Source: a virus. Taken from it: a stretch of 35,049 bases of DNA. A program made the translations under genes and the position numbers. Below the pieces are notes generated by a model. The model saw nothing but the letters and a program-made list of their open reading frames with translations, ran no database searches and was not told the origin of the DNA. Location of the stretch: IMG/VR virus record IMGVR_UViG_3300030118_004387, positions 4,779-39,827 of that record; one strand, 5' to 3'. Below, in pieces: positions 1 through 35,049 of this stretch (positions within the stretch are counted from its first letter, which is position 1; the number at the start of each line of letters is the position of its first letter).

Positions 1-1087
1 TCCCTCTGGTAGCTTGTACTGACCTATATGGAATATTAACATCAAAGTTACGCAAAAGTCTTTCCACAAGGTCACCGCCATTGTTTGTTTCTGCTACTAT
101 TTTATCAGCATTCCAATCATAAAACAGATTTATAGCTTTCCTAGCCCACCTGTCAGGTGTCATTTTTCCACTTGCATCTTCCAAAACATAAAATCGTTTT
201 TGGCGATCTTTGCCGACTACTACAATGCCTGTTTCATCAGAGTTTTCATTTGCAGTAACAGCAGGGTCAATAGCTACGATTATATCTGTGAGTTCTTGTT
301 CTTCTTGTTCGCTCATTCTTGTTTTTTCTATCATAGGAAGATTCCACAATGCACCATCTATTGATTCAATGACTTCAGCGAACAATTCTTGCCTACCTAA
401 AGTTGTGCCTTCATATCTTTCTTTTAGCATCTGTAAAGCAGATTCAGCTAAGTTTTCTTCATTTTCAAATGTGCTGCCCCTTGTTACATGACAATCCTCT
501 CTTTCAATCAAATCTTTTATTAGTTTGGTGGGCTTTGGGGTAGTTGTGATTACACACTGTGGGTTTTTACCTAGACGCAGACCAAACATAAGTTGGTCAA
601 ATGCTTCCGGATATCTCCATGCAGCCAACTCATCACACCATGCTCTATGAAACTGCGGTCCACGAAGTCTGTCTGGCTCTTGTGCTGCATATCCTGAAAT
701 TTTTGAGCCATTGTGCAATCTTATTTCCGCTGTTGATGAGGAGTAACCTTTGTAATCTCTAGTTTTTGCATAACACTCTTTTGGAATTATTGATATCAGA
801 CCGCTGTGTCCGCCAAAGCAAACTCTTCTTAAATCTCCATGAGTTGGAGCCACAACCGCACAATTCACATTAGGGTTTCTTAAAGCATAAAGAGCGATGT
901 CTTGTGCACCTGTTCTTGTCTTGCCCCAACCACGACCAGCTAGAATAAGCCATATATAAAATTGTTCCTTTGGAGAAACTTGCTTTGCTCTAGCTGTTTT
1001 TAGCCAATCAGTGTACAGAGCTATCGTCTGCTTGTTGCCTATCTCTTGCAACTGAGTCAAGCAATTCCATAGCTTCTCTGAAGGCAT
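1..1087 (-). CDS. terL: Terminase large subunit, C-terminus cut by window edge
   Basis: This is the ATPase and nuclease motor that packages phage DNA into the prohead. Read on the minus strand, the frame is open from an ATG at 1087 to base 1. The N-terminal half has a Walker A motif (LAGRGWGKTRTG), followed by a Walker B-like HRAWCDELA. Near the left edge comes IVAIDPAV, the first acidic motif of the RuvC-like nuclease domain, so both domains are present and only the far C-terminus is missing. The ATG start gives an 80-base overlap with terS; in-frame TTG codons further in are alternatives. Portal would be expected next, outside the window. Confidence 0.93.
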   Translation of the reverse strand, partial: MPSEKLWNCLTQLQEIGNKQTIALYTDWLKTARAKQVSPKEQFYIWLILAGRGWGKTRTGAQDIALYALRNPNVNCAVVAPTHGDLRRVCFGGHSGLISIIPKECYAKTRDYKGYSSSTAEIRLHNGSKISGYAAQEPDRLRGPQFHRAWCDELAAWRYPEAFDQLMFGLRLGKNPQCVITTTPKPTKLIKDLIEREDCHVTRGSTFENEENLAESALQMLKERYEGTTLGRQELFAEVIESIDGALWNLPMIEKTRMSEQEEQELTDIIVAIDPAVTANENSDETGIVVVGKDRQKRFYVLEDASGKMTPDRWARKAINLFYDWNADKIVAETNNGGDLVERLLRNFDVNIPYRSVQATRG

Positions 1088-1577
1088 TTTCTTCTGAGAT
1101 GTTTGCATTAAGTTCTACTTTTTCTGTTGATTCTCCCAATGCAAGTTTAGCAAGTTTCTGAGCTGCTATTGCTGCATTGGCTAGTGCGTTTATTTGTGAT
1201 GGTATAAAACTCTTTTTGCCATTGTTTATGTCGTCTGTATTTTTTCTTAAGTTCTGACCAACTGTAGCCATAAGTGCCTTTGCTAAGTTGATAGAAGTGT
1301 TATCAAATTTCTTTGATTCTTCGGATAAGTTCTTTGCTCTTTCTTGGTCTAGTTTTTGAGTGTATTCCATTTGGAACTTTTCTCGTTCAACTTTCCAACT
1401 TTCTTTATTAGCTACCCTGTATAAAGTTGATTTGGCAACTTTATGTTTTTTTGATAATTCGTCTAAAGAGTAAGTAATTCTTGCCCCTGTATCATCAGAC
1501 AAGCCCTGAACAAATTCATTCCTTATCTTTAGTTTGAGATGCTCTGTAAGTTTTTGAGATGTGCTTTTTTTACTCAT
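1008..1577 (-). CDS. terS: Terminase small subunit
   Basis: The 189-residue protein would recognise phage DNA and deliver it to the large subunit. The N-terminal part (about residues 20-60) has a helix-turn-helix of the kind used by small terminases, with LDELSKKHKVAKSTLYRVA as the recognisable core. The rest is predominantly charged and helical, as expected for an oligomerising coiled region. The gene sits directly ahead of terL and overlaps it, the usual order. A good sigma70-type promoter lies 20-50 bases upstream. The call rests on the helix-turn-helix, size and position; small terminases diverge too fast for a stronger claim. Confidence 0.8.
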   Translation of the reverse strand: MSKKSTSQKLTEHLKLKIRNEFVQGLSDDTGARITYSLDELSKKHKVAKSTLYRVANKESWKVEREKFQMEYTQKLDQERAKNLSEESKKFDNTSINLAKALMATVGQNLRKNTDDINNGKKSFIPSQINALANAAIAAQKLAKLALGESTEKVELNANISEENAFREAMELLDSVARDRQQADDSSVH

Positions 1578-1597
1578 AAATTCTCAGAATTTCCCAT

Positions 1598-1626
1598 AAT
1601 ATAATTCATAGTGCTGTCTATGTAAA
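1598..1626 (-). promoter_or_regulatory. Sigma70-like promoter for terS (probable late promoter)
   Basis: On the minus strand TTTACA (1626-1621) and TATATT (1603-1598) are separated by 17 bases, each one mismatch from the sigma70 consensus. The spacer holds a dyad CATAG-N6-CTATG (1607-1622) that may be an operator or chance. If the genome is circular, this could be the head of the whole leftward late operon. Confidence 0.6.
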
Positions 1627-1658
1627 ACAAACTAATTTAATATTTATTCCGAAAAGGG

Positions 1659-1691
1659 TTGCTCTTTTTCTAAAATAAGCGATAATATAAT
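1659..1691 (+). promoter_or_regulatory. Early promoter, copy 1 of a repeated promoter block
   Basis: TTGCTC (1659-1664) is followed 18 bases later by TAATAT (1683-1688), overlapping a perfect TATAAT (1686-1691). The surrounding block, from TTCCGAAAAGGG to AAATTGA, is nearly repeated before the gene at 3810 and more loosely before 15591. It would drive the first plus-strand operon. Confidence 0.6.
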
Positions 1692-1715
1692 TATATAAAT
1701 TGAAGGTAATATAAA

Positions 1716-1856
1716 ATGAGAGCTAAATTGATAACCCTTGAAGTCCGATTCTGGAACTTCTTAGATCGTTTTAACTTGATTATAGGCATGCTTGTGTTTG
1801 CAGGTGGCTGCCATACTTTCAATTATCTTTTAACTTTAATTAATGAGGTATTTTAA
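1716..1856 (+). CDS. Small membrane protein, 46 residues
   Basis: The ATG at 1716 is preceded by GAAGG and lies about 25 bases after the early promoter; the TAA stop shares its last base with the next start codon, which is typical of this phage. The protein has a basic, amphipathic first half and one hydrophobic stretch (LIIGMLVFAGG) that could span the inner membrane. I recognise no family. As the first gene after a promoter it is likely an early host-interaction peptide, which is inference only. Confidence 0.6.
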   Translation: MRAKLITLEVRFWNFLDRFNLIIGMLVFAGGCHTFNYLLTLINEVF

Positions 1857-2134
1857 TGAGTATTTTAAATAAAAGTGATGATGTGATGATTGAGGATAAC
1901 TCAACATTGGACTATTTCCAAATAAAAGAGATGCGTCAAATTACAGAGTTTAATGCTAAAGGTAATCACTACTATTTGGAATTTATTATTTGGGAAGAAA
2001 TGAAGTCTAAATTAGATGGTTCTATTTCTAAGCATTACACCAAAGCAATAAAAAATTGGGATGGTAAAGAATCAACTAAATATGATGTTCTTAGCTCTTT
2101 GACTAACGAGCTTGAAGAAAGGAGGTTAGCGTAA
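1856..2134 (+). CDS. Hypothetical protein, 92 residues
   Basis: No family is recognised. The start follows a GAGG ribosome site and overlaps the previous stop by one base; its own stop overlaps the next start (TAATGG), so it is translationally coupled on both sides. The product is soluble, acidic and mixed helix/strand, with an aromatic stretch (GNHYYLEFIIWEEM) in the middle. It belongs to the block of small early proteins that precedes the replication genes. Confidence 0.65.
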   Translation: MSILNKSDDVMIEDNSTLDYFQIKEMRQITEFNAKGNHYYLEFIIWEEMKSKLDGSISKHYTKAIKNWDGKESTKYDVLSSLTNELEERRLA

Positions 2135-2403
2135 TGGCAGGAGTACATGGCTCAGGGGTTTGTCCTAATTGTAACAACCAAGATGCAGATGCATTTTGGG
2201 ATAGCAGAAATGGAAATAAAATCTCTTGTAAAGAATGTGGTTATGATTCTGATTGGAATATGAGTGAGTCGGACAAGATGAAGATTCAGCTCAGGAAATT
2301 ATCCAATAAAGGATTATTTGAAGTTCATCATTTCATATCTGAAATGCTTGAGTATAGATTGGAGCAAGAAAAAAGGATTATTCAAAGAAGGGAGGAAGCA
2401 TGA
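2134..2403 (+). CDS. Small zinc-ribbon protein
   Basis: The 89-residue protein has two CxxC knuckles, CPNC at residues 10-13 and CKEC at about 32-35, about 19 residues apart, which is a classic zinc ribbon. A charged helical tail rich in Lys, Glu and Arg follows. Such proteins in phages often bind nucleic acid or host RNA polymerase, but nothing here fixes the target. The gene is preceded by GGAGG and its last codons overlap the next start by four bases (ATGA). Confidence 0.7.
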   Translation: MAGVHGSGVCPNCNNQDADAFWDSRNGNKISCKECGYDSDWNMSESDKMKIQLRKLSNKGLFEVHHFISEMLEYRLEQEKRIIQRREEA

Positions 2404-2591
2404 TTGTCCAGTTTTATAATGCTTATCAAATGCGTAGAGTGCCTTGTGGTGTTAGACGCTTTGTTGTCAAAAGGGTTGGTCATAAATGGGTACAGTTGAA
2501 AGAAACTAATAGCCCAAGATGGACTAGAATCAAAAGGAAAGTTTGGAATGAGATTATGGAGTGTCCAACTTTCAAAATAATACAGGAGTAA
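2400..2591 (+). CDS. Hypothetical basic protein, 63 residues
   Basis: The start overlaps the preceding stop (ATGA) and has a strong GGAGG site seven bases upstream. The product is strongly basic, with several Arg and Lys clusters (RRVPCGVRRFVVKR, RIKRKVW), compatible with binding nucleic acid. No family is recognised. A minus-strand reading frame over the same bases has no supporting ribosome site and is dismissed. Confidence 0.6.
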   Translation: MIVQFYNAYQMRRVPCGVRRFVVKRVGHKWVQLKETNSPRWTRIKRKVWNEIMECPTFKIIQE

Positions 2592-2593
2592 TA

Positions 2594-3727
2594 ATGGATA
2601 AATTAGTATTGGAAAAGTTGCTGCATCTTTATAAGTTAGTACCGCAAAAACCAAATAGTAATTTGTACGATGGGAATGTTATGGAAATCTTACCCAAAGG
2701 TCTTACTCAATTACAAATCAAGTCAGATAGCTCATGGGATAAGTTTTTGTCTAATATTTCTGTGCCAAGAAGTATGAAACAAGATGTACCTGTTTTACTA
2801 AAACCAGAAATCGCCAGAAAAAAACTCAAAGAGTTTTCTGATGAGATTCAAAGGGCAGGAAAGTTTTATTATGACTCAAGCTATTACGAACACATAATTT
2901 CAGAGGAAGATTTCAGTAAACTCTGTCAAGAGGTTCCACAAGTTTTGCCTTACGAATCTACTTTTTTGCAAGTAGCTGCCCCTCACGCAACTTATGATGG
3001 CATGACTTATAATATTCTTATTAAAGAAGTCACAGAGGATTCTACTGCAATAAGGAATGCAAAGAGTCACGGACACTTCAACGAAGTAAATAAGTATTTC
3101 TCACTAATTTGTTTCACTTATTTTCATAACAGGAGAGTTTTTAACTTTAATCCTATAACAATGCATTACTGTTTGGGTGTTCATGGTTCAGTGCAAAAAG
3201 ATAAAAATGCCATAACCAATATTGATGACTATGCTAAAAAAACAAAAGATGTCCCATTTACTTTTTGGATTGATCATGAGTGTTACGAAAATAAAGATTG
3301 GCAAGATTTTTATGATGATTCAGAAGATGAAAATGGAGTCTTATCAAATCCAATGTTAAATACTGAGGTATCAATTTATGGTGGTATGTTGCAAATGCTT
3401 TTCGTTTTGTTGGCTTATCCTCAACTATGCAAACAGGAAGAAGTAAGAGGGAAGAAACCTATGGTCTTTGGTAGTATGACTCCCTTCAAGGATTCCGAGC
3501 TGAGAAGAAAGCCGACTTGGGAGCATAAAACTTTAGTGGTTAATCTTACAAAAGAGGAAAAGCAGATCATAGACGAGGCTAGAGAAAGCGGAGTACAAGG
3601 TAAAAGATTCCATGCAGTCAGAAGTCATGTACGAAGATTGGCTTCAGGAAAAATGACGATAGTAAAATCGCACTTTAGAGGAGATAAATCTTTAGGAGTC
3701 ATTCAAAAGGACTATAAAATAAAATAA
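2594..3727 (+). CDS. AcrVA2-like family protein (possible anti-defence)
   Basis: The ATG at 2594 follows CAGGAG with good spacing; an upstream in-frame ATG at 2561 lies inside the previous gene and has no ribosome site. The 377-residue product has a central Phe/Tyr-rich core and a basic C-terminus (about residues 335-377) with RSHVRRLASGK and ending KDYKIK. That C-terminal pattern and the LPYESTFLQ motif match, from memory, the family that contains the Cas12a inhibitor AcrVA2. Relatives are widespread in phages whose hosts lack Cas12a, so a broader role, perhaps on translation of a defence mRNA, is as likely. It is the largest gene in the early block. Confidence 0.5.
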   Translation: MDKLVLEKLLHLYKLVPQKPNSNLYDGNVMEILPKGLTQLQIKSDSSWDKFLSNISVPRSMKQDVPVLLKPEIARKKLKEFSDEIQRAGKFYYDSSYYEHIISEEDFSKLCQEVPQVLPYESTFLQVAAPHATYDGMTYNILIKEVTEDSTAIRNAKSHGHFNEVNKYFSLICFTYFHNRRVFNFNPITMHYCLGVHGSVQKDKNAITNIDDYAKKTKDVPFTFWIDHECYENKDWQDFYDDSEDENGVLSNPMLNTEVSIYGGMLQMLFVLLAYPQLCKQEEVRGKKPMVFGSMTPFKDSELRRKPTWEHKTLVVNLTKEEKQIIDEARESGVQGKRFHAVRSHVRRLASGKMTIVKSHFRGDKSLGVIQKDYKIK

Positions 3728-3745
3728 TAAATATTCCAAAAAGGG

Positions 3746-3779
3746 TTGCTCTTTATCTAAAAATATGCAATAATATAAT
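3746..3779 (+). promoter_or_regulatory. Internal early promoter, copy 2 of the repeated block
   Basis: TTGCTC (3746-3751), 19 bases, then TAATAT (3771-3776) overlapping TATAAT (3774-3779). The flanks, TTCCAAAAAGGG upstream and AAATTGA downstream, match copy 1 closely. It starts in the gap between the AcrVA2-like gene and the gene at 3810, so it restarts transcription into the replication genes. Confidence 0.6.
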
Positions 3780-3809
3780 CATAAATTGAGCCGAAAGGCA
3801 GGAGATAAA

Positions 3810-4319
3810 ATGAAAAAAGAAACTTACAAAATAATCAAAAACTTCTACTCAAACGAAGAAGGCAAAATAGCTGCAAATGGTATATCCTCAAATGATTGTC
3901 ACTTGCTTTGCGATAGATCATACAGGTCTTTGAGAGGCAATGGTCTTTTCGCAAACAGTTATCTAAAACAATCAGAGGAAAAAGCATGGGGTAATGATTC
4001 AGTTGAAAGCTCTGCGAAGGGAGCATTTCTAGATTATCAGGACATCGTAAGATGGAAGTCAAATGGAAGAATACCTTTTGGGGATATGCTTCTGGACTTT
4101 TTCTATGCAGGGTACATTACTAAAAAGCAACTTTTAGAATCAGCTGCTATCCATGAAAGAGATAACGACGATTTTTGGAGTACTGTTGAAGTTAAAAAAT
4201 CAATCTGTCCTGAAACAGGCGAGGAGCTTTTTAACTTCGTTCCGAAAAGAGATGAAGATGGCTTTTTGGTTCATGCAGAGAATTGTGTTGACTATAACGG
4301 ATTTGGAGATTTGGCATAA
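3810..4319 (+). CDS. Hypothetical protein, 169 residues
   Basis: I take the ATG at 3810, which follows AGGCAGGAG, over a TTG at 3786. The protein is soluble, has scattered His and Cys residues, and shows no family I know. It is the first gene after the second early promoter copy and its stop overlaps the next start, placing it in the operon that runs through to the primase-helicase. Confidence 0.65.
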   Translation: MKKETYKIIKNFYSNEEGKIAANGISSNDCHLLCDRSYRSLRGNGLFANSYLKQSEEKAWGNDSVESSAKGAFLDYQDIVRWKSNGRIPFGDMLLDFFYAGYITKKQLLESAAIHERDNDDFWSTVEVKKSICPETGEELFNFVPKRDEDGFLVHAENCVDYNGFGDLA

Positions 4320-4561
4320 TGGAAAAGTTTGACTTTGAAAAAGCTAAAGAGATTTTCCTGCAGAAAGCAGGAAAGTCTTATCAAAAAATACCTAGCAAAG
4401 AATATTCATCTGCTCGTATGGGTGGATGGATAATAAGAGATGTTGAAGATATGTATATTGGATTCGTTGGCTATAGGGGAGATACCCAAGTTTTTGACTA
4501 TATGCCTCAAACTGCTGAAACAGTGCAAGATAATAGATTCTTTAAAAACAAAAAATGTTAG
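4319..4561 (+). CDS. Hypothetical protein, 80 residues
   Basis: The start overlaps the preceding stop by one base. The product begins with a charged helix, then a strand-rich part (MGGWIIRDVEDMYIGFVGY). I recognise no domain. Its context is a cluster of small proteins just ahead of the replication initiator. Confidence 0.6.
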   Translation: MEKFDFEKAKEIFLQKAGKSYQKIPSKEYSSARMGGWIIRDVEDMYIGFVGYRGDTQVFDYMPQTAETVQDNRFFKNKKC

Positions 4562-4698
4562 ATAAATATAGAATCAAAAATACCACCAGAGAAGTTACTG
4601 TGTGGTATATCAAAGAGGGTGTGGCTTTCGTCACGGAAGAAGAAACAGGAAAGAGTTATAATATTTCCGCAGATAAAATACAGGAGTTTTATAAATGA
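4555..4698 (+). CDS. Hypothetical protein, 47 residues
   Basis: This short gene overlaps the previous one by seven bases and ends in ATGA with the next start, so the chain of coupled genes is unbroken. The peptide is strand-rich (TTREVTVWYIKEGVAFV) with an acidic patch. Its coupling on both sides and the ribosome site of the next gene lying inside it support that it is real. Function unknown. Confidence 0.55.
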   Translation: MLDKYRIKNTTREVTVWYIKEGVAFVTEEETGKSYNISADKIQEFYK

Positions 4699-5315
4699 GC
4701 ATTGAACACTTAAACAAGGCTTTGAAGGTTGAAGGCTTGAAGCCTACTGCAAAATTTATACTTATTGTCTTAGCTAATTATGCCGATGAAAAAGGAACTT
4801 GTTATCCATCGTATCGTCACATTGCCAATATCGTTGGCTTAAAAGATACAAAAGGAGTGCAGCGTACTATTAAATCTTTAGCTGATATGGGCTTACTTAA
4901 GATCAATAACAGAAAAAATGATAGTGGTGGAAACACAAGTAATCTTTATGAACTTACTATGGGTTCAGAAACCCCCACCCCCTTGTCAGCCCCTCCCCTC
5001 AGGGTTACAGAACCCTCCAATACTAAAGAAGATACAAAAGAATATATATCATCATTCCAAGAGTTTTGGAAAATATATCCAAGAAAGATTGGAAAGAAAC
5101 AAGCTAGTAAGATATTTGGAAAATATGACGAAAAACATTATGCGAAGATCATTCATGGAGTTAGACTTTTTGCACAAGAAAATAAAACCACAGAAGAAAG
5201 ATTCATACCACACCCTTCAACATGGTTGAACCAAGAGCGTTGGATGGATTGGTTTGAAGAAACTGATGGTCAATATGTTTTAAAAATAAATAAATTGAAT
5301 AACCTCGCAGGTTAG
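4695..5315 (+). CDS. Helix-turn-helix replication protein (initiator or helicase loader)
   Basis: Residues 1-95 form a winged helix of the HTH_36 type, with the pattern LKPTAKFILIVLANYAD and CYPSYRHIANIVG that is common to phage replication O-like proteins. A Pro-rich linker follows, then a C-terminal domain opening with FWKIYPRKIGKKQA, a motif shared with phage DnaC- or DnaD-like loaders. At 206 residues it is of usual size. The start has GGAG eight bases upstream. Directly next is the primase-helicase, so it probably recognises the origin and recruits that enzyme. Whether it binds origin DNA or only the helicase is not settled by sequence. Confidence 0.75.
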   Translation: MSIEHLNKALKVEGLKPTAKFILIVLANYADEKGTCYPSYRHIANIVGLKDTKGVQRTIKSLADMGLLKINNRKNDSGGNTSNLYELTMGSETPTPLSAPPLRVTEPSNTKEDTKEYISSFQEFWKIYPRKIGKKQASKIFGKYDEKHYAKIIHGVRLFAQENKTTEERFIPHPSTWLNQERWMDWFEETDGQYVLKINKLNNLAG

Positions 5316-5324
5316 GAGTGGAAA

Positions 5325-7019
5325 ATGAATGAAAGACCAGAAGATCATGGAATCAAGCTGAGAAAGTTTGATCATGGAACCCAAAAAGTAAAATGTCCCA
5401 AATGTCAGCCACCGCATAAGATGTCTGACAACCCATTGAGCGTAACAATTAATGAGGAAGGCACAGTATGGTTTTGTCACCATTGTGACTGGAAAGGTAG
5501 TTATTTTACTAACAGTAACAAGATGTATATTCCAAAAGAAAAGGTATATCAAAAACCAGAAGTCCCTAACAGCAATGCCAAAAATACAACCTATCAATAT
5601 TTTAAAAATCGTGGCATTGGGGCTACTGTTGTAGATGAATTCAAAATATTTGAGGACAAAGGTTGGTTTGGGTTCCAGTACTTTGATGAGCATGAGCAAG
5701 TTTTAAATATCAAATATAGAAACAATGGAAAAAACTTTAGGCAAACACAGGGAGCAAAACCTTTTCTGTTTAACTACAACAAAGTAAAAGAAGCTGATGA
5801 AATAGTATTTGTGGAAGGAGAAATGGATGTCTTGAGTTGTGCAGAAATCGGTATGTTAGCTACTACCTTGCCCAATGGTGCACCAAAAGAAGCAAAGTTT
5901 AATGACAAAGATGCTAGATTCAATGCTTTGGAAAACTGTCCCCTTAGTGCAAAAAAAGTTATCCTCTTTACTGATACAGATACCGCAGGTAAAGCCTTAC
6001 ATAAAGAATTGCTACATCGTTTCGGCAAAGATGTTTGTTGGTATGTCAATGTGCCTGATGACTGTAAAGATGCAAACGATGTTTTGGTAAAACATGGAGC
6101 AGCGAAATTAAAGAAAGTCATAGATGAGGCAATACCTTATCCAATTGATGGTCTTTACTCTGCTAACGATTACTATTCACAGATTCAAGATTTGTACGAT
6201 GGGAACTATGAAAAGCCAATTGAAATAGGCATGAAAGGTTTAGATGAAATTTACAAAATAATGACTGGTACTTTTCATTGTATTACTGGCATACCAAATC
6301 ATGGTAAATCTATTTTTTTAGATCAAATACTACTGAACCTAGCTTTAAATCATGATTGGAAGTTTGCAATCTTTTCTCCTGAACACTCAACTTCAATGCA
6401 TATAAGACGATTGATTCAGATGTATTGTCGGAAGCCATTTGATGAAGGCTTTGAAGAAAGACTAGATAAAAAAGAATTAAATCAGGCTCTTGAGTTTATT
6501 CAGAGTCACTTCTACTTCATAGAAACAAGGGACAGTACCCCAACTGTAAACAACATATTAGATATCACAAAATCGTCAATATTTAAGCATGGGATAAATG
6601 GTTTGGTGATTGACCCTTACAACGAAGTTGATGCAAAAAGAGAGGGAAATGCAAGAGAAGATGAGCATATTAGAGATTTCATATCTTTATGTAAAAGGTT
6701 CTCAAGGATTTACGAGATCGTAACATGGGTTGTAGCACATCCTACTAAATTGCCTAAAGGTACTGATGGTGGTTATACCCCACCAACCGCATACGACATA
6801 AGTGGGGCAGCACATTGGCACAATCAGGCTGATGCAGTCCTTACTATTCACAGAGATTTTGATGAAAACACCACAAGTGTAATAACTAGGAAAATCAGAG
6901 AACAAGACCTATATGGCAAGATTGGAGAAGCTAAATTTATGTATAACTTCAAAACAAGGAGCTTTGACCCTTACACAAAAATGGTTGTTGGTGATTGGGA
7001 AGAAAATGTCACTTGGTAA
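5325..7019 (+). CDS. DNA primase-helicase (T7 gp4/Twinkle type)
   Basis: A 564-residue fusion enzyme that primes lagging-strand synthesis and unwinds DNA at the phage fork. The zinc-binding domain has CPKC (24-27) and CHHC (51-54). The TOPRIM primase core shows VEGEMD (163-168) and the acidic TDTDTAG (216-222). The RecA-fold helicase has Walker A GIPNHGKS (322-329), Walker B GLVIDPYNE, and a sensor-like VVAHPTKLPKG. The AGGAG site overlaps the end of the initiator gene. Its last 11 bases overlap the convergent kinase gene. No DNA polymerase is visible in the window, so the phage may rely on the host polymerase or carry one in the missing part. Confidence 0.92.
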   Translation: MNERPEDHGIKLRKFDHGTQKVKCPKCQPPHKMSDNPLSVTINEEGTVWFCHHCDWKGSYFTNSNKMYIPKEKVYQKPEVPNSNAKNTTYQYFKNRGIGATVVDEFKIFEDKGWFGFQYFDEHEQVLNIKYRNNGKNFRQTQGAKPFLFNYNKVKEADEIVFVEGEMDVLSCAEIGMLATTLPNGAPKEAKFNDKDARFNALENCPLSAKKVILFTDTDTAGKALHKELLHRFGKDVCWYVNVPDDCKDANDVLVKHGAAKLKKVIDEAIPYPIDGLYSANDYYSQIQDLYDGNYEKPIEIGMKGLDEIYKIMTGTFHCITGIPNHGKSIFLDQILLNLALNHDWKFAIFSPEHSTSMHIRRLIQMYCRKPFDEGFEERLDKKELNQALEFIQSHFYFIETRDSTPTVNNILDITKSSIFKHGINGLVIDPYNEVDAKREGNAREDEHIRDFISLCKRFSRIYEIVTWVVAHPTKLPKGTDGGYTPPTAYDISGAAHWHNQADAVLTIHRDFDENTTSVITRKIREQDLYGKIGEAKFMYNFKTRSFDPYTKMVVGDWEENVTW

Positions 7020-7539
7020 ATTCAAATAAGTCTTTTGCAAGGCTTTTTGATTCTTCTAAGTCTCTTAAAGAAACCAACTCAATTATATTAGAAAGTTCTT
7101 TATCCTTTTTTATGTTTTGTATTTTCGTGAGTCTGCCTTTCTTGAATTTTTCAGTTTGTTTGTCACCTCTTTGTTCGTGTCTTTTTTCTAATGTTGCAGC
7201 ATCTCCTTCTAAAATTATTATGCGGATATCGTAATCCTGATTTAGAAGTTTTAAGTTATTAGCAGTAAAAAGACGATCACCTTCAAAAACAATGTTCTTA
7301 TCACTCATAGCTACATAAGATTCAAAGTCCTTTTGAACTGCCATAGACAACTTATCTGTGCCTGCAAAGACCTCTCCTAAATCGTATATACCAAGTACGC
7401 TAGTTTCGCTTTTTGTGTCGTGATAACCCCTCAACAAACCCTTTTGAAATTTTTTGTTTGGCTTTAATAAGGACAAATAATTTCGCATAAGAGTAGTTTT
7501 GCCAGAAGCAGGTACACCACCGATTGCCACACATTTCAT
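7009..7539 (-). CDS. 5-hydroxymethyl-dU DNA kinase (P-loop)
   Basis: A 176-residue P-loop kinase predicted to phosphorylate the hydroxymethyl group of 5-hydroxymethyluracil in DNA, activating it for displacement. Walker A is GGVPASGKTT (7-16); the motif VFAGTDKLSMAVQ (57-69) is the one I associate with the phage 5-hmdU DNA kinase family, and a lid-like ATLEKRHEQRGDK follows. It is the last gene of the modification operon and overlaps the transferase upstream by ATGA, so the two are made together, as expected for successive steps. The motif match is from memory; a nucleotide kinase of other specificity is the alternative. Confidence 0.78.
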   Translation of the reverse strand: MKCVAIGGVPASGKTTLMRNYLSLLKPNKKFQKGLLRGYHDTKSETSVLGIYDLGEVFAGTDKLSMAVQKDFESYVAMSDKNIVFEGDRLFTANNLKLLNQDYDIRIIILEGDAATLEKRHEQRGDKQTEKFKKGRLTKIQNIKKDKELSNIIELVSLRDLEESKSLAKDLFEFTK

Positions 7540-8498
7540 AATGTTTTGTAGTTTAAAGTGCCAGTATCTAAAAATACAGAAAATAAATCTTTTCTTATTT
7601 GTTTGCTTGCAGCTAACTTTGGGTGCAGAGTTTCTTCTCTACCATCCCAAAAAACTTGCCAATCAATACCATTCCATTCATCTTGCTCTACTTTCTTTAT
7701 CTCCTCTGCCTGTCTATCTAAATAATATCCCAAATATCTACCATCTCTGTTGCGGAAGATTTTTTTAAAACTACAGAGCAAAGTTTCCATTTGATAAAAA
7801 TTCATATCTATGTTGCTTTCATCTTTTAGCTCTTTTTTTAACCTAGCTGCTTGATGCTCTAAATAAAATATGGTGTTTGAATCAAGTTTCTGGTTGATCA
7901 AGTCTTCATGGCTAAGGGCATACAAAAGACCATTTCTATGTGATTTACTACCACTGTGGTCATTTAATTTAAGATTGTTCGGATAAATAGGCACTCCGAC
8001 ACATTCTTCTAAAGTTTGCAAATAGTACCAAGTAGAATACCTACCAAACTTATGCATATTATTGACTATACTCAGCCAAATATACTCAAAAGGCTTATTC
8101 ATTAGTTTTTTAAATCTTGCTCTTTGTGTACCTTCAGGATTGTCATGCAAAACCCACCTTTTGTAACTAGCATATTGTTGAGGCAAATGCCCCTTATTCC
8201 ATTTTGTGTCAGTTTGATATCTTAGCCTTTTGAAATTTTCATCATTCCACTTCTGCAACCTTGATTGATTGACTAACTCAAAATCAGGAAACTCATTCCA
8301 AATAATCCATGCAGTCGGTAAATGATAAGTTGTCCCATAAATCCAAGCGATCCAATATTTTTGCTCTAAATTATGTTCAAACCTTTTGAATAAGTAATTC
8401 AAAAGCCAAAGCGCAGGATCACAGTCGTGATTTTTTAAAGACCAACCACACCAATCTTTAAAGATTTGCTCACGACTTTGTTTTGTTTTTCCTAACAT
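7536..8498 (-). CDS. Amino acid:DNA transferase (AGPT-pyrophosphorylase family)
   Basis: A 320-residue, all-helical protein of the family called alpha-glutamyl/putrescinyl thymine pyrophosphorylase or amino acid:DNA transferase. Enzymes of this type displace the (pyro)phosphate of activated 5-hydroxymethyluracil in DNA with an amine or amino acid. Family-like motifs are GTTYHLPTAW and WNEFPDF (55-73), YQTDTKWNKGHLP, KFGRYSTWYYLQTL and a C-terminal RNRDGRYLGYYLDRQ. I start it at the ATG at 8498, one base after the acetyltransferase stop; an in-frame ATG at 8555 would overlap that gene and neither has a clear ribosome site. It ends coupled to the kinase. Substrate amino acid cannot be read from sequence. 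Confidence 0.75.
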   Translation of the reverse strand: MLGKTKQSREQIFKDWCGWSLKNHDCDPALWLLNYLFKRFEHNLEQKYWIAWIYGTTYHLPTAWIIWNEFPDFELVNQSRLQKWNDENFKRLRYQTDTKWNKGHLPQQYASYKRWVLHDNPEGTQRARFKKLMNKPFEYIWLSIVNNMHKFGRYSTWYYLQTLEECVGVPIYPNNLKLNDHSGSKSHRNGLLYALSHEDLINQKLDSNTIFYLEHQAARLKKELKDESNIDMNFYQMETLLCSFKKIFRNRDGRYLGYYLDRQAEEIKKVEQDEWNGIDWQVFWDGREETLHPKLAASKQIRKDLFSVFLDTGTLNYKTL

Positions 8499-8499
8499 T

Positions 8500-9012
8500 T
8501 TAGTTATCAAAAACTTTGATGCACCCTCCTCTACCTTTTTTGAAAACTGCTGCATTTATTACAGGGTCTTTTAAATCATATATTCCGTCATGGAACGACT
8601 TGCCACCTATTAAAAACATGGATAACTGACTTTTAGACTTTTGTTCTCCAAGCATTTGAAAGCCAATACTTTCATAAAAAATAACTGCATCAGGTTCAGC
8701 AGAAACTCTAAAATATTTTGCTTTTTGGCTTATAGCGTATAACAAACTATATTCACAGAGTTTTTTGGCTATACCTTGCCTACGATATTTAGCAAAAGTA
8801 TGAAGTAGTTGTAAATTAGCTACTAAAGGTTCTTTTTTTGAGATAGTCGTAATTATTGCTCCGCATAAATTTTTTTTGTGATAAAAACCTACGCAACTAT
8901 TCCAGTATCTACCAAGATTAGCTTTTGAAACAAAAGTATGAGCAAACTTATCTCTTTCATCATCAGTGATTGCTTTTAAAAAATCGCTTTTTTTACACCT
9001 TGATAAACTCAC
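8500..9012 (-). CDS. GNAT-family acetyltransferase
   Basis: A 170-residue N-acyltransferase. The acetyl-CoA loop is RRQGIAKKL, preceded by the strand LQLLHTFAKY, and the C-terminal half has FYESIGFQMLG, the usual GNAT motif B. It appears to begin at GTG 9012, preceded by AAAGG, overlapping the amidoligase by 20 bases; there is no good ATG. Inside an operon for base hypermodification it could acylate a free amine on the thymine side chain, as acyltransferases do in some described thymidine pathways. A small-molecule or protein substrate remains possible. Confidence 0.8.
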   Translation of the reverse strand: MSLSRCKKSDFLKAITDDERDKFAHTFVSKANLGRYWNSCVGFYHKKNLCGAIITTISKKEPLVANLQLLHTFAKYRRQGIAKKLCEYSLLYAISQKAKYFRVSAEPDAVIFYESIGFQMLGEQKSKSQLSMFLIGGKSFHDGIYDLKDPVINAAVFKKGRGGCIKVFDN

Positions 9013-9868
9013 GAGCCTTTTTACCTCTGCTTTTATCGTATTTACTATTTATCCATCCATTATACTCAGCGTAATTCCAGACAAAAGGTGGGAAACTAAA
9101 ATCATAGGATTGAAGTATCTCAAAAACATTTGGACCATCGTTCAAAGCAGCTTCAATAAAAAGCTCAACAAATTTGAATTGATCAGCTATCTCCTTCTCT
9201 TTGACGCTAGATCTAAAACATCTGAATTCAATAGTTTTTGTGTGTTTCAAACAGTAAGTATTAATAGCGTAGCGGAATGGTCTGCCGATTGATACTCCAT
9301 CTTTACCTGCAGCATGCAGTTTTATAAAATCTTCAAAAGAATGAGCCCTAGTCAGTATGTTTTTTATCATATAAGGTGGCATAGGACGACCACCATCATA
9401 TTTCAGATACATTTTAGCTCCTTTAGATTTTTTCATTGGTAAGCCAGCATCATAAAAATTATAAAGGGCATTAATAGTTAGTTCTTGATTGATTCCGATG
9501 TATTTAATTAGCTTTTTCAATCCTTCAATATCTTCAATTAAATTTGGTATATGCACATGGAGATGACCATGATTGACACAAGAGGCACTAGGTGTATTAC
9601 CTGATTGCACAAAAAGTTCATGCAATTCCATAATATTATTTACTTGCTCAGCCCATGTTAAAGTAGGCTTTGTATTTATCTCGCCCCCCATGCAAGGATC
9701 CAAACCAAGAGGATCACAGGCTTTATATTTGTGTGGCTCTTGAATATTCACAATATCTGTTTCAGCGTATTCCCATTTACCCAAGGATTCAGGTATTGAG
9801 ATTCGCCTATCTATATCACCCCATTCAATTTCATAGCCCCAAGTGAAATCTTTTTTATCGTATTTCAT
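8993..9868 (-). CDS. Glutamine-synthetase-like amidoligase
   Basis: A 291-residue member of the amidoligase_2 group, which has the glutamine synthetase fold and joins an amine to a carboxylate at the cost of ATP. The expected metal and nucleotide residues are in place: GYEIEW (11-16), EINTKP (63-68), HGHLHVHIP (100-108) and TIEFRCFR near residue 213. These enzymes typically pair with a class II amidotransferase, and here that partner is the next gene upstream with a four-base overlap. The inferred job is to amidate or extend an amino-acid side chain on a modified base; peptide or cell-wall substrates, proposed for relatives, are the alternative. Confidence 0.83.
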   Translation of the reverse strand: MKYDKKDFTWGYEIEWGDIDRRISIPESLGKWEYAETDIVNIQEPHKYKACDPLGLDPCMGGEINTKPTLTWAEQVNNIMELHELFVQSGNTPSASCVNHGHLHVHIPNLIEDIEGLKKLIKYIGINQELTINALYNFYDAGLPMKKSKGAKMYLKYDGGRPMPPYMIKNILTRAHSFEDFIKLHAAGKDGVSIGRPFRYAINTYCLKHTKTIEFRCFRSSVKEKEIADQFKFVELFIEAALNDGPNVFEILQSYDFSFPPFVWNYAEYNGWINSKYDKSRGKKAREFIKV

Positions 9869-10512
9869 TGTAAGTCCTCGTAAGATTCTCTAATCTTTAC
9901 CACTTCTAAAATATTATTGATTGAACAATAATCATAGCAAGGTTCAGTTTTTGATATATTTTTCAAACTGAGCTTTTTAAGGATGTCTAAGGTAGAACCT
10001 ACTAAAAGTGTATTTTCAGTTTGCGAAAAATACAAAGGTCTCTGCTCGTTTCTGAAAAAGTTTAATGCAGGTTCCTTTTTGTTTGTTAATACTACACAAC
10101 TCATAGAGCCTTCTATCTTCAATGGGTGTATGCCTTTCAGCCAATGTAAAAGAAGAATTTCGCTGTCGCACTTAGAACTAAACTTCATGTTGTACTTAGC
10201 TTCCCACTTGCTCGGATCGCTTTGATCCACAACTCCATTATGTGCTAATGAAGTAGTCCCTTTGTAAACAGGCTGATTGTAAAGTAAGTCTGATGTGCTG
10301 TACCTACAATGAGCTATCAAGTTTTTGGTTTTAAAATCAGGTAAATCAAAAAGGTCAGCAGAATAAGGCACGATTTCATGTTTCAGTTTTCCGTCCTCAA
10401 TCCAACTTAGACCAGTAGCATGTTTGCCCCTTATCATTGATTCAAGGAGTATTTCTTTAACTAAAGATTTATCAATAAAATTTTTAGATTGTAAGCCAAC
10501 AACAGCACACAT
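9865..10512 (-). CDS. Class II glutamine amidotransferase
   Basis: A 215-residue Ntn-fold glutaminase that would release ammonia from glutamine for the amidoligase. The start at ATG 10512 leaves Cys2 as the N-terminal nucleophile once Met is removed (MCAVVG), which decides the start over the preceding in-frame GTG. RGKHATG (28-34), AHCRYST (67-73) and AHNGVV (90-95) match the glutamine-binding and oxyanion-hole motifs of the purF/glmS class. There is no synthase domain attached, so the acceptor must be a separate protein, most simply the adjacent amidoligase. The start overlaps the dioxygenase stop by one base. Confidence 0.88.
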   Translation of the reverse strand: MCAVVGLQSKNFIDKSLVKEILLESMIRGKHATGLSWIEDGKLKHEIVPYSADLFDLPDFKTKNLIAHCRYSTSDLLYNQPVYKGTTSLAHNGVVDQSDPSKWEAKYNMKFSSKCDSEILLLHWLKGIHPLKIEGSMSCVVLTNKKEPALNFFRNEQRPLYFSQTENTLLVGSTLDILKKLSLKNISKTEPCYDYCSINNILEVVKIRESYEDLQ

Positions 10513-11429
10513 CACAGACTCAAACTGTCGCCTCTGTTTCTGGTTTGTGCTTTGAACAATTCTTCTTCAGCAGACTGACAATGATGCATTTTTTCTCTGT
10601 AATAACAGACAATTGACACTCTTTCATATGCTAGTTTGGCTTTTATTTCTGTATTAGCGTGATATTCATGCACATTGAAAAAACAGACATCTCCGCTTCT
10701 CACATCAAAAGCGACTCGGTATCTAGGTATAACAGTATATCCACCTTCGTATTTCCCTGCCTCTAATACAGCTAAGTTACCTAAACCCTCTTTGTAATCT
10801 CCTGCGTCCACATGCAAGGCAGTTCTAAAGTTTTTGTTCACTGTGATGGTCGTAAACACAGTATCTTTAATCAAGAAGTCTGAATTTGTCTGATCTGCCA
10901 TGATTTTTTGAGCTTCATATCTTTCAGGGCATGATTCTTTAAAAAGCTCGTTTATTTTATGTATGTAAGGGTAGGCTTTTTTGAACTTATTAAAGTTTTT
11001 TTCATACCATGCAGTCTGTCTGCAAAAGGGAAATCTAGCATTTCTATCAAAAAAACCAACAATGCCTGAGTTTACTGTATTAGCTCTTGAAGTATTACTG
11101 AGTGTTCCGTCCTTTTTAATGCCTCTAAATCTTATTTTACTTAAATCGCCAATTTCCCAATCGTTTTGAGTTTCATTACTGATTATACCGCCTGCACTAC
11201 CACGATTGTTTGTGGGAGCTGCTGCATCTCTCAAAGCTACATAAGCATCTTTACAAAGGTTTGTAGGTATTTTGTTTTTCCTAAAGAAGAATAAAGGCTC
11301 TCCATTTTCACCATATGCATCACAATCATCTCTGATTACAACATCATAATCAGATTCATCAATCCATTCTCCTTTCCTTTTGGCTACTTCTTCTTTTGTA
11401 TAATGTGGTTCTAAATTAAAAACCTTCAT
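10512..11429 (-). CDS. TET/JBP-type 2-oxoglutarate/Fe(II) dioxygenase
   Basis: A 305-residue enzyme of the TET/JBP family, which hydroxylates the methyl group of thymine or 5-methylcytosine in DNA. The iron ligands read as H206-x-D208 in RTALHVDAGD and H257 in NVHEYHANT; R270 in YERVSIV would bind 2-oxoglutarate. The phrase FTTITVNKN just ahead of the HxD, and the GGYTVIP strand, are characteristic of phage members. I use ATG 11429 rather than an upstream TTG. No cytosine methyltransferase lies nearby, while a 5-hmdU kinase and its transferase do, so thymine to 5-hydroxymethyluracil is the favoured reaction. It is coupled to the ParB-like gene by a 14-base overlap. Confidence 0.82.
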   Translation of the reverse strand: MKVFNLEPHYTKEEVAKRKGEWIDESDYDVVIRDDCDAYGENGEPLFFFRKNKIPTNLCKDAYVALRDAAAPTNNRGSAGGIISNETQNDWEIGDLSKIRFRGIKKDGTLSNTSRANTVNSGIVGFFDRNARFPFCRQTAWYEKNFNKFKKAYPYIHKINELFKESCPERYEAQKIMADQTNSDFLIKDTVFTTITVNKNFRTALHVDAGDYKEGLGNLAVLEAGKYEGGYTVIPRYRVAFDVRSGDVCFFNVHEYHANTEIKAKLAYERVSIVCYYREKMHHCQSAEEELFKAQTRNRGDSLSL

Positions 11430-12042
11430 TTTTCGCTGTCTTTTCAACTGCTTCGTAAACAGTCTCAGTTAAATTTTCTTTTGACCATTTTTCTCTAAGG
11501 AAAGCTACCATGTCTTGAAACTTTGGCTCAGTTTCTTGATTCAAAAATATATTGACCATTCTCACATTACTGGTCTGTAAGTCATCAAATTGTGAGGTGT
11601 CTATATCTGTTACAATCTCTTCTGGCTCTGTGAACTCAATCATATCAGAGGTCATTTTCTCAATTTCTTCAAACGAAAACCCTGTTTGATCTAGGTCATA
11701 ATTTTGATCAGCAAGTTTGCCAAACTCCTCGGCAAGAAGTTCATTATCCCACTCTGAGAAATCTTGGCTTTTGTTATCCATAATCCTGAAAGCAGTTTTT
11801 TGAGCCTCACTAAGTCCTTCTGCTTTGTGCACAGGTACTTGTTCAAACCCTAACAACTTAGCAGCCTTGAGTCTCGTATGTCCTGCTAGGATTACCATAT
11901 CTTCATCAACGATTATAGGAACTCGCCAACCAACCTCTTTTATACTCATAGCTACTTTTTCAATAGATTCTTTATTGTTTCTTGGATTGTTGGGGTATTC
12001 TTGCAAATCCTCAACCTTCATCATTTTTGTGTTGTATGCCAT
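11416..12042 (-). CDS. ParB-like nuclease-domain protein
   Basis: A 208-residue protein with an N-terminal ParB/Srx fold: LQEYPNNPRNN (13-23), IIVDEDMVILAGHTRLKAA (about 43-61, with GHTR at 54-57) and a helical segment with MDNKSQD. The ParB fold can bind CTP or act as an ATP-dependent kinase or nuclease. It lacks the DNA-binding second domain of partition proteins and there is no ParA, so plasmid-style partition is unlikely. ParB-like proteins recur beside base-modification genes in phages, and here it is directly upstream of and coupled to the dioxygenase. Its exact step (targeting, phosphorylation or nicking) is open. Confidence 0.85.
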   Translation of the reverse strand: MAYNTKMMKVEDLQEYPNNPRNNKESIEKVAMSIKEVGWRVPIIVDEDMVILAGHTRLKAAKLLGFEQVPVHKAEGLSEAQKTAFRIMDNKSQDFSEWDNELLAEEFGKLADQNYDLDQTGFSFEEIEKMTSDMIEFTEPEEIVTDIDTSQFDDLQTSNVRMVNIFLNQETEPKFQDMVAFLREKWSKENLTETVYEAVEKTAKNEGF

Positions 12043-12043
12043 A

Positions 12044-12250
12044 TTAATCTAAATAAAAATCGTTAGGTGTTACTAAGCCATCAGTGGCTTGGTATATTAT
12101 ATTTAATTCCTTTTTTCTTGGATATCTCTGTTCTAAAAGATATTTTGCTAAAGTTCCTTGCGGGAACTTGTGACCAGTTTTTAACTCAGCACTTCTGATA
12201 AACAGTTTTTGTGTAAGTTTATTTGCTCTCAAATATTCTTTTAATTTCAT
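12044..12250 (-). CDS. Cro-like helix-turn-helix regulator
   Basis: A 68-residue Cro-like protein with a basic N-terminal helix-turn-helix and the C-terminal phrase ATDGLVTPNDFY that is typical of Cro/YdaS-type repressors. It is the first gene of the leftward modification operon, transcribed from a perfect-consensus promoter whose spacer contains a dyad. It very probably represses its own operon and perhaps the divergent recombination genes. No obvious Shine-Dalgarno precedes it. There is no CI-like partner or integrase in the window, so this looks like a single-regulator switch, not a lysogeny circuit. Confidence 0.75.
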   Translation of the reverse strand: MKLKEYLRANKLTQKLFIRSAELKTGHKFPQGTLAKYLLEQRYPRKKELNIIYQATDGLVTPNDFYLD

Positions 12251-12301
12251 TTTTTATCTAAAAAAAAGGGTTAGAATTACTTTGTATTATTCCTTTTTGG
12301 G

Positions 12302-12329
12302 ATTATACTAGACACACACTAAGTGTCAA
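12302..12329 (-). promoter_or_regulatory. Consensus sigma70 promoter of the modification operon
   Basis: On the minus strand TTGACA (12329-12324) and TATAAT (12307-12302) are both exact consensus hexamers, 16 bases apart. It points at the Cro-like gene. It is the strongest promoter by sequence in the window. A weak plus-strand TATACT (12304-12309) overlaps its -10, so the divergent nuclease gene may start from the same spot. Confidence 0.8.
12316..12326. promoter_or_regulatory. Dyad operator ACACTAAGTGT
   Basis: A perfect dyad with 5-base arms around one central base lies inside the spacer of the modification-operon promoter and just after the weak divergent -10. Its placement and the adjacent Cro-like gene make it a likely operator for autorepression; binding is inferred. 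Confidence 0.55.
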
Positions 12330-12352
12330 TTGAACTAAAATGAGGTATTAAA

Positions 12353-13141
12353 ATGATAAATAATTCTTTTGAAGCACATGGTATAGACCACCTTTCAGCT
12401 TCATCTATAAACACTTATATTGACGACCCCAGTATGTGGGTTATGCGATATCTTTTTGGCTACAAGTCTGCAGGTAATCCTGCTATGTGGAGAGGAACTG
12501 CAATAGATTATGCAATAGGCTCATACTTTGGTTTTACTTCTGCAAGCACAGAAAGTATCAGCGATGCACTTGAGCTTTCTAAGAAACACTTCAAACAACT
12601 TTATGAAGATCAAAAGAGGTTCTTACCTGAACATAAGGTGGACTTAGATAAATATGTAAAAGAGCTAAAGAGCCTTAACAAATTTACCAACTCTGCTGTA
12701 AGTTTCTACCACAGTTTAGGCAAACCTACTGACTATCAAAAAGAAGTAAATTTACAATTAGAAGATTTACCTATCCCTATTCGTGGATATATTGATCTTC
12801 AATACAAGGACACTATTAGAGATATCAAAACGACTGCAAGATATCCTAATGATGTATCTTCCAATCATGCAAGGCAGATGTCTATTTATGCAAAGGCGGA
12901 AGATTGTTTATCAATATTGGACTATGTTTATGTGACCACGACTAAGCAAGAAGTGGTCTCAAAGCCTGTCACTAATGTTGATGAGCATATAAAGGTGGTT
13001 GAGAGAGTAGCATTATCAATAATGAAGCTCCTTGCCTATTCAAATGATAAATATGAAATAGCGTCTTTATTTTATCCAAACTTTGACGACTGGAAGTGGA
13101 GCGAAGATGAAATAAAGTTTGCAAAAACTATATGGAGTTAA
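12353..13141 (+). CDS. PD-(D/E)XK nuclease, RecB/Cas4-like (phage exonuclease)
   Basis: A 262-residue nuclease of the RecB type. Key residues are in RGYIDLQ and IRDIKTTARYP (about 148-168), giving the D...DxK active site, followed by QMSIYA, the conserved Gln helix. The N-terminal LSASSINTYIDDPSMWVMRY matches the start of many phage RecB-like exonucleases. It begins after GAGG and is followed at two bases by the annealing protein, the standard exonuclease-annealing pair for phage recombination and replication. Confidence 0.82.
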   Translation: MINNSFEAHGIDHLSASSINTYIDDPSMWVMRYLFGYKSAGNPAMWRGTAIDYAIGSYFGFTSASTESISDALELSKKHFKQLYEDQKRFLPEHKVDLDKYVKELKSLNKFTNSAVSFYHSLGKPTDYQKEVNLQLEDLPIPIRGYIDLQYKDTIRDIKTTARYPNDVSSNHARQMSIYAKAEDCLSILDYVYVTTTKQEVVSKPVTNVDEHIKVVERVALSIMKLLAYSNDKYEIASLFYPNFDDWKWSEDEIKFAKTIWS

Positions 13142-13142
13142 A

Positions 13143-13799
13143 ATGAAAGACTATTTAATTGAATGTATAAATGATATTGCCAATCTTCCTGACGAAGATA
13201 AGGTAAAAATTGGAAAAAAACTTTACACGACTGTTGATAAGCGTGTTCAGGTTTTCAGAAAGTACTTTGGCAGCTATGGAAGGATTACCACTAATGTAAT
13301 CTTCAATGACTTAGAGCGTGTAGTGGTTGAAGCGACAATAGCGGTATTCATGAATAATGATTGGGTTATCGTCGGCAATGACTTTGCTGAGGAGTTCAGA
13401 AGTCAGGGACCAGTAAATAAAACATCTGCCCTTGAAAACTGTTGCACCTCTGCTATTGGAAGGGCTTTAGCGTCATGCGGTTTAGGTGGTGGTGAGTATG
13501 CCTCTTCTTTTGAGGTGGATAATGCCATCAACACCAAACCTTCTGCTCCTAATCTAAATGAGGGCTATACTTTTAGAAGCCCTAAAGGTTCAGTATTAGA
13601 GCATAGTGTAGATGAAACACAGTTCTTAAAAGTGTGTAGAACTTACATAGGCGACCCTACTGCTGATCAAAGCAAGGAACTCTTTCTTAAAAACAAAGAG
13701 GACATAATCACTGCTAAAGATAAGGCTACTAAAAAAGCTGACATTGAAGCGTATGGAAAACTCTTAGAGCTTTACCAAGAAGAAGATGAAAGCGAGTAG
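13143..13799 (+). CDS. Probable single-strand annealing protein (Erf/Rad52-like)
   Basis: The ATG at 13143 follows GGAG and lies directly after the nuclease stop; an upstream in-frame ATG has no ribosome site. In the 218-residue product a strand-rich first half ends in KTSALENCCTSAIGRALASC, matching the TSAxGRALA signature found in Erf-like and related annealing proteins, then GLGGGEYASSFEV. The C-terminal third is charged and helical. Paired with the RecB-type nuclease it would anneal resected ends. The family assignment is by motif and context, so a different ssDNA-binding role is possible. Confidence 0.68.
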   Translation: MKDYLIECINDIANLPDEDKVKIGKKLYTTVDKRVQVFRKYFGSYGRITTNVIFNDLERVVVEATIAVFMNNDWVIVGNDFAEEFRSQGPVNKTSALENCCTSAIGRALASCGLGGGEYASSFEVDNAINTKPSAPNLNEGYTFRSPKGSVLEHSVDETQFLKVCRTYIGDPTADQSKELFLKNKEDIITAKDKATKKADIEAYGKLLELYQEEDESE

Positions 13800-14061
13800 T
13801 CTTACTGATTATGTATTTTTATGTATGCGAGATGGCTCTTGGTGGACTTTTTGGGAACTTCAATCTGTTATCAAGGAGAAAACAAATAAGTTTTATGGAG
13901 AGCCTAGCATATCTGCAGCTATTAGGAATATTCGTAAATCGGAATACAGGTCAAGATATAAAATACCTACAAGCGTAGATGACCCTATTGAAAGCAAAAG
14001 GAAGGAAGGCACTAAAGCCAATTTATACAGACTCAACATCAATGGAGGTATGAATGAGTGA
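13786..14061 (+). CDS. Winged-helix DNA-binding protein, 91 residues
   Basis: The product reads as a winged helix: the segment FWELQSVIKEKTNKFYG leads to a recognition-like helix SISAAIRNIRKSEYR and a C-terminal strand with ANLYRLN. Basic residues cluster in the presumed DNA-facing part. It overlaps the annealing gene by 14 bases and the next gene by eight. It is likely a DNA-binding accessory of the recombination cluster; no specific family is claimed. Confidence 0.6.
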   Translation: MKASSLTDYVFLCMRDGSWWTFWELQSVIKEKTNKFYGEPSISAAIRNIRKSEYRSRYKIPTSVDDPIESKRKEGTKANLYRLNINGGMNE

Positions 14062-14437
14062 TTTTGAAATGAAAAATAATAGTGGGAGTCTTTTCCATGA
14101 AACTAAAGTAACTGTTCCAAGAAAAGGCAAATTCAAACTAAATGATAAGGAAATATATGGAGCTATCCTTAAATACGAAGATAACAATGGTAATGAGAAA
14201 TATGAACTCGTGGCTTCATTAGGTTTACTTCATTACAATCCGCCTGAAACAAAGCGAACTCCAACTACTCCTGACATTGGGGGAAAAATAACTTGGAAGG
14301 ATAAAGTGTATAAGTGTGGTGGTTATGCCAATCAAACTTCTAAAGGAGTTGATTACACTAGCCTTAGATTTACTGAGATTGACGAGGACGGAAACCTTAT
14401 CATTCCTGATAAAGAAGGCGATAAAGCAGCGTTTTAA
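14054..14437 (+). CDS. DUF736-like small protein
   Basis: The 127-residue protein opens with NNSGSLF and continues TPDIGGKITWKDKVYKCGGY, then TSLRFTEID, the pattern of DUF736 proteins found in phages and plasmids, which I suspect bind single-stranded DNA. The ribosome site is a strong GGAGGT. Its place between recombination proteins and nucleases supports a DNA-metabolism role. The biochemical role of DUF736 is not established as far as I know. Confidence 0.6.
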   Translation: MSDFEMKNNSGSLFHETKVTVPRKGKFKLNDKEIYGAILKYEDNNGNEKYELVASLGLLHYNPPETKRTPTTPDIGGKITWKDKVYKCGGYANQTSKGVDYTSLRFTEIDEDGNLIIPDKEGDKAAF

Positions 14438-14775
14438 TGGACGAGCAAAACGAGTTATGGATAGATAAAATCCGCAAATATGCAAAGTCTATTGAAAACT
14501 CTGAGTTCCAAGTTTTCAAAGCAGAGGCAGACATAAAGCGTTTGAAGGCTAGACTTATGCTTCAAGCTACTGCGGAAGGGTGTAGGTCTGTCGCCTCTCA
14601 AGAAACTTATGCTGAAAACGATGATAGTCTTTACGAGGCAAGAATACATCTTGCTAAAGTGAAAGGTATGTTGTCAGGATTAAAAGTTCAATTAGACTCG
14701 GTAAAAATAGGTTTTGAGGAGTGGCGGACAAAAATGGTAAATGCAAGAGAGGAGCAAAAGAGATATGGTTCTTGA
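14437..14775 (+). CDS. Coiled-coil protein, 112 residues
   Basis: The start overlaps the previous stop (TAATGG). The product is almost entirely charged helix with heptad-like spacing, consistent with a coiled coil, and has no recognisable catalytic motif. Phages often place such a protein beside single-strand-binding and nuclease genes. Function unknown. Confidence 0.6.
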   Translation: MDEQNELWIDKIRKYAKSIENSEFQVFKAEADIKRLKARLMLQATAEGCRSVASQETYAENDDSLYEARIHLAKVKGMLSGLKVQLDSVKIGFEEWRTKMVNAREEQKRYGS

Positions 14776-15226
14776 AAACTGGGTTGACAAAAATTATGGT
14801 AATGAATCGCTTTTATATTACAAACACACACCAAAAGAAAAAATAAATCATCATGCTGTGTATATTCTTTTCAAGGATAATCGTGCTGTTTATGTAGGAA
14901 AATCAAAATCCCCTTACCAGAGGATTAATAATCATGGTACAGAAAACAAAAAAGATTTTGATGCATTTAAAGTTTTAAAAGGTAGAGAGAATAGAGTGGA
15001 TTATTGGGAAAGCTATTTAATTTATAAATTACAACCGAAATACAATCTTCATGGTAGAAAACATAAACATTACAAAAAGAAGTTTTTAAAAGTTTCTGAT
15101 CCTTTTTCCAAGAGTGGTGTCTATTGGACATCACAGCTTTTGAAAGATTTGGAAGAATCAGAACAAAAGAAAAGAGTAAGATTGGTAGGTCGTCAGCTAA
15201 GAAATTGGAGCGGAATTGGTGAATGA
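14765..15226 (+). CDS. GIY-YIG family nuclease
   Basis: The ATG at 14765 has GAGGAGC upstream and is preferred over 14741. The 153-residue protein has the GIY-YIG core with AVYILFKD and RAVYVGKSKSPYQRINNH, then the catalytic Glu in YWESYLIYKLQPKYN. The remainder is Lys-rich and could bind DNA. It is free-standing, without the modular DNA-binding domains of homing enzymes, so it may process branched or host DNA. Its last codons overlap the Ref-like gene by four bases. Confidence 0.82.
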   Translation: MVLENWVDKNYGNESLLYYKHTPKEKINHHAVYILFKDNRAVYVGKSKSPYQRINNHGTENKKDFDAFKVLKGRENRVDYWESYLIYKLQPKYNLHGRKHKHYKKKFLKVSDPFSKSGVYWTSQLLKDLEESEQKKRVRLVGRQLRNWSGIGE

Positions 15227-15516
15227 AAGGGAGAAACCCTAACAAAGCAGAGAAAGAGCATATGAGCAAAGTTCAGCAGTTGGGTTGTATCGTATGTCGT
15301 AATCTTGGCTTTTTAGGAACACCTGCAGAAATCCATCATGTCTTTGGTAAAACTAAAAAACATACACATATGATGGTCTTGCCCTTATGTCCTTCGCATC
15401 ATCGTTATGGTGGTTATGAGGAACCTATTAGCAGACACCCATACAAAGCTAGGTTTGAAGCTGCTTATGGCACAGAAAAAAACCTTTTAAAACAGGTTGA
15501 AAATTTATTGGCATAA
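15223..15516 (+). CDS. Ref-like/HNH nuclease, 97 residues
   Basis: The 97-residue protein has two Cys pairs or Cys-His elements, CIVC and LPLCPSHH, around EIHHVFG, the layout of HNH and of the RecA-dependent nuclease family typified by P1 Ref. The C-terminal ISRHPYKARFEAAYG also resembles that family. It is coupled to the GIY-YIG gene (ATGA). It probably nicks DNA during recombination. Plain HNH is the more cautious reading. Confidence 0.7.
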   Translation: MKGRNPNKAEKEHMSKVQQLGCIVCRNLGFLGTPAEIHHVFGKTKKHTHMMVLPLCPSHHRYGGYEEPISRHPYKARFEAAYGTEKNLLKQVENLLA

Positions 15517-15530
15517 AATGCAAGAATCTG

Positions 15531-15564
15531 TTGCCTTTTTTCTCCTCTTGGGCATAATTATAAT
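15531..15564 (+). promoter_or_regulatory. Promoter, third copy of the repeated type
   Basis: TTGCCT (15531-15536), 18 bases, then TAATTA (15555-15560) overlapping TATAAT (15559-15564), with AAATTGA and a ribosome site downstream. The layout is that of the copies at 1659 and 3746, though the spacer differs more. It would start the ArdC transcript. Confidence 0.5.
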
Positions 15565-15590
15565 TAATCTAATAAATTGAAGGAGATAAA

Positions 15591-15833
15591 ATGAAAAATC
15601 TAAAACTAATACTAGAAAACCCTAATACCCAAACTGAGATAGTTCTTGGTTTCGTTGCTGATGAGGACGAAGCTAACGAAGTTGTTGATGCCATTGAGGA
15701 AAAGTGGTTTTCAGTAATTGATTCTAACCTTGATAAGCCAGTTGACATGCTAACTGATGACCCTGTTTTACTTAACTGGGAAGGTAGCGACATCTACTAT
15801 ATCAATTCTTATAACGAACACTTTTACCTTTAA
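15591..15833 (+). CDS. Hypothetical acidic protein, 80 residues
   Basis: The start follows AAGGAG. The protein is strongly acidic (ADEDEANEVVDAIEEK and several Asp pairs) and ends in aromatic residues. Acidic small proteins next to antirestriction genes are sometimes DNA mimics, but no specific family is recognised and this is speculation. It is the first gene after the third promoter copy. Confidence 0.6.
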   Translation: MKNLKLILENPNTQTEIVLGFVADEDEANEVVDAIEEKWFSVIDSNLDKPVDMLTDDPVLLNWEGSDIYYINSYNEHFYL

Positions 15834-15843
15834 GGAGCATAAA

Positions 15844-16719
15844 ATGAAGAAAGACGAAGTATTCAAAAGGATAAGAGAAAAAATCTTAGAGCTAATGAAG
15901 AAAGAGGGTACAGACTGGACTAAGTCTTGGATTGCTACTGCAACTCCTCTTAACTTCTTAAGCAAAAAAGAGTACAGAGGCATCAATAATTTTTGGCTCT
16001 CTGTACAGGGCTTTGACTCAAATGAGTGGGGTACTTTCAAACAATGGCAGTCTAAAGGCTACCGCATCAAGAAAGGTTCTTCCGCTACTCCGATAATCTT
16101 TTCTGAGATGAGAGAAAAAACTTTAGACAGATTATCCGATGACGAAAAAGCTAGATACGAAGAAACAGGTGTAATGCCTAAGTTTTGGTTACTAAGAAGC
16201 TACAATGTTTTTAACGCTGACCAGATAGAGGCTTATGTAAGTGAAAATACTAAGGTTGATCATAAAGAAACTATCAGTTCTAAAGACTTAGAGGCAGTAA
16301 TAAGGTTTATTGCTGCCACTAAAGCAGAGATCAAACACGAAGGCGATAGAGCTTACTATCATCAAATATTTGATGAAATAACTATGCCTGCTAAAGATAA
16401 ATTCTTTTCTGATGAAGATTACTACTCTGTCTTATTGCATGAGCTAACTCACTGGACTATGCACGAAGATAGAACCAACAGACAAGATAAAGACCTAAGT
16501 TATGCACAAGAAGAATTAGTAGCAGAGCTTGGTTCGGCTTTTCTTTGCAGATTGTTGAATGTTTCAAAAACAGTTAGACCAGATCACGCTAAGTATCTCA
16601 ATAACTGGATTGAAGCGATTGAGGATAGCGAGAAAGCAATGGTTCAAGCGTTTTCGGATGCACAAAAGGCGGTTGATTACTTAACCAAACTACAAACTAA
16701 AATGGAGAAGGCTGCATAA
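15844..16719 (+). CDS. ArdC-like antirestriction protein
   Basis: A 291-residue protein with the two-domain ArdC layout: an N-terminal ssDNA-binding domain (WLSVQGFDSNEWGTFKQW, KGSSATPIIF) and a C-terminal zincin-like metallopeptidase with LHELTHW, the HExxH-type zinc site, and the downstream AQEELVAELGSAFLC supplying the third ligand. ArdC proteins of plasmids protect incoming DNA from restriction. The ATG at 15844 after AAGGAGC is chosen. Its TAA stop lies in the loop of a terminator-like hairpin. Confidence 0.85.
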   Translation: MKKDEVFKRIREKILELMKKEGTDWTKSWIATATPLNFLSKKEYRGINNFWLSVQGFDSNEWGTFKQWQSKGYRIKKGSSATPIIFSEMREKTLDRLSDDEKARYEETGVMPKFWLLRSYNVFNADQIEAYVSENTKVDHKETISSKDLEAVIRFIAATKAEIKHEGDRAYYHQIFDEITMPAKDKFFSDEDYYSVLLHELTHWTMHEDRTNRQDKDLSYAQEELVAELGSAFLCRLLNVSKTVRPDHAKYLNNWIEAIEDSEKAMVQAFSDAQKAVDYLTKLQTKMEKAA

Positions 16720-16734
16720 GCCTTCTCTTTTATT
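16705..16734 (+). terminator. Terminator-like hairpin over the ArdC stop codon
   Basis: GAGAAGGCT and AGCCTTCTC form a perfect 9-base stem with the loop GCATA, followed by TTTTATT. The ArdC stop spans the loop and right arm. The weak T tract suggests partial termination, or mRNA 3' stabilisation, before three small genes. Confidence 0.55.
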
Positions 16735-16744
16735 GAGGAGAAAA

Positions 16745-16903
16745 ATGAAATACTGGAGATCAATAATAGAAAAGTTAGATGCCAAGTACGATATATCTTA
16801 CGAAACACCTGTCAAAGACTTGCCAGAAATTATGTCTGAAGAAGATTGGAAACTTTACTCAATGGCTCTAAAATACCCAAATGGAAGATTAGAGAGGGTG
16901 TGA
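16745..16903 (+). CDS. Hypothetical protein, 52 residues
   Basis: The ATG at 16745 has TGAGGAG upstream, a strong ribosome site, and the TGA stop overlaps the next start (TGATGG). The peptide is mixed charged with Trp and Tyr residues and no recognisable motif. Coupling and the ribosome site support it as a real gene. Confidence 0.6.
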   Translation: MKYWRSIIEKLDAKYDISYETPVKDLPEIMSEEDWKLYSMALKYPNGRLERV

Positions 16904-17112
16904 TGGAAACTTTACTAGCATTCACAAGGGAACTTCATAACAGCGTTGATAAAGAAACTTTAGATAAGTTCGTTAATTCTTATCTAGACCTTTATGAGAT
17001 GCTCAAGGATTATGAGGGCAAAGAAAACATTCATTCTTTAATTATGGATTTACTCCATGAAGAAATACAAATTAGAAGGGATGAAGAATTACAAGGGAGA
17101 TTAGGAGTATGA
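16903..17112 (+). CDS. Hypothetical protein, 69 residues
   Basis: The start at 16903 overlaps the preceding stop and follows AGAGAGG; an upstream in-frame ATG lies inside the previous gene. The product is a single highly charged helical protein with no known domain. Its stop overlaps the next start (ATGA). Confidence 0.6.
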   Translation: METLLAFTRELHNSVDKETLDKFVNSYLDLYEMLKDYEGKENIHSLIMDLLHEEIQIRRDEELQGRLGV

Positions 17113-17297
17113 CTCAATACAGACATTTAGTACAAGCAAGGCGAGAGCTTCTTAAAAAAGAAAAGCAAGGCAATGAGGTGTATCAGCTACTTTGGGATAA
17201 AGAAGGCTCTCATACTTATTATATGAATGGCAAGATAGTAACTGAAAAAGACAATCAAATAACTGTCAAATATCAAAAATCTAGGTTAGAATTTTAG
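17109..17297 (+). CDS. Hypothetical protein, 62 residues
   Basis: The last gene of the plus-strand unit. It starts by a four-base overlap with AGGAG upstream. It has a basic helix (QARRELLKKEKQ), then a strand-rich second half that could be a small beta domain. No family recognised. A strong terminator follows about 70 bases later. Confidence 0.6.
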   Translation: MTQYRHLVQARRELLKKEKQGNEVYQLLWDKEGSHTYYMNGKIVTEKDNQITVKYQKSRLEF

Positions 17298-17366
17298 AAG
17301 GAAAAAAGACCTCATCTAGTGATATAATAATCACGAAAATATTTTTTCATATTTTTTTCCTAGTTT

Positions 17367-17396
17367 AAGAGCGGTAGAAATACCGCTCTTTTTTTT
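17367..17396 (+). terminator. Rho-independent terminator of the plus-strand unit
   Basis: AAGAGCGGTA and TACCGCTCTT form a perfect 10-base stem with a GAAA tetraloop, followed at once by a run of T. It lies between convergent gene sets. The minus-strand side has AAAC, not a T run, so it works mainly for rightward transcripts. Confidence 0.88.
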
Positions 17397-17628
17397 ATTT
17401 TGATTCGCTTTGATACTTGATGTTTAGACCTGCTAAAGTACAAAGTCTATTTTTTTCATCTAAGCCTTTCTGAGTTATCTTGAAATGACCTTTATCTTCT
17501 TCAACGAAATTATCTTTCAATACATCTACTAAATCTTCCTCAGTCAGCTCTTCTGCGAACATCACTGAAAGCAATGCACCTAATCTTCTATTCTGTGTCT
17601 TAGATAGTGCCACTAAACATGGAACCAC
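17395..17628 (-). CDS. Hypothetical protein, 77 residues, last late gene
   Basis: The start at 17628 follows AAGGAG at eight bases and overlaps the end of the endolysin by 16 bases. The product has a helical middle with an acidic run (EELTEEDLVDVLKD) and the phrase ITQKGLDEKNRL, reminiscent of a small winged helix. No family is claimed. It ends right at the plus-strand terminator. Confidence 0.6.
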   Translation of the reverse strand: MVPCLVALSKTQNRRLGALLSVMFAEELTEEDLVDVLKDNFVEEDKGHFKITQKGLDEKNRLCTLAGLNIKYQSESK

Positions 17629-18056
17629 TCCTTGCCTTCAAATAAAAGTGCTTCTGCTTCCCTTCTTCGCACTAAGCCTTGCAGCACTTCACCACCTGCT
17701 TTGTTCCATCTTTTCATCTCTGATGGTACATCCTCGTATCTTGCCTGATTCAAAACAGTCAACATTGTTGAGTTCTTGAGGTTTGTTGGACCCAAGTTAT
17801 AAGTCCAAGCCACTAAAGCATCAAATTGACATTGTGACAGACCAACTTTTACCAAAGTTTCTACATATTCTTCATACTCTGATAACTCTGTGTCTAACAT
17901 TGCCTCTGCTTCCTCTTGTGTTATCTTTAAACCTACTGCTACACCTTTTGTATGCCCATATCCGATCGTCCATACACCTACGCTATCTTGGTAGGCTTCT
18001 AACTCGCAACCTTCAAATTTTTTTATAAGGGCAATACCTTCTTTTGATATCTTCAT
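17613..18056 (-). CDS. Endolysin, GH24 lysozyme (T4 type)
   Basis: A 147-residue muramidase that cuts peptidoglycan at lysis. The GH24 triad reads as E15 (KFEG), D24 (AYQDSVG) and T30 (VWTIGYGHT), matching T4 lysozyme E11, D20 and T26. The end carries RWNKAGGEVLQGLVRRREAE, also typical. The start at 18056, one base past the nuclease stop, is preferred over in-frame codons inside the nuclease gene. There is no signal or anchor sequence, so release needs a holin, for which the membrane proteins at 22109 and 32224 are the only candidates seen. Confidence 0.92.
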   Translation of the reverse strand: MKISKEGIALIKKFEGCELEAYQDSVGVWTIGYGHTKGVAVGLKITQEEAEAMLDTELSEYEEYVETLVKVGLSQCQFDALVAWTYNLGPTNLKNSTMLTVLNQARYEDVPSEMKRWNKAGGEVLQGLVRRREAEALLFEGKEWFHV

Positions 18057-18057
18057 A

Positions 18058-18447
18058 CTACTCTCCCCATGTCCCATCTTCTTGGACTTTTGCTTTTTTT
18101 GTTCCGCCCCAGTATTCAACTGCGTGTCCTTCTTTTTTAAGAAGTTCGCAAATATCTTCTCCTTCCTCTGTGTGAGGGATTCCCAAAATCCTGCCATATT
18201 TACCGCTCCCTAATGATAATAATTGTAATTTTTCTCCGCATAACTCTATCAATCTATCTTTTGCCTTCAACCCTAGAGCCTTTTCTGCGAGATTCCTTGT
18301 CCTGCTTTCTGGTGTATCAATGCCTGCTAACCTTACTCTTTGTTTAGATAAGATTACTTCAAAACCTAAATCTATATCCACGTCTATAGTATCGCCATCA
18401 ATAACTTTGACTAAACGACAATTGTAATAATATGGTTTATTGCTCAT
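18058..18447 (-). CDS. Micrococcal-nuclease-like (SNase) protein
   Basis: A 129-residue thermonuclease-family protein. The metal and catalytic residues are present: VIDGDTIDVD (15-24, with D19), VRLAGIDTPES (38-48, with R39, D44 and E47) and a later GKYGRILG supplying the second Arg. It is a short member without a recognisable signal peptide. Its place within the lysis block, between spanins and endolysin, suggests it degrades host DNA late or at lysis; reducing extracellular DNA trapping of virions is speculation. Confidence 0.85.
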   Translation of the reverse strand: MSNKPYYYNCRLVKVIDGDTIDVDIDLGFEVILSKQRVRLAGIDTPESRTRNLAEKALGLKAKDRLIELCGEKLQLLSLGSGKYGRILGIPHTEEGEDICELLKKEGHAVEYWGGTKKAKVQEDGTWGE

Positions 18448-18820
18448 TTTTATTATCGCTTGTTACCATTCTATAGTACACAACTACCTCTTTGAGTTCC
18501 TTAATGTACCTTTTCAGTTCCTGCATATTGTAAGCCATTAGCTCATAATCTGGTATAGACATCGCTACGAAAACAACTCTACCTTCCTCTCGCTCAACAG
18601 TTTCTAAAAAGCTATCCATGTTTTTATCAGAAACGACATACCAGTAAGGAGCTTTTAATTGTAACTCCCTTGGCAAGATAGGTTGAGCAATCTTCCTTTC
18701 AACTGGCTTAGATATTACATCTACTTGTTTAGGGATTAGACTGCAACTGTAAGCCATCATCAAGACTGTCAATATTGCGACTGTCTTGTTCAATGCTTTC
18801 AAATACTTCTTTTGTGCCAT
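18437..18820 (-). CDS. Outer-membrane spanin (Rz1-like)
   Basis: A 127-residue protein with a short N-terminal hydrophobic segment ending in MMAYSC, a weak lipobox, followed by a periplasmic domain. It starts inside the end of the inner-spanin gene (92 bases shared), in a different frame, as in Rz/Rz1 pairs. It would fuse outer and inner membranes with its partner. It is longer than most Rz1 proteins and carries a C-terminal helical part, so the o-spanin role is inferred from architecture and position. Confidence 0.65.
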   Translation of the reverse strand: MAQKKYLKALNKTVAILTVLMMAYSCSLIPKQVDVISKPVERKIAQPILPRELQLKAPYWYVVSDKNMDSFLETVEREEGRVVFVAMSIPDYELMAYNMQELKRYIKELKEVVVYYRMVTSDNKNEQ

Positions 18821-19121
18821 TGTTTACTCTGGTTTCTATGAGATTAGGTTTTGCTGCTGCAAGTTTGCTGAGATTGTGTCTTTTGAAGATATCTAAATAT
18901 CTATTCATTTCAGCTTCTATTTCTTGGTTTTTGGCTTGTAAGTTTAAAAGTCCTTGAGTTTGCATCTGAAAATCAGATTGCAAGGTTTCAATAGTAGCTT
19001 TTTGCTCCTGATCTCTGAGGTCAAAGGCTTGATTCAATGAACTAAGTCTTTGATTTTGAAAGTAAAGAAAACCAGTGATTGCAACTAGAATTACAATTAT
19101 GCCAAGAAATATCTTGCTCAT
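18729..19121 (-). CDS. Inner-membrane spanin (Rz-like)
   Basis: A 130-residue protein with one N-terminal membrane anchor (IFLGIIVILVAITGFLYF, residues 4-21) and a long coiled coil rich in Gln and Glu, the standard inner-spanin topology. The final third overlaps the outer-spanin start. It sits between the curli-like cluster and the lysis enzymes. Confidence 0.7.
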   Translation of the reverse strand: MSKIFLGIIVILVAITGFLYFQNQRLSSLNQAFDLRDQEQKATIETLQSDFQMQTQGLLNLQAKNQEIEAEMNRYLDIFKRHNLSKLAAAKPNLIETRVNNGTKEVFESIEQDSRNIDSLDDGLQLQSNP

Positions 19122-19139
19122 GGTCTATTATTTTAGTTT

Positions 19140-20285
19140 TTATCCGCTGCCTTGTCTAATAACTATCGTTGAAGAACTACCACCATTTACTCTAACTTGA
19201 TTTTGCACACCATCTTGATCAAGTATAACTGTGTAAGAGTTGTTACCATCAATAGTGATATTGGCATTTGAGCTCACTTCTCTTTTCATGCTTATTGATT
19301 GACCTGACACGACAGTAGTAATTTGAGTGCTGCTATCTTGACCTACAGCTGTGCCTTTAATGTCTATGGCTGTGGCTACTTGCTTGATCTCATCTTCTTC
19401 TTCCAATGCATCTAGCTCATTTATTATATCTAGTAAATCTTCTAAGAAGTTTACATTTAAAGCATCGTAGTCTAATTCAGTAAATTCTAAATCTTCTGAT
19501 TCAAGCTCATCTTCCGCTAGTGCATCATATTCAAGTTCATCAAAATCTAATATGTCGCTTTGGCGAGAGTCAATAGCTTCTTCTTCGCTTTCTTTTCTCT
19601 TTGGTGGAGAAACAATCAACATGTTGTCTATAAAATCTAATGATAAATCAAGGATAACAGGGTCAGATGGGGGACTTTCAAATGTCGTAGTCGTGGTCGC
19701 CTGATATGGTTTGTTAAGTATTACCTCTCCTAATGCTGTCGTTACTACTATTTCTCCTGATGATGTGCCATCAGGGTTAGGCAAAAGGATAAATAGACTC
19801 TCACCTGTATCTGCCTCTACTGTGACTGTAAAATCTGTTCCTCTTATTCCTACAGTTGCACTGTTTGTCCTAAGAACCATGTTTTTTTTTGGAACAGAAC
19901 CTAGTAAACCTGTTGTGAATCTAGCAGTGCCTTTTACAAAATTGAGTGCAAGTTTTGAATTGTCTGGGTTTGGGTCAAAAACGAACTCATCAATAATGAC
20001 CTCTGAATGTTCTGTAATCTTGATAGTAGTATCGTCTATAAAACGAATACCCATACGACCTGATTCAGTCTGTGCTTTGTCATAAGATTGTATGCCAAAG
20101 TCAGTTATTACCTCATAGGGTTTTTCTCTTTCTATCTGTGCAAAACCAGAAACTTCTTCTACAGAACCAATGTCAGCAACTTGTGGCTGTGCCTTGATCG
20201 TTTTGGATGATACAGAAAGTACCATTATTACCACTAGAAATAACCCTGAGCCAATCGTTATCCAATGTACTTGCTTGTGTAACAT
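19140..20285 (-). CDS. FecR-domain protein with curlin-like C-terminal repeats
   Basis: A 381-residue secreted protein. Residues 1-33 give a signal anchor (GSGLFLVVIMVLSV). Residues about 40-215 form a FecR domain (ITEHSEVIIDEF, NFVKGTARFTTGLLG, ATVGIRGTDFTV). An Asp/Glu-rich linker (about 220-295) follows, then curlin-like strands near the end, where TVILDQDGVQNQVRVNG and TIVIRQGSG repeat the Gln/Gly/Asn spacing. It begins 113 bases inside the curlin-repeat gene in another frame; the signal sequence supports that long overlap. FecR domains often occur in envelope or polysaccharide-linked proteins. It may be a cargo or nucleator of the CsgG/CsgF pore; its role is unproven. Confidence 0.7.
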   Translation of the reverse strand: MLHKQVHWITIGSGLFLVVIMVLSVSSKTIKAQPQVADIGSVEEVSGFAQIEREKPYEVITDFGIQSYDKAQTESGRMGIRFIDDTTIKITEHSEVIIDEFVFDPNPDNSKLALNFVKGTARFTTGLLGSVPKKNMVLRTNSATVGIRGTDFTVTVEADTGESLFILLPNPDGTSSGEIVVTTALGEVILNKPYQATTTTTFESPPSDPVILDLSLDFIDNMLIVSPPKRKESEEEAIDSRQSDILDFDELEYDALAEDELESEDLEFTELDYDALNVNFLEDLLDIINELDALEEEDEIKQVATAIDIKGTAVGQDSSTQITTVVSGQSISMKREVSSNANITIDGNNSYTVILDQDGVQNQVRVNGGSSSTIVIRQGSG

Positions 20286-20874
20286 TTAAAGTTCTTGAGT
20301 TGCCTGTGTGATCTAAATAAAAATAACCGCCCTGATATCCGTCACCATTGTAATTGATTGTGTTTGAGTCGCCATCAATATCCATGTAGTTAGTGGCTAA
20401 ATCCACATCAATATCTACATCAATGGTATTACTATCGCCCTGTATAATCCAATCAAGGTCTAAAGTTGATGCCATAGCTGCAGTTGCTTGATCTAAAGAC
20501 ATATCATTTGAGTTACCAGTCACATCTATGTTTAAGTTAGATGTGTCCGCCCCATAAGTGTTGGTGGGGTCAACTTGGATATCAAATATGTTGCTATCAC
20601 CATCAAACTCAAAAAACCCTGTGAAAGTATCTGACGTAATATCCCCTTTGAATAAGTTGCTATCACCTATTTGGTTGATATCAATGGTCATAGTATTTCC
20701 ATCTAAATCTAAAGGGGTCATAGAACCTGCAGTCGCAGATTGACCACCAATCAAGTTTCCTGAACCTAGCTGTTCAATATCTAAGTTCAAAGTACCACCT
20801 AATTGATCTATTGATACTTCATTGTCTGCAGCAAACAACGAAAAAGAAAAAATAAAAACTATTGCTCTAATCAT
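20173..20874 (-). CDS. Curlin-repeat secreted protein (CsgA/CsgB-like)
   Basis: A 233-residue secreted protein. A signal peptide (IVFIFSFSLFAA) precedes repeats of curlin character, for example VSIDQLGG..LNLDIEQLGSGN and MTIDINQIGDSN, with Asp and Asn at turns and alternating hydrophobic strands through much of the length (IDVDIDVD, YMDIDGDSNTINY). Spacing is less regular than CsgA and Asp is unusually frequent. Two Cys sit near the end. It directly follows CsgG, overlapping its stop by eight bases, so it is the obvious substrate of the pore. It may form an amyloid fibre or a solenoid; this is inference. Confidence 0.72.
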   Translation of the reverse strand: MIRAIVFIFSFSLFAADNEVSIDQLGGTLNLDIEQLGSGNLIGGQSATAGSMTPLDLDGNTMTIDINQIGDSNLFKGDITSDTFTGFFEFDGDSNIFDIQVDPTNTYGADTSNLNIDVTGNSNDMSLDQATAAMASTLDLDWIIQGDSNTIDVDIDVDLATNYMDIDGDSNTINYNGDGYQGGYFYLDHTGNSRTLNVTQASTLDNDWLRVISSGNNGTFCIIQNDQGTATSC

Positions 20875-21664
20875 CCTGTTTAAAACTCCAAAGATTTTTT
20901 TTAGCTCCCTTCTCTATGATTTTGAGAACCGCAAATTCAATGGCGGATTGCAATGCAATAGTTACAGATTCATTTTCCACATTTCCATTCTCTATTTCAA
21001 CTAATTCTGTATCATCTTTGACGAATCTAAACACATCTCCACTTTGTCCATGACTTAATATGGTTTTTGTAGTTGTAACCTCTAATAATATGCGTCCAGA
21101 AAGCACAGAAACGAGCCTGAGGCTCAAAGTTACTGTATCTTGTCTATATTGCCTACTTAGACCAATTCCGAGCAATCTAGCCCCATTTCCGCCTGATCTG
21201 ACATTTGACTCATAACCAACAATAGCCCCCTCAAACAACATACCTGCAAATAACAATGGTTTGAGTTTTTGTTCGTCCTTGAAATCTAGTCTTGAACTTC
21301 TGATTATTTGTCTTTCTTTTGTGAGATTATCAAGACCTACCCTCTCCACCACAGTAAAAAATTTACCATTGGCAGCGTCCTTGAGTGCTTTTATGAGAAG
21401 GTTGTATGGAGCTTGTGTAACTGCAGTTGAAAAAGAGGCATAAGTACTGTTTGATCTTCTTTGTCCTGTTTGATCTAAAAAACCAGTAGGGTAAACAGCA
21501 ACTACAAGTTTTTCTCGTGGTGGTGTCTGATATGCAAGTTCATAATTGATGACATCATTTAGATGCGGATATTTTGATATACGAAAGTTTTCTAGTTTAT
21601 TTTTAGGTAATGCTCCGCAGCTAGAAAGTAAAACTATTGATAGGAAAAGTAATGACAGTAACAT
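20867..21664 (-). CDS. csgG: CsgG-like outer-membrane curli secretion lipoprotein
   Basis: A 265-residue homologue of CsgG, the nonameric outer-membrane channel that exports curlin. The start at 21664 is set by AGGAAGG just upstream and by the signal peptide with lipobox LLSSC (Cys16). Conserved CsgG features follow in order: DQTGQ (64-68), SFSTAV (77-82), IKALKDAA, ERVGLDNLTKERQIIRSS (about 107-124), EGAIVGYESNVRSGGNGAR (145-163) and later TTKTILS and FRFV. By alignment the constriction Phe of the pore is kept (F78) while the neighbouring Asn is Ser and the Tyr is displaced. It overlaps csgF by 44 bases. Export chaperones such as CsgE are not seen. Confidence 0.92.
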   Translation of the reverse strand: MLLSLLFLSIVLLSSCGALPKNKLENFRISKYPHLNDVINYELAYQTPPREKLVVAVYPTGFLDQTGQRRSNSTYASFSTAVTQAPYNLLIKALKDAANGKFFTVVERVGLDNLTKERQIIRSSRLDFKDEQKLKPLLFAGMLFEGAIVGYESNVRSGGNGARLLGIGLSRQYRQDTVTLSLRLVSVLSGRILLEVTTTKTILSHGQSGDVFRFVKDDTELVEIENGNVENESVTIALQSAIEFAVLKIIEKGAKKNLWSFKQDD

Positions 21665-22109
21665 GACCTTCCTCATCTGTAATAGTAAGCGTAATCGTTT
21701 CATCATCTGACTCATATTCAATGGTGTTACCCTCTAACTCAATAGAACCCTCTTTTGAGGCAGTTTCTCCGAAAAGATTTTCTACAAGTTGCCTTGATAG
21801 TTGTGCATACACTCTACTTTCTAGGTTACGAATGAACCTAGACAAAGTGGTGTTGTTTTCTTCCCTTTCTAACTCTTCCGCTAACGCTTTGATTTCTTCT
21901 AATAATGTTTTCTTTCTAGTGTGTTCTTGATTTTCTATAGTCAAATAATGTTGTGATGTATTGATGCCAGAGAAACTTGGCGATTTGAATTTGAAAATCA
22001 TCTCATCTGTAAATACAAAGTTTGAAAACAACAACAAACATATGACAAGTAACACAAAAAATATTATTGTTCTTAGCTGTCTTTTTTTATATTCCCACCA
22101 ATCTCTCAT
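21621..22109 (-). CDS. csgF: CsgF-like curli accessory protein
   Basis: A 162-residue CsgF homologue, the small protein that plugs and extends the CsgG pore and couples nucleation to secretion. A signal segment (IIFFVLLVICLLLFSN) is followed by FKFKSPSFSG (39-48), the counterpart of the E. coli mature N-terminus FQFRNPNFGG, and then a helix and a strand-rich C-terminus, as in CsgF. Start and stop overlap neighbours, and the ribosome site is AGAGGAAAG. The extra Lys/Glu-rich helix after the N-terminal motif is longer than in E. coli. Its presence beside csgG makes the curli reading firm. Confidence 0.87.
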   Translation of the reverse strand: MRDWWEYKKRQLRTIIFFVLLVICLLLFSNFVFTDEMIFKFKSPSFSGINTSQHYLTIENQEHTRKKTLLEEIKALAEELEREENNTTLSRFIRNLESRVYAQLSRQLVENLFGETASKEGSIELEGNTIEYESDDETITLTITDEEGHVTVITFPINSFTF

Positions 22110-22459
22110 TAGTCTTTCCTCTGATCGTCTCTATCTGCTTTAGCTATTTTATCCTTTTGTACCAATTGTGGTACTCCTAACATGGTTTTTAATAAAGTAT
22201 CTTGCCTGATTATCTCATTATCTACACTTCTGACTCTGTCAATCAAGGCAACTAATATACCTTGTTGTGCATCTAATTTAGTTTGTAATCTATCTTCCAT
22301 AGCTTTTAGTTGCTCGTTTACCTTATCATCAACTACATCTATTTTTGACTCCATGCCATCTATAATTCTATTAATAAGTTTCCAAACAAATATTCCAAGA
22401 CCAAGAGCAGCAGCAACAGGGAAACCCAGTTCTGTTATCAATCTTACTATATCGTCCAT
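22109..22459 (-). CDS. Membrane-anchored coiled-coil protein (holin candidate)
   Basis: A 116-residue protein with one N-terminal hydrophobic helix (FPVAAALGLGIFVWKLI, about residues 13-29) and a long coiled coil rich in Asp, Gln and Arg. It sits between the tail-assembly gene and csgF, starting by one-base overlap. Single-pass membrane proteins of this shape are often listed as holins in marine phages; a role tied to the curli-like genes is an alternative. I do not recognise a specific family. Confidence 0.55.
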   Translation of the reverse strand: MDDIVRLITELGFPVAAALGLGIFVWKLINRIIDGMESKIDVVDDKVNEQLKAMEDRLQTKLDAQQGILVALIDRVRSVDNEIIRQDTLLKTMLGVPQLVQKDKIAKADRDDQRKD

Positions 22460-22662
22460 TAGGTTGGTTTAGTCGGAAAGGTAATATCTTCCCATGATGT
22501 TGCATCAGGAAAGTCTGTAGGAATATCTCTTATCTTTTGTCTATAAGTAGCCCACTCTGCCTTTTTTGTATCACTCAATGGCGAGTCAGGTAATTGTGTC
22601 CAATCAGACGCTTGTAACTTTAGCAGTCTTTTATTTTTAAGTGCATCTTGAAAACTAATCAT
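22459..22662 (-). CDS. Tail assembly chaperone-like protein (P31-like)
   Basis: A 67-residue protein whose DWTQLPDSPLSD followed by WATYRQKIRDIP is the signature of the phage tail-fibre or tail assembly chaperone group (phage_tail_APC, P31-like). It follows the tail-tip gene with a four-base overlap, the usual position. It would help fold or assemble receptor-binding tail proteins. Confidence 0.75.
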   Translation of the reverse strand: MISFQDALKNKRLLKLQASDWTQLPDSPLSDTKKAEWATYRQKIRDIPTDFPDATSWEDITFPTKPT

Positions 22663-25622
22663 GCTGCTAATCCTATAACTTGTACCAATGCAAAAGCTAA
22701 TCCTCTTTGTCCTGCACTATTAGTATCTGTATCTTCCATTTGACAGAAGATCGCTACATTATAAGTAGTACTTGGTTTAGCTGTAAAAGAAGATGCAATG
22801 TAAATAGAGGATTGTGCTGCTCTACCTGTAGAAAACAAGAAGGTAGAAACAACATAATCACTTGCAGTATTAGAAGTCATGCTTGAATTATTTTCTCGCA
22901 TAGCCACTGCTGTAGCAATTTCCTCGTCCCCACTATAACTGCCTACAGGTGTTGCACTAAATATAAGTAAATGTGTTCTATTGCCAGAGAAAGCTCCTGT
23001 TGTGAAACTTGATGTTTTTTTAGCACTACCGCCCAATAGTCCACTGCTAGAGGAATTATGATAAGGGGCAGCTCCTAACCAAGTGTTCTCTGCTAACGAA
23101 GATACATTTGATACAGATATGATACTTGACGACATATCAAAGAACCCTGTTCCAATAGAATTAGACAAAGCATGACTTCCTACATTTATGTTAGAGCCTA
23201 ATGCTCCATCTCCAACCTCGCCATCTTTTATTGCATCTGCTCTAACAGAATCAGTGTTTAATTGTGGATGGTCAACTGCGTCATCTTTAATCTGATCTGT
23301 ATCTACAGAGTTATTAGCTAATTGATCTTCCTCTACTGCATTATCTGCTAATTGACCTGTATCTACCTTTGCAAAACTAGCGTTACCTGCAGAAACAAAA
23401 CCAGACGAATGCGTGCCGCCATGATTGATTGCTCTTACCCAAAAATAATAAGTTGTCCCTGCCACTAATCCATCTTGTATTCCAAATTCTGCCTTACTGA
23501 TAGCACTTGGTTCTCCATAAACTGTTTGGACAAGACCTTGAGAATCATTTGTTGGAGCAGTGCTTGATGTTCTTCTATAAACTTTGACTGCTCTTAAATC
23601 TGTATCACTAGGATTAGTCCATGATACTGTAAGACCGAGTGCATTCCCTGATGAAACAGATGCACTTGTAGGACTGTTTGGAGCAGTAGTGGGATAATTA
23701 ATTGTTGTGTCACTAAAAGTAGCAACATCTGAATAAACATTGTCATAGGTAAAATGCCTAACTCTAACATTATAAGTTTGACCAACAGTCACATTTGGAA
23801 TGACTGCTATTGTCTGACCCTTGCCTGATATTTGAGATGTGTATGTAGAGTCAGAATTTAGTTTGTATTGAACCTCAGTTCCTTGTATGGCTTCATTGGC
23901 AGCGTTAGTCCAGACAACTTTTAAATTTACTTTTGGTGTTGCTCCATCAATAGTAGCTGTTTGATTTATAGACCCTGCTGTTGGAGCTGTCACAGTCAAA
24001 GCCCCTGATGTCAAATCACTTCCCTCAGCTTGTATAGTTGAATATTCATTGGTGGCAAAGTCATAAACGCTTGTACTGATTTCTTTCAAATCTAGCTGAC
24101 AAGCAATAAAAGGGTTGTCATCGCCTTCTAAAACCATGTTAACTGCCATTACTTCAAATAACTTATTGCTGAAAGATAATCTTTCGTTAGTGATTTGGAC
24201 ATAATCTGCAGGTTGTAATTGTAAAAATTTTAGTGTCGTTGTTACCCTAATGGTTGTTGTTTCTCTTTGATGTAATAAGGCAATTTTCCCAAGTCTTTGT
24301 GCCATTGTGTTTGATGTAGTGAAAGGTAATCTGACTTCCATAGTTTTTACAAAATTGGCTGAAGTTTCACCACTTGGAGTATCGGCAGATAAGAAAGTTG
24401 AGTTCTGTAATATCGGTGTATCTGTAGGGATAAATTTTTGGTTTTCGTCAGAAAACATTGTTTTAACAGTGTTGTAGAGATCTCCTTGTATGCTTTTCGT
24501 GGTAACTGCAATTGGAGAAAGGCAATCATCATCTGTTATGGTTAAACTTGCTGTCTGATTTGCTCCTGCAAACGCATTAAACTTCCCATTGGAGTAAGTC
24601 ATAGTTCCTGCCATAGAACTTGTTATACCTGCGATTATATCTTCTCTAGTTGCAGCAAAATTTGTGAATCCATTACAGGTATATCTTTGCTCTGTCGTAC
24701 TTCCATCTGCAAGGGTTACAGTTTGCTCACAAGTATTAGCTGCAGCAGCAAAACCTCCTGCATTTGTGGTGTCGTTTATTTCACCTGAAGTAACACCAAC
24801 ACCATAACTTGTATCAGTAAGAATATCTCTTAAAACTAATGCAGGGTTATTTCCTATGACTTTATTTGTACTATCTGTAAAAGCTGTTTCTGAAGTTCTT
24901 GGATCAAAAAGTTTTTTACCTCTCACCTCAAAACTTATATTAGGAACATTAGGTAGTTTTTCTGAATCGTAAACCATTTGCATATAAACATAAGCACAGT
25001 TTTTAAAGATATGTGTGTTAGGCACTGAGGTCGTATTTAGTTGTGCCTGTGCAAAGCCATCAACTGCTGTTTGTGTTCCATCGTGAAAAGTAAATCTTAT
25101 TAATGCCCCAGAACCTAAATTATTTGGGTTATCGGAATTTTCAAAGAAATTAGCTGTTACAGTGTGAACAGTTTCACTATTTATAGATGTTGATGAGGTT
25201 TCAGATCCTAAAGCTAAAGCCTTATCGTTAATAAATACTTTTTGTAGGCTATCTATAGGATGACCTGCTAATACAGTAAATATGTGTAAAACAGAGTTAT
25301 CTGTTCCAGATGTTTCTATTTGAGTAAAAGTTCCACCTATCCTGCATTGACCATAAACAATCTGTCTTGGGGCAGTTGGATTTTTTGTACTAACTTTAGT
25401 CCCAAAGTTGTCGCCTAATCCAGATGGAAGTTTTTTGGCAGTCATCATTGATATGCCTGTAGAAACAAAAGCCATAGTAGCAGCAAAGGCTATAGCTGCC
25501 CCTGCTGATCCCTGTGTAAGACCAAATATTGCGGGAGCAGCTAAACCTCCTGTTCCGCCTGAGGCAACAATTATGCCTACTACTGCTGCTGCTAATATAG
25601 CTGATTTTGCTGCTTTAGCCAT
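22659..25622 (-). CDS. Tail tip/host-specificity protein (J-like)
   Basis: A 987-residue protein at the end of the tail tube, probably contacting the host. A hydrophobic N-terminal stretch (residues 8-60) resembles the membrane-like start of J-type proteins. The phrase PRQIVYGQCRIGGTFT is the conserved J entry motif. Residues about 540-730 form two fibronectin type III-like repeats (VKVYRRTSS, TYYFWVRAIN), then a stretch of short repeats (DNAVEEDQLANNSVDTDQIK) and a beta-rich C-terminus. It is shorter than lambda J (1132). Confidence 0.85.
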   Translation of the reverse strand: MAKAAKSAILAAAVVGIIVASGGTGGLAAPAIFGLTQGSAGAAIAFAATMAFVSTGISMMTAKKLPSGLGDNFGTKVSTKNPTAPRQIVYGQCRIGGTFTQIETSGTDNSVLHIFTVLAGHPIDSLQKVFINDKALALGSETSSTSINSETVHTVTANFFENSDNPNNLGSGALIRFTFHDGTQTAVDGFAQAQLNTTSVPNTHIFKNCAYVYMQMVYDSEKLPNVPNISFEVRGKKLFDPRTSETAFTDSTNKVIGNNPALVLRDILTDTSYGVGVTSGEINDTTNAGGFAAAANTCEQTVTLADGSTTEQRYTCNGFTNFAATREDIIAGITSSMAGTMTYSNGKFNAFAGANQTASLTITDDDCLSPIAVTTKSIQGDLYNTVKTMFSDENQKFIPTDTPILQNSTFLSADTPSGETSANFVKTMEVRLPFTTSNTMAQRLGKIALLHQRETTTIRVTTTLKFLQLQPADYVQITNERLSFSNKLFEVMAVNMVLEGDDNPFIACQLDLKEISTSVYDFATNEYSTIQAEGSDLTSGALTVTAPTAGSINQTATIDGATPKVNLKVVWTNAANEAIQGTEVQYKLNSDSTYTSQISGKGQTIAVIPNVTVGQTYNVRVRHFTYDNVYSDVATFSDTTINYPTTAPNSPTSASVSSGNALGLTVSWTNPSDTDLRAVKVYRRTSSTAPTNDSQGLVQTVYGEPSAISKAEFGIQDGLVAGTTYYFWVRAINHGGTHSSGFVSAGNASFAKVDTGQLADNAVEEDQLANNSVDTDQIKDDAVDHPQLNTDSVRADAIKDGEVGDGALGSNINVGSHALSNSIGTGFFDMSSSIISVSNVSSLAENTWLGAAPYHNSSSSGLLGGSAKKTSSFTTGAFSGNRTHLLIFSATPVGSYSGDEEIATAVAMRENNSSMTSNTASDYVVSTFLFSTGRAAQSSIYIASSFTAKPSTTYNVAIFCQMEDTDTNSAGQRGLAFALVQVIGLAA

Positions 25623-26040
25623 CTATTCTCCATACCTTCTTAGCTACATGATTATCTCGGTATGCGTAACCATAATCTGTAATACAAACAATAAGATTAC
25701 CAGTGCAGACTCCCATCAATTCTTCAAAATTATTTTCACTATCCTCAAGTAAGACAATGTCTCCTGCTGTAATAAATGCTTTATTTAAAGTTGATAAACC
25801 AGCTTTTTTTAGATATTTACTCGCAACCTTATTCAAGGTTTTACCATTCTCCTTGATAAACATTAGAGCTTCTTTTTTATTAGACCAACTTTTTTTAAGA
25901 ATCTGCTCTCCTGTCATGGCTTCTATTGCGTCAATGACTAAAATACAACAATCCCATTTACCCCATTTGAATACATGGTCTTGTCTGTTTTCTAAGAAGT
26001 TAAACAATTGCATTTCCCACTGTGGTAATTTTTTAATCAC
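25615..26040 (-). CDS. NlpC/P60-like tail peptidase (GTA gp14-like)
   Basis: A 141-residue protein that would cut peptidoglycan during DNA entry. The motif FKWGKWDCCILVIDAIEAMTG carries the catalytic Cys of this NlpC/P60-related group; the paired His is probably in the C-terminal DNHVAKKVWRIDG. The start is GTG 26040 overlapping the previous stop, with GGAG upstream; an upstream extension made of Trp and Arg is the previous gene read in another frame. It sits between DUF2163-type and tip genes, as in gene transfer agents. Confidence 0.75.
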   Translation of the reverse strand: MIKKLPQWEMQLFNFLENRQDHVFKWGKWDCCILVIDAIEAMTGEQILKKSWSNKKEALMFIKENGKTLNKVASKYLKKAGLSTLNKAFITAGDIVLLEDSENNFEELMGVCTGNLIVCITDYGYAYRDNHVAKKVWRIDG

Positions 26041-26696
26041 TTCATTACTCCACCAACACCATCGTCTATACCACCAGGTCCACCTGATGATCCTCCGCCC
26101 CCATCTAATGTTCCGCTTGTAGAGGTTGTTCTTCCCCACAGGACTTCTTGATCTGCTAATTTAAGAACTCTATTGAAAGCTGTATCAGTTGTTCCTCCTG
26201 CAACGAACTTCTGTGATTCTTTGTTGTATCGCAGCATAGATGCTTTTTCTAAGTCAATAAGACGATTCTCTGCATTAACTGTGACAGTAGAACCAGTAGT
26301 ATCATCAGAAATGTTCATAGATGTCATTCTTCCTGTAAAAGCATTCATTACTCCTTTTACTTCGTTTGTACCGCCATCTAAAAAACCGAAATGCACGATT
26401 AGCTTTCTATTTTGAAAATTTTCACTTAAGGCATAACTTAAAACTGTTTCGTCCATTCCTGAAAGCGAAACAGTAATTCCATTTGTTTTCATCTCTTTGG
26501 TTTCTTCAAAGCCACTGACTGCCAACAAAGTACCTGCCCCTGTGTAAGTTTCGCTATCTATCGTTATGTCGTCTATACCAGACCAAACCAATATATTGCC
26601 TGAATCAAAGAATGCTTTAACTGCAATGAAAGGAAAAACATTCTCTTCTGATAAAGCACTGACTATTGAAGAATCAAGACCTTGTCTTGTAGCCAT
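26037..26696 (-). CDS. Tail hub protein, DUF2163-like
   Basis: A 219-residue protein of the type found between distal tail and peptidase genes. Typical phrases are FFDSGNILVWSGIDDITIDSETYTG split by turns, and TVNAENRLIDLEKA. A Gly-rich tail (residues 196-216) ends the protein. It has a CAGGAGA ribosome site and no gap to the previous stop. It is predicted to be a baseplate hub/adaptor part. Confidence 0.75.
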   Translation of the reverse strand: MATRQGLDSSIVSALSEENVFPFIAVKAFFDSGNILVWSGIDDITIDSETYTGAGTLLAVSGFEETKEMKTNGITVSLSGMDETVLSYALSENFQNRKLIVHFGFLDGGTNEVKGVMNAFTGRMTSMNISDDTTGSTVTVNAENRLIDLEKASMLRYNKESQKFVAGGTTDTAFNRVLKLADQEVLWGRTTSTSGTLDGGGGSSGGPGGIDDGVGGVMK

Positions 26697-27569
26697 TTAG
26701 ATTTTCTCCTGACAACTAAAGGAAATCCTATATATTGAGTTCCTATCAGCAGACCAACTTATTTGATTGTCAATTAACCTAAAAAGACCTTTGGGTGAAC
26801 TAAATTTGACTAGGTTGTTATCTGCTAAAGCTGATCGTAATTTAGGCTCTACCCCTACTGCAAACTTATTAGCTCCTCCGCCTACTACTGTTTCTGTTGC
26901 TGCCTCAGTCACCAAAAGAAGTTGCACAGGTTGACTTGTGGTAGTTGTTCCGCCTAGAACACCTAAATAATCTCCAACTGCAATAGTCCCTGCAGCAGAG
27001 TTACTTGTAGCTAAAAGCGATAAGCCCTGCGAACCTTTTATGTTCTGTTGAACTTTACAGCCAGAAGTCCCTGTTTCGCCTGTAAGCGTAGAATCTACGA
27101 CAACAACTGTATTGCTTGTTACTGTCGTTATTTTATGTGTTCCGTTGTTTGCCTCGTTGTTTGCTCCTGTCACAACTATGTAGTCGCCTACTATTGCATT
27201 GGCAAATGTAGAAGCTCCTGCAGTTATTGTGCTTCCAGAAAAGGTCAAAGCGACATTGGTGTTAGATATTCTAGCGTTTGCTTTCAAATCATCAGCATCG
27301 TATGTACCTGTGTTAGTTAAAGCGTCTGGATCTGCAAATTTAAAAACATTTGATGTGCCTTTTAATCTTGAAAGAAATGACTGCCAATTTACAGCAGTTG
27401 ATCTATTCATAGGTGGTAATGTCACATCAGCAGACCAAAAAACATTATCAAACTCTTGCGTTTTTTGTTGACCAGAAAAAGGACTAATAGTTTGTCCTAT
27501 CGTTCTTACTAAAGTGAACTCACTTGCTAAAAAATTAGGTGTTGTAGGCATAGTTAGTTCTTTGCTCAT
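26697..27569 (-). CDS. Distal-tail-like protein
   Basis: A 290-residue, strand-rich protein after the tape measure, the place of the distal tail or hub ring. No motif settles the family; the N-terminal FNNVFWSADVTLPP-like stretch (actual EFDNVFWSADVTLPP) and SFLSRLKGTSNVFKF are shared, from memory, by marine phage proteins here. A central Ala/Thr/Val-rich part (about 105-170) looks like an inserted beta domain. It overlaps the tape measure stop by ATGA. Confidence 0.65.
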   Translation of the reverse strand: MSKELTMPTTPNFLASEFTLVRTIGQTISPFSGQQKTQEFDNVFWSADVTLPPMNRSTAVNWQSFLSRLKGTSNVFKFADPDALTNTGTYDADDLKANARISNTNVALTFSGSTITAGASTFANAIVGDYIVVTGANNEANNGTHKITTVTSNTVVVVDSTLTGETGTSGCKVQQNIKGSQGLSLLATSNSAAGTIAVGDYLGVLGGTTTTSQPVQLLLVTEAATETVVGGGANKFAVGVEPKLRSALADNNLVKFSSPKGLFRLIDNQISWSADRNSIYRISFSCQEKI

Positions 27570-29221
27570 CGCATACCTCTTCTAAATGAACCACCCCTCA
27601 TGTTTGCTTCCAAGACTGCAGCTTTAGATACATCTGCTATTTGTGGCAACATCTTGGTTATTTCTGCTTTTACTGTTGGTACTATTCCTGTGCTAAAGCT
27701 AATGTTTTGCACAACAGAAATACCGCCTCCGCCTAAAGCAGATTTAGTGTCAGCATTATTCATTATGTTACCTGCGGAATGCGGAACAAAAAGCTCTGGA
27801 CCTCTTTCCCCAACAAGCATAGGTCTACCATGACTTGCTCTTCCTCCACCTGCTGATCCTGTTCCTCCACCATCTGTAGTTCCCAAACTTGGAAATATCC
27901 CTTTTAATATTGGCTCAACTACTTGCAACCTAATAAATGTAGCAATAATTTCTGACACAATACTTTTTGTGAAATCAGAAAAAGAAGATAAAAGGTCTTT
28001 ACCCTCTAAAAGAGCATCGGCAAAGTCTCTTGAAAGGTTCTGAGCTGCTTCTAAGATTACTGTGTCTAGTTCTCCCATAGCTTTTGTAAATTCTGATGTC
28101 TCTTCTTTGCCCTTATTCATCAATGCAATAAATTTAGGAGAAGCCATAAATTCTTCAAATAAAGCGTCTTGTGCTGCTATCATGTCAAATTCATTTGCTA
28201 AAAGATCTTCTTCCCCTCTTCTAATATCTGCTATGACTTTTCCCCCAAAGCCTTTTTCTCTTTTAAGTTGGTTTGCCTTTAAACTATCTTGAATAAGTTT
28301 TCTTTCAGCCTCAAGAACTCTAATTTGTTCTGTAGGGTTCATAGTCCCTGTTTTATCAAAAAGCGTTTCATTACCTGTTATTGCTCTAACAGTCCTAGCA
28401 ATATTTGATGCAAGATTACCTAATTTATCTGCCATGCCGCCTAGAAAATCTCCTAAACCACCTTCAAACACTGCGTTTTGTAATTCTTTGAAAGCAATAG
28501 TCATATTTGATGTCTTGGTGGATAAGTTATCCATTTTATTTATCATTGCCCCACCAAACTGCTCTTGCATACCATCAATTAACATTTGAACCATAGCTGC
28601 TGCTCCCTCTGCAGTTTGTCCAAACTTAGAAAGCTCTAATCTTGTAACACCTAAAGCATCGGTCAAGATTTTTGTTGCAGGAATACCTCTGTCATCTAAT
28701 TGGTTGATTTCTTCTAAACCTAAACCACCTGCAGCAGACCTTTGTACCAATCTGACCATTGCATTGAAAGCTCCTAATTGATCAATTGAAGTAGAGGCAG
28801 TATCAGCAAAGGTTTGCAACATACCCATGTTCGGTTCTATTCCTGCTCCTTTCAAAGAAATAAATGCTCTAGTTACATCTTCTATCTGGAAAGGTGTAGT
28901 TTGTGCAAAAGTAAGAATACTATTGAATGCAGCGTCTCCTCTTTGAACTGAACCAAACACTTGATTCAAAGAATCTCTCATATCTTCAAATTCAGATCCT
29001 ACTCTTGCTATTCCCTGAACAGCAGCAATTCCACCTAATCCAGCAGCAACAGTTCCCAATAATGGTATTAATGTTTTCGCAGAGCCTATCATTGGCAGAA
29101 AAGCTCCTCTACCCTTTTGTGAGGTTCTTCCTAAACTACCTTCAATGTTACGCAGTTTGGCATTCAGATCTTTGGTATCTGCTTTTATCTCTACAATTAA
29201 TTCGTCAACTGTTTTAGCCAT
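27566..29221 (-). CDS. Tail tape measure protein
   Basis: A 551-residue protein that sets tail length. The N-terminal part is coiled, with hydrophobic segments (LIPLLGTVAAGLGGIAAVQG), followed by a tape-measure domain with QTTPFQIEDVTRAFISLKG and MGMLQTFADTA. The C-terminal Gly/Ser-rich stretch includes SHGRPMLVGERGPELFVP, the phrase typical of these proteins. At about 1.5 angstrom per residue the tail would be roughly 80 nm, short for a siphovirus. It begins by one-base overlap with the frameshifted chaperone stop. Confidence 0.93.
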   Translation of the reverse strand: MAKTVDELIVEIKADTKDLNAKLRNIEGSLGRTSQKGRGAFLPMIGSAKTLIPLLGTVAAGLGGIAAVQGIARVGSEFEDMRDSLNQVFGSVQRGDAAFNSILTFAQTTPFQIEDVTRAFISLKGAGIEPNMGMLQTFADTASTSIDQLGAFNAMVRLVQRSAAGGLGLEEINQLDDRGIPATKILTDALGVTRLELSKFGQTAEGAAAMVQMLIDGMQEQFGGAMINKMDNLSTKTSNMTIAFKELQNAVFEGGLGDFLGGMADKLGNLASNIARTVRAITGNETLFDKTGTMNPTEQIRVLEAERKLIQDSLKANQLKREKGFGGKVIADIRRGEEDLLANEFDMIAAQDALFEEFMASPKFIALMNKGKEETSEFTKAMGELDTVILEAAQNLSRDFADALLEGKDLLSSFSDFTKSIVSEIIATFIRLQVVEPILKGIFPSLGTTDGGGTGSAGGGRASHGRPMLVGERGPELFVPHSAGNIMNNADTKSALGGGGISVVQNISFSTGIVPTVKAEITKMLPQIADVSKAAVLEANMRGGSFRRGMR

Positions 29222-29765
29222 TAGTCAGGGTATAACTCCATAAGTTCTTCCAATTCATTTCTAGACATGGGTTGTTCGGATTCGGCTGCATGAAACTCTT
29301 TGAAGCCTCTAATAGCAGCATACATTTCAATAGGCGATAAATTCCAAAAGTCTTTAGGTCGCATCGCCATAGTGCCAAGACAGATTTGCATGAACCTTGA
29401 CCAACTGATAGCTTCATCAGTTATGCTACTTGCTGAGACTTTCCCTCTTCTTCTCCGTCTGGATCGCTTAAGGTTTGTGCCAGAAGTTTTGCGACTTCTG
29501 TACTAGCAGCAACAATGCCTATGTCACTGATTATCTTACCGACTTTTTTATCATCAAAATCATTACCGCCACCTCTGAGTGCAGCTTTTAGAACTACGAT
29601 AAGTTCTCTTAGCCTTACATCAGCTTGTGCAATACGAGAAGCGAGTTTGAGAATGCCAGAGTCTAGTTCATCTTCTATGCGAACTAGAGCATCAATATTT
29701 AGCCGAGCCTTATAGGTTTCTGAACCTAGAGTGATTTGTATTTCACCCCTTAGTGGATTCGTCAT
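29221..29765 (-). CDS. Tail assembly chaperone, -1 frameshift product (G-T type)
   Basis: The longer, 181-residue product made by a -1 shift at GGGAAAG. Residues 1-109 are shared with the unshifted product; the next 72 come from a frame with no start codon of its own until well inside. That part reads ITDEAISWSRFMQICLG, RPKDFWNLSPIEMYAA and ends ELYPD, matching the GTA rcc01693-type chaperone (TAC_6). The extension ends on the tape measure start. It would coat the tape measure, as lambda gpGT does. A separate small frame at 29214-29417 is a shadow. Confidence 0.85.
29421..29765 (-). CDS. Tail assembly chaperone, unshifted product (GTA gp10-like)
   Basis: A 114-residue protein of the TAC_11/GTA gp10 type, recognised by GEIQITLGSETYKARLN, IEDELDSGILKLA and a small Ala/Leu-rich helix pair. 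It is the counterpart of lambda gpG, made in excess over the shifted form. It ends with a charged EEEGK tail just before the shift site. It overlaps the preceding gene by 23 bases. Confidence 0.82.
   Translation of the reverse strand: MTNPLRGEIQITLGSETYKARLNIDALVRIEDELDSGILKLASRIAQADVRLRELIVVLKAALRGGGNDFDDKKVGKIISDIGIVAASTEVAKLLAQTLSDPDGEEEGKSQQVA
29439..29445 (-). promoter_or_regulatory. Programmed -1 frameshift site GGGAAAG
   Basis: On the minus strand the zero frame reads G GGA AAG, the canonical X XXY YYZ heptamer and the same heptamer as the lambda G/T site. Stepping back one base opens 72 codons of recognisable chaperone sequence; the zero frame stops 16 bases on. No stimulatory stem was identified. 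Confidence 0.85.
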
Positions 29766-29982
29766 TTGACTTTACTCCTGAACTTCCCTTTGGAAGCTCT
29801 AATGTTAAATAAACAAGATCGTCTCTTTCATCTACTTTTGAATCTAAAACTTTGTAAGTTTTGCCATCAACTTCAACTTCTGTGACATCTTTACCTAATT
29901 TATTTGGGGCAGAAAGGACATCTTCATCAAGACTTGCTTGAATAGTGTCCTTGCCCTTTTTAATCTCTACAGTCTTAAACAT
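29743..29982 (-). CDS. Hypothetical protein, 79 residues, between tail tube and chaperone
   Basis: A strand-rich, acidic protein with no recognised family. Its place between the major tail protein and the chaperone suggests a minor tail or tube-end role, but nothing in the sequence proves it. Start one base past the major tail stop. Confidence 0.6.
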   Translation of the reverse strand: MFKTVEIKKGKDTIQASLDEDVLSAPNKLGKDVTEVEVDGKTYKVLDSKVDERDDLVYLTLELPKGSSGVKSNDESTKG

Positions 29983-29983
29983 A

Positions 29984-30388
29984 TTACGCTGCTGAGAATG
30001 TTACTGCCCCACTAGACTCTAGTGTTACAGAATAAGTTGCCTCACCATTGTACTCACCTGCAAACTCTAAAGAAGTTACTTGAAAACTTCCTGTGTAAGT
30101 TCCCAAATCAGGAATAACAAAATCGTAAGTATTAAAAACAGATTCACCAACGGAAGTTCTTAATTGTTGCTCAGATGTGCTGTCCGTGAAAACACCAGAC
30201 CCACTGATGGTCAATGATTGTATTCCACCTTGAGCTAAAAGAGTTCTTTTGTTGGAAGAATCCTTGTTGGTTACATCAACCATTTCGTCATTCAAAGTAA
30301 TAGAAGAAGATCTCAAGCCACCTACTGTAACTTTTGATCCACTCACTGTTGCTTTAATGAGAACTGCTGAACCTTTCTGTGCTGCCAT
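29984..30388 (-). CDS. Major tail (tube) protein
   Basis: A 134-residue beta-rich protein of the TP901-1 major tail type: KGSAVLIKATVSGSKVTVGG, then LRSSSITLNDEMVDVTNKDS, and a C-terminal EATYSVTLESSGAVTFS. It has a strong AGGAGA ribosome site, as expected for an abundant protein. It follows the tail terminator and precedes the chaperones, the standard order. It would polymerise into the tail tube. Confidence 0.85.
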   Translation of the reverse strand: MAAQKGSAVLIKATVSGSKVTVGGLRSSSITLNDEMVDVTNKDSSNKRTLLAQGGIQSLTISGSGVFTDSTSEQQLRTSVGESVFNTYDFVIPDLGTYTGSFQVTSLEFAGEYNGEATYSVTLESSGAVTFSAA

Positions 30389-30401
30389 AATTTATCTCCT
30401 A

Positions 30402-30809
30402 TTATGAAGTTCCTAAAATTATTGCACGGAATCGCATGACACCATGTCTGGTAATCCCATCTGGGTCTTTTAGTATATCACTAAATTCAAACCTTAAATT
30501 AACAAGATTGAATCCTGTAACACTTAGACTACTATTGTGAAGTAGAGTGTGAATTCTGTCCATAATATTTTTTGTTTCCTTTGCCCCTGCGTATTGTGAC
30601 CAAACATGAATGGTCATCGTGAACTCGCCACCATCAAGATCTTTTGTGTCGTATTCAATAGCTGTATCGTCTGCTATCTCTACAAAGGGATAAGAAGCTG
30701 TCTCTACGACTTCATCGTAAACACCTGCTCCAAGCGTTGATGTAAGGTTACTATCGCTGTTCAGGGTTGAATAAATAGCTGTTTGTAAGGCAAATTGTCC
30801 TATGCTCAT
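30402..30809 (-). CDS. Tail terminator protein (DUF3168)
   Basis: A 135-residue protein with the DUF3168 pattern: FALQTAIYSTLNSDSNLTST, then YPFVEIADDTAIEYDTKD, TMTIHVWSQYAG and the closing LRFEFSDILKDPDGITRHG. It caps the tail tube and joins it to the head. Start overlaps the gp10-like stop (ATGA). Confidence 0.85.
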   Translation of the reverse strand: MSIGQFALQTAIYSTLNSDSNLTSTLGAGVYDEVVETASYPFVEIADDTAIEYDTKDLDGGEFTMTIHVWSQYAGAKETKNIMDRIHTLLHNSSLSVTGFNLVNLRFEFSDILKDPDGITRHGVMRFRAIILGTS

Positions 30810-31249
30810 TTAATGTACTTACCCTCCCCAAATATTTTTTGTATTTTTCTTTTATTTTTTTGTAAGGCAGGTTGCATGAAAGGTCTCGCTTTCATGTTTG
30901 TTGTACCGAATTCTAGGTGTGCTGAATAAGGAGCTGATGAAACTATCTGCCCTATAACCTTTTTGCCTTGTGTTTTTACTTGTGTAGAGACATTAGAAAC
31001 TAAAAATCCTGTATCGGTTGCAGGCGGTTGACCAGGAGCAGATGCGGTATGGGTTCTCCTAGGATTATAAAGTTCGTAAGTTTCTCCAGTCTTTGCCCCT
31101 CTTTGTATGCTTTCTACAACATGGTTTCTAACAATAGCAACTGATCTATTCATTTTTGTTTTTGTTTCAAATAAAGCATCTTTAGTGAATCTTTTCTTAA
31201 GACTTTTGTTAAAAGCAGTCAAGTTCTTTATATCAAACTTAATTTTCAA
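30806..31249 (-). CDS. HK97 gp10-like tail completion protein
   Basis: A 147-residue head-tail joining protein of the HK97 gp10 type: a basic N-terminal part, GETYELYNPRRTHTASAPG, YSAHLEFGT and RPFMQPALQKNK. The start is TTG at 31249, overlapping the preceding TGA, with AAGGAG upstream; an ATG does not fit. The module order matches HK97-like phages. Confidence 0.82.
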   Translation of the reverse strand: MKIKFDIKNLTAFNKSLKKRFTKDALFETKTKMNRSVAIVRNHVVESIQRGAKTGETYELYNPRRTHTASAPGQPPATDTGFLVSNVSTQVKTQGKKVIGQIVSSAPYSAHLEFGTTNMKARPFMQPALQKNKRKIQKIFGEGKYIK

Positions 31250-31569
31250 TTTGCTACTCCTTCTTCACAGATCAAAAGCAAATATCTATCTCTTTCATCA
31301 ATGTTTCTTACCCCTCTTATGTTGAAGTTACGAGAACCATACTGAATGCGGTAATTTGTGCCTATATCGCTGCGAAAACGAATCGTGATGTGATGAGTTT
31401 GGCTTTCTTGAACTTTACCCTGCCTAACCCCTTCTTTGTTGCTGACAGGCTTTATATTCGCCCAAAGCAAAGCAAGAGTCGTAAATGTTTTAGCCGCTCC
31501 ACCGCCTGAATCTGTCGTATGAGAAGGCGATTGTAACTTGACTTGATGTCGCATCATGCCAATGCTCAT
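31246..31569 (-). CDS. Head closure protein (SPP1 gp16-like)
   Basis: A 107-residue small beta protein with MMRHQVKLQSPSHTTDSGGG and ITIRFRSDIGTNYRIQYG, the signature of phage head-tail joining/closure proteins. It would stop DNA leaking from the filled head. It sits next to the connector gene with a one-base gap. Confidence 0.83.
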   Translation of the reverse strand: MSIGMMRHQVKLQSPSHTTDSGGGAAKTFTTLALLWANIKPVSNKEGVRQGKVQESQTHHITIRFRSDIGTNYRIQYGSRNFNIRGVRNIDERDRYLLLICEEGVAN

Positions 31570-31570
31570 C

Positions 31571-32224
31571 TTAACCTACCGATAGGAGAGAATTAGAATA
31601 CAAACCCTTCATGACTACATAAGGGGCATAAAGTTTTTGCATTGATGGTGGGTAGGCTTGAGCCGAGTACATATCGCCCCTGTGTTCATACATATGAGCA
31701 ATGTGTTGCAACATCCCCAACCTTATTGGCTCTGGAATAGCATAAGGAGAGGTATATCCAGTGACATACACAATCTTGATGGCATTTGCTACTCGTAAAG
31801 CAGTTGGGAATGTTTCTCCGTTCCTTAAAACAATCCTTGATGGTTCTCTGACATTGTCTAAGAAGTATCTGGTACTAGCAAAAGTTGTTTCTGTGTCCTC
31901 GTCATTAAAGGTACTTACAGAAGTAACAGAAACCACAGGTGGTCTAGCTAGTGTTATGTAATTCTTGTAATAGGTAAGGTAGGGACCAGTTCTAAAGCCT
32001 TCAAACAATGGATCTTCCATTTCATCATAACCATCTATGAACTGGGTTATGGTTTGTGTCATAAGTGATCTGCCTAAGTGTTCTTCGGCAAACCTTCTAG
32101 CAGTTTCTATGTAAGGTCTAATTATTTTTTCGTCTGTGCTGTCCTCTACACGAAGGTAATCTTTTACTTCCTGCAGCGTAAGTGGCTCTTGTGTTGGAGC
32201 TGTGCTTATTTGTAATCCTGCCAT
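31571..32224 (-). CDS. Head-tail connector (gp6-like adaptor)
   Basis: A 217-residue adaptor of the gp6/phiE125 gp8 type. The N-terminal helical LTLQEVKDYLRVEDSTDEKII, RFAEEHLGRSL and the later YVTGYTSPYAIPEPIRLGMLQHIAHMYEHRGD (in pieces) are characteristic. It binds below the portal and passes DNA to the tail. It overlaps the small membrane gene's stop by one base. Confidence 0.85.
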   Translation of the reverse strand: MAGLQISTAPTQEPLTLQEVKDYLRVEDSTDEKIIRPYIETARRFAEEHLGRSLMTQTITQFIDGYDEMEDPLFEGFRTGPYLTYYKNYITLARPPVVSVTSVSTFNDEDTETTFASTRYFLDNVREPSRIVLRNGETFPTALRVANAIKIVYVTGYTSPYAIPEPIRLGMLQHIAHMYEHRGDMYSAQAYPPSMQKLYAPYVVMKGLYSNSLLSVG

Positions 32225-32421
32225 TAGAGTAACCTCTCAAGTATGGTTGCTCCGACTAACAAACCATACAGACCAATGATCATACCCTCTATACGAGCAA
32301 ACCTACTTGCCCCTGAGTCTAATCTTTTCTCAATGTTCCTGTATCTTTCAGCACATACCAATTGATGTGCATTCAGATCATTTTGAACTTGATTTGCTGT
32401 CGGCTTTTCCAGAGTCGGCAT
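32224..32421 (-). CDS. Small single-pass membrane protein (XhlA-like shape)
   Basis: A 65-residue protein with an amphipathic helix and a C-terminal hydrophobic span (GMIIGLYGLLVGATILERLL). The ATG at 32421 is set by GAAGGAGA, against an in-frame ATG at 32460. The shape (coiled part followed by one anchor) resembles haemolysin XhlA and small holins, but no family motif settles it. Confidence 0.55.
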   Translation of the reverse strand: MPTLEKPTANQVQNDLNAHQLVCAERYRNIEKRLDSGASRFARIEGMIIGLYGLLVGATILERLL

Positions 32422-32668
32422 CTTTTTCTCCTTCTTCGGAGTCTGCTTCATCTGAATCAAGACTTTTTTTCAAACTCAAACCATACTGATTGATGAGCAT
32501 ATTCACTTCTTGCCCTCTCAATGAAATCTGATCTCTTTCCTGTGTTAGTTGTTGTATTCTCCCCCAAAGATTTACTTGTTCTTCGGTAAAAGAATCAATC
32601 TCATAAACACTGGCTTCACCAGATTCGTCAGTAATAGTAAAAGTTTTACTTTCTTTAGCGTCTGCCAT
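32378..32668 (-). CDS. Hypothetical acidic protein, 96 residues
   Basis: A helical protein ending in a Ser/Asp/Glu-rich tail (about residues 70-96). The middle (EEQVNLWGRIQQLTQERDQI) is a coiled helix. Small proteins of this character are common between fibre and connector genes in marine phages. Function unknown. The start of the next gene lies inside its tail. Confidence 0.6.
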   Translation of the reverse strand: MADAKESKTFTITDESGEASVYEIDSFTEEQVNLWGRIQQLTQERDQISLRGQEVNMLINQYGLSLKKSLDSDEADSEEGEKDADSGKADSKSSSK

Positions 32669-32705
32669 ATTTACTCCATAAAAAAATTATTCTATCACAC
32701 TAAAG

Positions 32706-33986
32706 CTATCCCTCTAATGTTTCTATTCTAGTTTTAAGACTGTCATTTTCTGCTTTCAACTCTTGTATTGCTTTAACTAACATTGGAATCATTTTTGTCT
32801 GTGACATAGTTTTGAAGTCATCAACTTCTACACCATCTACTTTACCCTTTCCTTCTTTCGTATATTGAGGTGCTACAGTTTTGACTTCATCTGCTATAAA
32901 GCCATATCTTGTAGTTGTTTCGTCTTCAGGACTATAAAATTCTGATTTAGTATTGTATTTGAAAGTGACTGGTCTTAGTTGATTCAGAATATCTAATCCA
33001 TCAGTTAAATCTGCAACATCAGATTTGACACGACTATCAGAAGATAATGTATAAACAACACCACCAACTGTAGATGTATTTCCAGATTGGTCTACCTGAA
33101 ATGTTAGGGTATAAGAAGTTCCTGATGAAGTATATCCACCAAGAGTGCCGTTGTTTACAGTCCATGCAGCTCTAACATTGTAATTTGATGTGTGATACCC
33201 TGCTGTAATCCATGTCCCTAAACCACCATTGGTAATTCCGTAAGATGGGTAAACATTTGCAAGAGTTCCGCCTTTTAGCTCTATTGCAGGATAATTGCTG
33301 TTGTTTGCGGTTGCTCCTTCTACTTTTAAATAATTTGCTGCGGTAGTTCCACCCCCTGTATTTGTGATACTTGTACCTGATGCTGTAATTCTCATTACTT
33401 CAGTAACACTACTATCACTACCAGAGGCAGCTACATAAAATTGTAAATTTCCAGCATCACCATCAGAAGTTGGAGTAAAGATTCCTGCTTTTCTGTAACC
33501 TGATCCACCAATATTTATACCGCCACCTCTTGTCTGTAAAATTCCTGCTATATCTGTAATAGGGGCTGAAAAACTAAGACCACTATAGTTACTCGGAGTA
33601 CGACCAATCCCAACATTACCAGAAGAATCAATACGCATCACTTCTGAACCAGCAGTTCCAAAATTCATATTGTCATTGGTGTGTTGATATTGAACATAAC
33701 CACGATATGAGGCATTACCAGATGTACCATCTGCCATAAAGATAGATGATTCACCAGAAGTGCTACCAACTATAGCCATACTTGCGTTTCCACCTGTATT
33801 GGTAAGAACTATTCTGTCAGAAGAATTGTATGAAGTGACACCCATGTAAACAGTTTCGCTACCTGCTACTGTGAAATGTATTTCATCATCTGTAGCCGCA
33901 TCAATTTTCGTATCGCCATCGGCATCTAAGACAAGATCGCCCCCATTTAATCCTAGTAGTTCTGCAGGTATTTTTGTATTTGCCAT
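32706..33986 (-). CDS. Tail fibre with S74 chaperone-peptidase domain
   Basis: A 426-residue trimeric fibre protein. Residues 1-320 are Gly/Ser/Thr-rich beta repeats. The C-terminal domain (about 320-426) begins SDSRVKSDVADL, the Ser-Lys-type site of the S74 intramolecular chaperone, followed by RYGFIADEVKTVAPQ and a coiled end (AENDSLKTRIETLEG). It would fold the trimer and then cut itself off. The N-terminus is LGLNGGDLVLDADGDTKIDA, a common marine fibre start. Confidence 0.85.
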   Translation of the reverse strand: MANTKIPAELLGLNGGDLVLDADGDTKIDAATDDEIHFTVAGSETVYMGVTSYNSSDRIVLTNTGGNASMAIVGSTSGESSIFMADGTSGNASYRGYVQYQHTNDNMNFGTAGSEVMRIDSSGNVGIGRTPSNYSGLSFSAPITDIAGILQTRGGGINIGGSGYRKAGIFTPTSDGDAGNLQFYVAASGSDSSVTEVMRITASGTSITNTGGGTTAANYLKVEGATANNSNYPAIELKGGTLANVYPSYGITNGGLGTWITAGYHTSNYNVRAAWTVNNGTLGGYTSSGTSYTLTFQVDQSGNTSTVGGVVYTLSSDSRVKSDVADLTDGLDILNQLRPVTFKYNTKSEFYSPEDETTTRYGFIADEVKTVAPQYTKEGKGKVDGVEVDDFKTMSQTKMIPMLVKAIQELKAENDSLKTRIETLEG

Positions 33987-34174
33987 TAGTCTGCCTCTTC
34001 TATGGTTAGTGTTCCTGCATCAACTTGTGCCATTATATTGTCAAAATGTCTATTACCTTTTATCAAAGGTATTAATAAAGTTTTGTCGCTACCTACAACT
34101 GTGGCTCTTATGCAGTTTTTTTCGTTAGATAAATTATTCACATACTTTGCTGAACTAAAATTTATTTTATCCAT
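33986..34174 (-). CDS. Hypothetical protein, 62 residues
   Basis: A small protein with ATVVGSDKTLLIPLIKGNRHFD and VDAGTLTIEEAD, a shape frequently seen between fibre genes in marine phages. It overlaps the S74 fibre start by one base. Function unknown. Confidence 0.6.
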   Translation of the reverse strand: MDKINFSSAKYVNNLSNEKNCIRATVVGSDKTLLIPLIKGNRHFDNIMAQVDAGTLTIEEAD

Positions 34175-34176
34175 AA

Positions 34177-35049
34177 TTATAACTCCGCATCAAAAGCAAT
34201 AAATGAAGCATTGTTGTAAGTTTCAACCCAACCTGCAACACCTTCTGTTCCAGATATATTACTAGCTGCAAAAATTGCAAAACTTATGGGATTGGCATGA
34301 CCTTCTATACCATTAAATCCGTCAAAATAATCTTGAGCTCCGCTACGAAAAACTCTGTAATAATTAGTTCCTGTAGCTTGTTCTAAACTAGGAATTCCTC
34401 TTAGTTGACAAGGCAAATGTATGACTCCAAAAATTCTGTCTGACATATAATAAGAACAGTTCATTACAGGAAGTTGATTTTCATTTGTTGTTGTCATTTT
34501 TGCAACAACACAATAATATCTTTGGCACAAAGCTAATTCTTCTCCATAACTTAAATGTTCAAAAGGTGTAGCGTTGTCGCCTACTTCTAGTTGTACGCCT
34601 GTTATGTACCAATCATTTGATGTGCTATCTGCTAAGTTCACTACTCCTACAGCTCTAGTGTTATTTGAAACGCTTGAATTCCAAGAGTTATTCAAAGAAC
34701 CGCCACCAGAATAATTTGAACCTGCTGCCAACCACCAATACATTAACAGTTCACCATCGGTTGTATTCTGAAAAGCTAAAGCAGTATCACCATCAATCGT
34801 TATTTTTTTCTTTTCCCAAGTATCTGCGGAACTTATCGTATAGCTTTGAGATTGTAATTTTATTCCTGCGGAGTTGTTATTGTAAAACTCAACTATGTAT
34901 GTTCCTGTTTTTGCTGACCTTACCCAAAAGGACAAAGTGAGTTTCTCAGCAGAGGATGTTCCATATTTAAGATGTTGTAAATTAATGCCCTCTATTTTTT
35001 GTCGCCAGATTAAATAATCTCCTGCACTCAATGAAGAATCTGCTGTTGT
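34177..35049 (-). CDS. Tail fibre protein, N-terminus cut by window edge
   Basis: The frame is open to the right edge, so the TTG-initiated reading from 35031 is only the visible part of a longer gene. The visible part is a beta-sandwich carbohydrate-binding-like domain: SFWVRSAKTGTYIVEFYNNN, MYWWLAAGSNYSGGGSLN, DWYITGVQLEVGDNATPFE and LALCQRYYC. These phrases are standard in marine phage fibres and are probably receptor-binding. It is followed at two bases by a small gene and then the S74 fibre. Confidence 0.78.
   Translation of the reverse strand, partial: TTADSSLSAGDYLIWRQKIEGINLQHLKYGTSSAEKLTLSFWVRSAKTGTYIVEFYNNNSAGIKLQSQSYTISSADTWEKKKITIDGDTALAFQNTTDGELLMYWWLAAGSNYSGGGSLNNSWNSSVSNNTRAVGVVNLADSTSNDWYITGVQLEVGDNATPFEHLSYGEELALCQRYYCVVAKMTTTNENQLPVMNCSYYMSDRIFGVIHLPCQLRGIPSLEQATGTNYYRVFRSGAQDYFDGFNGIEGHANPISFAIFAASNISGTEGVAGWVETYNNASFIAFDAEL

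Follow-up and report, generated by a model that had tools for sequence, protein, structure and literature searches.

A phage operon predicted to place glutamine-derived nitrogen on thymine in DNA

Genes of the operon

The window is a 35,049-nucleotide stretch of viral DNA (IMG/VR record IMGVR_UViG_3300030118_004387, positions 4,779 to 39,827). It contains an operon at 7009–12250 that an earlier note, made from the sequence alone, described as a leftward run of eight genes, nearly all overlapping. Each of the eight ORFs is confirmed on the minus strand; neighbouring genes overlap by 4, 4, 4, and 20 bases, and two further overlaps vary with the choice of start codon. The genes are as follows.

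12044–12250, minus strand: operon gene 1, small putative Cro/XRE-like regulator (ORF, 68 aa)
11416–12042, minus strand: ParB-like protein (PF02195, 1.9e-8)
10512–11429, minus strand: TET/JBP 2OG-Fe(II) dioxygenase (PF12851, 7.2e-25; longest ORF to 11447)
9865–10512, minus strand: stand-alone class II (Ntn) glutamine amidotransferase, GATII (PF13522, GATase_6, 5.9e-10)
8993–9868, minus strand: GS-like COOH-NH2 amidoligase, GSL, module gene (fold and invariant residues)
8500–9012, minus strand: GNAT acyltransferase type 1, GNAT1, module gene (PF13673, 3.7e-14)
7536–8555, minus strand: ADDT, amino acid:DNA transferase family (PF18724, 1.4e-21; fold match)
7009–7539, minus strand: P-loop kinase, predicted 5-hmU DNA kinase (clade profile matches; PF18751 weak)

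Six of the eight genes (TET/JBP, GATII, GSL, GNAT, ADDT, and the P-loop kinase) encode hypermodification enzymes. The earlier note had named the same six families, and the set holds, five members by Pfam, profile, or fold identity and the kinase, as a probable member, by its clade profile. In Pfam profile searches of each protein, Tet_JBP (87.6 bits versus a cut-off of 34.9), ADDT, GNAT, GATase_6, and ParB_N score above the curated cut-offs, whereas the kinase and GSL fall below theirs. Three start codons deserve comment. For TET, ATG 11429 is preferred over the longest ORF because relatives start there. GATII likely starts at ATG 10512, making the Cys residue 2 (MC...). ADDT perhaps starts at ATG 8498 rather than further upstream, since the longer reading is modelled with low confidence over its initial ~25 residues.

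The cassette is found in about 166 distinct phage contigs in the fixed order TET-GATII-[module]-ADDT-KIN; these contigs are possibly incomplete, so gene absences in them are soft. The recurrence of six genes in the same order, the invariance of the catalytic residues, and the low dN/dS (~0.02–0.05 for TET, ParB, and the kinase, versus one sibling phage) argue that the operon is not a chance assembly.

The HxD...H...R motif of TET is intact, with H212, D214, H263, and R276 invariant in 135 unique loci. The kinase matches PF18751 weakly (1.3e-3); its clade profile matches Cr30 gp114 (1.6e-53), the phage Simon kinase (1e-6), and PaMx11 gp49 (9e-6), and its Walker A Lys, EGDR, and Arg motifs are invariant in 130 loci. 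On this sequence evidence it is predicted to be a 5-hmU DNA kinase. GSL reaches only 0.036 against PF12224. The best PDB folds for its AlphaFold2 model (pLDDT 95) are glutathione/gamma-glutamylcysteine/glutamine synthetases and YbdK, and E13, E15, E63, H102, E214, and R216 are invariant in 95 loci. Judged by the modelled fold and the presence of the catalytic Glu/His/Arg set, GSL is a GS-like COOH-NH2 amidoligase.

The ADDT model (pLDDT 91) has a sole meaningful PDB match, the PaMx11 5-PmdU glycinyltransferase gp46 (8z2n/8z2m, probability 1.00). The resemblance to gp46 is weak by direct profile comparison and clear by fold comparison, and PDB sequence searches with the kinase, ADDT, or GATII alone return nothing useful. 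By homology, ADDT is predicted to act on phosphorylated 5-hmU in DNA.

GATII and its tie to ADDT

GATII has a complete active-site set, comprising the N-terminal Cys nucleophile, Arg, the Asn-Gly oxyanion hole, and Asp; the Cys, Arg71, Asn93, Gly94, and Asp117 are essentially invariant in 149 loci. Its best NCBIfam relative is purF (3.5e-9). GATII is present in 70/70 loci of the cassette ADDT clade, including 24/24 without the amidoligase. In the ADDT-ascertained subset it is present in 23/23 loci, and in 15/15 of those without GSL; conversely, ADDT is present in all 36 GATII-ascertained loci. In four loci (L105, L108, L140, and L219) the operon is minimal: it consists of the four genes TET-GATII-ADDT-KIN and lacks any ligase or GNAT. 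The sister ADDT clade has GATII in 0 of 26 loci and instead has a PLP-dependent ACC deaminase-related gene or an uncharacterised methyltransferase-like gene, never both.

Although the neighbour gene of GATII is TET, GATII co-evolves with ADDT. Among the gene pairs, GATII-ADDT has the highest partial mirror-tree correlation (0.55; 0.71 within GSL-free GNAT2 loci), with GATII-TET not far under it at 0.45; that of the neighbours ADDT-KIN is 0.16. Since GATII is kept without the amidoligase, tracks ADDT, and is absent from the sister clade, it appears to supply nitrogen to the ADDT step itself. We predict that GATII is the ammonia donor to ADDT, its glutaminase activity being channelled to this presumed partner. 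The FAD oxidoreductase of the PaMx11/Simon family is found in 0/25 cassette contigs.

The earlier note had proposed that an amino acid is attached and then amidated via the amidotransferase. In the fullest form of that scheme, ADDT would attach a whole amino acid to phosphorylated 5-hmU, GATII and GSL would jointly act as a glutamine-dependent enzyme that amidates or extends its carboxylate, and GNAT would acetylate the amine. Glycine transfer is an established activity of the ADDT family (8z2n), the cassette ADDT clade profile matches the Ackermannviridae ADDT (2e-39), and GATII–amidoligase pairs occur in LUZ24-like phages. To our knowledge amino acids are the substrates of every characterised ADDT, and one could serve as the ADDT nucleophile in this cassette too. 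However, GATII is retained in every cassette without GSL, the minimal ones without any ligase included, and is missing from the sister clade; phage Simon has GSL with no GATII found nearby; and the GSL profile fails to match the LUZ24 amidoligase (E 1.7). We consider the scheme unlikely. Substitution at 5-hmU by ADDT, which it shares with our reading, is well supported; the identity of the attached group as an amino acid is not.

GATII could also work through a gamma-glutamyl thioester, either transferring gamma-glutamyl to the base amine or cleaving it off an ADDT-attached glutamine. EgtC and Dug3 are stand-alone hydrolases of the class II GATase fold, and the stand-alone nature of GATII, its complete active site, and its tie to ADDT would all suit such a role. 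However, among curated families GATII lies closest to PurF and asparagine synthetase, in which the amidotransferase domain passes ammonia on to a partner, and gamma-glutamyl chemistry seems to us more doubtful still.

Thymine as the target base

Amidoligases and GNATs frequently work in metabolite or peptide systems, as in the LUZ24 cluster, and the cassette might by that token make a small molecule or modify protein or tRNA. We regard this as very improbable, given that TET, ADDT, and the kinase are all linked with families acting on DNA bases and that the fold match of ADDT is a 5-phosphomethyl-dU transferase.

TET/JBP is predicted from its sequence to turn thymine in DNA into 5-hydroxymethyluracil. 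In profile searches, a C5-methyltransferase is found in 0/24 cassette contigs and a thymidylate-synthase family member above cut-off in 0/24; no thymidylate synthase homologue is found in this phage record either. Because neither type of gene was found in the 24 contigs, TET probably acts on thymine rather than on 5-methylcytosine. One locus, L189, carries a thymidylate synthase homologue, HMUD2, HMUDK_hel, GATII, and an ADDT-GNAT fusion, and TET is not found in a search confined to its 8.2-kb contig. This exchange of TET for a thymidylate synthase route further supports thymine as the target. A second candidate for such an exchange, the L194-group, was dropped, as 3/4 contigs tested carry TET further off.

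Family membership, gene order, the lack of a C5-methyltransferase, and the exchange in L189 together uphold the hydroxylation of thymine by TET put forward in the earlier note; phosphorylation by the predicted kinase is likewise well supported, by family membership, gene order, and the thymine-target evidence. Other phage TETs are said to act on methylated cytosine, but it is scarcely credible that TET here works on 5-methylcytosine, with cytosine as the base that is decorated, since C5-methyltransferases were found in none of the 24 contigs and L189 has a thymidylate-synthase and 5-hmdU kinase route.

Proposed pathway and related systems

Most likely, the operon converts thymine in phage DNA stepwise into a bulky nitrogen-bearing base. 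TET/JBP would hydroxylate thymine in DNA to 5-hmU, and the kinase would phosphorylate the hydroxymethyl group. ADDT and the stand-alone glutaminase GATII would then replace the phosphate with glutamine-derived ammonia, yielding 5-aminomethyl-dU, a step that would require a channelling contact between the lone GATII and ADDT. In this phage, GSL would join a carboxylate, probably an amino acid, to the amine of 5-aminomethyl-dU, and GNAT1 would acylate a remaining amine. The bulky base would shield phage DNA from host nucleases. Computation shows the families, gene order, active sites, and GATII-ADDT partnership; we infer the reactions, the sequence of steps that follows the amine, and the protection of the DNA.

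Taken as a whole, post-replicative thymidine hypermodification with glutamine-derived amination, then GSL/GNAT1 decoration and nuclease protection, has in our judgement somewhat better than an even chance of being correct. That TET-GATII-ADDT-kinase forms a four-gene glutamine-dependent DNA aminase with a PurF-like reaction, its amine serving as a handle for interchangeable modules, we hold to be evenly balanced. 5-NmdU is named in the title of a structural paper cited in PMC11946847. In the literature we found no report of glutamine-derived nitrogen on thymine; an earlier mention of a TET-GATII-amidoligase cassette is possible.

Between GATII and ADDT lies GSL with GNAT1, which belongs to the GSL module, or GNAT2, or a glycosyltransferase with GSL and an LMW phosphatase. 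The earlier note had called the product not predictable. This was too pessimistic, as it is possible to propose both a core product and a set of three decoration modules. ADDT switching with the module, expected if ADDT chose different amino acids, was also considered, and no special coupling emerged: module changes number 16 on the ADDT tree and 17, 17, and 18 on those of GATII, TET, and the kinase, versus about 36 when shuffled.

If true, the pathway would be a further phage route for nitrogen onto the thymine methyl carbon, in addition to amino-acid transfer with trimming by FAD or PLP enzymes, and the amine on thymine would be a common handle for variable decoration. Its enzymes would install a glutamine-derived amine on thymine in finished DNA, which would be of use in labelling and in sequencing, and nuclease resistance could be tested in a large set of environmental phages. 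Genes that currently carry the labels terminase small subunit, SNF2, or hypothetical would also gain a function.

The Pseudomonas phage PaMx11 cluster (gp46–gp52) resembles the operon in ADDT fold (8z2n/8z2m), 5-hmU kinase family, GNAT, and compactness. In PaMx11 a thymidylate synthase homologue and an FAD enzyme accompany ADDT and the kinase, whereas here TET replaces the former, GATII stands where the latter is, and GSL is added. The phage Simon cluster (PQ683277) shares GSL (4e-46 to the cassette GSL clade profile), the ADDT family, and the kinase, but has a thymidylate-synthase route, an FAD enzyme, and an LMW phosphatase, and neither TET nor GATII was found close by. Ackermannviridae (ViI/Ag3) share the ADDT family, and Ag3 has the 5-hmdU DNA kinase HMUD2 near ADDT; unlike in this operon, no GATII is annotated beside the Ag3 ADDT. 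In Ackermannviridae, 5hmdU is believed to enter the DNA during replication and not to be made by TET (PMC6449724).

The LUZ24-like amidoligase/GATII/RimK/GGCT cluster has a homologous class II GATase (5e-24), but within a longer protein and without an annotated ADDT, kinase, or TET next to it. Its amidoligase, LUZ24 gp18, is the one unrelated to the cassette GSL at the sequence level. RimK and GGCT have no match among the eight operon proteins in Pfam searches, and the operon is not of the LUZ24 type.

Rhodococcus phage Tonitrus and Caulobacter phage Cr30 share the core of TET, ADDT, and kinase. The sister ADDT clade, which was retrieved with Cr30-like and actinobacterial queries, yielded neither GATII nor GSL nor GNAT, and a PLP-family-like or methyltransferase-like gene is present instead. 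Tonitrus also has ParB, the Tonitrus-type set being ParB-TET-aGPT-Pplase2-5hmU kinase (PMC11955845). The 68-aa Cro-like ORF has no family match in family profile searches; its homologues comprise 31 ORFs in 237 fetched loci, adjoining ParB. ParB itself is present in 19/23 ADDT-ascertained loci and is possibly a DNA-binding or targeting factor; ParB domains adjoining phage DNA-modifying enzymes have been reported (PMC12783734).

The operon and its enzymes

The window (positions 4779–39827 of the 39,827-base virus record G000) covers most of that record and contains the following features.

7009–12250 (−), operon of eight ORFs
15757–16719 (+), ArdC-type antirestriction protein (ArdcN, 1.2e-22; polyvalent metallopeptidase, 1.3e-38)

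The eight ORFs match the description in the earlier note. The TET/JBP dioxygenase (TET), the amino acid:DNA transferase family protein (ADDT), GNAT, the class II glutamine amidotransferase (GATII), and the ParB-like protein score above curated Pfam cut-offs; the predicted 5-hmU DNA kinase (KIN) and the glutamine-synthetase-like amidoligase (GSL) give mere hints in the Pfam search. ATG 10512 is the predicted start of GATII, since it places Cys at residue 2, the N-terminal position required of an Ntn glutaminase. TET probably starts at 11429, and ADDT perhaps at 8498. The ArdC-type protein is consistent with a phage investing in restriction evasion. In the phage's own record, four codons of the terminase large subunit frame (L016, 4575–5886) read X, marking a few undetermined bases.

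Residues H212, D214, H263, and R276 of TET (135 loci), E13, E15, E63, H102, E214, and R216 of GSL (95 loci), and the Walker Lys, EGDR, and two Arg of the kinase (130 loci) are invariant, and Cys, Arg71, Asn93, Gly94, and Asp117 of GATII are essentially so (149 loci). Of 350,542 PDB chains compared with the predicted ADDT model (pLDDT 91), the only meaningful match is PaMx11 gp46 (8z2n/8z2m; probability 1.00), a 5-phosphomethyl-2'-deoxyuridine glycinyltransferase. For the GSL model (pLDDT 95), the individual matches, to glutathione, gamma-glutamylcysteine, and glutamine synthetases and to YbdK, are weak, but the 50 best PDB matches all belong to that superfamily. The kinase profile of the cassette clade matches the Cr30, Simon, and PaMx11 kinases. 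Several public annotations (L004, L246, L243, and L002) are likely wrong: the Cr30 gp114 and PaMx11 gp49 kinases as 'terminase small subunit', the Ag3 gp200 5-hmdU kinase as 'guanylate kinase', and TET as 'SNF2' or 'DnaJ'.

Spread of the cassette and its modules

Alignment-based scans of IMG/VR yielded 309 encoding stretches for GSL, 437 for ADDT, and at least 585 for GATII; cellular genomes gave only three contigs, all from metagenome-assembled genomes. After duplicate removal, 166 distinct loci were compared, including fragments and a few distant named phages, on contigs of ~4 kb to 168 kb. The order TET-GATII-[module]-ADDT-KIN holds almost throughout, with four states of the module.

Module states between GATII and ADDT
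GSL and GNAT1, often then a further gene: 71 loci
GNAT2 alone: 52 loci
Glycosyltransferase (TAGT, PF20691, in some loci; an unassigned protein in others), GSL, and LMW phosphatase: 8 loci, one without the glycosyltransferase
Nothing: 5 loci, one of them (L189) with GNAT fused to ADDT

L010, a near-sibling of the window phage with the same flanks, carries GNAT2 in place of GSL and GNAT1. Label changes on the trees number 17 for TET, 17 for GATII, 16 for ADDT, and 18 for the kinase. This indicates frequent module exchange without particular coupling to any core gene, the pattern that would follow from a core producing a constant intermediate. ORFs c7 and c63, between GNAT1 and ADDT (L086, 11479–12786; L216, 10184–11689), have no Pfam match; visual inspection suggests a GIY-YIG or HNH nuclease fused to ParB-like segments. 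They may be homing elements or targeting factors.

GATII and ADDT

In the earlier note, an amino acid is attached and then amidated or extended. A role of the amidotransferase at that later stage is not supported: where the flanks are long enough (70 loci), every locus has GATII and 46 have GSL. In the subset found through ADDT, GATII occurs in 23/23 loci and GSL in 8/23, four minimal operons read TET-GATII-ADDT-KIN, and ADDT is present in all 36 GATII-ascertained loci. The sister ADDT clade has TET (22/26) and kinase (23/26), and GATII, GSL, and GNAT in 0/26 each (for GATII, 0/26 versus 70/70, Fisher p ~5e-24, the loci not being independent). The partial correlation of pairwise distances is 0.55 for GATII-ADDT (2.5–97.5% range over subsamples, 0.49–0.63), 0.46 for TET-KIN, 0.45 for TET-GATII, and 0.16 for ADDT-KIN, and for GATII-ADDT reaches 0.71 in GSL-free GNAT2 loci. 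When ranks replace distances in the thinned set, the lead of GATII-ADDT (0.44) over TET-GATII (0.46) disappears, so the correlations are only moderate evidence. Together, the locus counts, the sister-clade absence, and the correlations argue for GATII behaving as the partner of ADDT.

Substrate, proposed chemistry, and related systems

The gene content points to thymine as the likely substrate. Profile searches of 24 cassette records found no C5-cytosine methyltransferase and no thymidylate-synthase-family protein over cut-off; cassette contigs may be incomplete, so gene absences hold for the available sequence. L189 (2051–8151), on a contig of only 8.2 kb in which TET was not found, compactly encodes HMUD2 (5-hmdU kinase), GATII, the ADDT-GNAT fusion, HMUDK_hel, a thymidylate synthase homologue, and a YfbR-like nucleotidase. 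Since the thymidylate synthase route occurs there, TET and a nucleotide-level hydroxymethylase seem able to substitute for each other, which fits a supply of 5-hmU in DNA by either one.

In the simplest chemistry predicted for the pathway, GATII would feed ammonia to ADDT and the product would be 5-aminomethyl-dU (5-NmdU). The closest NCBIfam relative of GATII is purF, and this role is likened to that of PurF, whose glutaminase domain supplies its transferase with ammonia. 5-NmdU is named in the title of a structural paper cited in PMC11946847. In PaMx11 a FAD enzyme adjoins ADDT. No enzyme of this kind was found in 25 cassette records. In phage Simon, ADDT and a FAD enzyme occur together with GSL and LMW phosphatase, and the neighbourhood showed no GATII; this puts GSL at a step after the amine, not in a pair with GATII. 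The GNAT-ADDT fusion in L189 makes acylation of the ADDT product likely. In the window phage, the expected steps, in either order, are ligation of a carboxylate onto the amine by GSL and acylation by GNAT1.

TET-based thymine hypermodification is not new as a core idea, since Tonitrus carries a ParB-TET-ADDT-kinase set (PMC11955845). We found no description of the GATII-ADDT partnership or of module swapping in the literature covered, which does not include Iyer 2013, Lee 2018, 2022, and the 5-NmdU structure paper; an earlier mention of the cassette is possible. The sister clade (L250–L329) shares TET and kinase with the cassette but adds a different gene, either a relative of the PLP-dependent ACC deaminase (best E 4e-4) or one that is methyltransferase-like by eye, never both, which suggests two further thymine modifications. 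In Vibrio phage 2.275.O (L006, 9890–14150), a GSL homologue and a GATII lie close to genes for 7-deazaguanine, a hint that deazaguanine may undergo comparable amide chemistry.

Follow-up and report, generated by a model that had tools for sequence, protein, structure and literature searches.

Characterised enzymes of the ADDT type (amino acid:DNA transferases) are thought to take amino acids or amines, and we know of none for which the use of ammonia has been shown. Iyer et al. reportedly predicted, in 2013, phage TET/JBP operons and TET-ADDT systems, and in operons of that type, such as that of Mycobacterium phage Hangman, ParB, TET, ADDT and kinase genes lie together as they do in the locus described here; genes for GAT (class II glutamine amidotransferase), AMDL (glutamine-synthetase-fold amidoligase) and GNAT were absent from the 7.6 kb of Hangman searched. 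For phages ViI, M6 and phiW-14, both the 5hmdU kinase and the hypermodified thymidines are well documented (PMC6449724, PMC7653180). Their thymidine hypermodification resembles the pathway proposed below in its kinase activation of 5hmdU, its ADDT-family transferase and its acyl-type tailoring, and ADDT relatives were present in Vi01 and its kin. It differs in the origin of 5hmdU, which is the nucleotide pool in those phages whereas it would be the action of TET on DNA in the present one, and in the nucleophile, for which we propose ammonia; around the Vi01 ADDT, no gene for GAT or AMDL was detected. The phiEco32/LUZ24 module (Iyer et al. 2009, cited in PMC10580990) likewise has glutamine-synthetase (GS)-fold ligases beside a class II GATase. 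Its amidoligases belong to another subfamily, however, and it includes ATP-grasp and COOH-NH2 ligases, whereas neither ATP-grasp nor COOH-NH2_lig (PF14395) was found in the eight operon proteins scanned here. The LUZ24 GATase is related to GAT (93.5 bits), the amidoligase similarity is at superfamily level only, and a search of 30 kb of LUZ24 detected no ADDT, kinase or TET.

The window, that is, the whole stretch of 35,049 nucleotides that was analysed, spans positions 4779-39827 of a 39.8-kb virus record (IMGVR_UViG_3300030118_004387), apparently from a phage with a siphovirus-like tail, as tape measure, distal tail and J-like fibre genes lie within it. The operon runs on the minus strand from 12250 to 7009, its genes touching or overlapping, in the order 68-aa protein, ParB-N, TET/JBP dioxygenase, GAT, AMDL, GNAT, ADDT and P-loop kinase (Table 1); a ParB-N gene lies 5' of TET in many relatives too. 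The sequence-only reading had described an amidotransferase with an N-terminal Cys and no synthase domain, followed by a GS-like amidoligase and an acetyltransferase, all placed between a dioxygenase and a kinase/transferase pair. Our annotation agreed with this in both order and position: the three open reading frames fill exactly 10512-8500, with TET upstream and ADDT and the P-loop kinase downstream. The 5' end of AMDL overlaps the GAT stop, and GNAT overlaps AMDL by 20 bases. Elsewhere in the window, an anti-restriction protein (15757-16719, plus strand; phrog_7245, 4e-70) represents a second likely anti-restriction defence of the same phage.

Table 1. Operon features and the exchanged segment, in window coordinates
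Feature	Position	Strand	Basis
ParB-N domain protein, first large gene of the operon	11416..12042	-	PF02195 1.9e-8
TET/JBP 2-oxoglutarate dioxygenase, upstream of GAT	10512..11447	-	PF12851 7.2e-25
GAT, stand-alone glutaminase, Cys2	9865..10512	-	PF13522 5.9e-10
AMDL, carboxylate-amine ligase candidate	8993..9868	-	AF2 model; YbdK/GS/GCS structure matches
GNAT acetyltransferase, GTG start	8500..9012	-	PF13673 3.7e-14, over cut-off
ADDT	7536..8498	-	PF18724 1.4e-21, over cut-off
P-loop kinase	7009..7539	-	AAA_33 6.7e-5, Ploopntkinase3 0.0013, both under cut-off
Segment exchanged relative to sister phage L005	7790..10090		identity profile

The GAT protein (start ATG 10512, alternative GTG 10515; end 9865; about 215 aa; N-terminus M-C-A-V-V-G) stops after its glutaminase domain and is thus a bare glutaminase (PF13522 over cut-off), in which Cys2, Arg70, Asn92-Gly93 and Asp116 were conserved at 99-100% among 133 relatives. 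GAT proteins frequently end in DLQ. AMDL itself fell under the cut-off of 22 for PF12224 (Amidoligase_2; E 0.036, 14.4 bits), and a 26% identical homologue in locus L010 exceeded it (6e-8, 33.3 bits). An AlphaFold model built from 44 sequences (pLDDT 95.7), which replaced an earlier, mediocre model from five (pLDDT 75.7), gives AMDL a glutamine synthetase superfamily fold with GS catalytic motifs: all 50 structure entries listed belonged to that superfamily, the best match among them being YbdK (Z 10.9, rmsd 4.5, 217 residues), the Foldseek E value was only 0.007, and the GS-type motifs ExE, GGExN, H102, R199 and TxExR were invariant in the family alignment, from which two rows from the named phage collection had been left out. 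Fold and catalytic motifs are thus common to AMDL and the YbdK/gamma-glutamylcysteine synthetase family, whereas identity over the structural alignment is only about 13% and the context of AMDL is DNA base modification. ADDT probably starts at ATG 8498, just past the GNAT stop, rather than at 8555, where the longest open reading frame begins, to judge from an alignment of starts. The P-loop kinase showed no match to PF18748 or PF18723 and scored 18.8 bits with Ploopntkinase3 against a cut-off of 27, and its relative in L010 matched PF18751 over cut-off (1.3e-10); we presume it, on this weak assignment, to be a 5-hydroxymethyluracil DNA kinase. NCBIfam did not help to name AMDL, ADDT or TET.

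Scans of IMG/VR with AMDL, ADDT and GAT alignments yielded hundreds of matches, 255 of them with the AMDL alignment, while AMDL alone as query in the close-relative search returned one partial locus; the loci were reduced to 162 non-redundant ones and typed with profiles built for this analysis. The order ParB-TET-GAT-AMDL-GNAT-ADDT-kinase recurred in about 60 non-redundant viral contigs. Frequent orders were TET-GAT-AMDL-GNAT-ADDT-kinase and TET-GAT-GNAT2-ADDT-kinase; rarer ones were TET-GAT-ADDT-kinase with neither AMDL nor GNAT (L115, L136, L224), TET-GAT-(TAGT)-AMDL-LMWP-ADDT-kinase, and, in L015, TET, an ADDT-like protein, a flavin oxidoreductase and the kinase, where the ADDT-like protein and the oxidoreductase (8013-11024) substitute for the whole GAT-AMDL-GNAT-ADDT block. 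Several further variants were observed. AMDL occurred with a TET-associated glycosyltransferase and a low-molecular-weight phosphatase-like protein (LMWP), and no GNAT, in L010 (5827-8007), L213 and L210. Many AMDL operons carried an extra ParB-like gene, with no Pfam match, between GNAT and ADDT (37 members, e.g. L058:7405-8946). A 527-aa open frame in L196 (3477-5060), adjoined by GAT, encodes an ADDT domain and a GNAT2-type acetyltransferase as one fusion protein. Two AMDL genes were present in each of the operons L064 (5466-6335, 7125-7997) and L100 (8001-8879, 8789-9826). In Pelagibacter phage HTVC112P (L022:6378-8600) ParB-TET is followed by an FkbM methyltransferase, with no ADDT or kinase there, and the TET carries the annotation DnaJ/SNF2.

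In the collection of named phages no complete operon turned up, GNAT had zero matches there, and AMDL matched only phage Simon and Vibrio phage 2.275.O, the L010 query adding one weak match; among bacterial genomes a single 3.6-kb contig, possibly phage, was matched. The phage Simon cluster (L027:6864-15096, in an unannotated record), by its content one for thymidine hypermodification, comprises an ADDT-like protein and a flavin oxidoreductase, followed by AMDL, and also LMWP, HMUDK_HMUD1-like (under cut-off) and HMUDK_hel domains, a thymidylate-synthase-family gene and an HD phosphohydrolase, and GAT was not found anywhere in the 61-kb record. The ADDT-like protein and the flavin oxidoreductase stand, in both L015 and phage Simon, where GAT and ADDT would; a flavin-dependent lyase step in thymidine hypermodification, and combinatorial tailoring that includes acetyltransferases, were reportedly described by Lee et al. 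in 2022. The relative in Vibrio phage 2.275.O (L028:9890-15098), 25% identical to AMDL, lies beside QueF, QueC, FolE and a GATase in a 7-deazaguanine cluster, likewise a setting of base modification. The QueF product preQ1 is an aminomethyl-bearing base that occurs in phage DNA (PMC6884629).

A natural exchange was evident from comparison with the sister phage L005, whose identity to the window dropped from about 95% to 40-78% between positions of about 10,090 and 7,790 and returned to about 93% beyond. The exchanged segment takes in AMDL and GNAT, together with the C-terminus of GAT and roughly three quarters of ADDT. In L005 one different GNAT occupies the place of AMDL and GNAT, and ParB, TET and the kinase are retained along with the N-terminal part of GAT and the ADDT C-terminus. 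AMDL was not found elsewhere in its 37.7-kb record.

Gene association was then counted at anchored loci, with only those having 3 kb on both sides of the anchor gene admitted. Every ADDT-anchored locus had GAT, TET and kinase (25/25 each) and 12/25 had AMDL; GAT-anchored loci had ADDT in 18/18 and AMDL in 10/18. All 24 AMDL-anchored loci contained GAT, ADDT and kinase, so that the grouping of AMDL with these genes is not a matter of chance. Along the ADDT tree, a quick build with long outer branches and a top-80 sampling biased to close relatives, GAT presence changed twice; inside the clade that bears GAT, AMDL underwent 16 changes or more. The 78-row tree set comprised 45 rows with AMDL and GNAT, 20 with GNAT2 only, 7 with AMDL and LMWP, 3 with AMDL and GNAT2 and 3 with none; GNAT without AMDL occurred in 0 cases, and GNAT2 mostly stood in for the AMDL-GNAT pair. 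Eight independent supported pairs were consistent with joint movement of AMDL and GNAT (median p 0.016). Co-divergence across 47 operons, calculated from pairwise distances that are non-independent and open to distortion by recombination, gave partial correlations of 0.59 [0.46, 0.70] for GAT-ADDT, a value reached in 0/1000 permutations, 0.50 for TET-kinase, 0.35 for AMDL-GNAT, 0.06 [-0.06, 0.20] for GAT-AMDL and -0.07 for AMDL-ADDT, with bootstrap intervals and permutation concordant. We regard these pairwise statistics as the principal finding. GAT adjoined AMDL in all 47 of these operons without matching co-divergence, and gene order was rejected as sole proof of partnership. AMDL distances also tracked those of TET (partial r 0.42; 47 operons), which the mechanism proposed below does not predict.

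These genes very likely serve to tailor a DNA base, and the cassette probably remodels thymines of the phage's own DNA, thymine being the base that we infer. That the three genes act in one pathway with TET, ADDT and the kinase, as had been proposed, was supported by the order recurring in about 60 contigs, by the cassette swap and by the ADDT-GNAT fusion. The enzymes most likely split into GAT with ADDT, and AMDL with GNAT as a separate swappable finishing unit; the former pairing is drawn because GAT stays with ADDT where AMDL is absent and co-diverges with it. TET, presumed to act on thymine, would hydroxylate it to 5-hydroxymethyluracil, the hydroxyl of which the kinase would phosphorylate. 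GAT would hydrolyse glutamine and hand the ammonia to ADDT, which would swap the phosphate for ammonia and leave 5-aminomethyl-deoxyuridine in the DNA. AMDL would then couple the aminomethyl amine, at the expense of ATP, to a carboxylic acid that is probably an amino acid, and GNAT would acylate the free amine of the group so added; where a sister operon lacks AMDL, direct acylation of the aminomethyl group would fall to a different GNAT. The steady core of TET-kinase and GAT-ADDT carries exchangeable caps, and a shared amine intermediate therefore fits, 5-aminomethyl-dU being the simplest; an amine as the AMDL substrate is suggested by the phage Simon cluster and by the position of AMDL beside QueF in Vibrio phage 2.275.O. 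The fusion in L196 suggests that the acetyltransferase acts on a DNA-linked product. Taken with all its chemical steps, the use of ammonia by ADDT and the choice of thymine, this two-pair pathway stands at an even balance of probability. That GAT makes ADDT an ammonia-dependent DNA aminating enzyme, and that the GS-fold ligase extends the amine by an amino-acyl or short peptide-like chain, we put forward tentatively, at somewhat less than even probability; on this reading the two-ligase operons (L064, L100) would add two units.

Several points count against the two-pair pathway: no ADDT-type enzyme is known to us to use ammonia, the kinase is weakly assigned, AMDL correlates with TET, GAT is present at every AMDL-anchored locus, and LUZ24 pairs a related GATase with amidoligases. 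The last two, together with the adjacency of GAT and AMDL throughout the co-divergence set, favour a different assignment, in which ADDT would install an amino acid, GAT would supply ammonia to AMDL, AMDL would amidate the side-chain carboxylate and GNAT would acylate the amine. We consider this unlikely, given that 13/25 ADDT-anchored loci have GAT without AMDL, that GAT-AMDL co-divergence is absent and that phage Simon has AMDL without GAT. The sequence-only reading had made GAT the ammonia source for AMDL; that wiring was not supported by these findings or by the co-divergence of GAT with ADDT, whereas its assignment of the tailoring set to the same base was supported. GS-fold ligases such as GCS and YbdK have small-molecule substrates, and YbdK is the closest likeness of AMDL among the structure entries listed, so AMDL might instead act on free metabolites, making an amino-acid conjugate that ADDT would install on DNA and that GNAT would cap before or after. 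The ADDT lineage does not track AMDL, however (at least 16 AMDL changes; partial r -0.07), and the fused acetyltransferase suggests action on a DNA-linked product, which makes such a route distinctly improbable.

As to the base, Burke et al. are said to have found, in 2021, that some phage TET enzymes act in cytosine hypermodification, and on this precedent TET could oxidise 5-methylcytosine and the set could modify 5-hydroxymethylcytosine. We regard this as very unlikely, and thymine is favoured over 5-methylcytosine, because a C5-cytosine methyltransferase was absent from all 12 related records searched, own record included, although fragmentary records or methylation by the host could account for such an absence; moreover, the phage Simon relatives have 5hmdU kinase domains and a gene of the thymidylate synthase family as neighbours. 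A peptidoglycan or metabolite module of the phiEco32/LUZ24 type, placed among the base-modification genes but unrelated to them, would have a parallel in known phage amidoligase and GATase modules of proposed cell-wall role (PMC10580990, PMC6256558), but is exceedingly improbable and was rejected, as the LUZ24 amidoligases, of another subfamily, scored only 7.6 and 3.3 bits against the profile of the AMDL family, AMDL linkage to ADDT and kinase is almost perfect, and the ATP-grasp and COOH-NH2_lig domains are absent from the proteins scanned. Occurrence of the genes without the kinase/transferase pair, which by the sequence-only reading would count against it, was seen only for distant superfamily cousins, the amidoligases and GATase of LUZ24; the closest true exception is the AMDL relative in Vibrio phage 2.275.O, again in a base-modification setting.

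The operon is common in uncultured phages in the collections searched, and the DNA base that it yields has probably not been described before, because the complete operon was not found in named phage records. Among the papers searched, none was found to bring amidoligase, TET and phage thymidine together. If the two-pair wiring is true, glutamine-derived ammonia would act on DNA itself and a GS-fold ligase would work on a DNA base, neither of which is, to our knowledge, established. The natural on/off swaps of AMDL-GNAT in near-identical phages provide ready comparisons for enzymology and for testing how side chains overcome restriction.

Follow-up and report, generated by a model that had tools for sequence, protein, structure and literature searches.

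A marine virus of bacteria, which its genes place in a lambda-J-type siphophage lineage, codes for a compact type VIII (curli-type; T8SS) export module that includes one or more candidate substrates, and this module is sited in the lysis cassette. Phage csgFG genes have been reported in PMC7029224, PMC9599517 and PMC9004378, and whole modules of CsgF, CsgG, CsgA/B and FecR are already described for pelagimyophages and pelagipodophages (PMC7029224, PMC9599517), CsgA/B and FecR being included in PMC9599517. New here are the presence of such a module in a lambda-J-type siphophage lineage, its location within the lysis cassette, its retention as a unit, and the finding that two of the customary gene labels are probably wrong.

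A curli-type gene cluster in the lysis cassette

The window is a stretch of 35,049 nucleotides (positions 4,779 to 39,827 of the IMG/VR record IMGVR_UViG_3300030118_004387). A sequence-only reading had pointed to a phage-encoded curli system within it, and the analysis supports this claim: the four minus-strand open reading frames at 19140-22109 are confirmed and code for CsgF, CsgG and two secreted proteins, one curlin-like and the other with a FecR domain (Table 1). A small coiled-coil protein with a single transmembrane (TM) segment flanks the module on one side, and spanins, a nuclease and an endolysin follow on the other. From 22459 to 17613 each gene overlaps the next or is separated from it by a gap within 18 nt, so that the coupling of the cluster to the lysis genes also stands.

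Table 1. Features of the T8SS module and of the surrounding gene run (window coordinates).
Feature	Position	Strand	Evidence and remarks
Tape measure protein, siphophage-type tail	27566..29221	-	phrog_973 1.6e-27
Lambda J-like tail tip protein	22659..25622	-	upstream, same gene run; phrog_31 'central tail fiber J' 3.1e-61, phrog_5616 7.7e-72
116-aa protein, one N-terminal TM segment and coiled coil; T8SS-linked, weakly holin-like	22109..22459	-	phrog_18771
CsgF homologue, predicted outer-surface adaptor; signal segment, then DEMIFKFKSPSFSG	21621..22109	-	PF10614 7.8e-19; phrog_35372 1.6e-42
CsgG homologue, predicted lipoprotein outer-membrane channel	20867..21721	-	PF03783 2.5e-48
Secreted curlin-like protein, predicted beta-solenoid, candidate substrate (CsgA/B-like)	20173..20874	-	motif, profile, model
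Secreted FecR-domain protein; acidic linker, C-terminal QxGxxN/IxIxQ motif; candidate tether or second substrate	19140..20285	-	PF04773 1.5e-8
Rz-like inner-membrane spanin	18729..19121	-	phrog_739 2.4e-12
Rz1-like outer-membrane spanin, overlaps Rz	18437..18820	-	phrog_812 5.5e-12
Staphylococcal-nuclease-like protein, lysis cassette	18058..18447	-	PF00565 6.1e-11
Endolysin (phage lysozyme)	17613..18197	-	PF00959 9.6e-48

The nearest records for J and TerL, with identities of 24-48%, are those of Roseobacter phages, a single Pelagibacter phage and some others, and a DNA-level search of phage records with positions 12000-35049 gave no near match. The tRNA and Rfam scans found nothing, and promoter-like sites were not in excess over shuffled sequence (17 versus 20.8). 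The absence of CsgE and CsgC noted earlier is upheld, with no model match for CsgE at E<=1 and none for CsgC in the 39.8-kb record, a linear sequence that may not be complete. According to PMC9599517, CsgC, CsgD and CsgE are missing from alphaproteobacterial modules, and CsgE is thus not universal in type VIII modules.

The proteins of the module and its small partner

The motif FKFKSPSFSG is present after the signal segment of CsgF, as had been read from the sequence, and equivalents of Phe26 and Phe31 occur in 132 of 154 viral CsgF proteins. CsgG matches its family model with 164.6 bits (cut-off 20.8) and contains both the GYESNVRSGG block and the lipobox LLSSCG, whose cysteine is invariant in an alignment of 21 viral CsgG sequences. 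The viral CsgG profile detects the solved E. coli CsgG at 2.4e-66, and the equivalent of Phe71 (mature Phe56), named in PMC7304575 as the constriction residue, is kept in 161/165 viral proteins. Judging by the starts of homologues, csgG probably begins at the ATG near 21673 and not at the TTG at 21721. The CsgG tree, inferred by a quick method with SH-aLRT values only, places the phage inside a starred clade made up of 82 viral rows and gives no resolved descent from bacteria, the protein of Hyphomonas sp. TMED17 lying on a long branch.

Two secreted proteins with curlin-like strands had been proposed, of which the first carries a curlin-like repeat motif and has a predicted solenoid fold, while the second is mainly a FecR-domain protein, a family not named in that reading. 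The pattern G[DSN][SND]N occurs five times in the curlin-like protein against 0.23 expected, a count equalled in none of 1000 shuffles. The Pfam Curlin_rpt model scores below its cut-off in the protein of this phage (0.027), and matches 16 of 35 relatives at E<=0.1 (best 3.6e-5). AlphaFold2 predicts a beta-solenoid with a pLDDT of 83.6, which agrees with the CsgA fibril 8enq at Z 10.9, the best unrelated structure reaching Z 16.6; many beta-helical proteins equal or exceed this fibril in their match to the model, and Foldseek returned no match for it at E<=0.001. Because of this equal resemblance and the null Foldseek result, the protein may be a stable monomeric solenoid rather than an amyloid. 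Searched against sequences of solved structures, the curlin profile met antibody chains and other unrelated proteins. Two C-terminal cysteines, which are not known to be typical of E. coli CsgA, are present in all 96 curlin-like relatives considered.

In the FecR-domain protein, the resemblance to curlin consists of a single C-terminal motif that is kept among relatives, and 52 of 1000 shuffles of the protein of this phage reach the same single QxGxxN. A proven curlin repeat was not accepted for this C-terminus: the profile comparison with curlin gave a probability of 7.5% (E 0.0047; CsgG control 0.64), Curlin_rpt is not among the 17 Pfam families matched by 24 members, and the C-terminal profile found nothing meaningful among solved-structure sequences. 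The structural model of this protein is good in the domain at about residues 40-200 and poor in the remainder, the C-terminus included. The FecR domain (PF04773) itself is found in 38/38 members of the family, whereas the N-terminal sigma-regulating domain DUF4880 (PF16220) occurs in none of these 38 and nowhere in the record. With an N-terminus that, judged by eye, resembles a signal peptide, and no anti-sigma domain, the label 'FecR regulator' is probably wrong.

The same probably applies to the label 'histidine kinase' for the gene before csgF. From its position and copy number, the 116-aa gene is evidently the one so named in the modules described in PMC9599517, yet no kinase domain appears among Pfam matches at E<=0.1 for 21 members of the family, and HATPase_c was not found in the 39.8-kb record. 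Its TM segment and coiled coil were read by eye. The best family, phrog_18771, carries no function and is matched by all 21 relatives; phrog_4898 (holin) is matched by 5/21 (best 1.1e-4), and YvrJ weakly by 3/21 (best 0.037). Among loci fetched with this protein, it adjoins csgF in 139/142, and a search of 50,697 phage records located it only in six CsgG-bearing isolate records (two of HTVC008M and four of Melnitz).

Co-retention, selection and comparison with known modules

Retention was assessed over 180 distinct viral csgG sequences, from relatives found with the module's own proteins or with the tail protein of this phage, the denominators being loci with room for the gene. In this survey, of the kind that had been suggested as a check, CsgF is kept in 166/166 loci, the curlin gene in 158/158, the FecR gene in 149/149 and the small membrane protein in 154/156. 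The module is kept as a unit, and its genes are under purifying selection, with median dN/dS values of 0.278 for CsgF, 0.278 for CsgG, 0.137 for curlin, 0.271 for FecR and 0.083 for the small protein. Together, these two properties speak against a bare pore. The lysis cassette is the docking site, and a spanin or endolysin lies 3' of the module in 67 of 88 loci judged. When only the tail protein was used to fetch loci, 11 of them extended >1.1 kb past J, and every one of these has the module. Two contigs without a T8SS have the flanking lysis genes. The module as a substitute for a 3TM holin was rejected, since 43 T8SS loci also have a 3TM holin.

The gene order is conserved in other phages. 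Pelagiphage HTVC008M (PMC9599517; NC_020484 gp011-gp019) shares the succession of small protein(s), CsgF, CsgG, curlin and FecR, and its CsgG is 46.9% identical to that of this phage over 82% of the query. HTVC008M has two small proteins, a second curlin and an adenylate cyclase, whereas this phage has one small protein and neither of the latter, and carries siphophage-type tail genes, its spanins and endolysin following the module immediately. Methylophilales phage Melnitz (MZ577097), whose curli genes are described in PMC9004378, repeats the order CsgF, CsgG, curlin, FecR, but is a Kyanoviridae myophage with a second curlin and a cyclase next in its operon. A bacterial counterpart is found on a 705-kb MAG contig of Hyphomonas sp. 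TMED17 (NHBW01000006), where CsgF, CsgG, curlin, FecR and cyclase form one run; there, no small coiled-coil protein precedes csgF (ORFs of at least 80 aa), the curlin has 504 aa and the FecR C-terminus is without the QxGxxN motif. Compared to E. coli curli (CsgA-G), CsgG and CsgF are homologous, yet the cargo has diverged, CsgE and CsgC have no matches in the phage record, and a FecR protein stands in place of a recognised CsgB. Phage curli genes are reported to be widespread in ocean viromes (PMC9599517, PMC11309003).

Proposed function and alternatives

The cluster may be viewed as a compact export module within the siphophage late and lysis run. The CsgG lipoprotein would form a channel through the outer membrane, capped on the outside by CsgF, and the curlin-like beta-solenoid, equipped with a signal peptide, would pass into the periplasm and leave through CsgG. 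The FecR-domain protein would likewise be secreted and serve as tether, nucleator or second substrate rather than as a gene regulator, and the 116-aa protein would be a phage-specific partner tied firmly to the module. Export is probably late, because the genes sit among tail and lysis genes, and would lay fibres or a coat on the cell and its debris at progeny release. The likeliest use would be adhesion or aggregation that holds new hosts near the progeny. We give about an even chance to such late export of the curlin-like protein to the infected-cell surface, for adhesion or aggregation around lysis; Melnitz-infected cells showed no clumping under the conditions of PMC9004378.

A lysis function was proposed for Melnitz in PMC9004378, which describes the pore genes only: a gated CsgGF pore would depolarise or perforate the envelope and trigger or help lysis. 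The module does lie between a weakly holin-like protein and the spanins and endolysin, and in the lysis cassettes of many contigs, and the restriction of the small protein to CsgG-bearing isolates fits as well. A bare pore, however, needs neither curlin nor FecR, which every locus with room keeps, and a spanin pair and an endolysin are already encoded by this phage; the two contigs with lysis genes and no module also count against it. Moreover, Melnitz is said in PMC9004378 to be without csgA/B, yet in its deposited record the neighbours of csgFG include two proteins annotated as curlin-associated repeat proteins, along with a FecR protein. A role of the pore in lysis, also raised in the sequence-only reading, is therefore disfavoured; given the co-retention of curlin and FecR, pore-only lysis is rejected as the main explanation, and a lysis device is considered unlikely.

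Superinfection exclusion, in which surface fibres hide receptors from competing phages (suggested in PMC9599517), would account for the retained channel and secreted cargo, but it should act early, and a place inside the tail-and-lysis run suits it poorly; this too seems improbable. The position beside tail genes and the predicted secreted solenoid cargo would also suit a coat on virions or cell ghosts that alters adsorption to hosts or surfaces, a use we regard as quite unlikely, as signal-peptide proteins would be unusual virion parts. A pore through which large nutrients would be imported, an idea weighed in PMC7029224 and PMC9599517, is very improbable: CsgG could stand open without CsgE, but the conserved curlin and CsgF would be left without explanation.

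That channel, cap, solenoid cargo and FecR protein are so strictly retained together favours real export over a mere pore, and their place in the lysis cassette hints at when the module acts. In a more speculative and rather doubtful extension of late export, the 116-aa inner-membrane protein would couple curli-type export to the lysis clock, such that the beta-solenoid adhesin and the FecR-domain tether would reach the envelope only shortly before the burst, sticking debris, progeny and nearby hosts to one another; phages of different types would swap T8SS variants behind the docking gene. Without the 'regulator' and 'kinase' labels, these genes would no longer be modelled as a regulated auxiliary metabolic operon, but as a surface-delivery module that is complete in itself.

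Gene order around the curli-type module

The source record is a linear IMG/VR virus record of 39,827 bases, of which the window covers positions 4779-39827. To judge from family matches, its minus-strand morphogenesis genes are of the siphophage type. The J gene is followed by genes for a tail-fibre-assembly-like protein of 67 aa, a membrane coiled-coil protein of 116 aa, CsgF, CsgG, a curlin-like protein and a FecR-domain protein, and then by Rz, Rz1, nuclease and endolysin genes, also on the minus strand; the direct succession of spanins and endolysin after the module, noted in the sequence-only reading, is thereby borne out. From the 116-aa gene through the endolysin gene, neighbours overlap or lie at most 18 nt apart, and the block matches the whole window in G+C content (36.6% against 36.4%).

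Tail genes of the siphophage type in the window
Feature	Position	Strand	Basis
Tail terminator	30402-30809	-	family match
Tape measure	27566-29221	-	family match
Distal tail protein	26697-27569	-	family match
Lambda J-like tip	22659-25622	-	family match

Elsewhere in the window, a perfect 10-pair stem with a T-run, terminator-like on the plus strand, lies between convergent gene runs (17367-17390). Positions 15757-16719 match phrog_7245 (4.2e-70), presumably an ArdC-like anti-restriction protein. At 9865-11447, a glutamine-amidotransferase-like gene adjoins a phrog_24024 / weak queuine tRNA-ribosyltransferase-like gene, and the pair possibly belongs to a 7-deazaguanine modification pathway.

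Retention and docking of the module

IMG/VR relatives were collected with CsgG (95 found, 80 loci kept) and with the 116-aa protein (more than 580 found, 80 kept); a second query from the 116-aa family contributed another 80 loci, partly shared with the other sets, and a tail protein query gave 35 relatives. Co-retention was counted, wherever the contig left room, over 180 distinct csgG sequences from loci L001-L263, a set that takes in the window, the isolates and truncated copies. CsgF is kept in 166/166 distinct viral csgG loci, curlin in 158/158, FecR in 149/149, a 116-aa protein or a pair of 93-aa ones in 154/156 (absent from L035 and L036) and an adenylate cyclase in 43 of 79, counts which are not independent events, since the loci share descent and were fetched using the module's or the phage's own proteins. 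Among the loci retrieved solely with the tail protein, all 11 that extend more than 1.1 kb beyond J have the module; the other 16 with J stop too soon after it. Purifying selection acts on each of the five module genes, with median dN/dS of 0.08-0.28 (rough values because dS is high and the genes overlap). A spanin or endolysin gene lies downstream in 67 of 88 csgG loci with room, and the module-spanin linkage is sometimes loose. About 4-5 kb separates FecR from the spanins in L026, L032, L039 and L050; in L026, L032 and L050 this stretch encodes a tail-like protein of 628-725 aa along with small basic ones.

By a position rule, csgF directly follows the 116-aa gene in 136 of the 142 loci that were fetched by that protein and have 600 nt or more downstream, and in three more (L242, L245, L262) it overlaps that gene more deeply. 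The remaining three loci, which represent two contigs (L233; L123 = L188), lack csgF, and no CsgG was found anywhere in the two records (58.4 and 13.5 kb). There, a gene taken to be XhlA-like precedes the 116-aa gene, which is directly followed by that of a 160-aa protein, presumably a 3TM holin, and then by nuclease and endolysin genes. Between these same flanks, L074 carries CsgF-CsgG-curlin-FecR-cyclase. Modules of the type found in the isolate phages HTVC008M (Pelagibacter) or Melnitz (Methylophilales) also lie behind this docking gene (L106, L218, L223, L234, L238, L252), with a docking protein 73-78% identical to that of the window and a CsgG merely 42-51% identical to its nearest query.

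The distribution of the 116-aa protein speaks against a purely lytic role for it: among 50,697 phage records it was found in six only, all of CsgG-bearing myophages (HTVC008M, two; Melnitz, four). In both phages, csgF is preceded by two proteins of 92-115 aa that belong to the family of the window's 116-aa protein. Since the Pfam matches of 21 family members include no kinase domain, and the window's source record holds no HATPase_c, we infer that the published "HK" label for the gene before csgF is wrong.

Export proteins and their candidate cargo

The sequence-only assignment of CsgG and CsgF is confirmed, both proteins scoring above curated Pfam cut-offs and the viral CsgG profile matching solved E. 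coli CsgG at 2.4e-66. Phe71 (precursor numbering), one of three constriction ring residues (PMC7304575), is matched by Phe in 161 of the 165 distinct viral CsgG proteins (Leu in two, two missed by the pattern), while the Asn70 position is free to vary. In CsgF, the equivalents of Phe26 and Phe31 are kept in 132 of 154 viral proteins, and that of Phe24 as well in 55; PMC10133297 reports that changes at Phe24/26/31 disrupt CsgG binding.

Of the two secreted proteins thought to bear curlin-like strands, the first holds up: motif counts favour it, Pfam Curlin_rpt matches 16 of 35 relatives, and a solenoid is confidently predicted. The model has many beta-helical look-alikes, of which the CsgA fibril is just one (Z 10.9). 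At the protein's C-terminal end (20173-20235 in the window), at least two cysteines occur within the last 20 residues in 96/96 distinct relatives, a possible disulfide cap.

The second is a FecR-domain protein (Pfam; 38/38 members), and neither profile comparison nor the members' Pfam matches established curlin homology for its C-terminus. Of 100 distinct relatives, 83 have QxGxxN within the last 60 residues and one has it at another place. The iron-dependent regulator FecR requires a cytoplasmic N-terminal domain. DUF4880 gave no match at E<=0.01 among the 38 members, and their N-termini look, by eye, like signal peptides. The published "FecR" label, read as such a regulator, appears to need correction.

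Known modules and putative purpose

A phage curli-export module is already known in kind. PMC7029224 describes csgF and csgG from pelagimyophages and puts forward sibling capture. PMC9599517 describes podo- and myophages with CsgF, CsgG, CsgA/B, FecR, cyclase and "HK", together with transfer between the two, wide distribution and metatranscriptome evidence; viral csgG is also mentioned in PMC9636769, PMC11309003 and PMC7003362. Among the papers listed in searches of the mainly open-access literature on curli and phages, none describes the module in siphophages. New here are the siphophage lineage, the lysis-cassette docking and the reduced five-gene form, and two published labels, "HK" and the "FecR" regulator, would be corrected.

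On a 705-kb contig of a Hyphomonas MAG (L265:7483-13506), CsgF-CsgG-curlin (504 aa)-FecR-cyclase form a single run, a bacterial equivalent of the complete phage module; the pairing of FecR and cyclase is therefore also found in a bacterial run. Contigs L264 and L266, filed under Sphingobacteriales and Planctomycetaceae MAGs, hold the full module with clamp-loader-like and lysozyme-like ORFs (by eye), and are probably T4-like phage DNA binned into MAGs. OR851715.1 (1,499 bases), named Salmonella phage S.Kent 1-2-1, has a csgG-like stretch (42.2% identity) and is possibly host DNA carrying a phage label.

For Melnitz csgFG, a lysis pore has been proposed and clumping was not seen, according to PMC9004378. 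A bare CsgGF pore, like early exclusion, fits less well with the late position and the complete retention of cargo. Most economically, a solenoid cargo would be exported late through CsgGF, with the FecR protein acting as a tether or second substrate. Because of this late position and full cargo retention, the better-fitting purpose would be adhesion or aggregation around lysis, with export, fibres and timing all putative.
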